Of a stretch of DNA of 44,980 nt, positions 1 to 44,980 are shown piece by piece. Where the stretch lies: assembly GCA_030625085.1 (NCBI GenBank), contig DAOURK010000020.1, positions 1-44,980 of the forward strand, in the 5' to 3' direction. The notes below the pieces were generated by a model. That model ran no database searches. It saw only the letters and a list, made by a program, of their open reading frames with translations, and was not told the origin of the DNA. The translations under genes and the position numbers were made by a program. The stretch comes from Pseudomonadota bacterium (GTDB taxonomy: Bacteria > SZUA-182 > DTGQ01). How positions within the stretch are numbered: the stretch's first letter is position 1; the number at the start of each line of letters is the position of its first letter.

Positions 1-229
1 GAGACACAAAAAACCATTTTGAGCCTATTAAATATTCAGCCTGAAAAATACTGGCTTAACAAAATTTAATTTTTTTTATTCCCACCACTTGAAATAAATC
101 GGAAAAAGCGACTTTCTTTTTGTGCGGAAAATAGGTTATAAGGGGCTAAATAAGACTAAAAAGCCCTCCGCTCAAATGAAATTTATAAGGACGAATAGTA
201 AAAATTAAAATTACTGCTCCTACCATATT
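1..229. other. Non-coding left edge
   Basis: I see no credible gene here. The 13-mer CTAAATAAGACTA at 145-157, preceded by CGGAAAAT at 125, recurs at 43185-43197, where it also follows CGGAAAAT. No strong terminator is visible after the cytochrome gene that ends at 230. Confidence 0.5.
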
Positions 230-1684
230 TTATCTTGTCACCAAATGAGGTGAGATAGATGAACCATGACATATTCCGCAATTCGGCCCCATCCATGAAG
301 TACTAGCCTGGACAGTATGACAAGCCTCACAGTTATTATACCCAAGAGGTTTGTAACCAAAGGCTTGAATCGTTTGTATATGGGTTGGTGCATGACAATT
401 AATACACGTCACCCCACCATGCCCTACAGAATTCATATACAGTTCCGGTAAATTCTCTGCGTGCAGCGCATCATGGCAATTAGCACAATAAGGTAAGCCC
501 AACTGGCCGGAGATCATCATCTGATTGTTTACCGCATCCGCTAAATTGCCATGACAGTTTGTACACCATAAACCAAGTTGTCCGTGCAGTCCGGATAGAC
601 AACCGGTCGGATGGCATCGATAACAATCGTCTATGGCAATATTAGCATTGTAACCATGGATGTGCAAAGCATTGCCCAGGTTGTGACAGTCATGACATCT
701 CCCCCAAGTAAATGGCTGGGCAATGTGTCCCGGCGGGGTGGGATGGCAAACATTACAAGTTGCACTTTTTCGATAATTTACGGCCGTAGCTGTTGCATTA
801 TTTGCTGTAACAGTAGTTAAGAATGTATTGGGGCCAGGAGCACTAACCAACCCCTGATAAAGCTTTACATCAGCTCGCAGCAAACTCATAGTCCCCGTCT
901 GTCCGGTTGGCTGAACGATAAAGGTCGGAATCGCATCAATAAGATGGCCTCGGTTATCAAAACTTTGAGCACGAACAGGCAAATCATTTCCCCATATACC
1001 TACATGAAAACCTGCTTCAATCCACGTTATAGGGTCCCAACAATACATCCCCTTGACAGCATTAGCCAGGACCAGTGAAGCCACAGTATTGATTGTCCTT
1101 ATGCCAAGTCCGGGTAAACTTATCAAATTGCCATTAATAGTTGCATAAGATTGAATTCCAGGCCCACTGAAAAAGGGTGTAAACGGGCTAAAAGGAGAAT
1201 TAACAACATAATTCCCTGAATTGCCAAGAGGAAAAGCGTTAATTGTAGTTGGATAATAAGAATTAGCAGAGGAAGTTCTTGATGCGACTGACGTCAAAGG
1301 ATTTATGTTATTTAATGATGGGAAATAATATCCCCCCTGAGAAAAAACCGAATTAGTCAACCCTGCAGAAAAAGATGAAATAAGGGAAAGAAGTAAATTA
1401 ACGTTTGCTGAGGGATAATATTGGGAGCTGAGGCTCTCGGGATTATAAAAGGCATTTAAAAAACTCGTAATTGGTTGATTGCTTGAAGTTGATAGAGAAT
1501 AAGCGGATCGATCTGCATTATATAACCTTAAAGAATCAGAAGAAGCAAAAAAACTATCCGAAGGGAAAATTGAGCTAAACGATGGCAATCTATAATCATT
1601 AATAATAGCATATTGAGCATTACCTTTTGAAAAATTAATAAAAACAAATGAAAGTAATACTATGACAATCAAGACCCTTTTCAT
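230..1684 (-). CDS. Secreted octahaem c-type cytochrome
   Basis: A 484-residue exported cytochrome. The N-terminus (MKRVLIVIVLLSFVFINFS) is a clear signal peptide, so the protein should be periplasmic or extracellular. Residues of about 25-300 carry no haem motif and are rich in Ser, Asn, Tyr and Phe. The last 175 residues hold eight CXXCH motifs (CNVCH, CHDCH, CYRCH, CTNCH, CANCH, CINCH, CEACH, CGICH) and many extra His residues that could be distal ligands. The start at 1684 is chosen because the upstream ATG at 1699 runs into a GGGGGG ribosome-binding site that sits correctly before the second ATG. It stands alone, with about 950 non-coding bases upstream. The likely role is periplasmic or surface electron transfer. 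I do not recognise the N-terminal domain or an exact family; the cytochrome assignment is certain from the motifs. Confidence 0.92.
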   Translation of the reverse strand: MKRVLIVIVLLSFVFINFSKGNAQYAIINDYRLPSFSSIFPSDSFFASSDSLRLYNADRSAYSLSTSSNQPITSFLNAFYNPESLSSQYYPSANVNLLLSLISSFSAGLTNSVFSQGGYYFPSLNNINPLTSVASRTSSANSYYPTTINAFPLGNSGNYVVNSPFSPFTPFFSGPGIQSYATINGNLISLPGLGIRTINTVASLVLANAVKGMYCWDPITWIEAGFHVGIWGNDLPVRAQSFDNRGHLIDAIPTFIVQPTGQTGTMSLLRADVKLYQGLVSAPGPNTFLTTVTANNATATAVNYRKSATCNVCHPTPPGHIAQPFTWGRCHDCHNLGNALHIHGYNANIAIDDCYRCHPTGCLSGLHGQLGLWCTNCHGNLADAVNNQMMISGQLGLPYCANCHDALHAENLPELYMNSVGHGGVTCINCHAPTHIQTIQAFGYKPLGYNNCEACHTVQASTSWMGPNCGICHGSSISPHLVTR

Positions 1685-1936
1685 TGGAATACCCCCCATT
1701 AATAACTCTATTTATCCTCTCATATCATATCATAAAATCTTTTATGCCCTTAAAAACCAATTAATTTCTTAATTAAAATTCCTATACTATCTCTTTGTTC
1801 AATAAGTTAAAAATATAAGAGCATTTTTAGTGCCAAATTAAATCTTTCCAATAAATTCAACTATAAGGCTAATCGAGCCATAGCTTTCCAAAAAAATAAT
1901 TTCACTACAAAGCATATTCAAACAATAGGTGCGCAC

Positions 1937-1974
1937 AGGGATTTAGCCTCGCATTTTAGCAGGGCTAAATCCCT
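1937..1974. repeat. Hairpin of the AGGGCTTTAGCCCT type
   Basis: AGGGATTTAGCC at 1937-1948 is the reverse complement of GGCTAAATCCCT at 1963-1974. Related palindromes occur near 24138, 25946, 36731 and 36790, so this is a dispersed short palindrome family. Confidence 0.75.
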
Positions 1975-2121
1975 TCGCTACATAGAAAAAAATTAGTGCC
2001 TGGAATTTTATATCTAAAAACATTTATTCTCATTTCTCTTATCCAATCAAAAAATTAAAAAAACAGACAAAAAGTTTCTCTGTTTTCTAATAAAAACAGC
2101 CATTACTCTCTGAGCCACTAC

Positions 2122-2225
2122 TGATGCAATCGTAAAAAAATCGAATTTATAAAAATAGTACCTAATAAAATCAACTAGTTATAATGCCTAAACCTGTTAA
2201 TTTAGGACTTTTTACAAATTCATCA
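2122..2225. repeat. Inverted-repeat element, copy C (degenerate)
   Basis: The left end TGATGCAATCGTAAAAA matches, inverted, the right end TTTTTACAAATTCATCA. Size (104 bp) and ends match the copies at 22091-22193 and 24219-24321. CTAC abuts both ends, a possible short target duplication. It contains no gene. Confidence 0.65.
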
Positions 2226-2632
2226 CTACTAATTATGAAAATTTTATATGGTTATTCTTGGGACAAAACATTTAGAGTAGTGATTAAGAGAATAAAATTT
2301 CAAGCTTAAAAATTATGACCGGCGGATAATTTTTATGAAATTCATTGTGTATCATTAGTTAAATTGTTCATATTTTAGGCCCCAGAAGAAATATCCTGTC
2401 CAATTTATAAACTCGACAAAAAAAATATACATAAAATTTACTTCAAACCTCAATTCGCCGAAAACTCTTTCTATAGCCTCCTAGACCAAGATTCATTACC
2501 GCATTATTTGAAACCGGGGAAGCTATAACAGGACAATTTTCTCATGGCATATAAAATGCAATTTTCAAGCGCATAATAAAGTAAAATTTTACTATTAATC
2601 CACTAATACTATAAATAGAGAAGAAAAAGGTT

Positions 2633-5600
2633 ATGGTAGAAGTAAACTTTAAAAAAATAGGACATATTTTAACGTTACTCTTGGCCATTATTTTGTTAGG
2701 TGCCGGTAAAAAATTCCTCATAGGGAATCCTTTACTGGGATGCGGAATACTACTCATTTTTTCCTTGATGTATATTCTTTTTGCCGGATTAATGTCTGCC
2801 GGGCTTTTCGTCTATCCGGCTACAATTTTATTTAGTATTTCTTATTTTCTTTTTTTCTTTAATAGTACTTATATACCACCGTTGCTTCCTCTATTGGCAG
2901 TCCCTTTGCTCTTTTCACTTATATTTTTGGCTCAAATAGTAAAAAAAGAATTATATTTTCGTCCCCTTATCCATTGCCAATATCTCATCGGTTTCTTTTT
3001 TCTGGGTTATATCTTATTTCAATGGGAAATATATTCCCTTCAATACCCATTGGCTGCCGCGATAACACTCTTTTTCTATGCCCTTCTTTATCATATGCGG
3101 TATAGACAGGTGCGAAAAAAATCCGGAATCATCAAAACACGATTTCATTATTTGTCCCTATTTTGTCTCTCTTTATCACTGCTTTTTTTATTATATGCCT
3201 TAAAGTCCTTAGCCACAGAATCTTACAGCTTATTTTTGATCATCATATTTATTATTTACATGGATATAGGAGTACACCTAACTCGCCGGGGAAAGGCAAA
3301 AGATGCTCTCCCCCTTTATATAATGGGCTTCATAGGACTGTTTCTCGCCCCATTATACGCTGTTCCCAATATTTCTCTCTTGGCGGTAATTCAGCTCATT
3401 TATTCCATCCATTTCTGGAAAATGTATCGGGTACATTCCACCATCACAACTCAATCCACTGATCAGTCGAGGATTCGGACAAATGCTCTCTTCTATAAAA
3501 TAATCATTCATATTCCCACACTGATCTTTCTTGGACTCTTTTGCTATCAAAAATTCCCTATAAACATTTTACATCTTATAGTGTCTTTGATTTACACTGC
3601 TTTATATTTAAAAATTGGTTGGAGCAGTGAACATGCCTGGAAAGGACGAAGTTTTTTAACCTATGCAGCAGGCTTATTTCTCAACATAGCCTTTTTTGAA
3701 GGATTTTTTCACCTTATCTCCATTCAGGAAATCAAATGGGAGCTCATTTACACTATCCTTCCTCTCTGGCTTTTCTTTTTCTTGGGCAACAGAGCCTACC
3801 GCAGAGGGAAAACAGTATTTGGAAAATCAATTTATGAAGGGCAATTTCTGACTCTATTGATTTCCTTTCTCATACTTTTCTCTAAAGTTCCCAGCGCCTT
3901 CTTTTTGAAATCCTTACTTCTGTTGGGTATTGGATATTTATTATTACAAATCATGTTTATGCTGACCACCGGTAAAAAAATTTTCCTCTATCCTATAGCC
4001 TTCATTCTTACTTTTCTCTATTACGGCTTGCTTTCGATAAATTTTCCCGGTACGGGTTGGATAAGCCTGGCCTTTTTGCCCTTAGGTATTCTTTCACTAT
4101 CAATGGCGCTCCGGCTGCATAAAAAAAATAAAGGATCTTCCCTATTCTATTTCTGGGGGATCATTGTAACCATTTTCTCTCTCTTTAGTATGCGACCTGA
4201 TTTTGCCCTTTCTCTTTATGCACTTTCAATCTGGGCTGCGCTTTATCTGCTTGTTTCTGTCTATACTTCCAAAACCATTTCCCAATTGCGATCCTTACTT
4301 ATGACTTTTGGGCATATCCTGGCTTTATCCAATGCAGCACTTCTGATTAACACCGGCAACATACCGGCAGGCATTTTTGCCGGTTTCCTTCTCACTATTT
4401 GCTATGCCCTTGTTTTCTCTAAAACCGGAAAAAGACGTTATCTTTACCCTGCTTCTCTGGCTTTTTCAGTAAGCTATATTCTTGTCTTCATCTCCGGCAA
4501 ACCATGGGAAATAATACATCTGTACAGCCTTCCCCTGCTCTTTATTTTGTATGGCGCAGGTCTTGGCTTTAAGCAATTCAGGCAAGGGATAAATCCACTA
4601 AAACATATAGGGCATCTTAATGCTCTCTTTCTTACCTTGATGGTCATCCTAAGCCATGGGGCTATTAACCACAAATTGGTTATTATTTCTATGCTTGCTT
4701 ATGCCCTGCTTTATTTAGCTTTAAGCAAAGCCTTTCCTGTTTATGATTTTATTTTTCTGGCTGCCGGCTTTGTTTCCTTAAGCTACTATTTTAGCTTATT
4801 TATGATTTCCTCTATCCCCTCAAGCCAAAGGGTCCTCTACTTTTTCTTCTCCGCTTTAGCGCTTTGCCTGATTGGGTATCTATGGAAGAAAAAAAGGGGA
4901 TTGGAAATTACCTGGCCTATCTTTGATGTGGCCTTAATTATAGCTCTTTTGTGCAGTGTAATTCCTTTAATTCGCGGAAATACCGGCATATCCCAGATTA
5001 TTCTCTTGATGGCGGCTATAATCTATCTTTTTATGGCCGCTCAGACAAAAAAAGATATGTATATTTATCTGACAACCCTTACTTTGGGACTTTTGGCTTA
5101 TCAATTTCTGGGCATGGCCCAACAAAAATTTACTCAAGACCTATTAGTCTATGTTCTTTACCTCATTCTTTCTTTGGGTATTTTCTTTTTTATTCCCTTT
5201 TTCAAAAGGCTCTTACAATATCAGGGACCCGGCTATCTTATGGCAACTACCAGTTGGAAGGCCGTAGTTTTTTACTCGCTGGGCATGGTGGCCTGTGGAG
5301 GAATACTACTTTCTGTATATTCTATAGAAATAGCCAATTACCCCGGGTTCTGTACTCAATGTCATTACATGAAACCCTATGCCGAGGCCTGGGAGCATTC
5401 CTCTCATAAAGACGTCAGTTGTGTTCTGTGCCATTATGAACCGGGAATTAAATCAACTGTTAAGGCTAAGATCAACGGCATGGTAACCGTGGTGAAATAT
5501 GTGACCGGCACGTACTCCACGAAACCCTCCTCAGAGGTCAGCGATATGGCTTGTTTACGTGAGGGATGCCATACAAAAGCCAACCTGAACAAGGAGATTA

Positions 5601-6709
5601 CTTTTTATAAAGATGTTAAATTTACCCATAAACATCATTTAGAAGAGCTGAGAAGGGGCAAAAAGCTTCGTTGCACATCGTGCCATTCCCAAATTGTGCA
5701 GGGAGCGCATATGAAGGTTACGCAAACGGTTTGCTTCACCTGCCATATGAAAGGAATAGAAAAAGAAGGTTTAGGAATAGGCAGATGTACAGTCTGTCAC
5801 ACTATCCCTACGAATTCGGTGTCTTATATGGGTATAGAGTTTGAACATCAGGAATTTCTGGAAAACAAGCCTGAATTACTGTGCCTGGACTGTCACTTTA
5901 ATGTGACTCAGGGAGATGCTCCGGTGCCTGAAGAGGGATGTTTTTCCTGTCATGTAGAAAAAAATAAAACCCGTGATCCAAAAATTCTTCACAATATCCA
6001 TATTACAGAGCATAAGGTGGAATGTTTTGAGTGTCATCTTGAGATTCAGCACGGGAATAAACCCTTGCCTCAAGAGGTAAAATTAAATTGCCAGGATTGC
6101 CATAATAAATCTCACAGGATCCCGGAAAAAATGTTTATGGGCATGGGAGCTGTCGATTTACCAGGAAGCCCGGACCCCATGTTCACCGCCAAGGTCTCCT
6201 GTAGAGGATGCCATAAATATCTGGAAAAGGTAGAAATCGGGGACATTTCTTTTATTACCACAAAAGCTAAAGCAAAAGCGTGCGATGACTGTCATGGTCA
6301 AGATGAAGGCTATGGAGAAATGATGGAAGAATGGCAATTAGCCACCAGGGAAACCCTGGCCGAAATTTCCTCGTTCAAAAAAGAATTGGACCAGCCACTC
6401 AATGAGATCAAGGATCAAATCAATAACCCGGTCTGGAAGGACCTGAAAGGATCTTATAACCGGGCCACGGCTAATCTTAAATTCGTCACGACCGACGGGA
6501 GCTTTGGGGTTCACAATAATGATTATACTGAACAAATTTTAGCCAAGATCCATACTGATTTAAAAAACTGTCTGGCTATTTTGAAAACCCAAAAAAAGTT
6601 TGAATTTTCTCAGCAAAAAAAGAAACCGAAAAGTCGTATTTCTGATCAATTAGTTTACCAGCAGCAGAAATACTCTTTTGATAATATAAGGTTAGAGGGG
6701 AAAAAATGA
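2633..6709 (+). CDS. Giant polytopic membrane protein fused to a 12-haem NapC/NrfH-like cytochrome
   Basis: The protein has 1358 residues. Residues 1 to about 880 are almost entirely hydrophobic segments broken by short basic loops, well over twenty predicted membrane helices, of a family I do not recognise. A last helix (about 880-900) leads into a periplasmic haem region like that of NapC/NrfH quinol dehydrogenases. Twelve haem motifs lie between about 907 and 1221: eleven CXXCH (first CTQCH, last CDDCH) and one CX4CH (CLREGCH, the third). The C-terminal 130 residues form a helical tail with GVHNNDY near 1292, shared with the cytochrome at 18289-19311. The next gene, hdrC, overlaps its stop as ATGA, so it is co-translated with the Hdr-Flx operon. 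Inference: it passes electrons between the membrane or quinone pool and periplasmic cytochromes on behalf of Hdr-Flx. The haem part is certain; function and the long membrane domain are open. Confidence 0.9.
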   Translation: MVEVNFKKIGHILTLLLAIILLGAGKKFLIGNPLLGCGILLIFSLMYILFAGLMSAGLFVYPATILFSISYFLFFFNSTYIPPLLPLLAVPLLFSLIFLAQIVKKELYFRPLIHCQYLIGFFFLGYILFQWEIYSLQYPLAAAITLFFYALLYHMRYRQVRKKSGIIKTRFHYLSLFCLSLSLLFLLYALKSLATESYSLFLIIIFIIYMDIGVHLTRRGKAKDALPLYIMGFIGLFLAPLYAVPNISLLAVIQLIYSIHFWKMYRVHSTITTQSTDQSRIRTNALFYKIIIHIPTLIFLGLFCYQKFPINILHLIVSLIYTALYLKIGWSSEHAWKGRSFLTYAAGLFLNIAFFEGFFHLISIQEIKWELIYTILPLWLFFFLGNRAYRRGKTVFGKSIYEGQFLTLLISFLILFSKVPSAFFLKSLLLLGIGYLLLQIMFMLTTGKKIFLYPIAFILTFLYYGLLSINFPGTGWISLAFLPLGILSLSMALRLHKKNKGSSLFYFWGIIVTIFSLFSMRPDFALSLYALSIWAALYLLVSVYTSKTISQLRSLLMTFGHILALSNAALLINTGNIPAGIFAGFLLTICYALVFSKTGKRRYLYPASLAFSVSYILVFISGKPWEIIHLYSLPLLFILYGAGLGFKQFRQGINPLKHIGHLNALFLTLMVILSHGAINHKLVIISMLAYALLYLALSKAFPVYDFIFLAAGFVSLSYYFSLFMISSIPSSQRVLYFFFSALALCLIGYLWKKKRGLEITWPIFDVALIIALLCSVIPLIRGNTGISQIILLMAAIIYLFMAAQTKKDMYIYLTTLTLGLLAYQFLGMAQQKFTQDLLVYVLYLILSLGIFFFIPFFKRLLQYQGPGYLMATTSWKAVVFYSLGMVACGGILLSVYSIEIANYPGFCTQCHYMKPYAEAWEHSSHKDVSCVLCHYEPGIKSTVKAKINGMVTVVKYVTGTYSTKPSSEVSDMACLREGCHTKANLNKEITFYKDVKFTHKHHLEELRRGKKLRCTSCHSQIVQGAHMKVTQTVCFTCHMKGIEKEGLGIGRCTVCHTIPTNSVSYMGIEFEHQEFLENKPELLCLDCHFNVTQGDAPVPEEGCFSCHVEKNKTRDPKILHNIHITEHKVECFECHLEIQHGNKPLPQEVKLNCQDCHNKSHRIPEKMFMGMGAVDLPGSPDPMFTAKVSCRGCHKYLEKVEIGDISFITTKAKAKACDDCHGQDEGYGEMMEEWQLATRETLAEISSFKKELDQPLNEIKDQINNPVWKDLKGSYNRATANLKFVTTDGSFGVHNNDYTEQILAKIHTDLKNCLAILKTQKKFEFSQQKKKPKSRISDQLVYQQQKYSFDNIRLEGKK

Positions 6710-7362
6710 AATACGAACTACCAAGAGAAAATGATCAGCAGCACTTTATGAGTATCATAGAAAAAATGAGCGGTCAAAATATCCGTTTATGTTATCAGTG
6801 TGGAAAATGTTCAGCCGGTTGCCCCATCTGCCATGAGATGGAAGATTCACCAAACCAAATAATACGGTATATTCAGCTCGGGTTAAAGGAGCAGGCCTTG
6901 TCGAAAAATACCATCTGGCTGTGCGCGTCCTGTCAGACCTGCTCAACCAGATGTCCTCAGCAGCTTGATCTGGCCAAGATCATGGATAGCCTTCGCATCC
7001 TTCATCAACAAGAGTCCTTACAACAAAATATTCCTTTTTCAACTTCTGCCAAAGACTTTGGCCATAGATTCTATAACTCCTTGTTAAATGGACTCCAGAT
7101 GGATGTGCGCTCCAACGTGAATGCCTTTTCAGATCTTTTTCTTAAAATGGTTCGCCATTACGGCCGTCAATTCGAGACCGGCTTAATTTATAACTACAAT
7201 GTGAACAGTGGCTTTCTTTTTAGTAATGTCCTCAAAGGACCTATGATGCTGATGAAAGCCAAAATCAACCTTATTCCTGAAGACGTAAAAAGAAGAGAAA
7301 AAGTGGAAAAAATTTTTTCTAAAATTGAACAGCTTGAAAAAAGTGAAAAGGAAAAAAGATGA
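6706..7362 (+). CDS. hdrC: HdrC-like ferredoxin subunit of heterodisulfide-reductase-type complex
   Basis: A 218-residue protein with two [4Fe-4S] ferredoxin motifs near the N-terminus, CYQCGKCSAGCP (about residues 26-37) and CASCQTCSTRCP (about 67-78), the layout of HdrC. The rest is a helical C-terminal region without cysteine clusters. HdrC relays electrons between HdrA and HdrB in the cytoplasm. Its ATG overlaps the stop of the membrane cytochrome gene and its own stop overlaps the hdrB start, both as ATGA, so the three genes are translationally coupled. The order C-B-A and the linked flx genes point to a bacterial HdrABC-Flx complex, not the methanogen enzyme that reduces CoM-S-S-CoB. 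The natural acceptor of HdrB is not shown by the sequence. Confidence 0.9.
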   Translation: MKYELPRENDQQHFMSIIEKMSGQNIRLCYQCGKCSAGCPICHEMEDSPNQIIRYIQLGLKEQALSKNTIWLCASCQTCSTRCPQQLDLAKIMDSLRILHQQESLQQNIPFSTSAKDFGHRFYNSLLNGLQMDVRSNVNAFSDLFLKMVRHYGRQFETGLIYNYNVNSGFLFSNVLKGPMMLMKAKINLIPEDVKRREKVEKIFSKIEQLEKSEKEKR

Positions 7363-8243
7363 AATATGCTTACTTTCCAGGGTGCTCTTTGCATTCTACA
7401 GCTAAAGAATTTGATTTATCAACCAGGGCAGTCTGTAAAAATCTGGATATAGAATTGGTGGAAATACCCGATTGGATTTGTTGCGGTTCCACACCAGCTC
7501 ACACAACAAGTGAACTTCTGTCTTTAGCCTTGCCTTTAGCTAATTGCACCTGGGCTGAAAATAATCACCTGGATGTGGTAGCTCCCTGCGCATCATGCTT
7601 CAGCCGTCTTAAGATAGCTACTCTGGAGGTCCAAAAAGACGCGGATTTGCGAAAAAAAATCAATACCATTATAGAGGGAAATTTTGAAGGAAACACCAAA
7701 ATTTTTCATTTGTTGCATCTTTTTAGCAACGGCAATGGAAGCGCCGAAAAATTAAAAGAAAAAACAAAGCGGGACCTTTCAACCCTGAAAGTAGTTGCTT
7801 ACTATGGGTGTCTTTTAGCCCGGCCAAAAGAAGTGGCCGGAGTGGTTGATGTTGAAAATCCGCAAAGTATGGATCGAATTTTAAACAAGGCAGGTCTTGA
7901 TGTCCTGGATTGGTCGCATAAAACCGAGTGTTGTGGGGCAAGTTTATCTATTACCGACAAAAAAGTATCTCTTCGCCTGGTTCATGAGATAATTCAAACA
8001 GCCGCAGATGCGGGAGCAGATTGCATAGCTGTGGCCTGCCCTTTATGTCAATCAAATCTGGACCTGCAACAGTCTGAACTTAAAAATAATCATGGCCATA
8101 AATATCATCTTCCTATTTTTTATTTTACCCAATTAATGGGCTTAGCTCTGGGGCTGGAAACAAACAAATTGGGACTCAAACGATTGATCGTTGATCCTCG
8201 GCCATTACTTAAAAATAAAAATATCATAGGCATAGAGGAGTAA
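7359..8243 (+). CDS. hdrB: HdrB-like subunit with two CCG cysteine domains
   Basis: A 294-residue protein that starts MKYAYFPGCSLHSTA, typical of HdrB. It has both cysteine-rich (CCG) domains: the first with GC, ICCGST and CASC, the second with YYGC, CCGAS and CPLC. In HdrB these bind two non-cubane [4Fe-4S] clusters that form the disulfide-reducing site. All the Cys positions appear intact, so a catalytic disulfide (or similar thiol substrate) reductase is expected. It overlaps hdrC by four bases and ends five bases before hdrA. In sulfate reducers with Flx-Hdr the proposed disulfide substrate is DsrC, but no dsrC lies in this window, so the substrate is unknown. Confidence 0.92.
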   Translation: MKYAYFPGCSLHSTAKEFDLSTRAVCKNLDIELVEIPDWICCGSTPAHTTSELLSLALPLANCTWAENNHLDVVAPCASCFSRLKIATLEVQKDADLRKKINTIIEGNFEGNTKIFHLLHLFSNGNGSAEKLKEKTKRDLSTLKVVAYYGCLLARPKEVAGVVDVENPQSMDRILNKAGLDVLDWSHKTECCGASLSITDKKVSLRLVHEIIQTAADAGADCIAVACPLCQSNLDLQQSELKNNHGHKYHLPIFYFTQLMGLALGLETNKLGLKRLIVDPRPLLKNKNIIGIEE

Positions 8244-8248
8244 GGGCG

Positions 8249-10231
8249 ATGGCACGGATTGGAGTATTCGTTTGCTGGTGTGGATCAAATATCGCTGAAA
8301 ATGTGGACGTTGTGGAAGTAGCCCGCTATGCAGCCACTCTACCTGGAGTCGTCCACTCAGTTGATTACAAATATATGTGCTCTGATCCGGGCCAAAAATT
8401 GATTACAGATGCTATCCGTACTCAACATCTTGATGGAGTGGTCGTAGCCGCCTGCTCTCCCAGAATGCATGAAGTAACCTACCGACGGACTGTTGCCACT
8501 GTGGGATTTAACCCCTATCTTTTTGAGATGGCCAATCTTCGGGAGCATTGCTCCTGGGTGCATGAAAATAAGGCTGAAGCCACCATCAAGGCCAAAAATT
8601 TGGTCCGGATGATGGTGGAAAAGGTCAAACAGAATCAACCCCTTTACCAAATACAAATCCCTGTCACCAAAAGGGCCTTGGTGATCGGCGGAGGAATTGC
8701 CGGCATCCAGGCTGCCTTGGATGTTGCTGCCGGCGGCTATGAGGTAATACTGTTAGAAAAAGATCCCTCCATTGGCGGGCATATGGCTCAATTGGATGAA
8801 ACGTTCCCTACTCTGGATTGCTCACAGTGCATCATGACCCCGCGTATGGTTGAAATTGTACAAAACCCGAATATAACGCTCTATTCCTATTCCGAGTTGG
8901 ATGCCCTGGAAGGGTATATCGGAAATTTTACAGCCAAGATCAGAAAAAAAGCCCGTTCGGTAGATATTACAAAATGCACTGGTTGCGGGGTGTGTCAGCA
9001 AAAATGCCCAGCCAAAGTGCCCAGTGAATTTGATGAGGGACTCAGCACGCGAGGAGCTATTTATGTTCCCTTCCCTCAAGCAGTGCCGAATAAACCGGTT
9101 ATTGACCGGGAACATTGTATCAAGTTTACAAAGGGAAAATGCGGCCTCTGCGAAAAAATTTGTCCTGCAGGCGCCATTGATTATAACCAACAGGATGAAA
9201 TAGTCGAGGAAAAGGTAGGAGCTGTAATCGTAGCTACAGGCTATGATCTTCTCCCCAAAGATACCTACGCAGAATACGGCTATGGGCAATATCCCGACGT
9301 TATTACTTCTCTTCAATTCGAACGCTTGGTGAGCGCCTCAGGCCCGACTAATGGGGAATTAAAAAGGCCCTCAGACGGCAAAATCCCACAAAAGATAGTC
9401 TTTATACAATGTGTCGGATCAAGAGACGCTTCTCAGGGAAGATCATACTGCTCAAAGATATGCTGTATGTATACAGCCAAACATACCATGCTCTATCGGC
9501 ATAAGGTCCCGAAAGGTGAAGCTTATGTATTTTATATGGATATTCGCGCAGGAGGAAAAAATTACGACGAATTCGTACGCAGGGCCATTGAAGAGGATAA
9601 AGCCGTCTATATCAGGGGCCGAGTATCTAAGATATATCTTCAGAATGGCCGGATGGTAGTCCGCGGAGCAGATACTCTAATAGGCGGACAGGTGGAAATC
9701 AAGGCCGATATGGTAGTTTTGGCTACAGCCATTACTGCCCCCAAAGGCATAGACAAATTTGCTCAAAAATTAGGGGTAGGCTATGACCTTCATCATTTTC
9801 TTTCAGAGGCCCATCCTAAGCTCCGTCCTGTAGAAACCAACAGCGCCGGCATTTACCTGGCCGGTGCCTGCCAGGCGCCTAAAGATATCCCTGAGGCGGT
9901 AGCCCAGGCAGGAGCAGCGGCCGGTAAGGTATTGGGATTGTTTGGAGGAAAAAACTTGTGCAGGGAACCCATAGTGGCCAAGGTCAATGAAAGCACCTGT
10001 ATTGGTTGCTTCATTTGTCAAAAGGCTTGCGCCTATGGGGCCATTGAAATGAAGGGGCTGAAAGATAGAAAAGGCAATGTGATTAAGGTGGTTGCTTCAG
10101 TGAATACCGGAAAATGCCAGGGTTGTGGGGCCTGTACGGCCACCTGTCGGTCAAATAGTATTGAACTGGAGGGATACAATGATCAACAGATTTATGCTCA
10201 AATAAATGCAATTGGTTTTACTAATGATTAA
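8249..10231 (+). CDS. hdrA: HdrA-like flavin-bifurcating subunit
   Basis: A 660-residue flavoprotein. The N-terminus has the HdrA signature IGVFVCWCGSNI; a Rossmann FAD motif GGGIAGIQAALD follows at about 145, then the active-site Cys region TLDCSQCIMTPRM. A central ferredoxin insert carries CTGCGVCQQKCP and CGLCEKICPAG, and the C-terminus has two more [4Fe-4S] motifs (CIGCFICQKAC and CQGCGACTATC). HdrA is where electrons from the Flx or Mvh partner are split between ferredoxin and HdrB. A start at 8249 is backed by GGAG and AAGGGCG just upstream. Length and domain order are those of the full-size bacterial HdrA. Only 45 bases separate it from the small gene at 10277. Confidence 0.95.
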   Translation: MARIGVFVCWCGSNIAENVDVVEVARYAATLPGVVHSVDYKYMCSDPGQKLITDAIRTQHLDGVVVAACSPRMHEVTYRRTVATVGFNPYLFEMANLREHCSWVHENKAEATIKAKNLVRMMVEKVKQNQPLYQIQIPVTKRALVIGGGIAGIQAALDVAAGGYEVILLEKDPSIGGHMAQLDETFPTLDCSQCIMTPRMVEIVQNPNITLYSYSELDALEGYIGNFTAKIRKKARSVDITKCTGCGVCQQKCPAKVPSEFDEGLSTRGAIYVPFPQAVPNKPVIDREHCIKFTKGKCGLCEKICPAGAIDYNQQDEIVEEKVGAVIVATGYDLLPKDTYAEYGYGQYPDVITSLQFERLVSASGPTNGELKRPSDGKIPQKIVFIQCVGSRDASQGRSYCSKICCMYTAKHTMLYRHKVPKGEAYVFYMDIRAGGKNYDEFVRRAIEEDKAVYIRGRVSKIYLQNGRMVVRGADTLIGGQVEIKADMVVLATAITAPKGIDKFAQKLGVGYDLHHFLSEAHPKLRPVETNSAGIYLAGACQAPKDIPEAVAQAGAAAGKVLGLFGGKNLCREPIVAKVNESTCIGCFICQKACAYGAIEMKGLKDRKGNVIKVVASVNTGKCQGCGACTATCRSNSIELEGYNDQQIYAQINAIGFTND

Positions 10232-10232
10232 G

Positions 10233-10551
10233 GGAACGACACCATAAAATCTTAACCCTTAGAAAGGAGAAACATTATGTGTTGGCAAGGTCAAGTAGCA
10301 GGTGATTTACTAACTCTTATACTTTTTCTTACGTGTATTATTATTATTATTCCCTTTTGGAAAATATTTGAAAGATCTGGTCATTCCGGATGGTGGAGTC
10401 TGACACAGATAGTCCCTGTTCTTAATATTTTTATCCTCTTCTTTCTGGCTTATACAAAATGGCCGGCAATGTCCAAATAGATTAATAATGGTTAGGATGA
10501 TGGTTATGACAGGATCATTTAATAAAAATCAGCAAAAAATGGTGTCGTTCC
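10233..10551. repeat. 13-bp perfect inverted repeat flanking the small gene in the hdr-flx operon
   Basis: GGAACGACACCAT at 10233-10245 is the exact reverse complement of ATGGTGTCGTTCC at 10539-10551. The pair brackets the small gene at 10277-10480. Either it is the footprint of an inserted cassette, or it forms a long-range hairpin in the operon transcript. Confidence 0.6.
10277..10480 (+). CDS. Small two-helix membrane protein
   Basis: A 67-residue protein with a good ribosome-binding site (AAAGGAG) before ATG. It has two hydrophobic helices (about residues 9-30 and 46-60) joined by a loop with RSGHSGWWSL. This resembles small membrane proteins with a K/R-x-G-x-xGW-x-x-xxP-xxN pattern (DUF5684/DUF805-like); that assignment is tentative. 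It sits between hdrA and flxD, is not part of known Hdr-Flx operons, and lies inside a 13-bp inverted repeat, so it may be an insertion. If it is functional, a membrane tether for the soluble complex is conceivable but unproven. Confidence 0.65.
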   Translation: MCWQGQVAGDLLTLILFLTCIIIIIPFWKIFERSGHSGWWSLTQIVPVLNIFILFFLAYTKWPAMSK

Positions 10552-10584
10552 AAATTTATATGGTAAAACTTTCGTAAAAAAATT

Positions 10585-10605
10585 ACTCCCCCCTGATGGG
10601 GGAGT
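10585..10605. repeat. Strong G+C hairpin upstream of flxD
   Basis: ACTCCCCC at 10585-10592 pairs with GGGGGAGT at 10598-10605 around a 5-base loop. The core resembles that of the palindromic elements at 21854 and 40941. It is not followed by a T-run, so I do not call it a terminator, but it could affect transcription between hdrCBA and flxDCBA. Confidence 0.6.
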
Positions 10606-10704
10606 TTGGTTGAAATGATATGAGAAGGGGGGAATATTAAACAACGAGTGGTTAACAAAAGATTGGTTAGCGAGATTGTTAGATAAAGAACAGGAGAAAA
10701 AAAT

Positions 10705-11181
10705 ATGAGTCTTCCCAGTGAGGTTATAGAAGAGAATAAAAACGAAATAAAAAAGGACTGGCAACCAAAGGTGATTGCCTTCCTGTGCAACTGGTGCTCT
10801 TATGCCGGAGCTGATCTGGCAGGAACCAGTCGCTTGCGATACGATAGCCATATTGAGATCATCCGGGTACCCTGCTCAGGACGAATGGACCCTTTATTCA
10901 TTCTCAAATGTTTGGAAAAGGGAGCAGATGGGATCCTTGTCTCCGGCTGTCATCCGGGAGATTGCCATTATGCAACCGGCAATTACTATGCCCGAAGAAA
11001 ATTTGCCACCTTTAGAAAACTATTGGAATTTTGCGGCTTTGATTTAAGAAGAATTCATTTCTCCTGGGTTTCAGCGGCCGAAGGAGCTAAATGGTCTAAA
11101 GTGGTAAATGAAGTGATAAGTCAGGTGCGGGAAGCAGGACCAATTGCTAATATGTATTCACGGAGGGAAAACCAACTATGA
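10705..11181 (+). CDS. flxD: FlxD / MvhD-like [2Fe-2S] subunit
   Basis: A 158-residue member of the MvhD/FlxD family. The conserved features are CNWCSYAGADLAGTSRL near residue 31, RVPCSGR and VSGCHPGDCHY. In methanogens MvhD passes electrons from the hydrogenase to HdrA; in bacteria with Flx the same subunit links the NAD(H)-binding FlxA module to HdrA. No NiFe-hydrogenase genes are present, and flxA is, so the Flx role fits. AGGAG lies 8 bases before the ATG. The stop overlaps the next gene as ATGA. About 220 non-coding bases with a strong hairpin separate it from the preceding small gene. Confidence 0.92.
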   Translation: MSLPSEVIEENKNEIKKDWQPKVIAFLCNWCSYAGADLAGTSRLRYDSHIEIIRVPCSGRMDPLFILKCLEKGADGILVSGCHPGDCHYATGNYYARRKFATFRKLLEFCGFDLRRIHFSWVSAAEGAKWSKVVNEVISQVREAGPIANMYSRRENQL

Positions 11182-12092
11182 TAACCTTATTGCAGGCTAA
11201 AACCTGGGAGCTATTGCAGCAAAAGGAAGTTTCCCTCATTCTTGGATACGGCGAATTTTCTCGAAAAATAAATAATGGCCCTGAGCAACGGATTATTTCC
11301 CCAATATTTATTACTAAGCCGGAAGAAACAAGTTCTTTGGTTTGGAACGATCGTTGTGTCTTTAATCTTTCAACCTATCTTACAGGAAAAGAAGTTAAAG
11401 CCCATCACAAAGTAGCCATTATGGCAAAGGGCTGCGATATTAAATCGATTTGCGTTTTAATACAAGAAAATCAAATCAAAAGGGAAGACTTAATCATTAT
11501 TGGCCTGACGTGCCAAGGTGTAATTGGTGACAAAGAACGGCCGAAAGCAGAAAAATGTGATTCTTGTCAACTGAAAACTCCTCATATATATGATATTTTA
11601 ATTGATTCGGCTGAAGCGCAGACAAAAAAATTAAACCAGGTCGAAAAAAAGGTTGAAAGCAAAAATTGCGTCAACCCTGTGCAGGAAAAATTTGACCGGA
11701 TGGATAAGATGAATCCGCAAGACAGATGGCAATACTGTCTGGATCAATTCAGTAAATGCATAAGATGTTATGCTTGTCGGCAGGTTTGCCCTCTTTGCTA
11801 TTGCGAAAAATGTATCACCGACAAAAGCACCCCTCAATGGATTGAAAAAAGCCCTTTATTACCGGGGAATCTCTCCTTTCACATTATGAGAGCCTTTCAC
11901 TTAACAGGCAGATGCGTCGATTGTGGGGAATGTGAAAGGGCATGTCCAATGAACCTGCCATTAACAACACTCAATAAAAAAATGGCCCAGGTAGTTAAGG
12001 ACATGTATCATTATGAATCGGGTCTAAAAACAGATGAAGAGCCACTATTTGGCAGTTTCCAATTAGAGGACGAAGAATCTTTTATTAAATAA
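11178..12092 (+). CDS. flxC: FlxC-like iron-sulfur protein
   Basis: A 304-residue protein. The N-terminal half, with KGCDIKSICVLIQEN and GLTCQG, resembles the N-terminal domain of coenzyme F420 hydrogenase beta/FrhB-type proteins. A CDSCQLKTP motif follows at about 132. The C-terminal part has ferredoxin motifs CIRCYACRQVCPLCYC (about residue 195) and CVDCGECERACPM (about 247). It lies between flxD and flxB and is therefore named FlxC by position and Fe-S content; these proteins carry electrons within the Flx part of the complex. It overlaps flxD by four bases, with GGAGGG upstream. Family membership is secure; the exact symbol is less so. Confidence 0.82.
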   Translation: MITLLQAKTWELLQQKEVSLILGYGEFSRKINNGPEQRIISPIFITKPEETSSLVWNDRCVFNLSTYLTGKEVKAHHKVAIMAKGCDIKSICVLIQENQIKREDLIIIGLTCQGVIGDKERPKAEKCDSCQLKTPHIYDILIDSAEAQTKKLNQVEKKVESKNCVNPVQEKFDRMDKMNPQDRWQYCLDQFSKCIRCYACRQVCPLCYCEKCITDKSTPQWIEKSPLLPGNLSFHIMRAFHLTGRCVDCGECERACPMNLPLTTLNKKMAQVVKDMYHYESGLKTDEEPLFGSFQLEDEESFIK

Positions 12093-12121
12093 ATTCAAAA
12101 CCAATAAAGGTGTTGAGAAAA

Positions 12122-13186
12122 ATGATGACGAAGCTCATTAGCCGGGATAATCTAAAAAAGCTCATATCCAAAGTTTTAACCAGTTTTCAGGTAATTGCTC
12201 CTGTAAATGAAAATAATGTCTCATTTTTTAAACGAATCTCTGTTTATGAGCAAATTAAATGGGAGGATAACAATCCTACTAAATCTCCCAAGGAATTTTT
12301 CTTTGCTCCTTCTGATGATCTTTTTCGATATCAGATGAAAAACAAAAACATTCTCCTTCGTGAGCCTTCAAACCATCATGATCAAAGGATTATTTTAGGA
12401 ATTCGCCCGTGCGACATGGCCGCTTTAAATATTCTGGACCGGGTTTTCTTAGAAGATGGCAAGGATTTGCTTTATTCCGCCCTTCGAGACAATACCCTCC
12501 TGATCGGCCAATCGTGCCGGACGCCTGGTAAATATTGTTTCTGTTCCTCGGTTGGGATAAATCCTGATGACAGCCAAAATATGGACCTTATGTTGACTGA
12601 TATCGAAAAAAATCTATTTTTGGTAAAGGTCGTAAGTGAAAAAGGGGAAAAATTCTTCTCACATTTTTCAAGCTTTTTTCAAGAAGCTGATGCAACCAAC
12701 GGACATACGCCGGTTCAAACAAAAGAAATGGTCGATTATCTAAAACGAGGGGCCCTCTTTAATGTTCAAAACATTAATGAATGGCTGAATGAAAATTTTG
12801 AGCACCCTATCTGGTCAGAGATAGCCGCCAAATGTATTGGCTGTGGTGTTTGTACCTTTTTTTGCCCCACCTGCCATTGTTTTGATATCAGCGACGAAAA
12901 TGTTGTCTATCGAGACAGCAGTTTTCAAGGGGTAAGGAGGCGAATTTGGGATTCTTGCTCATTCGATCATTTCACAAAAATGCCTATGCACCAACCCCGG
13001 CCTACTCAGGATAGAAGATTTCGGCAAAGAATTATGCACAAATTTAAATATTTTATTGACCGATTTCAACAAGGGGCCTGCGTTGGATGCGGCCGATGCC
13101 GTAGCCTTTGTCCGGTGGGAATTGACATTATTGAGGTTTTAGAGAGAATTCATTGTTTAAGTTATCAATCGCATGGGGTCAAGTAG
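12122..13186 (+). CDS. flxB: FlxB-like iron-sulfur protein (AsrA/HydB-like)
   Basis: About 354 residues, related to anaerobic sulfite reductase subunit A and hydrogenase beta proteins. The central motif GIRPCDMAALNILDRVF and the downstream CRTPGKYCFCSS are typical. Two ferredoxin motifs close the protein: CIGCGVCTFFCPTCHCFD (about residue 239) and CVGCGRCRSLCPVGIDI (about 320). FlxB passes electrons between the flavin of FlxA and the rest of the complex. The ATG at 12122 is preferred over the GTG at 12110, which overlaps the only upstream AAAGG. It is followed three bases later by flxA. Confidence 0.87.
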   Translation: MMTKLISRDNLKKLISKVLTSFQVIAPVNENNVSFFKRISVYEQIKWEDNNPTKSPKEFFFAPSDDLFRYQMKNKNILLREPSNHHDQRIILGIRPCDMAALNILDRVFLEDGKDLLYSALRDNTLLIGQSCRTPGKYCFCSSVGINPDDSQNMDLMLTDIEKNLFLVKVVSEKGEKFFSHFSSFFQEADATNGHTPVQTKEMVDYLKRGALFNVQNINEWLNENFEHPIWSEIAAKCIGCGVCTFFCPTCHCFDISDENVVYRDSSFQGVRRRIWDSCSFDHFTKMPMHQPRPTQDRRFRQRIMHKFKYFIDRFQQGACVGCGRCRSLCPVGIDIIEVLERIHCLSYQSHGVK

Positions 13187-13188
13187 TT

Positions 13189-14022
13189 ATGGAAAACATT
13201 TATCAACCGCATATTATGATTATTGATGATATCACTGTGGAGACGCCTGATGTAAAAACCTTCAGGCTGAAATTTCAAGATTCCAAATTGGAGTCTGATT
13301 TCACTTTTAAAGCAGGGCAATTTGGTCAATATTCACTCTTTGGTGAAGGAGAAGCCACCTTTTGCATTGCCTCTTCTCCTACTCGAAAAGGCTATATTGA
13401 ATGTACAGTAAAAAGGGCAGGCAAAGTTACCAATGCCATGCACAAACTCGATGTTGGAGATCCCATCGGTTTTCGGGGACCTTATGGTAATTGGTTTCCC
13501 ATTGATCAATTAAAAGGCAAAGACCTTATCTTTATCGGCGGGGGGATCGGTCTGGCTCCTCTCAGATCTTTAATCCGGAACTGCCTTGATTTGCGAGAAG
13601 ATTTTGGTAAGATCACCATCTTGTATGGGTCAAGGAGTGTAGCTGATCTGGTCTATAAGCAGGAACTCAAAGAATGGGAAAACAGAGGGGATATTAACCT
13701 CATTCAAACAGTAGACCCTGGAGGAGAAGATTCTGATTGGAAAGGTCTTACTGGTTTTGTGCCTTTGGTCATGAGGGACATTTATCTATCATCTGACAAT
13801 TCTGTAGCTCTTACCTGCGGCCCCCCTATTATGATCAAATTTGTTATCCAGGGTCTTGATTCCATGGGGTTTTCCCCTACCCAAATCATTACCACCCTGG
13901 AAATGAAAATGAAATGCGGTTTGGGAAAATGTGGCCGATGTAATATTGGCAAATATTATGTTTGTAAAGACGGACCAGTTTTTACTTATGCTCAGATTTA
14001 TGAATTGCCGAATGAATTTTAA
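13189..14022 (+). CDS. flxA: FlxA-like FAD/NAD(P)-binding reductase
   Basis: A 277-residue ferredoxin-NADP-reductase-type protein, close to AsrB and HydG. The FAD-binding barrel includes FKAGQFGQYSLFG and RGPYGNWFP; the nucleotide-binding part has FIGGGIGLAPLRSLI; and the C-terminus has CGLGKCGRCNIGKYYVC for a [2Fe-2S] cluster. In FlxABCD-HdrABC this is the subunit that exchanges hydride with NAD(H). The ATG at 13189, three bases after the flxB stop with GGGG upstream, is a better start than the upstream TTG inside flxB. It is the last gene of the Hdr-Flx run; about 130 bases separate it from the response regulator. Confidence 0.92.
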   Translation: MENIYQPHIMIIDDITVETPDVKTFRLKFQDSKLESDFTFKAGQFGQYSLFGEGEATFCIASSPTRKGYIECTVKRAGKVTNAMHKLDVGDPIGFRGPYGNWFPIDQLKGKDLIFIGGGIGLAPLRSLIRNCLDLREDFGKITILYGSRSVADLVYKQELKEWENRGDINLIQTVDPGGEDSDWKGLTGFVPLVMRDIYLSSDNSVALTCGPPIMIKFVIQGLDSMGFSPTQIITTLEMKMKCGLGKCGRCNIGKYYVCKDGPVFTYAQIYELPNEF

Positions 14023-14152
14023 AGCAAAGGATAAAAGCAAAAGATGATAAAAAAAATAAACTCGGATAAATACAAAATGCCATAGGTGAACTCTGACAGC
14101 CACATATGCAAGTAGAATTAAAAACCCGGCAATAATTAAGGAGGAATAAAAA

Positions 14153-14551
14153 ATGGCTGAGATAGGAAATCATAAAATTTTGATTATAGACGATGATGTG
14201 GATTTAGTTGAAGCCAACAAAATTGTTTTGGAAGCAAACTCTTATACTGTTTTTACCGCACATAGCGGACAAGAAGGCATGGCCAAATTCAAGAAAGTTA
14301 TACCGGATCTAGTCATTCTCGATGTTTCCATGGAAAGAAGGGATGAAGGGTTTTATGTTTCCCAAAAAATCAGAAGCTGCCCGGAGATAGGCCAAATTCC
14401 AATTATTATGATTACCGCTATTCATCAATCAACGAAATTTCGCTTTTCTCCTGATACTGATGAAAATTATCTGCCGGTAACCGAAATGGTGGATAAGCCG
14501 GTAAACCCTTCAACACTGGTTCAATTGGTGGATAAATGGCTGAAAAAATAA
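14153..14551 (+). CDS. Single-domain response regulator (receiver only)
   Basis: A 132-residue CheY-like receiver. Acidic residues DDDVD (about 13-17), the phosphoacceptor Asp in LVILDVSM (about 56), the Thr of IIMITAI and the Lys of MVDKPVNP are all present, so it should be phosphorylatable. There is no output domain. A consensus AAGGAGG precedes the ATG. It overlaps the start of the c-haem kinase by 16 bases, so kinase and receiver are coupled in expression and the kinase is the likely phosphodonor. It may relay phosphate to a regulator elsewhere or act by protein binding. Confidence 0.9.
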   Translation: MAEIGNHKILIIDDDVDLVEANKIVLEANSYTVFTAHSGQEGMAKFKKVIPDLVILDVSMERRDEGFYVSQKIRSCPEIGQIPIIMITAIHQSTKFRFSPDTDENYLPVTEMVDKPVNPSTLVQLVDKWLKK

Positions 14552-16170
14552 AAAATGCCAAAAGGGGTTTTGGATATCAAACGATCCAAAAATTTAAACG
14601 TTGTCTCGCCGCTAAAATGATTTTTTGGATCAGTGCGGTGACCATGCTCACTTTGACAGGTTATTTGTATATTCATCTCCAGGATACTCAAGAGCATTTT
14701 AATATGCTGATCAAAGATGAGGCTTATCTGGCCAGTGATATCATCAAAAGGAGTATTAGACAAGAGATGTTGCTTGACGCCAGAGTGGATCTTCAACAAA
14801 CAGTCAATGATATCACCGGTAATGACGAAATTATAAAAATCAGGCTTATCGAAGAAGGTATAATAAAAATCGCCTCTGATAAACATGAAATAGGTCAAGT
14901 CATTGATAAAAAAGCTGAAGCCTGTAATGATTGTCATAAGCCAAACCAACAGCCCAAATTTACCAATGATAGAAATTACAGGATATTCAATGATGCTGAT
15001 GGAAAATTAGTTGTTGGCATGGTAACTCCTATTTATAATGAGAAAGAGTGTTACCACTGCCATGGAGAAGATAATAAGATCCTTGGAGTACTGGATGTGA
15101 TTATTTCTCTGGAGAGGGTGCAGGCTTACATTCATACTGATAAAAACAGAGCAGTATTATTCCTGATATTCACGTTTATTCTGCTTTCGACAACCGTAGG
15201 CCTCCTCATCCGGTATTTTATAGCCCATCCTATTCGTAAACTCATCGAGGGAACAACCATGATCACCGCCGGTAATCTGGACCATCAAATTCCCATTGAA
15301 CCTAAGGATGAAATCGGAGATCTGGCCAGGTCTTTTAATGTAATGAGTTTGAGGCTAAAAACATCCAGACAGGAGATAGAAAACTGGAATAAGGAACTGG
15401 AAGGCAGGGTAAAATTGGCTACCGCTCAATCGGCCTCAGCCAATAAGGAACTGGAGATAGCCAATGAAAAACTGAAGGAAAGCGACAAGAAAAAGTCAGA
15501 GATTGTAATGGTCGTAGCTCACGATATTCGTGCACCTCTGGCAGCCATTAAAAGCTGCCTTCAAGTTGTTCTGCAGGGATATCTTAAAAATGACCCACTC
15601 AAAGAAAAAGAAATGCTTCAGCGGGTAGAAGCCAGGATAGAGGATCAATTAACCTTTGTTAAAAACCTTCTGGATTTTTCACGCATAGCTGAAAGCTGTG
15701 GAGAGATGCTTCCTACTGATCTCCATAAGATAATCCGGAAGGTGTCTGATTTAATGTCAGACTTGGCCAAAACGAAAAAAATGTCGATTAAAGTCCTGGA
15801 AAAAGAGAAACACTTGCCAATATTGGCAGATGAGGATTTATTGGTTCGCGCCTTGACCAACTTGGTTAACAACGCAATTAAGTATAATCCTGAAGGCAGC
15901 AAAATCTGGATTGACAGCCAAAGCTCCAATGGAAATATTAATATAGCAATTAAAGATAACGGAATCGGTATACCTCAAGATGAAGTTCCAAATATCTTTG
16001 AGGTCATGTTTCGCGGTCGGAATGCTAAAAGGCAAAAAGAACATGGCGCAGGTCTTGGCTTATCTATCGTGAAGCAGGTGGTTGAGATTCATCAGGGCAA
16101 GATCCGGGTAGAAAGTAAGGAAAAAGAGGGAACGAGTTTTTTTATTTCATTGCCTCGGGCTAAAAATTAA
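14536..16170 (+). CDS. c-haem sensor histidine kinase (first of two paralogues)
   Basis: A 544-residue membrane sensor kinase. A first helix near residues 28-48 and a second near 205-230 enclose a periplasmic domain with two haem c motifs, CNDCH (about 130) and CYHCH (about 172), the second followed by LGVLDVIISL. Then come HAMP (about 230-285), a coiled coil, the phosphoacceptor HisKA site VVAHDIRAPLAAIKS (His near 328) and an intact ATPase domain (NLVNNAIKY, DNGIGIPQDE, GAGLGLSIV). The haem motifs suggest sensing of periplasmic redox state or a haem ligand such as NO or O2. It overlaps the receiver gene upstream. A close paralogue follows at 16581-18203. Domain calls are firm; the signal is inference. 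Confidence 0.92.
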   Translation: MAEKIKNAKRGFGYQTIQKFKRCLAAKMIFWISAVTMLTLTGYLYIHLQDTQEHFNMLIKDEAYLASDIIKRSIRQEMLLDARVDLQQTVNDITGNDEIIKIRLIEEGIIKIASDKHEIGQVIDKKAEACNDCHKPNQQPKFTNDRNYRIFNDADGKLVVGMVTPIYNEKECYHCHGEDNKILGVLDVIISLERVQAYIHTDKNRAVLFLIFTFILLSTTVGLLIRYFIAHPIRKLIEGTTMITAGNLDHQIPIEPKDEIGDLARSFNVMSLRLKTSRQEIENWNKELEGRVKLATAQSASANKELEIANEKLKESDKKKSEIVMVVAHDIRAPLAAIKSCLQVVLQGYLKNDPLKEKEMLQRVEARIEDQLTFVKNLLDFSRIAESCGEMLPTDLHKIIRKVSDLMSDLAKTKKMSIKVLEKEKHLPILADEDLLVRALTNLVNNAIKYNPEGSKIWIDSQSSNGNINIAIKDNGIGIPQDEVPNIFEVMFRGRNAKRQKEHGAGLGLSIVKQVVEIHQGKIRVESKEKEGTSFFISLPRAKN

Positions 16171-16222
16171 TTTCAATAGCAAGGGTAAGATATGATCTCC
16201 CAGCAGAAAGTGATGAGAAATT

Positions 16223-16579
16223 ATGCGAACAACAACTAAAAGGCAAGTTAAAAAAGAAATTCAAAACAAATTAAAAAGATGTAATTTTTGCTCTGAAATA
16301 GTTCTGGCAGAAGCAAAAAAATGTAAACACTGTGGAGAGTTCCTTGATCCAAAATTAAGGACCTCGCCCTTACCCGAACAAAAATGGAACCCTGTGACAG
16401 TGGCGCTCTTTTCATTATTAGTTCCCGGCGGGGGCCACATCTATAGAGGCAAACCGGTAAAGGGATTTTTATGGCTGATTTTTGTTGCTGTAGGGTATAG
16501 GTTTTATTTATTCCCGGGAATATTTTTGCACCTCATATCTATTATTTTTGCTCTTATCGGAAATCAAACTAAGGAATAA
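16223..16579 (+). CDS. Zinc-ribbon small membrane protein
   Basis: A 118-residue protein with an N-terminal zinc ribbon (CNFCSEIVLAEAKKCKHCGE) of the type found in bacterial double-zinc-ribbon or UPF0547-like proteins, then two or three hydrophobic segments with VPGGGHIYRGKPVKGFLW, reminiscent of TM2-like or DUF5683 membrane proteins. It lies between the two c-haem kinases and its stop is one base before the likely start of the second. The role is unknown. The ribosome-binding site is weak. Confidence 0.75.
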   Translation: MRTTTKRQVKKEIQNKLKRCNFCSEIVLAEAKKCKHCGEFLDPKLRTSPLPEQKWNPVTVALFSLLVPGGGHIYRGKPVKGFLWLIFVAVGYRFYLFPGIFLHLISIIFALIGNQTKE

Positions 16580-16580
16580 A

Positions 16581-18203
16581 TTGAAAAAAGAAAAGACAGG
16601 CCACTTTAAGTCTCTTCTTCTGAGACAAAACCTGAGCTTTAAGATCATATTCTATATTGGCATCCTCTTGGTGCTGGCCATTTTAATCTCTTTTTATCTT
16701 ATTAATGAGGCTCATGAAAAAGAGCTTATTAATCTTACCAAGCTTCAAACACAACGCTTAACAGACACGATTAAAACCAGTATTCGGCAAGACATGATAA
16801 ACCACGGAAGCCATAATAAAATCCAAACGCTTCTGGAAGTTATCGGAAATAGAGATGATATTATTAAAATCTCTATTTGGGATCGAGGCAATATAAAGGC
16901 ATCTTCATGGAGAGAAGATGTGGGGAGAAAATGTAAAAAGGATGATAAAGACTGCGCTTTATGTCATTATTCAGACGTGCGCCCGCCATTGACTGTCCTT
17001 AACCGCATCTATAAAGATCAAGGAAAACGTTTTTTAACGCTCTTTAATCCAATAAATAATGAACCATTATGTTACCGGTGTCACGCAAAGGAAAAGGAAA
17101 TGCTCGGCGTCTTAAAAATTGTCACTTCCCTTTCCCGAATGGATAAGTCAATCGTGGCAAGAAAAAAATATGTGATTATTTCTACGATCGTTATTTTCCT
17201 TTTGGTCTCTTTAGAGATTTTCTATTTTATTTATCGTTTTGTTCATTGCCCTATCCAAAAATTGACCTTAGCAACAAAAAGGGTTTCTGATGGTGATGTG
17301 GATTATCATATTAATGTTTCAAGCGCTGATGAGATTGGAGAATTGGCCAGCTCTTTCAATAGTATGACTAAAAAATTAAAAAAATCCTGGTCGGAAATAG
17401 AGGCCTGGAATCACGAATTGGAAAAAAGGGTTGAGGTGGCAACCGCTCAATTAAAAAAGGCAAATCAGGATCTGCTGAATAGCAATCAACGTCTCCAGGT
17501 TGCCGACCAGAAAAAAACCGACATATTAGTAACTGTGGCTCATGATATACGGGGACCGCTGGCAGCAATAAAAAGCTGCACAGATGTTGTTCTCGGGGGA
17601 TATATTAGTAATGATCAAAAAAAGCAAACCGATATGCTTCAACGGGTTGAACAAAGAGCCCGAGAACTCTTGAGGTTCACAAACGACTTGTTGGACCTGT
17701 CACTCATTGAGGAATCATGGCAGGAAAAAGAGGATATTAATTGTGCAAGGCTGCTCAATACAATTATTCAGGATCTTAAAAATAAAGCCGATGAAAAACA
17801 AATATCCTTAAATTGCCAAGTAACTGATAAAGCTATTTTAATTAAAGGTGATAAAAAGCTCTTTTCAAAGGTATTTTTCTATATCATTGAAAATGCCATT
17901 AAATACAGTCAGCCGAAAGGTAAGGTATATATTGAGCTTTTTCGCCAGCAGGGGACCCTTTTATTTAAAGTAAAGGATGAAGGCATTGGCATACCGGAAA
18001 AAGAGCTGCCGTGTATTTTTGAACCTACCTTCCGCGGAGAAATCGCCAGAAATCACGACCAGGCAGGTACAGGCGTCAGTATGGCCCTTGTTGAAAAGAT
18101 TATAAATTTATATAAAGGCAAGATTTCTATTAAAAGTGTGGTGAAAAAAGGAACTATAGTAGAAATTTCCCTTAGTTCCTCAGTTGAGGCAATGCTTTGC
18201 TAG
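16581..18203 (+). CDS. c-haem sensor histidine kinase (second paralogue)
   Basis: About 540 residues with the same layout as the kinase at 14536: a membrane helix, periplasmic motifs CALCH and CYRCH (the latter followed by LGVLKIVTSL), a second helix, HAMP, coiled coil, HisKA with VAHDIRGPLAAIKSC, and an ATPase domain (IIENAIKYS, DEGIGIPEKE). The end is more diverged: GTGVSMALV replaces the usual GLGL box. The TTG at 16581 is chosen as start because AAGGA lies just before it and it directly follows the upstream stop; a TTG at 16548 would overlap that gene. No receiver gene follows, so it may share the receiver at 14153. Probably a tandem duplication that diverged. Confidence 0.9.
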   Translation: MKKEKTGHFKSLLLRQNLSFKIIFYIGILLVLAILISFYLINEAHEKELINLTKLQTQRLTDTIKTSIRQDMINHGSHNKIQTLLEVIGNRDDIIKISIWDRGNIKASSWREDVGRKCKKDDKDCALCHYSDVRPPLTVLNRIYKDQGKRFLTLFNPINNEPLCYRCHAKEKEMLGVLKIVTSLSRMDKSIVARKKYVIISTIVIFLLVSLEIFYFIYRFVHCPIQKLTLATKRVSDGDVDYHINVSSADEIGELASSFNSMTKKLKKSWSEIEAWNHELEKRVEVATAQLKKANQDLLNSNQRLQVADQKKTDILVTVAHDIRGPLAAIKSCTDVVLGGYISNDQKKQTDMLQRVEQRARELLRFTNDLLDLSLIEESWQEKEDINCARLLNTIIQDLKNKADEKQISLNCQVTDKAILIKGDKKLFSKVFFYIIENAIKYSQPKGKVYIELFRQQGTLLFKVKDEGIGIPEKELPCIFEPTFRGEIARNHDQAGTGVSMALVEKIINLYKGKISIKSVVKKGTIVEISLSSSVEAMLC

Positions 18204-18288
18204 TTCAATAATTAGCTTTTCCCTATATCGCTTCAGCGAACATTTTGCCTACCCCAAAACAGATATAAGTCCAAAAAAATTGCTATGC

Positions 18289-19311
18289 CTAATCCCTGCC
18301 GGGTAAATTTTTAAGGGAAAAAATAATCTGCTCAGCTTTTTCTTTTGAAATTTGGAGCAGTTTCCAAACATAATCAGGATGATGGACCCCTCTGCTGGAA
18401 TCCTTCTTGATGAATTGATAATTTTCCGTGGCTTCAACATAAAATCTATGGTTCTTTTCATAAAAGGTTTTGTTATTCATACTCTTATTTGATTCATAGT
18501 GTGCAAATATTCTATCAAGTTGCCTAAGTGTAGCTTCTAACTCTTCAAGGGCTACACTTACTTTTGTCTGAAGCTGTTCTGCCTGATCAAAGATATCCTC
18601 ATCATGGCAGGAAGAACACGTCTCAAGGTCCGGCGTACAAGCATTGATATGACAGTCTGCGCATAAATAATCATCACCATGGCAGGAGAAAATATTATCC
18701 ATGCCAATACCTTTAAGCATTTTATCCTGGTAGATATGACACATTCCACAATCATCTTTTGGAGCAGTCTTGCCGTCATGGCAATTGAAACAAGCATGTT
18801 GCATATTTGGTGATTCCCGAAGATCTTCATCCCATCCATGGGCAATACGATCGTGGCATGAGGTACAGTAAAATCCCTTCTCTGCATGGAACTTATGATC
18901 AACCCTGATCTTAAGATCAACCTCCAAATCATTCACATAGTGACATTCGGATTTTGTGCAATACACAGGTTTTTTACCCTTGTCCACCTCCAGATAATGA
19001 TCGGTGATCTGACCGCTGATATGGTAATAGATAGATGCAAGCCCCCCAACCTTGGCCTTAATATATCCCCATGCTCCTTCTTCAGCATGACAAGCCATAC
19101 AACTATCAATTTCGCTTAGAATAGGACCGTGTTTAGAAGCCATCCAGGTATCATGAGCCTGATTCATCTCGTGGCATCCCTTACAAAAAGAATAACGCTT
19201 TGTATATTCAAACATTCCATAAGCGCCGCTTATAACGAACATGAGCAGGATACTAGCCCAAAGATAAATATAAAAAGATTTTATTTTGAAAATTTTCACC
19301 TGATGTACCAA
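18289..19311 (-). CDS. Membrane-anchored octahaem cytochrome, NapC/NrfH-like
   Basis: About 340 residues. One N-terminal helix (about 13-34) anchors a periplasmic domain that begins with the NapC/NrfH-type RYSFCKGCHEM. Haem motifs: CKGCH, CMACH, CTKSECH (a CX4CH), CTSCH, CFNCH, CGMCH, CADCH and CSSCH. The order of the first four, the CX4CH at the third place, and a C-terminal helical tail with RGVHHPDY match the cytochrome part of the 1358-residue protein at 2633, so the two are homologous. The start is unclear: TTG at 19311 or GTG at 19299, neither with a good ribosome-binding site. It converges on the second c-haem kinase. The likely role is quinol oxidation or electron transfer to other periplasmic cytochromes. 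Confidence 0.88.
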   Translation of the reverse strand: MVHQVKIFKIKSFYIYLWASILLMFVISGAYGMFEYTKRYSFCKGCHEMNQAHDTWMASKHGPILSEIDSCMACHAEEGAWGYIKAKVGGLASIYYHISGQITDHYLEVDKGKKPVYCTKSECHYVNDLEVDLKIRVDHKFHAEKGFYCTSCHDRIAHGWDEDLRESPNMQHACFNCHDGKTAPKDDCGMCHIYQDKMLKGIGMDNIFSCHGDDYLCADCHINACTPDLETCSSCHDEDIFDQAEQLQTKVSVALEELEATLRQLDRIFAHYESNKSMNNKTFYEKNHRFYVEATENYQFIKKDSSRGVHHPDYVWKLLQISKEKAEQIIFSLKNLPGRD

Positions 19312-19852
19312 TAATTACTTGATATTATAAAATTTCTGTTGCTTTTGCACCGATTTGTCGGGATAGATGTTTCATTTTTTTTCCTGCTTATATTTTTTTC
19401 GGCATATTTGGGGCTCAGCTTTTTCTATCCCCCAAAAAAATGCGGACATTTATCAAAACTTAATTCATAACCACATTCTCTAGAGCAAGAACAAACATAA
19501 AATCATTCCCGCTTTCTAAATATAAGCATTAGGAATGTCTAATATATATACAAGATGGAACCTGTAATACGTATATATTTGAGCTGTAAAACTACTATCC
19601 AAATTTTTAAAAATTATAACTGTTTGATTTGCTTGGCCCTCAAATTTTAAGACTCGGTGGCACAATTTATGCGATTTTCAGGGGATAATTATTGTGGTGC
19701 TTTTTTATAAGGCGTACGAAAATGGATAATAATTATATCAAAGTCGGATAGGACTCGGGTTTTCGCATCCGGTAGAAGATCTGGATTCATAATTTATAGT
19801 ATGTTTAATTAATATCATTAATCAACTGGAAAGGTAATGTTTATATCATCTT
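19312..19852. other. Promoter and leader region upstream of the ferredoxin/cytochrome b genes
   Basis: The only clear signal is the sigma-54 promoter at 19658. The predicted transcript leader is about 170 bases and includes CGGAT (from 19745) and ATCCG (from 19767), which could form a stem. The upstream part should contain activator sites, but I see no convincing palindrome. No gene is seen. Confidence 0.55.
19658..19673 (+). promoter_or_regulatory. Sigma-54 (RpoN) promoter
   Basis: TGGCACAATTTATGC matches the -24/-12 consensus TGGCACN5TTGC with the invariant GG and GC exactly ten bases apart. It lies about 180 bases before the ferredoxin gene and points to enhancer-dependent control of the 19853-21733 operon. 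Confidence 0.75.
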
Positions 19853-20551
19853 ATGAGTAATTCTCAAATAATGAGTGATCCTAAAATAATAAGTGATTCT
19901 CAAATAATAGTAGTAAGTGATCTCAAAAAGTGCCTTAACTGCGGTAATTGTATCGCTGCCTGTAAAAGAAGGCATAATGGTGTTTCCATGCACGTCAGGG
20001 AGGACTCTACCATTATCGGAAATAACCTTATACCTAATTTATGCAAAATCTGCACAGATCCAATATGCATCGAAGCCTGCAAGCGAGGTGGGATTGTAAG
20101 GGGCGATGATGGGCATATTGTCATAACGGATAACTGCATAAGTTGCGGCTTATGCGCAAAGGCCTGCCCATACGGCGCCATTCATATTTTTTCGATAGAG
20201 GAGCAGGAGGATTCTCTTATAGATAGCATACTCTCGTTTATACTGCCGCAAACGCCCGATGAGGCCGAAAAAAATAAAAAAGACGGCTCTAAAGATGGCT
20301 CTTTGGATATAAGCAGGAGAGTGGAAAAGGCCAGTAAAAAACGCCAGCGCAAGGCAGTGGTAATATGCGATGGCTGTGCCGGCTACAACAATAGAGCCTG
20401 CGTTCATAATTGCCCGGCGGGTGCTCTCAAGGCCATACCCGTAAGAGAGTTTATCTCAATGAACAAGAGATTTATCAGTTTCGAGTTGAAAGAGCTCTTA
20501 AAATATTCACTTGAAGGGGCTGAAGACAAGAGAAAAAATGGCACAGGATAA
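19853..20551 (+). CDS. Four-cluster [4Fe-4S] ferredoxin subunit (DmsB/NrfC/HycB-like)
   Basis: A 232-residue electron-transfer protein with four [4Fe-4S] motifs in the usual order of DmsB/NrfC/CooF-like subunits: CLNCGNCIAACKRRH (about 31-45), CKICTDPICIEAC (about 65-77), CISCGLCAKACPYGA (about 93-107) and CDGCAGYNNRACVHNCPAG (about 175-193). A charged insert rich in Lys and Asp lies before the last motif. The first 20 residues are a three-fold hexapeptide repeat (SNSQIM, SDPKII, SDSQII), so the true start could be the ATG at 19853 or 19871. It overlaps the cytochrome b gene by 14 bases. No catalytic molybdenum subunit is nearby, so it probably links a soluble donor to that cytochrome. Confidence 0.88.
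   Translation: MSNSQIMSDPKIISDSQIIVVSDLKKCLNCGNCIAACKRRHNGVSMHVREDSTIIGNNLIPNLCKICTDPICIEACKRGGIVRGDDGHIVITDNCISCGLCAKACPYGAIHIFSIEEQEDSLIDSILSFILPQTPDEAEKNKKDGSKDGSLDISRRVEKASKKRQRKAVVICDGCAGYNNRACVHNCPAGALKAIPVREFISMNKRFISFELKELLKYSLEGAEDKRKNGTG
19856..19909 (+). repeat. 18-bp tandem repeat (three units) at the start of the ferredoxin gene
   Basis: Three 18-base units (19856-19873, 19874-19891, 19892-19909) differ at a few positions and encode S-D/N-S/P-Q/K-I-I/M. A partial unit, AGTGATCTC, begins at 19916. Repeat slippage may have lengthened the N-terminus. Confidence 0.75.
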
Positions 20552-21416
20552 ATTTTTTTATAGGAATGCAAGTTTAATTTTCCGCATTACGTGGATTTGT
20601 CTCTCTGTTTTTAGTGCATGGTTTCTCTACTCCATGTACAAACACTACGTTTTTACTCCCGGACAGTTCAGAAATCTTAATACTGCCCTACACTTAAAGC
20701 TTAAACCTTCGGGAACCGTAGGCCATATCCTGGGCATTCTGGGCAGTATTTGCATGTTTTTTTCCTATGCCCTATATGTTTTGAGGAAAAAAATCGAGTG
20801 GCTCGAATGTTTGGGGCCACTATCAATGTGGTTGGATATACACATTTTTTTTGGTATCCTAGGAGTTGTTTTCACCATATTTCATTCTGCTTTATTCCTG
20901 AGTGGGATAATCGCTGTAGGTTTCTGGATCATGATCATTGTGCTAATTTCAGGAATTTTCGGCAGGTTGCTCTTCAGTTATTGCTTTTGTGGTATATCTA
21001 TTTTACATGATTTTTTGCATAAAATCGATCATTTCATAGAAAAGGATTTAAAAAAAGCCAGTCAGTCTTCACCGATTATCAAAAAAACAATAAACTTGAA
21101 ATCACCTGGATTCCCCGGCAGCTCAGGACTTATAGCAAATTTTCTACAGTGGAGATCCATAAAAAAAGAAACCGATTATCTGCTTGATCTCCTAAATGAA
21201 AAATATGACAGTTATCAAGATAAGGAGTTATGCAAATGGGCCGACCATCTTATCAAAAGGCTGAAGGAAATCCGGTCTACTGCCATTTTGAATTTATCCC
21301 TTTCCATATTGAGTAAATGGAGGATTATTCACAAAGTAACCAGTTACCTGCTTTTTTTCATTGTCCTGGCCCATGTTTGGGTTACTTTATACTGGGGGTA
21401 TAGGTGGATTTTATGA
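20538..21416 (+). CDS. Cytochrome b-like / ferric-reductase-like membrane protein
   Basis: A 292-residue protein with about five membrane helices: near residues 10-35, 60-85, 95-125, 128-150 and 255-290. Candidate haem b ligands are VGH (helix 2), LDIHIF and FHSA (helix 3), and IHK and LAHVW (last helix). A basic cytoplasmic loop of about 100 residues separates helices 4 and 5. This layout resembles ferric reductase-like or b561-type subunits that accept electrons from an Fe-S partner. The ATG at 20538 overlaps the ferredoxin gene end; a TTG at 20511 would add nine residues. Its stop overlaps the start of the decayed cytochrome c gene, so the three formed one operon. Confidence 0.75.
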   Translation: MAQDKFFYRNASLIFRITWICLSVFSAWFLYSMYKHYVFTPGQFRNLNTALHLKLKPSGTVGHILGILGSICMFFSYALYVLRKKIEWLECLGPLSMWLDIHIFFGILGVVFTIFHSALFLSGIIAVGFWIMIIVLISGIFGRLLFSYCFCGISILHDFLHKIDHFIEKDLKKASQSSPIIKKTINLKSPGFPGSSGLIANFLQWRSIKKETDYLLDLLNEKYDSYQDKELCKWADHLIKRLKEIRSTAILNLSLSILSKWRIIHKVTSYLLFFIVLAHVWVTLYWGYRWIL

Positions 21417-21733
21417 TTAGGATAACTATTTTATGTATTTTTACGGTAGGGAGTATTACCAACCTCTTTTACTGACACCTTAAGGGGTCTAAAATATTTT
21501 CCCCAGGCCCGCTCTCATATGCTCATTCAGATCTTGATACAAGCGGTGCGTGGGTTGCCTGCCATATTAAAGGCAAAGTTATCTATCATTCCAAAATGAC
21601 CCATGGTAATAATAAGAAAAATATTATGGTTTATGGTTTATGAAGCCAAATAATTTATCACTGCCATTTTTGTCAGCACATTCCGGAAAATCCTGTCAGA
21701 TGGCCTGTTATTACGGCTGAGAGGTCAAAATAA
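21413..21733 (+). pseudogene. Decayed small c-type cytochrome gene with two in-frame TGA codons
   Basis: The frame begins at ATG 21413, overlapping the cytochrome b stop as ATGA, with an N-terminal signal or anchor (MIRITILCIFTVGSITNLFY). It stays coherent to TAA at 21731, but TGA occurs at 21473-21475 and again at 21641-21643. Between them is FSPGPLSYAHSDLD, a motif I associate with small cytochrome c domains, followed by WVACH, which looks like a CXXCH whose first Cys became Trp. After the second TGA comes YHCHFCQH, an altered haem site. Other genes here end with TGA, so TGA is a stop in this organism. Decay is the simplest reading; selenocysteine recoding is less likely because no clear SECIS hairpin follows. 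Confidence 0.6.
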
Positions 21734-21853
21734 GAATTGCTTTTTTAAGCTTGACCTCATTATTAGCATCATGTTATGCTTTCGTTAATGAATATATAAT
21801 TTAATAATTTATAATTTCTATATTTTTTTAAACACACTATTTATCTCCTCTGA

Positions 21854-21971
21854 GGTAACCATTCAATCCCCTCAGTTCCTCCCCCTTGATGGGGGAGGCC
21901 GGGTCGGGGTGAAATAAAGCATCGCCTTCCCCTAACCCCTCCCCTGGAGGTAGGGGAACTGAATGGATACC
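21854..21971. repeat. Palindromic dispersed element, copy 1
   Basis: The ends GGTAACCATTCA and TGAATGGATACC are near-perfect inverted repeats, and the interior has CCCCCTTGATGGGGGAGG followed by ATAAAGCATCGCC. A second copy in the same orientation is at 40941-41053. Non-coding; behaves like a small non-autonomous mobile or extragenic palindrome family. Confidence 0.8.
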
Positions 21972-22090
21972 CTATGAGCATAGATCAACAACGAATAAAT
22001 ATAAACCAAGCAACTTCATAATTTACCTCAAACGAAAAAACGCCGAAATTGTCATTTTGAGCGGAAGCGAAAAATCTTTAATTCATTAAT

Positions 22091-22193
22091 TGATGGTCTC
22101 GTAAAAAGTCCGAAATGGGGATATATGTACGACATAACTTGTTGAATTTATAAAACCCAAATTTTCTAAAAACGACTTTTTACGAATGCTTCA
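22091..22193. repeat. Inverted-repeat (MITE-like) element, copy A
   Basis: A 103-bp element with ends TGATGGTCTCGTAAAAAGTC and GACTTTTTACGAATGCTTCA. The 5-bp sequence TTAAT directly abuts both sides (22086-22090 and 22194-22198), as expected for a target-site duplication. The left 23 bases match those of the copy at 24219. Confidence 0.8.
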
Positions 22194-22304
22194 TTAATTC
22201 ATTTTAATAATAAAATTTTCAGTTACTAAAACTCATCTAAATGACTGTTGAAGGCTATGTTACAGAGGTCTTCAAAAAAATACGAGAGGAGGTACATTAA
22301 AGAG

Positions 22305-22778
22305 ATGGACATGTTAGTAAAAGATATCATGAAAAAAGATGTCGTGTCAGTCAAACGTTCAACACCCTTAAAGGAATTAATAAATATACTAAAAAATTTC
22401 CACACCATCCCTTTAGTTCCTGTAGTAGATGATGACAATGGATTAATTGGAATGGTCTCCTTTCATAATCTTATAGATGCATTCCTTCCTTATGAGTCAA
22501 GTATATTAAAAACAATCCCTTTTTTAGAAAGAGAGGAAATAGATATATTTGAGTTAGAAATAACGCCTGAGATGGGGGTCTTAGTGTTGGTAGATGACCT
22601 TATGGATACCAAGGTCCTGGCGGTAAATGAGGAAGAACCTTTGGAAAAAGTATACAATCTAATGAAGACACACTCCATTGATAAACTTCCTGTAGTCAAT
22701 CAAGATCAAAAACTCTTAGGGATGATAGGAGATTTTGACATTTTGATAGCAGTCTTCCGCCAAAAAGGGATTAAATAA
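22305..22778 (+). CDS. CBS-domain pair protein
   Basis: A 158-residue protein made of two CBS domains (about residues 1-60 and 88-155). It begins MDMLVKDIMKKDVVSVKRST, a typical CBS start, and the second repeat has DKLPVVNQDQKLLGMIGDFDIL. CBS pairs bind adenosyl nucleotides and regulate partner proteins. The ATG at 22305 is chosen over an upstream TTG at 22248 since an AGGAGG site lies at 22287-22292. Twelve bases downstream is a cation/proton antiporter gene, so it most likely regulates that transporter in response to nucleotide or energy state. Confidence 0.88.
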   Translation: MDMLVKDIMKKDVVSVKRSTPLKELINILKNFHTIPLVPVVDDDNGLIGMVSFHNLIDAFLPYESSILKTIPFLEREEIDIFELEITPEMGVLVLVDDLMDTKVLAVNEEEPLEKVYNLMKTHSIDKLPVVNQDQKLLGMIGDFDILIAVFRQKGIK

Positions 22779-22789
22779 GGACTAAAATA

Positions 22790-24034
22790 ATGCACTTCAA
22801 TATACAGATGAACCCATTATTAGGAGTAGGGATATTAATAATTGTTGGTTATTTTGGCGGCATGGCTGCCAGAAAAATCAAATTTCCCAGAATAAGCGGT
22901 TATATTTTTATTGGAATGCTGTTAGGTTCCTCTTTTTTCAATATCATAACCCAGGAATTAATCCATAAGCAATTAAATATCATCACTGATATAACCTTGG
23001 GAATTATTGCCTATTTGGTCGGCGGAAGCTTGAGCATTGAAGGATTAAAAAAAGTAAGAAAAGATATTGCCTGGATTTCTCTTTTTGAAGCTTTTGGGGC
23101 CTGGATTTTTGCCACTTCGATAATATTATTTGTTGGCCCTTTTATCGTGAAACTTCCTATCAGTCCTCCTATTTTTAGCAAGACCTATCTGCCCATGGCG
23201 TTAATCATTGGTGCCGTGTCCCTGGCTACCGCACCGGCGGCCACCATAGCCATAATTCGTGAATATAAGGCTAAAGGTCCCTTAACTACAATATTGTTGG
23301 GGGTAGTGACCTTAGATGATGCTTACGCCATTATAGGCACTGCTCTTGCCTTGAGCGTCGCCAGTGCATGTGTCGCCGGGATGGGGAGTATCTCAATGTA
23401 TAAGATGATTCTCTCACCAATGTTGGAAATTATAGGGTCCCTCTGCATAGGGGCGATATTTGGTTTGATATTGATGTGGATGAGCCGCTTGGCTTACAGC
23501 AAACAATCCTTATTGGCCATAGTATTCGGAATAATTATGTTGTCTACCGGTCTGTCCAAAATGTTAAACTTCTCTTGCCTGTTAGTAAACATGTTTATAG
23601 GATTTATCATAATAAATAAGATAGGTTTCCATAAGGAAATGTTTACGGTCATTGACGACATCGAGGATGTGATTTTTGCCGCCTTTTTTACCCTGGCCGG
23701 ATCACATCTGGATTTAGGGATTATGAAGGTGGCCTGGACCTTGTCATTATTGATTATCATAGGCAGATTCAGCGGCAAACTCTTAGGAGCAAGAATTGGT
23801 GGATCTTTATCCGGTGCCCCGCCAATGGTAAAAAAATACCTGGGCTTTGGACTGCTGCCTAAAGCCGGTGTTACTTTGGGATTAATCCTGCTTGCCGTTG
23901 AAAATCCTGCTTTTTCCGCCTTTGGAGAAGTTATGGTCAACGGAGTGTTAGGTTCGGTGGTTATCAATGAATTGATTGCCCCGATGCTAGTAAAATTTGC
24001 GCTCTTTAAAGCAGGGGAGATTACCTCTTCTTAA
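22790..24034 (+). CDS. Cation/proton antiporter (CPA2-like)
   Basis: A 414-residue polytopic membrane protein with about twelve helices. The N-terminal KFPRISGYIFIGMLLG resembles the start of CPA2 (KefB/NhaA-like) exchangers. A TAPAATIAIIREY segment and LDDAYAIIGTALALS place conserved residues, including an Asp-Asp pair, in the transport core, and LLPKAGVTLGLIL lies near the end. It should exchange Na+ or K+ for protons in the inner membrane. It lacks the C-terminal TrkA-N domain of KefB; the CBS protein encoded 12 bases upstream may supply regulation instead. Substrate ion not decided by the sequence. Confidence 0.88.
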   Translation: MHFNIQMNPLLGVGILIIVGYFGGMAARKIKFPRISGYIFIGMLLGSSFFNIITQELIHKQLNIITDITLGIIAYLVGGSLSIEGLKKVRKDIAWISLFEAFGAWIFATSIILFVGPFIVKLPISPPIFSKTYLPMALIIGAVSLATAPAATIAIIREYKAKGPLTTILLGVVTLDDAYAIIGTALALSVASACVAGMGSISMYKMILSPMLEIIGSLCIGAIFGLILMWMSRLAYSKQSLLAIVFGIIMLSTGLSKMLNFSCLLVNMFIGFIIINKIGFHKEMFTVIDDIEDVIFAAFFTLAGSHLDLGIMKVAWTLSLLIIIGRFSGKLLGARIGGSLSGAPPMVKKYLGFGLLPKAGVTLGLILLAVENPAFSAFGEVMVNGVLGSVVINELIAPMLVKFALFKAGEITSS

Positions 24035-24085
24035 AATCAAAATCCCTTCTCCCTATTTTCCCCTGAAAAAATAAAACTGATTTAT

Positions 24086-24104
24086 GATTAAATCGTAAAA
24101 AGTC
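24086..24104 (+). repeat. Solo end of the TCGTAAAAAGTC element
   Basis: GATTAAATCGTAAAAAGTC matches one end of the inverted-repeat element; no opposite end follows at the usual distance. Probably a remnant. Confidence 0.5.
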
Positions 24105-24137
24105 TATATCTTGTCACTCCCGCAAAAGCATGTGCCC

Positions 24138-24166
24138 TGCACTTTAGCAGGGCTAAAGCCCTTGCA
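24138..24166. repeat. Hairpin of the AGGGCTTTAGCCCT type
   Basis: CTTTAGC, a three-base loop, then GCTAAAG, with TGCA on both outer sides. Same family as those at 1937, 25946 and 36731. Confidence 0.65.
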
Positions 24167-24218
24167 CTGCATCTATAAAAATTAATCCGTGAGCGCTGCA
24201 TTAAAAAAATAATATAAT

Positions 24219-24321
24219 TGATGGTCTCGTAAAAAGTCCAAAATTGGGGGCTTCGCATAACATATCTTATTGAATTTATTTAACCCAAATTTTGTAAAAA
24301 TGACTTTTTACGAATTCATCA
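24219..24321. repeat. Inverted-repeat (MITE-like) element, copy B
   Basis: A 103-bp element bounded by TGATGGTCTCGTAAAAAGTC and GACTTTTTACGAATTCATCA, the same length and ends as copy A at 22091. The interiors are diverged but alignable (TTGAATTTAT and ACCCAAATTTT in both). Confidence 0.8.
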
Positions 24322-24355
24322 TAACTGTTTTTTGGATAATAAGCCTTAAAAATAC

Positions 24356-24688
24356 TTAGTTGTTATAGACAAATTTGAAATCATAAATAAAATCATAGTT
24401 GTCGGGGTTTCTTACTTGGAAATATTCTTTAACTTCATTCACTTCGTTCCACACTTCATCATGGACTTCTATTAGTCCGCGAACGGTGATAGTTGCCTCA
24501 CTTTTATTTATGTAAACATCAAGAAGACTGCCATTAAGGGCGACTTTTCTACGCTCTACCGGCATTTCTTTTGTCATATCCTGGCTTTTTAAAACCCTTC
24601 TGAATGCTTCGGCATTCCCTAAAGAAAAAAATACAATCCAGCCAATAAGTGCAAAGCAAATGGCTTTTTTAAATCCTTGAATTAACAT
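24356..24688 (-). CDS. Small secreted protein, paralogue of 24860-25327
   Basis: About 110 residues. The ATG at 24688 follows AAAGGAG and opens a signal peptide (MLIQGFKKAICFALIGWIVF...AEA). An ATG at 24757 would only add a charged extension. The mature part of about 80 residues has DVYINKSEATITVRGLIEV and ends VRNPDNYDFIYDFKFVYNN. Its neighbour ends with the same pattern (RAP-SNF...INEIKIFYNN), so they are paralogues. The VxVxG and alternating strands recall BON-like domains, but the match is loose. Probably a periplasmic protein of unknown role. Confidence 0.7.
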   Translation of the reverse strand: MLIQGFKKAICFALIGWIVFFSLGNAEAFRRVLKSQDMTKEMPVERRKVALNGSLLDVYINKSEATITVRGLIEVHDEVWNEVNEVKEYFQVRNPDNYDFIYDFKFVYNN

Positions 24689-24859
24689 CTTTTTTTTTCT
24701 CCTTTGTTCATCAATATTGAAGATCGCATGTCGATATTTGGCTGTCCACCTATTCACCTTGAATTAAGCTTTTGACCGGCGTTCCCAAAGGTAAAGCAGT
24801 CACTGCCGCAACTCTTAAATAACGAGATATTATCGATATTAAGATATTAAATTTTTAAT

Positions 24860-25327
24860 CTAACCTAAGTCGTTATTATAAAAAATTTTAATTTCATTAA
24901 TAATCTGAAAATTACTCGGCGCCCTTAATTTAAGGACATGTTCAACCCTTTCTTTCTCCTTCCAGTCTTCTGCTTCACCTTGAATAACAACGGTCTCTTC
25001 GCCTCTGTTTACATAAATTTGGAAACTTTTATTGTCAATTTCTATATTCCATCGAAGTAGATGAGGACGTGACCGTCTTCCAACATCATGCATAGCTAAT
25101 CTAAAACAATCAATCTTCGGATCTATAATTGGAAGCTGATTAGAAATTTCTTGTTCATCAAATACTATGGTCATGGTTTTTATTGCCCAAACCTTTTTTG
25201 AAACTGTTTCTAAGTCAAACATGGCTTCCGTAAAATTGATTTCCCGTATAGATGCCTCACTATAGATAGTGCTTCCAAAAATAAAAAAGATAATTAATGT
25301 GAAGTAAAGCAAATTTTTGGTTCTCAT
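24860..25327 (-). CDS. Secreted protein with BON-like C-terminus
   Basis: About 155 residues. The start at 25327 follows AGGAAGGA, and MRTKNLLYFTLIIFFIFG is a signal peptide ending near SEA. The middle (EQEISNQLPIIDPKIDCFRL, then MHDVGRRSRPHLLRW) is not present in the neighbouring paralogue; the C-terminal 65 residues (FQIYVNRGEETVVIQGEAE) are. No catalytic motif is evident. The gene is upstream of 24356-24688 on the same strand, with about 170 bases between and no sign of a terminator, so the two may be co-transcribed. I do not recognise the family. Confidence 0.7.
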   Translation of the reverse strand: MRTKNLLYFTLIIFFIFGSTIYSEASIREINFTEAMFDLETVSKKVWAIKTMTIVFDEQEISNQLPIIDPKIDCFRLAMHDVGRRSRPHLLRWNIEIDNKSFQIYVNRGEETVVIQGEAEDWKEKERVEHVLKLRAPSNFQIINEIKIFYNNDLG

Positions 25328-25591
25328 AGTCAAAATCCTTCCTTTTTTCTTCATTACCTTTACCGATGCTCATTGCCCCCTAATAAGATGACAAGTATGA
25401 TGCCGATTAATTCGGTAATGTAAGATATAAATAGTTATTAATTTGCCCCCCACATTTTTCGCTTGATATATTAATCAAATTTTTTTCGCATAAATTTCGC
25501 ATAAATAAGGTACATAAAAATTGTATATTCATTTTTAATCGGTTAATTGTTATCAAATTAGTCTATTTGGCGATTAAGGGGAGGATCTCTT

Positions 25592-25642
25592 ATGAAAAAA
25601 AATAATTTGTCTTTCGAATCCCATATTTTTCTTATCCGATGA
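25592..25642 (+). CDS. Possible 16-residue leader peptide
   Basis: ATG at 25592 sits six bases after GGGGAGGA, a much better ribosome-binding site than most here, and reads MKKNNLSFESHIFLIR before TGA. A second tiny frame starts at 25639, overlapping that stop as ATGA, and ends at 25671. Both precede a long inverted repeat. It could be a leader peptide or the surviving 5' end of a disrupted gene. Confidence 0.3.
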   Translation: MKKNNLSFESHIFLIR

Positions 25643-25680
25643 ATAAAATATATATCAAAATATATCAGTAATAAACTTGC

Positions 25681-25776
25681 AGCAATTCTCATTTTGACTT
25701 ATATTTGTATTGAGGTTGGCAAAATATTCGCTATTTTTTACCAACTAACCTCATAATTTTAATATTGAGAATTGCT
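25681..25776. repeat. Long imperfect inverted repeat
   Basis: AGCAATTCTCA at 25681-25691 pairs exactly with TGAGAATTGCT at 25766-25776, and inside it GAGGTTGG (25712) pairs, with a two-base bulge, with CCAACTAACCTC (25741-25752). It could fold as a large hairpin RNA or be a small mobile element. Confidence 0.6.
25716..25732 (+). promoter_or_regulatory. Possible sigma-54 promoter
   Basis: TTGGCAAAATATTCGCT has GG and GC ten bases apart and TGGCA at -24, but the -12 half is TCGC, not TTGC. It overlaps one arm of the inverted repeat, so it may be fortuitous. It would drive the acetate kinase fusion gene. Confidence 0.35.
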
Positions 25777-25794
25777 GGAAAATTACTAATAAAT

Positions 25795-25824
25795 TTGATT
25801 GCCTAAAAGATCTGATTGTATAAT
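25795..25824 (+). promoter_or_regulatory. Sigma-70 promoter of the acetate kinase fusion gene
   Basis: TTGATT at 25795-25800 and a perfect TATAAT at 25819-25824 are 18 bases apart. GATTG ... CAATC around the -10 box forms a small inverted repeat that could be an operator. Confidence 0.55.
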
Positions 25825-25923
25825 AAATGCAATCATATAGGGACCTTTATATTTTTCCTGCGGTTCCCCAGCCGCTCACTTTGTCTTTCCTGCAAAAGCA
25901 GGTATCCAATTGGATAGTTACAA

Positions 25924-25985
25924 AAAAAAATATTAACTACTAGTAGCGCAGGGCTTCAGCCCTGCCAAAAAAATATTAACTACTA
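25924..25985. repeat. Hairpin flanked by 19-bp direct repeats
   Basis: The sequence AAAAAAATATTAACTACTA occurs at 25924-25942 and again at 25967-25985, with the palindrome GCAGGGCTTCAGCCCTGC between them. This looks like insertion of a 24-base palindrome with duplication of the target. Confidence 0.7.
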
Positions 25986-26004
25986 ACAACAAGGGCTGTT
26001 AATT

Positions 26005-28416
26005 ATGGTATCTTCTGATGTAATAAAAGAAATAGAGCTTATTAAAAACGCACCCCAAAAGATTAAAGAGGCAATCGAAAAAGAGGCTGAAATTGCAGCT
26101 TATGGCTTAAATGAGATTGTAATCCCTGCAGGTCAACCGGTAACATTTTTGGGAATTATTTTAGATGGTACAGTTGAGGCCATGACTCCTGACCTCATAG
26201 AAACACCGCAAGCCTTTGAAGGCAGAAAAAAGGGAGACTACTTTGGCGAGGTCTCTCTTATGACAGGTGAACCAGCCGCATTTAGTATTGTGTGCACATC
26301 TTCGTGCCGGGTTTTAATGATTCCTGCACATATTTTTCAGCAATGGCTGGTTACTGATATAAAAGCAATTAATATTTTCTCGAAAACATTGGCGACAAGA
26401 ACAAATAAATTGGATTATCAGATCAGAAAGCAAGAAAAAATTGTTGAAAAACAAACTAAAGAAAAAGACCCTTATGGGCTTAATCTCGTTACCCAAAACA
26501 CAATGAAAATTCTCGTAATTAATTTGGGCAGTTCATCTTTAAAATACCATTATTTTGATACGCAAAATCAAAAAAACAATGCACAAGGGCTTATAGAGCC
26601 AATTGGGGGGAAACAAGTATCCCATAAATATAAGACAGAAAAAGGAGAATATAATTTTGAACTTGGAACTGTGAGCTATGAGCAAGCAATTAAGGTTGCT
26701 CTTGATCAGTTGTGCGATAAACAAATTGGTGTGCTTTCAGATTTAAAAAATCTCACTGCCATCGGGCACCGTGTTGTGCATGGAGGAGAAAAATATCTTT
26801 CATCTAAACTTGTTGATGATAAAGTGTTACAAGGCATAAAGGATCTTGCGCCCCTTGCGCCTCTTCATAATCCAATCCATGTGATTGGTATTGAATCATG
26901 CAAAAAGCTCATCCCCCATGTACAACAGATAGCTGTTTTTGATACGGCATTTCACTATACTTTGCCTCCGAGAGCTTATCTTTATGGCATCCCAAAAACA
27001 GATATAGGGGGCAACTCCGTCAGAAGATACGGCGCTCATGGACCTTCACATCAATATGTGGCCATGTTGGCCGCAACCGCCATAAAACGGCCCTTTGCAA
27101 AGGCTAAAATTATTACCTGTCATTTAGGTAATGGGTCATCTATTTGCGCCATTGATCACGGCAGATCTATCGACACCAGCATGGGATTCACACCCCTTGA
27201 GGGGCTCATTATGGGGTCAAGATGTGGAGACATTGATCCTGCGGTAGTTATGCTTCTTCAGGAATCAAAGGGAATGAGCAGCAAAGAGATGCTTGATTTT
27301 CTGAATCGACAATGTGGTCTCAAAGGGCTATCGGGTATCTCAACTGATGTGAGAGAACTTATAGAGGCAGCGAATGAAGGAAATCGCGAGGCGAGTATCG
27401 CCCTTCAAACCTTTAGCTATAGGATTCGTAAATATATTGGCGCTTATTTTGTAGCCCTTGGCGGCCTCGATGCTCTTGTTTTCACCGGTGGGATTGGAGA
27501 AAATGCGGTTGGAATTAGAGCTATGGCCTGCCAAAGCTTGTGGCATATGAACATTTTACTCGATGAGGTACGAAATCGTCATGCTGATTTGAAAAACCAA
27601 TCAATTGCAGAGATATCACACCCGAATTCTCAGGTTAAGATCTTTGTCGCTCACACTGATGAGGCTAGAATGATTGCACGGGAAACAATACGCCTACTCG
27701 GATATCAGGATGTTGCCAAATGCATTATAGAAAAAAATATCCGGATACCCATTTTCATTTCAGCTCATCATGTACATCTATCTCATGATGATTGCATTAA
27801 ACTTTTTGGTCCCGGACATCAACTAACCCCAAAAAATACCCTGGGTCAACCAGGTCAATTCGCGTGTGAAGAGCAAATCAGCCTCATCGGACCACGAGGA
27901 AAAATTGATCGGGTTCGCATCCTTGGCCCCTTAAGAAGCAAAAGCCAGATCGAGATCTCCCGCACTGATGAATTTCGGCTTGGCATTAATGCTCCCATCA
28001 GAATGTCCGGTGATTTGCACGGATCTCCGGGAGTTATCCTTGAAGGACCTGCCGGTCAAGTAAAACTCCAGGAAGGGGTAATATTAGCGCAACGGCATAT
28101 TCATATCCCACCCCGGGAGGCATCTTCCTTTGGATTAATGGACAACGATCTTGTTAAGATACGCGTCGAGGGTGACAGGGAATTAATCTTCGGGGATGTG
28201 ATCGTGCGCGTACATCCGGATTTTATTCTTGAAATGCATGTAGACACGGATGAGGGGAATGCCGCTCAATTAAATAATAATTCAAAGGCATATCTTGAAG
28301 AGATCCAACACAGAAATAATCCCTTAAACCATCCAGACATGAAAAATAACAATTCAAATCAAAAATCTCAGGAACAAACCAAAAAAGAAAAATTGGTATC
28401 TGTTATGGATACCTAA
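26005..28416 (+). CDS. ackA-pduL: Fusion: cyclic-nucleotide-binding-like domain + acetate kinase + PduL phosphotransacylase
   Basis: A single uninterrupted 803-residue frame. Residues of about 20-140 form a CRP-type cNMP-binding fold (GDYFGEVSLMTGEPAAFSI); the Arg that normally contacts the phosphate is Ala, and no DNA-binding domain follows. Residues of about 167-570 are a full acetate kinase: NLGSSSLKYH, GHRVVHGGEKY, RRYGAHGPSHQYV, GNGSSICAIDHGRSIDTSMG, FTGGIGENA and HTDEARMIA. Residues of about 580-765 are PduL, with Zn ligands in HHVHL, QRHIHIP and EMHVDTDEGN. Together they convert acetyl-CoA and phosphate to acetyl-phosphate and on to acetate plus ATP, so acetyl-phosphate could be channelled. 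The N-terminal domain suggests allosteric control by a ligand other than cAMP. The tail of about 35 residues is polar. Transcribed alone; it converges on the kinase at 28421. Confidence 0.93.
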   Translation: MVSSDVIKEIELIKNAPQKIKEAIEKEAEIAAYGLNEIVIPAGQPVTFLGIILDGTVEAMTPDLIETPQAFEGRKKGDYFGEVSLMTGEPAAFSIVCTSSCRVLMIPAHIFQQWLVTDIKAINIFSKTLATRTNKLDYQIRKQEKIVEKQTKEKDPYGLNLVTQNTMKILVINLGSSSLKYHYFDTQNQKNNAQGLIEPIGGKQVSHKYKTEKGEYNFELGTVSYEQAIKVALDQLCDKQIGVLSDLKNLTAIGHRVVHGGEKYLSSKLVDDKVLQGIKDLAPLAPLHNPIHVIGIESCKKLIPHVQQIAVFDTAFHYTLPPRAYLYGIPKTDIGGNSVRRYGAHGPSHQYVAMLAATAIKRPFAKAKIITCHLGNGSSICAIDHGRSIDTSMGFTPLEGLIMGSRCGDIDPAVVMLLQESKGMSSKEMLDFLNRQCGLKGLSGISTDVRELIEAANEGNREASIALQTFSYRIRKYIGAYFVALGGLDALVFTGGIGENAVGIRAMACQSLWHMNILLDEVRNRHADLKNQSIAEISHPNSQVKIFVAHTDEARMIARETIRLLGYQDVAKCIIEKNIRIPIFISAHHVHLSHDDCIKLFGPGHQLTPKNTLGQPGQFACEEQISLIGPRGKIDRVRILGPLRSKSQIEISRTDEFRLGINAPIRMSGDLHGSPGVILEGPAGQVKLQEGVILAQRHIHIPPREASSFGLMDNDLVKIRVEGDRELIFGDVIVRVHPDFILEMHVDTDEGNAAQLNNNSKAYLEEIQHRNNPLNHPDMKNNNSNQKSQEQTKKEKLVSVMDT

Positions 28417-28420
28417 TGCA

Positions 28421-31400
28421 TCAAATCTCTATTACCTTTTGTAATACCTCACTTAAGCCCTTAACTTCATATGGCTTGGGGATAACGCCACTGAAGCCGT
28501 ACTCTTGAAACTGTGCTATAATCGGGGCATTAGAATAACCACTTGATACAATTGCTTTAATCTCAGGGTCTAATTCAAGCAGTTTCTTAATAGCTTCTTC
28601 GCCTCCCATGCCCCCTGGTATAGTTAAATCCATTATTACCGCATCAAATGGTTGTTGTAATTCTTTGGCTTTTTTATAAAGCTCAATTGCCTCAACACCG
28701 TCCACGGCAAACTCAACCTTATACCCTATATAACTAAGCATTTCCCCGGCAATATCTCGCACATCTTGCTCATCATCCATAAAAAGAATTTTCCCTTGAC
28801 CTGTACAGGGTATATCCGCCAAATCCTTCTGAGAACAAACTCCTTTGAGGGAAGCAGGCAGATAAAGAAAAAAAGTGGCTCCAACTCCCGCTTTTGATTC
28901 AACGGTAATATATCCCTCATGTCTTTTGATAATCGAATAAGTTGTTGATAGCCCTAGTCCGGTCCCTTTTGATTTGGTGGTGAAATAGGGATCAAATATC
29001 TTATGGATATGTTTTTTGGGAATGCCTGCACCATGGTCTTTTACTAATAATTTAATATAATTGCCTTCCATTAAAGGCAAACTATCTTCTTTTCCAATAT
29101 TCATATTTTCGGCATATACCTTGATTACCCCCCCTTCAGGCATGGCCTGATTGGCATTAATCACCAGATTATTGATAACCTGGCTTATCTGGCCCTCATC
29201 GATTTCAACTGGCCAAAGATCATCGGGTATGAAAAATTCGCATTTTACCTTGGAACCTCTTAAAGCAAAGCAGGCTGTGTCCCTGAGCAATTCTGCAATT
29301 GAAGCGGTTTTTTTAACAGGCGCTCCCCCTCTGGAAAAGGTGAGTAACTGTTGGGTCAAATCCGTGGCCCTAAGGGCGGCTTTTTCAGATTTGGCCAGTA
29401 TTTCAAAAATTTTATGCTCCTGTTTTACATGCATTTTGGCCAGAGAAAGCCCCCCCACAATAGCCACTAATATATTTTTAAAGTCATGGGCAATACCGCC
29501 GGCTAAAATTCCAATAGATTCCAGCTTTTGTGCTTTTTGCAGTTCCTCCTCCATTATTTTACGTGCGGTAATATCACGGATAATGGCCATAGTAACCGGT
29601 TTACCCTGATATTGAATAATCCCGGCCGAGATTTCCGCATCCTTGATTCCTCCATCCTTAGCCATTAACTTGGCTTCATAAAAAGAGGAGACTTTTTCAC
29701 CGGATAGAAGGTATTGATACCTTTGGGCCAAAAAATCTCTGCATTCAGGCGCAACTATATCCCGGAAAAAGGGTTTACCTATCATTTCTTCAACTGTATA
29801 GCCAAGAATTTCGGCCATTCTCTTATTAACAAAACGCAAAATTCCGTCTTGAATAATAACCACTCCATCCTGGGCCTGTTCTACCAAGGCCAGATACTTT
29901 TCTTCCGCCTCTTCTTTAGCTTCACATAATTCAGTCTCCATTTGCTTGCGCTCGGAGATATCCTTGAAATCTTCTACAATGCCGATCAGTTTGCCGTCAG
30001 GTCCCCGGAAGGGAGTTGCAGTCACCAGACAAGGGATTTTAAGACCATCGGGGCGCTCTTTTTCAATATCGCCTTCAACACGCTCCTCACCACCAAGAAT
30101 TCTAACCATTGAACATTGAGGAGTATGACAGGCAGGACCGGGAAAGACCTTATAGCATTTTTGACCTATTGCTTCATCCTCGCTCAGGCCGGACAAAGTT
30201 AAAAAGGTTTTATTCAGGCACAGACAGTTAAAGTCTTTATCAATCAAACGCATCCCATCGGCTGCAGTATTAAATATTTGATCAAGCTCAGCATAGGCAA
30301 TTTTAATTGATTCCTCTGCTCGCTTACGTTCCGTTTCCTGTCTTTCACTTTGCAGTCTCGCATAGAGAATGGGGGCCACTTTGGAGTTGACAATAATTTC
30401 CAATAACTCCTGATCTTTTTGTGTATAATCAGCGGCCTTGTTGGCGACCATAATCTCCCCTATGGCCTCTTCCTGATAAACAATAGGCACAACCAAGGCC
30501 CTGGTAATCGGAATATGCCCGCCGGGCACCTGATGAAATTTATTTGAGCAAATGGTCCTTTTTTCAATGAGGGCCTGTCCCCAAATGCCACGCCATAATG
30601 TGCGAGGAAAGACAACTTTTTTATCAGGCATCCGGCACTGGTCCCAGATTTCTTTAGTGAAGGAAGGATAAACAATATCCCCATTCTGATTGATATAACC
30701 AAAAGCTCCCAGTTTGCTTTCCATAACCTCCAAAATGACCTGCAGCACTTCCGCATAAATTTTGTCATCAGGGATAGTAAGAAAAATATCGGCGATCCGG
30801 TTCCTGATAGTCAACTCCCGCTCCGATTTCCGCAAAGATATCTCGCTTTGCTTCAAATTTCTGAACAGAAGATGGTAAGGTTTCCTAAGGCCTGTCTCAA
30901 TAATGGCTTTGTAGATAAAATAAAAGGAAAGGATTTGTAAAAAATGACCTATCAAACTAAAAAACCCATAACCGTGTACAGGATACATAGTGAAGGTTAA
31001 TTCCGAGACAATGGTGGTAATAAGACCGGCAATCAACATCTGCAGCACGCCCTTATCAAACTCCTGGCGCTTTTGAATCAAAAGGAAAATGGAGCCTGAA
31101 AGAATCAGACAAACACTATATTCACTGATCAGATTAAACCGGCTTAACCCAATTCCTTCAACAAAACAGTCAGGGAAAATGTTTCCATGGAAAATGGATA
31201 TCAGCAAAAGGGAAACGACTGCCGTATACCCAAAGAATATATAATTGACCCTCAGTTTTCGATTAATGAGAAAAGGAGCAATAAGAAAAGAGATGCCTTC
31301 TACATACCTGGAGGCAATCCATAATTGAGTAGGCAAATTGATACTGTCTTGAAATACGTTCAGGCCGGGATAAGCCAGAGCATGAAGCAGATCCAGGCCG

Positions 31401-31630
31401 CCAATAAAGAGATAGGCAATGCCTATAAACAAAAAATAATTGCTGTCCTGAAACTGACGTGAGTTCCAGATAATCATAAATATGCCGCAGGCTACAATGA
31501 TGCTGAATATCTCAGCGAGGCTGTGGAAAAGCAGATTATTGTAATAATTGATCACATATAGCCCAAGGAAAACTGAAAAACCGGTCAAGAGGGCTAAATA
31601 TTTATTGGGAAGGATACCTTGTTTTTCCAT
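28421..31630 (-). CDS. Hybrid sensor histidine kinase (MASE3-GAF-PAS-PAS-HisKA-HATPase-REC)
   Basis: A 1069-residue hybrid kinase. The N-terminal 250 residues are a seven-helix MASE3-type membrane sensor (YLFIGGLDLLHALAYPGLNVF lies in it). A GAF domain (about 280-425, with CRMPDKKVVFPRTLWRG), a PAS (about 445-560, with CYKVFPGPACHTPQCSM) and a second PAS (about 575-690) follow. HisKA has GGIAHDFKNILVAIVGG, the ATPase has NLVINANQAM and DHGAGIPKKH and GTGLGLSTTY, and the C-terminal receiver has DDEQDV and a phosphoacceptor in AVIMDLTIPGG. All key residues are present. The start follows GAGGGAAAT. Only four bases separate its stop from that of the fusion gene opposite. No cognate regulator is adjacent. 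Confidence 0.93.
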   Translation of the reverse strand: MEKQGILPNKYLALLTGFSVFLGLYVINYYNNLLFHSLAEIFSIIVACGIFMIIWNSRQFQDSNYFLFIGIAYLFIGGLDLLHALAYPGLNVFQDSINLPTQLWIASRYVEGISFLIAPFLINRKLRVNYIFFGYTAVVSLLLISIFHGNIFPDCFVEGIGLSRFNLISEYSVCLILSGSIFLLIQKRQEFDKGVLQMLIAGLITTIVSELTFTMYPVHGYGFFSLIGHFLQILSFYFIYKAIIETGLRKPYHLLFRNLKQSEISLRKSERELTIRNRIADIFLTIPDDKIYAEVLQVILEVMESKLGAFGYINQNGDIVYPSFTKEIWDQCRMPDKKVVFPRTLWRGIWGQALIEKRTICSNKFHQVPGGHIPITRALVVPIVYQEEAIGEIMVANKAADYTQKDQELLEIIVNSKVAPILYARLQSERQETERKRAEESIKIAYAELDQIFNTAADGMRLIDKDFNCLCLNKTFLTLSGLSEDEAIGQKCYKVFPGPACHTPQCSMVRILGGEERVEGDIEKERPDGLKIPCLVTATPFRGPDGKLIGIVEDFKDISERKQMETELCEAKEEAEEKYLALVEQAQDGVVIIQDGILRFVNKRMAEILGYTVEEMIGKPFFRDIVAPECRDFLAQRYQYLLSGEKVSSFYEAKLMAKDGGIKDAEISAGIIQYQGKPVTMAIIRDITARKIMEEELQKAQKLESIGILAGGIAHDFKNILVAIVGGLSLAKMHVKQEHKIFEILAKSEKAALRATDLTQQLLTFSRGGAPVKKTASIAELLRDTACFALRGSKVKCEFFIPDDLWPVEIDEGQISQVINNLVINANQAMPEGGVIKVYAENMNIGKEDSLPLMEGNYIKLLVKDHGAGIPKKHIHKIFDPYFTTKSKGTGLGLSTTYSIIKRHEGYITVESKAGVGATFFLYLPASLKGVCSQKDLADIPCTGQGKILFMDDEQDVRDIAGEMLSYIGYKVEFAVDGVEAIELYKKAKELQQPFDAVIMDLTIPGGMGGEEAIKKLLELDPEIKAIVSSGYSNAPIIAQFQEYGFSGVIPKPYEVKGLSEVLQKVIEI

Positions 31631-31647
31631 ATTTCCCTCACTCGCTA

Positions 31648-31663
31648 ATCACCATCAGGTGAT
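31648..31663. promoter_or_regulatory. Palindrome upstream of the hybrid kinase gene
   Basis: ATCACC and GGTGAT flank ATCA, about 18 bases before the kinase start codon. It could be an operator or a small leader hairpin. Confidence 0.35.
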
Positions 31664-31920
31664 GGGGAAAATAAATTCAGAAAAATAAATGAATTAAATG
31701 AATATTTATATTAACTAATTGATTTATAAGGACTTTTAATTTATTATACGCTCATATTACTCAAAGGAAAAGAAAAAAATGATCGTATTCATAAAAAATA
31801 TTTCTTATATAAAAAAACATTCATAAAAAACCCGCAAAACCTTTCTCCCCATTTACGTAAAAGTAGTGATTTTAGCTATCTTTTCAATTAATTAACAAAA
31901 AAAACACTATTGGTAAAAAA

Positions 31921-31936
31921 TGGTATAAATCTTGCA
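31921..31936 (+). promoter_or_regulatory. Sigma-54 (RpoN) promoter
   Basis: TGGTATAAATCTTGCA has the invariant GG and GC ten bases apart and a perfect TTGCA at -12. It points at the sugar transferase gene 450 bases downstream. Confidence 0.65.
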
Positions 31937-32384
31937 ATTCTATCTGCTTAAATAAATGCCGCAGATGAACGCAGATTTATATTTATTACTGGAATTGGAA
32001 AGACGCCCATATTCAATGCGAAGCAGAAATAACAATACGAATAAAAGGGACCCTATGTATATGCTTCCCCAGCAAAAATGGCAGCTTTTCTTTAATCCTT
32101 ACCTTTTCTTTAAAAAAATTACACCTCCCCACCTTTCATTCTCTATTATTCCATTTATCAAATGCTGGGTTAGTCGGCATAGGCATTTCTTGAAACCCTA
32201 TTGTCACATAAGACAGGATCAACAAAATGTAATAAAATTTTTTCCTTTATTCTGTACATACTATGAATCCTGTCTGATCAAATGGCCGTTAAACCACATA
32301 AATAATAAAAATATTTCAATATTTCACTGCTTGTTAGCTAAGGTTCATAATTGCTGAATATTTATCAGTAAAAGGATAGATTTT

Positions 32385-33773
32385 ATGTTTACGTACCTGG
32401 AAAAACATTTTTCCCGAGTATGGTTATTAGTATTCTCGGTTGACTTCCTTATTTTGCTGATTACCGCAGCAATAGCCTCAAAAATAATTGTCGACGTCCA
32501 TTTTAGCGACAGCAACATACAATATATCTATTTTGGATATCTATTCTCAATTGTTTTTATTTTATTAAGTGAGCTAATGCTTTTTGTTAATGAACTTTAT
32601 AATATTGAAAAAAAATATAAAATAAAATTACTGATATTTAAGTGCATTCTTTCATTCACTATAGTTTCCATAGGCAGCTATCTTTTATTTGTTAGAACAT
32701 TGCCTTATTTTGATTGTTTTATCCTCTCAATGTCTGCCTGTATATCGATTTTATGCTGGAGATTATTATTCTATTGGATCATATCCAAAATTAATATTCA
32801 GCATAAAATCTTATTCCTGGGGACAGATGAATTGAGCAAAAAGGTAGTGAGAGAAATACTGGACAATGATCACCACAAATTTAAGGTGGTGGGATTTCTA
32901 GGCACTGATCCTGCCTTGGTGGGAAAGAGTATTGTTAATCCAAAAGTATTGGGCTTAGTAGAAGATCTTGATTCCATAACCCAAAAAGAAAAAGTAGAAA
33001 AACTTATAGTCTCCTATTCCCAGGCCAATCAGATATGCTCAGCCAAAGATCTCATCAGGTGTAAATTTAGAGGCATTGAGGTACTGGACCTTCATACATT
33101 TTATGAATATTCAAGAAGTAAAATTTTACTGGACGATCTCCAACCAAACTGGTTATTATTTGCTCACGGGTTTAAAAAGACCGGATTAATTAAATTTACT
33201 AAAAGAATTGTTGATATATTGGCCTCAAGCCTTGGTTTATTACTGTCTTCGCCGATTTCAATCATCACCGCCTTACTCATTAAATATGGATCAAAAGGTC
33301 CAATTATTTACAAGCAAGAGCGAGTGGGTGAAAATGGTCATGTTTTTAATCTTTTCAAATTTAGATCAATGAGGGACGATGCGGAAAAACACTCCGGACC
33401 AGTATGGGCTGGTGAAAATGACGTTCGCATAACCTGGGTTGGAAAAATTATCCGCAAATTGCGTATAGACGAAATCCCTCAAATGATTAACGTTCTTAAG
33501 GGCGATATGAGTTTTGTCGGCCCCCGTCCTGAGCGTCCCCACTTTGTAGAGATGTTAAAGCAGCAAATCCCCTATTATGAACAAAGACTTTCGGTTAAAC
33601 CCGGCATAACCGGCTGGGCGGCAGTTAATTTTAACTATGGAGCCACAGTTGAAGATGCCATAGAAAAGCTGCAATATGATCTTTATTACATTAAAAACAT
33701 CTCTGTATTTCTTGATATCCTGACTATCTTAAAGACTATTCCTATAATCTTTAGCCAAAGAGGGGCGCGATAG
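32385..33773 (+). CDS. Polyprenyl-phosphate sugar-1-phosphate transferase (exopolysaccharide initiation)
   Basis: A 462-residue membrane protein. Four or five N-terminal helices (about 1-145) precede a CoA-binding-like domain (about 145-250, LFLGTDELSKKVV) and, after one more helix (about 275-300), the catalytic domain with KQERVGENGHVFNLFKFRSM, RKLRIDEIPQMINVLKGDMS and FVGPRPERPHFVEML. These are the signatures of WcaJ/EpsB-type initiating transferases that place a sugar phosphate on undecaprenyl phosphate. AAGGA precedes the ATG. It is alone here: no other glycosyltransferase or polymerase gene is seen. A sigma-54 promoter 450 bases upstream fits developmental or stress control of exopolysaccharide. 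Confidence 0.93.
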   Translation: MFTYLEKHFSRVWLLVFSVDFLILLITAAIASKIIVDVHFSDSNIQYIYFGYLFSIVFILLSELMLFVNELYNIEKKYKIKLLIFKCILSFTIVSIGSYLLFVRTLPYFDCFILSMSACISILCWRLLFYWIISKINIQHKILFLGTDELSKKVVREILDNDHHKFKVVGFLGTDPALVGKSIVNPKVLGLVEDLDSITQKEKVEKLIVSYSQANQICSAKDLIRCKFRGIEVLDLHTFYEYSRSKILLDDLQPNWLLFAHGFKKTGLIKFTKRIVDILASSLGLLLSSPISIITALLIKYGSKGPIIYKQERVGENGHVFNLFKFRSMRDDAEKHSGPVWAGENDVRITWVGKIIRKLRIDEIPQMINVLKGDMSFVGPRPERPHFVEMLKQQIPYYEQRLSVKPGITGWAAVNFNYGATVEDAIEKLQYDLYYIKNISVFLDILTILKTIPIIFSQRGAR

Positions 33774-33880
33774 ATTTTTCCCTAAACCTCCGTGCATGGT
33801 TATTTAGCGGCTAATTAAAAGATATGAAGATGGTGAAATTAAGCCTAAGCGGCAATGTTCTGAATTCTTCTCTATGGGGG

Positions 33881-36175
33881 CTATGATGTTTCGACGGTAG
33901 ATGCAGGCGCTTTGCTTTTACTGTCAGGGGATGTGAAACGCGGCTCAAATTCGAAGGTAAGCTTGTTTTTCTTCTCGTGGATATTAACTGTGCCGCCATT
34001 TGCGAGCCGGCCAAATAAAATCTCATCAGCTAATTTACGCCGGATCTCTTTATCAATAAGACGTCCCATAGGGCGTGCGCCAAACTTGCGGTTAAAACCA
34101 TATTTGGCCAGCCATTTACAAGCACTCTCGGAAAGTACCAGGTTCACTCGCTTTCCGGCAAGCTGTTCTTCAAGCTCGGCCACGAATTTGTCTACCACCT
34201 GCTCTATTACCTCAGGAGTCAAGTGGTTGAAGCCGATCCAGGCGTCAAGCCGGTTACGAAACTCAGGCGGGAAGGTCTTCTCAATTGCTGATTTACCATC
34301 TTCACTTCCCGGACCTGCACCAAAGCCAATATCGCCTTTCTCCAGTAAAAAAGCTCCTGCGTTTGTGGTCATGATGACGATGATATTGCGAAAATCGGCT
34401 TTACGGCCGCTATGGTCAGTGAGTGTGGCATGGTCCATGATCTGCAGCAAAACATTAAAAAGGTCCGGGTGGGCCTTCTCAATCTCGTCCAGGATCAGCA
34501 CAGCGTGCGGGTTCTTGATCACCGCATCGGTCAGCAGACCACCCTGATCAAACCCAACGTAGCCGGGAGGTGCGCCAATGAGCCGGGAAACCGTGTGCTT
34601 CTCCATATACTCACTCATATCAAAACGCATTAGCTCCACACCAAGCACCCTGGCTAGTTGTCGCGCCAATTCAGTCTTACCCACACCCGTAGGACCTGAG
34701 AAAAGAAAACTTCCAACCGGCCGCATGAGAGGGCCAAGCCCTGAGCGCGACATCTTGATAGCGGACACCAGACTTTCTATGGCCTGATCCTGGCCATAGA
34801 TGACCAAATTAAGATCTCGTTGCAAATATTGCAGTTTCTCGCTTTCGCTGCTGGAAACGGTTTGTGAGGGCACCCGGGCCATGGCCGATACAACGCGCTC
34901 GATATCCTTAGGCCTGATTGACTTCTGACGTCGCCCCTCAGGTTGCATACGAGCCGCAGCTCCGGCCTCATCAATTATATCAATAGCCTTGTCCGGCAAA
35001 AAACGATCATTCATGTATTTTTGCGCCAATTCTGCGGCCGATTGCAATGCCGAGTCAGTATAGATTACTTTGTGGTGCTCCTCATAGTGTTTCTTTAAAC
35101 CGCGCAGAATTTTGTAAGTTTCGTGAACAGAGGGTTCCTTGATATCAATCTTTTGAAAGCGTCTGGCCAGGGCGCGGTCTTTCTCAAACACATTCTTGTA
35201 ATCTTCAAAGGTAGTAGAGCCTATGCACTGCAGTTCACCAGTTGTGAGGGCCGGTTTCAGAATGTTGGAAGCATCCAGGGTGCCTCCGCTCACTGCTCCG
35301 GCGCCGATAATAGTATGGATTTCATCAATGAAAAGAATACGATTCGGCTTCTCGTGAATTGCATTGATCACTGCCTTTAATCGCTGCTCAAACTGGCCGC
35401 GGAATTTTGTTCCGGCAATGAGTGCACCAAGATCTAAGGTATAGATTTCAGACCCTTTCAGGATTTTAGGGACCTGACCGGCGTGAATGGCCAGGGCAAG
35501 TCCTTCAGCCATGGCTGTTTTGCCGACACCGGCTTCGCCAACAAAAACCGGGTTATTCTTGCGCCGCCGACACAGCACTTGCATGGTACGCTCAAGCTCT
35601 GCTCTGCGGCCGATGAGAGGATCAAGCTTTCCTTCAGCAGCCCGTTGCACCAGGTTTGTGGTATAGACCTCGAGCGGATTCTTTGGCTGTGCCCTCCCCC
35701 CCTCTTCTTCATCTCCAACCTGCGGTGTGCCTGAGGGTTGCACTCCATCTTTGGTCACACCATGGGAAATATAATCCAGGATGTCGAGTCTGCTTACCCC
35801 CTGTTTTTTGAGAAGGTACACGGCATATGAATCTGGTTCTCGATACATGGCCGCCAAAACATCACCAACATCAATCTCACCCTTGCCGCTTGACTGCACG
35901 TGAATGGCGGCACGCTGCAGCACACGCCTGAGGGCAATGGTTTGAGTTGCCTCAAAGTCTGCCCCCTCAGAAACGCTTGGCTGCCCATCCAAGTACTCTT
36001 CTACCTCTTGCCTAAGCTTCATCAGGTCAACACCGCAGTTCTTCAGGATAGTAGCCCCTTGAATATCATCCAAAAATGCAAGAAGCAGATGTTCAAGGGT
36101 CGCCATCTCATGCCGGCGGCGGCGGACGTCTTCCAGCGCTCGCTTAAATGTTTGCTCAAGTTCTTTGGAAATCAT
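33881..36175 (-). CDS. clpA: ClpA, AAA+ unfoldase of the ClpAP protease
   Basis: A 764-residue standard-length ClpA. The N-terminal Clp_N domain (about 1-140) begins [20 protein letters not shown]. The first AAA+ module has Walker [14 protein letters not shown] and Walker [12 protein letters not shown]; the second has [13 protein letters not shown] and [17 protein letters not shown] loop with GDIGFGAG corresponds to the ClpP-binding IGF/IGL loop. It unfolds substrates into ClpP; clpP is not in this window. Its start overlaps the clpS stop by four bases, so adaptor and unfoldase are translationally coupled. Confidence 0.96.
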
Positions 36176-36513
36176 GCCGCCTCCATACTACAGCGCAACG
36201 GAAATTCATTCTGCCGCGCCAAATCTGTTGCCTGGGCCACTTTTGTTTCAGCAATCTCAAAGCTGTAGACCCCGGCCACACCAATGCCATTGTGATGTAC
36301 TTGCAACATTATCTGCACTGCCTCCCCTTGGGAATGGTGAAAAACATTCATGAGTATCTGTACCACAAACTCCATGGTGGTGTAATTGTCGTTATGTAAC
36401 AATACGTTGTATAGTTTCGGTTTTTTTAATTTTTTTTCGGTCTCCGCGGCGACCGAAGAATCACCTTCAACCTCTTCCTGTCTGTCTGACTGTCTATTCC
36501 TGTCACCTGCCAT
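36172..36513 (-). CDS. clpS: ClpS, adaptor for ClpA (N-end rule)
   Basis: About 113 residues. After a polar N-terminal tail of about 30 residues the ClpS core has LYNVLLHNDNYTTMEFVVQIL, where the Asn-Asp pair binds N-degron residues, then MNVFHHSQGEAVQIMLQVHHNG. It delivers N-end-rule substrates to ClpA. The ATG at 36513 is chosen; an ATG at 36567 in the same frame would add 18 residues. It overlaps clpA by ATGA. Confidence 0.93.
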   Translation of the reverse strand: MAGDRNRQSDRQEEVEGDSSVAAETEKKLKKPKLYNVLLHNDNYTTMEFVVQILMNVFHHSQGEAVQIMLQVHHNGIGVAGVYSFEIAETKVAQATDLARQNEFPLRCSMEAA

Positions 36514-36730
36514 AATCTCTGTAGATAATAAAAATGAAGATAAATGATGAAAATTCATGGTTTTCATTGTAACTCAATGATAACAAATTGGTTTTACTAT
36601 AAAAATGATAATTCATAATCGATTATTTGTCAATTATACTCCTGTTGAAGCGGGGGAACTCTTCAAAATCAGGTGTAAATGTTTAATTTATGCATTTTTT
36701 GTAGGCCATGCTCTTTTCTTTTTCCATACA

Positions 36731-36803
36731 AGGGCTTTAGCCCTGCTGAAAGTTCTACCAAAAGAAATTGGTTTTAGCAGAGGTCAGGCAGGGTTGAAGC
36801 CCT
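36731..36803. repeat. Pair of AGGGCTTTAGCCCT-type palindromes
   Basis: AGGGCTTTAGCCCT at 36731-36744 and AGGGTTGAAGCCCT at 36790-36803 lie 45 bases apart. Each can fold alone, and CAGGGC/GCCCTG-like flanks also let them pair with each other. Confidence 0.65.
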
Positions 36804-36872
36804 ACATTGATTTTTTTCAAAGAAGAACCTTCATACTGAAAACGGCCATAATTAAAATTGCTGTGAATTTCC

Positions 36873-36902
36873 TTGAGATTAGTGAACATTTTTTTATATA
36901 AT
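36873..36902 (+). promoter_or_regulatory. Sigma-70 promoter of the FolD-like gene
   Basis: TTGAGA at 36873-36878 and a perfect TATAAT at 36897-36902 are 18 bases apart, giving a leader of about 95 bases. A second TATAAT at 36912 has no good -35. Confidence 0.55.
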
Positions 36903-37002
36903 AGCGTTTGGTATAATATACTAGAGTAAATATCGGAAACATTTCATAAAAAACATAAAGGGTTCTGTGAGGCATTAAAAACCACAGGTAAAGGAGGACT
37001 GT

Positions 37003-38349
37003 ATGGCATACAGAGAATACAAAAATCGTATTGGAGGTATAAATCATTGGTTATTCGATCAAAAAGAATTTAATCATTTAATTACTCGTTCCTTCAGGGG
37101 TGAAGAATACTCCCATGTTATCAATGGTTCCGGGGTTGTCAAAGGGGAACAAAAGTATCCCAAAGGGTACCAGGATATCATTATTCCCGAGCTAAAGCGC
37201 AGAGCAGATTTTTTTAGCCAAGTCCCTGCCCTGAAAACAATCAACCCAAGCAGCCATAACATATTAACTGTATTGGTCGGAGATAAAGACGACCCCAAGG
37301 TTGCAGCCTCAAGAAGTTATGTTGGTATGAAATCGGCAACAACAAGACAATCCGGGTTGTCCAGTATGGTCGAAGAGCTCCCTTCCATGATAACACCGGC
37401 AGAAATGTATGAAAAGCTCGGCCAATGGAACAATGACCGCTCCATTTCCATACTCATGTTCCAGTTGCCCTTTGGCGGAAGGGCCGGAGAAATAATCGAT
37501 ACTACAACTCTTTGTAATCGCATTAATATTACTAAAGATGGGGATGGTCTCAATCAGGTCACTCTGGGGCTTATGTCTTTGGGCGCAGAACGTTATTACG
37601 ATTGCTGTACACCCAGCGGCATGGTGGATCTGGCCAGCGTTTATTTATATAGAGGGAAAGGAGCCAGACTTCGTCCCGATGGAATAGCCAGCTTCGCCGG
37701 TTACGAGGTACTTGTTTGCGGAAGAAGCGCCATTGTTGGAGAACCTCTCTTTAATCTTCTCAAGCGCTTTGACTCAACCACCTTAGGCCCATTACATACA
37801 CGAACAGGATCAGGCGGGGCAACAGACAAAGAAACCCAGTTTAAAATTTATAGTGAACTTTCACAGCGCGCCGATATTATCTTTTCCTGTATGGGCTTTC
37901 ATCCCTATAAACTCCACCCCGATACCGAATATTTCTTCACTGCCGACATGCTCAAAGAGGGTTGCTTGATTATCGATGCAGCTACCTCCTTTAGAAAGGA
38001 CGGCAGGAGACCTTATGGCGACGTTGATCCTACCGCCCGCGCCAAAGCAGCCGCTTATACTCTGGAGACTGGTGGTGTCGGCCCTGCTACAGTAACCAAA
38101 CTGGTACATCAAGGCTGGCGTGGGATGTTGTATCAGAATATAGAGAAGGTGAGAAAAGCCCTTGAAGATAATAAATCAGTTGTCAAACCGACTTTCGCCA
38201 AACTTTTGGCATCTTACGCTCAAGCCGCAGAAGGGGATGTTGCAGACAATGCTGAAAAACTTTATAACAGAGCAATACATGCGGACAGCCATCCGGTACA
38301 TGCTGTGGATGCCTTAGAAGCTATTCTTCCCAAGCTTATGGCACAATAA
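37003..38349 (+). CDS. folD: Enlarged, divergent FolD-like methylenetetrahydrofolate dehydrogenase/cyclohydrolase
   Basis: A 448-residue protein, against about 290 for ordinary FolD. The order of FolD motifs is kept: VLVGDKDDPKVAASRSYVGMK (with the catalytic Lys in YVGMK), ILMFQLPF, DGDGLNQVTLGLMSLG, CTPSGMVDL, VLVCGRSAIVGEPLFNLL, ADIIFSCMGF and YGDVDPTARAKA followed by TGGVGPATVTKLV. There are an N-terminal extension of about 70 residues, several insertions and a C-terminal tail of about 85 residues. FolD oxidises methylene-THF to methenyl-THF with NAD(P) and hydrolyses it to formyl-THF. Given the length and the changed VDG-F-P site, activity or cofactor may differ. Its own promoter is visible and it stands alone. 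Confidence 0.82.
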   Translation: MAYREYKNRIGGINHWLFDQKEFNHLITRSFRGEEYSHVINGSGVVKGEQKYPKGYQDIIIPELKRRADFFSQVPALKTINPSSHNILTVLVGDKDDPKVAASRSYVGMKSATTRQSGLSSMVEELPSMITPAEMYEKLGQWNNDRSISILMFQLPFGGRAGEIIDTTTLCNRINITKDGDGLNQVTLGLMSLGAERYYDCCTPSGMVDLASVYLYRGKGARLRPDGIASFAGYEVLVCGRSAIVGEPLFNLLKRFDSTTLGPLHTRTGSGGATDKETQFKIYSELSQRADIIFSCMGFHPYKLHPDTEYFFTADMLKEGCLIIDAATSFRKDGRRPYGDVDPTARAKAAAYTLETGGVGPATVTKLVHQGWRGMLYQNIEKVRKALEDNKSVVKPTFAKLLASYAQAAEGDVADNAEKLYNRAIHADSHPVHAVDALEAILPKLMAQ

Positions 38350-38408
38350 GAGGCCTTAAAAATGGTTGGGAAGCCGCATAAAAAAATGAAAATTCCTATA
38401 TTACCGAG

Positions 38409-40184
38409 TTATATGGGAAGGTAAACTGAAAAAATGCTTCCTTTGCCCAAGGCGCTATCAACTAAAATATGGCCGCCGTGAACCTGGACTATATGTTGTA
38501 CAATGGCCAGACCAAGACCTATTCCCCCTAGTTTGCGGCTTCCGGCTTTATCCACCCGATAGAAGCGTTCAAATATATGCGGAAGATGTTCTTTGGAAAT
38601 ACCGCACCCTTGATCATGAATACTGATAATCGCCTCTTTTTGGGTCTTTTTAGCTTCAATCCGAACACTTTTTTCAATCTCGCTGTATTTAATTGCATTA
38701 TCAATAAGATTTACCACAGCCTGTTCAAGCAAAGCCGGACTAATTTTAGCTTCAAGGTCATCATTACAATTAATCTCAATTTTTATATTCTTTCCGGCAG
38801 CTTTACTCTCACACACTCCAGCAGCTTGCGCAAGCACCTGTTTTATTTGTTGTCTCTCCAAGACAATCTGTTCCTTTACTGCCTCTTGTTCAATTTGAGA
38901 AAGTCTTAAAAGATTTTCGATGATAGCATTCAGATGATCAACATGCCGGGCAACAATATTAATAAATCGCTCTGCATGCTGCTTATCGGCTAAGGCCCCA
39001 TTTTTCAAAGTTTCTACAAAACCCTTGATTGAGGTGAGAGGAGTTCTGAGCTCATGAGATACATTAGCTACAAACTCGCGTCGAATGTTTTCCAATTTTT
39101 TCAAACGAGTAATATCATTAAGAACAATAAGAGCGGCCATACCCTTCCCTTGGGTGTCATATAACATGGTGCCGTGGGCTTGTAAAAACCGGTCTTTTCC
39201 ATTGTGAAGAATAATATCATCTTCTATTGGTTTTCCCTGTAAAAGAGTTCTGCTTACAAAATTTTGAAGATCGATATTTTCAATCACCTCTTTAATGTTG
39301 CCGCCCAGAGCTTGTGTAAATTCAAAATTAAAAAAATGTGCGGCTGTCCGATTAAACCTGATAATACACTCTTTTGTATCAACTACAAGTACCGCTTCAA
39401 CCATACTTGAAAGCACTGCCTCCAACTCATTTCTTTGATGGGTTATGGTGCGTATTCGCTCATTAAGCTGGGCTGCCATTTGATTCATGGCCTTAGCCAA
39501 CCCCCCTAATTCTTCACTATCCGGCACAGGCAATCTGTATTCAAGATCACCTGCTGCAAAGTGATCAGCCCCCTTTTTCATCTCTTCAACAGGCTTATTA
39601 ATACGGCCGGAAACAATGAGGCTTACCAGTGCAGCCAAAAAAACAACCACCAGTGATCCCAAAACCACCCTCTGATAAATCCCCTTTAATGATTTTCCAA
39701 CGAGGGAAAGCGGCATCGATGATCGCACAACTCCGATAATGTGTTCCCCTTTTTTAACAGGGACTGCTGCATATATCATTTCTTTTTTTAGCCTGGGACT
39801 ATATCGTATGCATGTATTAACCATACCAGCCAAGGCCTTTTTAACTTCAGGACGGTCGGCAAGATTATCCATACTGTCAGGTTCTTCTCCAGAATCACCT
39901 AATACTAAGCCGGATGGCAATATAACAGTTATACTGAAAGATGTCTCACAATTTATTTTTTTACAAAGAGCATTTATTTTATGCCTGTCATAGGTCGAAA
40001 ATTTTTCGGCCATTACCTCAGTCGCCAAAAGAGCACAACATCTAAGATTTTCCGTTGTCTTGGTTAGATAAAACTGTTTAAATGAAAGTGAAGAATACCA
40101 GGCAACCATCATAAGAGACCATAAGGTAATGAGAATATAAGATAAGTATATCTGCCAAAACAGGCTTTTCCTCTTTCGTCTCAA
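38409..40184 (-). CDS. phoR: PhoR-like sensor histidine kinase
   Basis: A 591-residue kinase. Two helices (about 9-30 and 168-190) enclose a periplasmic sensor of about 140 residues, followed by HAMP, a PAS (about 250-355), HisKA with FVANVSHELRTPLTSIKGFVE and an ATPase with NLIDNAIKYS, DQGCGISKEH and LGGIGLGLAIV. The TTG at 40184 is the start: GGGG lies seven bases before it, and no other good start is near. It begins five bases after phoB. The full periplasmic domain, which Escherichia coli PhoR lacks, is of the Gram-positive/delta type. Probably the phosphate sensor, but no pst or phoU genes are in view, so the signal is not proven. Confidence 0.88.
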   Translation of the reverse strand: MRRKRKSLFWQIYLSYILITLWSLMMVAWYSSLSFKQFYLTKTTENLRCCALLATEVMAEKFSTYDRHKINALCKKINCETSFSITVILPSGLVLGDSGEEPDSMDNLADRPEVKKALAGMVNTCIRYSPRLKKEMIYAAVPVKKGEHIIGVVRSSMPLSLVGKSLKGIYQRVVLGSLVVVFLAALVSLIVSGRINKPVEEMKKGADHFAAGDLEYRLPVPDSEELGGLAKAMNQMAAQLNERIRTITHQRNELEAVLSSMVEAVLVVDTKECIIRFNRTAAHFFNFEFTQALGGNIKEVIENIDLQNFVSRTLLQGKPIEDDIILHNGKDRFLQAHGTMLYDTQGKGMAALIVLNDITRLKKLENIRREFVANVSHELRTPLTSIKGFVETLKNGALADKQHAERFINIVARHVDHLNAIIENLLRLSQIEQEAVKEQIVLERQQIKQVLAQAAGVCESKAAGKNIKIEINCNDDLEAKISPALLEQAVVNLIDNAIKYSEIEKSVRIEAKKTQKEAIISIHDQGCGISKEHLPHIFERFYRVDKAGSRKLGGIGLGLAIVQHIVQVHGGHILVDSALGKGSIFSVYLPI

Positions 40185-40188
40185 TCTG

Positions 40189-40875
40189 TTACCCCTTAAA
40201 TTTATAACCTATTCCACGCACAGTTTCTATATACCTGCCTCCTTCTCCCAAATCTTTTCTCAGGCCGGCAATCTGCACATCAACAGAACGATCTGTTATG
40301 GCAAAGCCCTCTCCTTTGATGGCGTCAATAATCCTATTGCGGGTGAATACCCAGCCCGGTCGCTGGGCAAGCAAATATAATATGTTAAATTCACCGGCGG
40401 TAAGTTCTATCAATTTATTTTTTACAAAGACCTGACGACGTGCAGGATTAATCACCAAATCACGTATTGTGATGATGCCGGTGTCCTTAAGTATCTTTTT
40501 CTTCTCCCTTCGAAGCGCTGCTCTTATGCGGGCTATAAGTACTTTCGGACTAAAGGGTTTGGTTATATAATCATCAGCGCCTAATTCAAGGCCGACAATA
40601 ATGTCAGTATCTTCGGCCTTAGCTGTAAGCATAATAATCGGGATATGTGCAGTTTCCGAATCATTCTTCAGCATCTTACAGACTTCAAGGCCATCCACCT
40701 CAGGCAACATAAGGTCAAGTATGATAAGGTCGTAAAATTCCGATTTCACCCCGGCCAAAGCTTCCTCACCGGTATGAACACATGTAACCATGTATCCTTC
40801 CTTGGCCAGATTGTAATCCATCAATTCTAAAATATCTTCTTCATCATCAACTACTAATATTTTTTCTCTCTTCAT
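40189..40875 (-). CDS. phoB: PhoB-like response regulator (OmpR family)
   Basis: A 228-residue regulator. The receiver has VVDDEEDI, the phosphoacceptor Asp in LIILDLMLPEVDG, and Lys in YITKPFSPK. The winged-helix output (about 130-228) has ELTAGEFNILYLLAQRPGWVFTR and VDVQIAGLRKDLG. It is the first gene of a pair with phoR, on the minus strand. The sequence is closest to PhoB in layout; regulons of OmpR-family members cannot be told from sequence alone. Confidence 0.9.
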   Translation of the reverse strand: MKREKILVVDDEEDILELMDYNLAKEGYMVTCVHTGEEALAGVKSEFYDLIILDLMLPEVDGLEVCKMLKNDSETAHIPIIMLTAKAEDTDIIVGLELGADDYITKPFSPKVLIARIRAALRREKKKILKDTGIITIRDLVINPARRQVFVKNKLIELTAGEFNILYLLAQRPGWVFTRNRIIDAIKGEGFAITDRSVDVQIAGLRKDLGEGGRYIETVRGIGYKFKG

Positions 40876-40940
40876 AAAACGCCATCTCTTTATTTTCCAG
40901 ACCTTTCACCCCTTATGAGCCCCGTATTCCTTTATCGTAA

Positions 40941-41053
40941 GCATTCAGTCCCCTCAACTCCTCCCCCTTGATGGGGGAGGCTTAAGTGGGGGTAAAATAA
41001 AGCATCGCCCTCCCCTAACCCCTCCCATCAAGGGAGGGGGACTGACCGGATGC
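40941..41053. repeat. Palindromic dispersed element, copy 2
   Basis: The ends GCATTCAGTCCCC and GGGGGACTGACCGGATGC are imperfect inverted repeats, and the interior has CCCCCTTGATGGGGGAGG and ATAAAGCATCGCC exactly as in copy 1 at 21854, in the same orientation. Located between phoB and HdeD. Confidence 0.8.
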
Positions 41054-41136
41054 CTGTAATCAGATTCCATAAATGGTATCTGAAAGAAAAAGGGATATTT
41101 GTGAAAGGAGTCGGAAAGTATAAAAAATCGATAGAG

Positions 41137-41724
41137 TTAACCCTCTTTTTTATGGACACTGTGCAAAGTAAGTGCGATCAACACCATAGCCCAACCAGTA
41201 AAAATTATATCTACGCCAACGAACAAGCCTATCACCCAGACAGCGCTACTCGGCCATTGAGCCCAGATTAAAAAACCAAGAAGCAGCGCCGCGATACCTC
41301 CAAACAGCACCCACCCCCAGTTGGACAAAGGCCGAAGTTGAAAAGCAATAACAATCTTAAAAATACCCTCAGCTATCAAAAAAGACGTCAATAAAAATGT
41401 TATAGTAAGTACGCCTATCAAAGGTGAAGCCAGCATCATAATTCCAAAGATTAAATAAAGGATACCGGCTAAAAGCATTGAAAAGAATCCACTCCATGCT
41501 CGAATCCCAAAGGCATGAATAACATGGGCAATACCGCCGATCACAAGGATACAACCAATAATCAGCTCAATAGTCAAAGTAGCGATAAGGGGAAAGGTGA
41601 TAGCCATAGCGCCCAAAACAATTAAGGCGATGCCAAATATGAGAAACCTCAACCACTTTTGCTGTAATGTATGCACCTTATTAGGCTTCATATTCTTGTG
41701 TTTACTATCTGATTCTAGACTCAT
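41137..41724 (-). CDS. HdeD-like membrane protein (DUF308)
   Basis: A 195-residue membrane protein with a 25-residue cytoplasmic N-terminus and six helices in three hairpins. The repeated pattern IFGIALIVLGAMAITFPL, MLLAGILYLIFGIMMLASPL and GIAALLLGFLIWAQWPSS is typical of HdeD-family proteins (HdeD is linked to acid resistance in enteric bacteria). Function in anaerobes is not known. The start at 41724 follows GGGAGTAGGAT. The dodecin gene is upstream on the same strand with about 60 bases between; the half-repeat at 41761 lies there. Confidence 0.85.
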   Translation of the reverse strand: MSLESDSKHKNMKPNKVHTLQQKWLRFLIFGIALIVLGAMAITFPLIATLTIELIIGCILVIGGIAHVIHAFGIRAWSGFFSMLLAGILYLIFGIMMLASPLIGVLTITFLLTSFLIAEGIFKIVIAFQLRPLSNWGWVLFGGIAALLLGFLIWAQWPSSAVWVIGLFVGVDIIFTGWAMVLIALTLHSVHKKEG

Positions 41725-41760
41725 ATCCTACTCCCTTCATCTAAATTTCATGATAATAAT

Positions 41761-41784
41761 TGATGATTCAATCGTAAAAAGTCC
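41761..41784 (+). repeat. Solo end of the TCGTAAAAAGTC element
   Basis: TGATGATTCAATCGTAAAAAGT and the two following bases match the left end of the inverted-repeat element at 22091 and 24219. No second end lies within 150 bases. Confidence 0.6.
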
Positions 41785-41786
41785 TT

Positions 41787-41999
41787 TTATTCTTCCAAAG
41801 TAAATCCGATTTTTAAAATAACCTGCCAATGGGATACCTTGCCATTTTCAATTTGACCTCGTGTCTCTACTACTTGAAACCAGCGCATATTGCGTATGGT
41901 TTTCGATGATCGAGCAACAGCATTTTGAATGGCATCTTCCATACTTGTTGTGGAAGAACCTGTAAGTTCAATAAGTTTATAAATATGGTCGTCCATCAT
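41787..41999 (-). CDS. Dodecin family flavin-binding protein
   Basis: A 70-residue protein. [20 protein letters not shown], then [20 protein letters not shown] and ending [11 protein letters not shown], is the dodecin signature: a beta-alpha-beta-beta fold that builds a hollow dodecamer storing flavins. The flavin-stacking Trp is present in RWFQV. It is preceded by AAGGAG six bases before ATG. It sits upstream of HdeD, possibly in the same transcript. Confidence 0.93.
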
Positions 42000-42534
42000 A
42001 ATTTTCTCCTTAATCTAAATTAGATTATAAAACTCCTTCGTTCCAGCCATCTAATAATTCGGACAATGATTGCCGGAAGCATTACTTGATTGTTACGTGT
42101 TAATGCACAGAAGCGTGTGAATACACAGAAGCGTGTTGATGCTCAAAAGCGTGTGAATGCACAGAAGATAGAGACTTTCAAAATAATAATTTCATAATGA
42201 AAAGCGAGCGCAAGGGCTTTAGCCAAAAACCCCTTTTCAGAGGCCCTGGGCGTGCATAATTCGCCGACAGCGGTCTTAATGTCCAAAATTATAATGCAGC
42301 CTGCTTGACTGACCCGGGTCTGACTTTTTTTGGATTAATATATAATATTATTATTCGTGTATGGTTGAATAATCTTTCAGCTTAAGGAAGATCGGCGGTT
42401 TTTTGTTCCTTGCTTTTAATTCATACTGTAAGTAGGTGAACAATGAAATTAAGGCAATGAAAGGATTACATCAAAACAGCAAATCTTGGGGAGGCCGGTC
42501 TGGTGCCGGTTGTTACTTTTTGCGCTATATTTTA
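42000..42534. other. Intergenic region with tandem repeat
   Basis: It includes the 18-bp tandem repeat (42097-42167) and a palindrome-like GGGCTTTAGCC near 42214. A promoter for the dodecin gene should lie at 42000-42100 (TATAAT occurs in minus-strand sense near 42028). No gene of standard length. Confidence 0.5.
42097..42167 (+). repeat. 18-bp tandem repeat, four units
   Basis: Units GTGTTAATGCACAGAAGC, GTGTGAATACACAGAAGC, GTGTTGATGCTCAAAAGC and GTGTGAATGCACAGAAG run head to tail. In one frame (TTG 42090 to TAA 42197) they read RVNAQK-RVNTQK-RVDAQK-RVNAQK without a stop. A short repeat peptide is possible but there is no ribosome-binding site. Confidence 0.8.
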
Positions 42535-43074
42535 TTAAAAAACCAGTTTATATCTTACACCTGCACCTTTTCCCATAACCTGTAAAAACTCTTTATCTAC
42601 TAATTTATTTAAGGAATATATTGCAGTTCTTCTTGGAATTGTAATTTCACTAACAATATTTTTTGTTTGTAAATTTTTTTCCGGTTTTTTCTTGAAACAT
42701 TCATATATCTTTATATCTGTTTCTGATAATGACTTATAGTCTTCAAATTTTTGGCTATAAAATAAAATATTATCAACACTATTAGTTATCACTTTTATCA
42801 TATAATCCAAGTAATAATTATAATTATATTTCGTAGGATCAATACTAAATAATCCTCCGGAACATTTTCTTAAAACTAAATAATATTCTGATCTGCTTTT
42901 CTCTATATCTCTATCCAAAGCGATATAGGGAATTAAATTGGCAAGATATTCTATGAATTCAAGCAGAGTATCGCCAATCTTCCCCTTCGCTTTGAGCATC
43001 TTTAATACCTTGGCGCGGAAGATTTCCTCAAAAGGCCCAAGATCAACCTGGGCATTACATAAAAATATAATGGA
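42535..43074 (-). pseudogene. C-terminal fragment of a Fic family protein joined to a transposase-like remnant
   Basis: The frame is open from 43074; the first Met is at 42999, giving 154 residues. From about residue 18 the sequence (LIPYIALDRDIEKSRSEYYL) matches the region of Fic AMP-transferases after the catalytic loop, followed by a C-terminal winged helix (about 95-154) with IPRRTAIYSLNKLVDKEFLQ. The catalytic HPFxDGNGR motif is absent. The part before it, GPFEEIFRAKVLKMLKAKGK, resembles a stretch found in Y2/IS91-like transposases. So a transposase end and a Fic end appear to be fused. The Fic part cannot be an active AMP-transferase; it might still act as a DNA-binding regulator. No start signal is clear. 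Confidence 0.55.
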
Positions 43075-43406
43075 CTACAAAAACTGCCATTCTTCCTGCC
43101 AGAATGTTCTAAATTTAGACTTTTATTAGAAGAGAATATTTGGTATACTTTTGAAACTCTTCGGAAAATGGCTAATTTTTAAGCCTAAATAAGACTAGCA
43201 ATAATAGAAGAAAATTGAATATGCCAGTAATAATGCACTTTCGCATTTTTTTTCTGGGGAACATACTATAGGATAAAATGGCTAATTAATGCCGAAAAGT
43301 AAACGTAGAATATCTATTCATCTAATAGAAGTCCTCAAGTGTTATATCGTATTTCATAATAAGAGGAGTGAGTTGCTATCCTACTATCTACTATGGAGAT
43401 CGATAG
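43075..43406. other. Intergenic region with short direct repeats
   Basis: AAAATGGCTAATT occurs at 43165-43177 and 43275-43287, and CTAAATAAGACTA at 43185 recurs at 145-157. These may be ends of an old mobile element. No gene is seen. Confidence 0.45.
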
Positions 43407-43835
43407 ATGAGTATTAGTCTTCGTGTTTTCTTTTTTAATCCTGATAACTCTATCATAAAGATTCCTCTCAGTAGATTTGACCGGCTCTCCAAAAATGATC
43501 CTAATGAATCCTTCCCCGAATATGCTGGTGAACGTATAAAATGTGCAATAGTGTGTGTTGAGCTTGAGAATCGAAGACCTGTTAAAATAATTAATGTGAA
43601 CTATACGATAGTGTCTTTTAGTTCGGATGGTCGTATCGATCAGGAGAAATTTCACAGTGAGGGGGCATTGGCTGCGCAAATGATGGACTTGCCGGATCTT
43701 ACTTTACCTAAAAATGTTGTTGATCTTTCTCCCAAAATAGCACAAAAAAAGTATCATGAAAGATTTAAATGGACACCAACAAGGGATGAGGTAGATACTA
43801 TTATAGAAATGATATTTTCAGGAGCCGATAAGTGA
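43407..43835 (+). CDS. Hypothetical protein
   Basis: A 142-residue soluble protein with no signal peptide or membrane segment. It begins MSISLRVFFFNPDNSIIKIP; a central segment has ERIKCAIVCVELENRRPVKI and the C-terminus is charged and helical (RDEVDTIIEMIFSGADK). I recognise no family or motif. GGAG lies 10 bases before the ATG. Base composition is like the rest of the window. It faces the Kazal gene tail to tail and lies beside the Fic fragment, in a region that looks accessory. Confidence 0.6.
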   Translation: MSISLRVFFFNPDNSIIKIPLSRFDRLSKNDPNESFPEYAGERIKCAIVCVELENRRPVKIINVNYTIVSFSSDGRIDQEKFHSEGALAAQMMDLPDLTLPKNVVDLSPKIAQKKYHERFKWTPTRDEVDTIIEMIFSGADK

Positions 43836-43838
43836 AAA

Positions 43839-43856
43839 ATAGCACTTAGATGCTAT
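43839..43856 (+). terminator. Weak hairpin between convergent genes
   Basis: ATAGCA and TGCTAT pair around a six-base loop just after the stop of the hypothetical protein. There is no long T-run, so terminator function is uncertain. Confidence 0.3.
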
Positions 43857-43891
43857 ACTATAGTTTCAAGGTCTCCTTCAGCTCCCAAATG

Positions 43892-44710
43892 TCAATTCTT
43901 ACTTTGATGTTCTCTATATTTACGGTAATTTTGTCTTTTTGACCTATTTTTCATTAAGTTTCGAGCTCTAAAACATTTCCTCCATGGAGCAATATTTATC
44001 CCATTTAATGCTGCTATACAAGAATTGGGATAGATTAAACCATCACATCCGCAAACAGGCTCACTTACTTGCAGGCATGTATCGGGGCGATCAGAACAAA
44101 CTCCTTTTCCATTACAATCCCTTTGATCTTTTTTACAAAATTCTCCCTCCGAGCACTCATCATTCTCCACACATTCATTACATTCTCCGTAATGATCAAT
44201 ATTTATACCGGTAAGCTCCGCCATACATGGGTTTGAATAGGTTATCCCATCACATCCACAAACAGGATCTGATACCTGAATACATGCATCCGGTCTTTCA
44301 TTGCAGATCCCTTTTTCGTAGCAATCTCCTGCCTCTTTTTTACATAACTCTCCCACTGAACATTCAGCATTGCTAGTACAATCTTTACATTCTCCGAAGT
44401 AATCAACATTTACACCATTTGTTGCTGCAGTACATGAATTAGGGTAGGTTAATCCATCACAGCCACAAACGGGTTTTAGCAAAAAAGGACAGTTATCTGG
44501 TCGATGAGAGCATTCCCCCTCACCATCAGAATCTCCATCCGCCTTTTTACAATACTCTTTCTCTAAACATTCAATATTCTCCATACATGCTATGGCATTA
44601 TTTCTTAGGCTGAAAGCGTTTGTCATAAAAAGAGAGAAGACACAAATAATACTAAAGTAATTAAATATTCTTTTTACTCTCATAATGTTACTTCTTTTTC
44701 TTTGCCTCAT
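43892..44710 (-). CDS. Secreted protein with three Kazal-type domains
   Basis: A 272-residue protein with a signal peptide (core [14 protein letters not shown]). Three Cys-rich repeats of about 68 residues follow, each with an EC(S/I).. module of the form ECSxGExCKK and then a Kazal core PVCGCDGxTYxNxCxA...G....G.C. Kazal domains inhibit serine proteases; here each is preceded by a second Cys-rich module, as in some bacterial Kazal proteins of unknown target. The third domain ends APWRKC, losing the usual YGEC. The C-terminal 30 residues are strongly basic. The start at 44710 follows AGGGTGA; an ATG at 44683 is also possible. It may protect the cell from external proteases. Confidence 0.85.
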
Positions 44711-44980
44711 TGTATTATCACCCTGTTTTGCAGTATCATATCGTATCTGATCGCCTTCTTACCTTCATTAAAAGAAAAATTGGATCATAAAGTTAGAATA
44801 TTGAAAGTATGATGTGATGATATAAGTTCTTATCGGCATTAATCTATAATAAAAAAATTCAGTTGGAAAATCCGCAAGTACTTCTCTAATAAGGTTCTTC
44901 AAATAATGGCAGTTTTGTATAATTCAGCCTGTCCGAGTATAAGTAGATCTAAATCCTCATGATTTAAGCATAAAATTACG

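Follow-up and report, generated by a model that had tools for sequence, protein, structure and literature searches.

We identified an operon that joins an intact HdrABC-Flx complex to a giant membrane and multihaem protein, a pairing so far found in one bacterial order only. Flavin-based bifurcation, cytoplasmic so far in the Hdr-Flx form, is thereby linked in one conserved operon to a respiratory multihaem protein. Should the two work together, electrons from NADH could go to ferredoxin and to an outer cytochrome network alike, without complex I being involved; this matters for understanding how uncultured anaerobes live. The analysed window is one whole contig of 44,980 bases from genome G000 (uncultured bacterium; 4.94 Mb in 247 contigs). 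The class of G000 was represented by nine genomes, G000 included, and the wider sample by 386 genomes. G001 and G003 form a sister genus inside the family of G000, and G004 (Zod_Metabat.896, JAFGSM010000145) belongs to another family of the same order. Gene content, order and conservation, as well as the domain anatomy, topology signal and haem motifs of the giant protein, were read directly from the sequences.

Operon layout and Hdr-Flx subunits

Eight genes lie on one strand between positions 2633 and 14022 and code, in this order, for the 1358-residue giant protein, HdrC, HdrB, HdrA, MvhD/FlxD, FlxC, FlxB and FlxA (Table 1). The giant gene (2633-6709) has an ATGA in common with hdrC, and hdrC overlaps hdrB by 4 bases; the gene set, order, strand and both overlaps given in the initial annotation are thus borne out by the open reading frames and family matches. 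A two-component pair follows flxA, and the conserved block reaches its response regulator (14153) and haem-binding histidine kinase (14536). The order from the giant gene to the histidine kinase is identical in G004. Since the whole operon recurs in that genome, with a giant protein 40% identical to the one in the window, the pairing of giant and Hdr-Flx is not due to chance. The kinase is one of two similar histidine kinases in tandem (14536-18203; 544 and 551 residues), both of which match the Mcp40H-20 chemoreceptor sensor domain, the first having two CxxCH motifs.

Table 1. Features of the operon and its surroundings, in window positions.
Feature	Position	Strand	Evidence or remark
Giant protein, residues 1-870: about 32 predicted transmembrane helices, short loops, N-terminus inside, without Pfam family	2633..5242	+	AF2 model, K+R count
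NapC/NirT-type anchor helix, residues 877-895	5261..5317	+	Pfam, NrfH model, hydropathy
Twelve haem c motifs	5351..6295	+	CxxCH at residues 907, 930, 1014, 1034, 1052, 1084, 1103, 1131, 1153, 1190, 1217; CX4CH at 974
C-terminal helical tail with GVHNxxY motif	6296..6706	+	Common to stand-alone 12-haem relatives; absent in G001, G003
hdrC, two 4Fe-4S motifs	6706..7362	+	TIGR03290 E 7e-19; PDB 8rvv_C E 2e-16
HdrC insertion, 25 residues (110-134)	7033..7107	+	HdrC alignment; in G000 and G004, absent from G005, G006, G007, G008
hdrB, both CCG motifs	7359..8243	+	Pfam CCG E 1.6e-25; 5odc_B E 5e-40
hdrA, bifurcation-type; N-terminal, inserted and C-terminal Fe-S cysteines all present	8249..10231	+	HdrA2 797 bits; 5odc_A E 2e-217
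Putative insertion between hdrA and mvhD	10232..10704	+	67-residue ORF 10277-10480, 13-bp inverted repeats, hairpin 10585-10605
flxD/mvhD	10705..11181	+	Pfam FlpD E 2.4e-50
flxC; C-terminal half like F420 formate dehydrogenase beta subunits	11178..12092	+	7bkb_E E 2e-28
flxB, HydB/AsrA-like	12110..13186	+	ShyB E 1e-54; 9nez_B E 1e-45
flxA, FAD/NAD(P)-binding	13153..14022	+	NAD_binding_1, FAD_binding_6; 9nez_C E 7.5e-65
Response regulator and histidine kinase with two CxxCH motifs	14153..16170	+	Adjoin flxA also in G004, G003

The cytoplasmic part is predicted to be an intact HdrCBA-FlxDCBA, every subunit of which matches characterised families. The alignment of HdrA with its methanogen counterpart (5odc_A) is full-length, the cluster cysteines are kept, and both the flavin domain and the Fe-S clusters are predicted to be present. 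Translation of flxA could instead begin at an in-frame ATG at 13189. The FlxABCD-HdrABC complex known from Desulfovibrio and other anaerobes consists of the same seven subunits, whose flavin and Fe-S motifs are intact here. That known form is soluble and DsrC-linked, whereas here a membrane and 12-haem gene leads the operon and DsrC (PF04358) is absent from all nine class genomes, the E. coli control being positive. The partner known from Desulfovibrio is therefore missing from the class genomes examined, DsrC as disulfide partner being a trait of the Desulfovibrio form and not of all HdrABC-Flx. A second Hdr-Flx operon, with a 1479-residue HdrA-containing protein, is found elsewhere in G000 (contig G000:C60, L060:3955-12307), and similar ones in G001 and G003.

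HdrC carries an insertion that occurs only in the two giant-linked operons and that may keep the soluble Hdr-Flx close to the membrane or to the giant protein. Amphipathicity of the insertion, suggestive at most (1% and 10% of shuffles), was set aside. HdrB scores 181 bits against the model of menaquinol-linked SdhE and 182 bits against the HdrB model (178 and 160 bits for the G004 protein); SdhE-likeness was ruled out as a special trait of the operon HdrB because class relatives without the giant score nearly the same.

The 473-base gap between hdrA and flxD contains an open reading frame with a membrane-like product, a perfect inverted repeat (10233-10245/10539-10551) and a GC-rich hairpin. 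It looks like a lineage-specific insertion, since G004 and G003 have a much shorter junction (at most about 110 and about 44 bases, respectively, both figures depending on the mvhD start codon). A multi-copy mobile element was ruled out, as the gap sequence is present in a single copy in the genome. If the transcript is broken anywhere, this gap is a more likely place than the stretch from 6709 to 8249.

Anatomy and topology of the giant protein

An anchor helix followed by a multihaem domain is the trait of NapC/NirT quinol dehydrogenases, and it is present in the giant protein with about 32 further helices upstream. The Pfam NapC/NirT match covers residues 875-1022 (E 1.5e-6; NrfH model E 1.2e-9), and cytochrome c7 (Cytochrome_C7) and cytochrome c3 are matched as well. 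The initial annotation was right to count 12 haem motifs, of which 11 are CxxCH and one is CX4CH (CLREGCH, residues 974-980). The CX4CH motif is kept in all 15 sequences aligned, and across the giants and most stand-alone relatives. With NapC/NirT/NrfH proteins the giant has the anchor helix and first haem motifs in common, and with the stand-alone relatives of several phyla all 12 haem motifs and the GVHN tail; it differs from both by 32 extra transmembrane helices in front. AF2 modelled the haem part poorly (pLDDT 59); the weak fold matches of this model to OcwA and NrfA, which cover part of the chain, were discarded.

The model of the giant contains 33 helices, and lysine plus arginine residues are distributed 43:12 between inside and outside; the odd helix number and this ratio place the C-terminus and the haems in the periplasm. 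The longest cytoplasmic loop measures 31 residues. No Pfam family matches the membrane domain even at E 10, and Foldseek with the AF2 model of this part (pLDDT 74) returned soluble helical repeats alone, none below 1e-3, and no PDB fold match. The domain may be a helical repeat array, judging from the model. A BLAST self-search found no internal repeats in the membrane part; compare with this the split homologue of G215, which matches its partner twice. Single histidines are kept in the membrane part (H11 and H661 in five giants, H260 in four), and no conserved pair fit for haem b was found there; nor is any Fe-S or haem b relay across the membrane visible in the giant. The initial annotation saw in the giant an arm belonging to the complex that could move electrons through the membrane. 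Given the short cytoplasmic loops and the lack of a conserved haem b histidine pair, such a direct wire appears unlikely. The 32-helix domain, which is large and so far undescribed, is rare: it occurs in 6 of the 386 genomes sampled and recurs in three small phyla.

The window also holds a second NapC/NirT multihaem protein on the minus strand (18289-21416), adjoining an ArrB/DsrO-like ferredoxin and a 301-residue protein without family, and a 489-residue protein with eight CxxCH motifs (230-1699), divergent from the giant.

Distribution and history

A contig search of the sampled genomes with the single giant protein as query gave no match; with an alignment as query, the same search returned G004, G001 and four cytochrome-only relatives. 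In total, four full-length giant homologues were identified, two beside hdrC (G000, G004) and two not (G001, G003), so the expectation that the giant always adjoins hdrC did not hold. The giants of G001 and G003 stand alone beside a sodium:sulfate-type symporter and have 10 CxxCH motifs, without the last haem and the tail. Split homologues from two other phyla are likewise not beside hdr: in G215 the genes for proteins of 549 and 758 residues follow an FrhB-like gene and the gene of a cytochrome that has nine CxxCH motifs, and in G056 the split versions are shorter, one such pair lying near TPR genes. Several phyla have the 12-haem part alone, as a free-standing cytochrome whose gene lies close to other multihaem genes and not to hdr.

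Conversely, hdrC-hdrB are found without a giant alongside in G005, G006, G007 and G008, followed by hdrA and flx in the first three; a giant beside them can be excluded in G005 and G007 from the length of the sequence upstream of hdrC, which in G006 and G008 is too short for this. In G003 (contig G003:C30, L059:7054-14527) the block from hdrA through mvhD and flxCBA to the response regulator and histidine kinase is kept without hdrC, hdrB and the giant. The giant of this genome sits elsewhere, shortened, and the best HdrB elsewhere in G003 is only 34% identical.

Trees of the giant, HdrA, FlxC and FlxB track genome taxonomy in that G000 and G003 are neighbours and G004 branches outside them; support in the giant trees is moderate, and FlxA is without resolution. 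The stem of the sister-genus giants measures 1.5-1.7 changes per column. The HdrA branch is 0.42 in G003, which lacks HdrCB in the operon, versus 0.05 in G000, whereas the FlxC branches are not so contrasted (0.31 versus 0.39). In the simplest account of these trees, the giant would have joined the operon before the split of the two families, been displaced in the sister genus and then changed fast.

Proposed menaquinone coupling and alternative readings

No NuoH was detected in either operon genome (G000, G004), and NuoH is present in G001 and G003, where the giant lies apart from hdr. The genomes are 93-96% complete, which makes such gene absences soft; moreover, because the linkage is seen in two genomes only, the absence of NuoH could go back to a single event, and so could the HdrC insertion. 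Menaquinone genes are of the MqnA/MqnD type in G000 and include MenD in G004, and RnfD/NqrB-family genes occur in all nine class genomes.

Our best explanation, to which we give close to an even chance, is that the operon is vertically inherited, order-specific and respiratory, and that Hdr-Flx and the giant are coupled mainly via menaquinone. More specifically, FlxA would take NAD(P)H, probably NADH, and FlxC, FlxB and MvhD would relay the electrons to the HdrA flavin, which would split them between ferredoxin and an HdrC-HdrB branch. Electrons leaving Hdr-Flx would reach menaquinone either via HdrB or via ferredoxin and another membrane complex. The giant would be a fusion in which the 32-helix domain is followed by a quinol:haem c oxidoreductase of the NapC/NirT type, its 12 haems lying in the periplasm; it would oxidise menaquinol and pass the electrons to periplasmic cytochromes, and NADH would thereby enter the cytochrome network in genomes without complex I. 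The short cytoplasmic loops and missing haem b ligand pair lead us to consider, with moderate confidence, that a menaquinone-mediated link, with possible docking besides, is a better reading than a direct membrane wire. The persistence of the giant in G001 and G003 without the operon's hdrCB speaks against the menaquinone reading, and so does the 32-helix domain, whose role quinol oxidation does not account for.

A link between the giant and Hdr-Flx is partly supported by the conservation in G004, by the HdrC insertion and by the absence of hdrCB from the G003 operon with the giant elsewhere and shortened. The same observations, together with the ATGA overlap of giant and hdrC, the long branch of the G003 giant and the longer branch of the remaining HdrA in that genome, can be read as traces of one stable membrane-bound complex in which HdrC is docked on the giant and electrons flow straight into the latter from HdrABC-Flx. 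We infer that Hdr-Flx and the giant may be in physical contact; as a full account, the stable complex is unlikely given cytoplasmic loops of at most 31 residues, the lack of a visible relay through the membrane and the existence of giant homologues without hdr. These free-standing homologues would also fit shared regulation only, with two independent respiratory units placed under the response regulator and haem histidine kinase 3' of flxA, a pair that stays beside flxA in G000, G004 and G003, also in an operon that lacks the giant. More than common control is suggested by the HdrC insertion and by the G003 operon, from which hdrCB and giant are missing together, and we regard mere co-regulation as unlikely. 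It is quite improbable that the operon encodes an NADH:quinone/cytochrome respiratory complex of a new kind, in which a bifurcating HdrABC-Flx, docked by its specialised HdrC on the 33-helix, 12-haem protein, would replace complex I and NADH oxidation would power ferredoxin reduction as well as electron transfer to the outside.

It is very unlikely that electrons run the other way, drawn from outside by the periplasmic haems for the complex to make NADH and ferredoxin; the usual reaction of NapC/NrfH relatives, quinol oxidation, speaks against this. HdrABC reactions are nevertheless reversible in principle (discussed in PMC9012536), and the HdrA/haem c/CCG complex of HotSeep-1 has been read as inward (PMC10553843).

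The initial annotation knew of no described complex with this make-up, and our search agrees: Hdr-Flx joined to a multihaem or NapC protein was not found in the open-licence literature searched, an absence that is not proof of novelty. In QmoABC and HdrDE an HdrC-like Fe-S protein is linked to the membrane and either to quinone or to methanophenazine, with a haem b membrane domain; the HdrC-like protein is common to the operon described here, and the haem b domain is not visible in it. The nearest described system is that of HotSeep-1, in which HdrA occurs, as here, together with haem c, in a complex with a haem c/CCG-domain protein that was proposed to link cytochrome c and cytoplasmic carriers (PMC10553843). 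There the CCG domain lies on the haem protein; the operon described here has HdrB and HdrC as separate proteins, includes Flx and has the giant membrane protein as its haem protein.

Further along the window, positions 26005-28416 encode an 803-residue fusion of a cNMP-binding domain, acetate kinase and a PduL-type phosphotransacylase.
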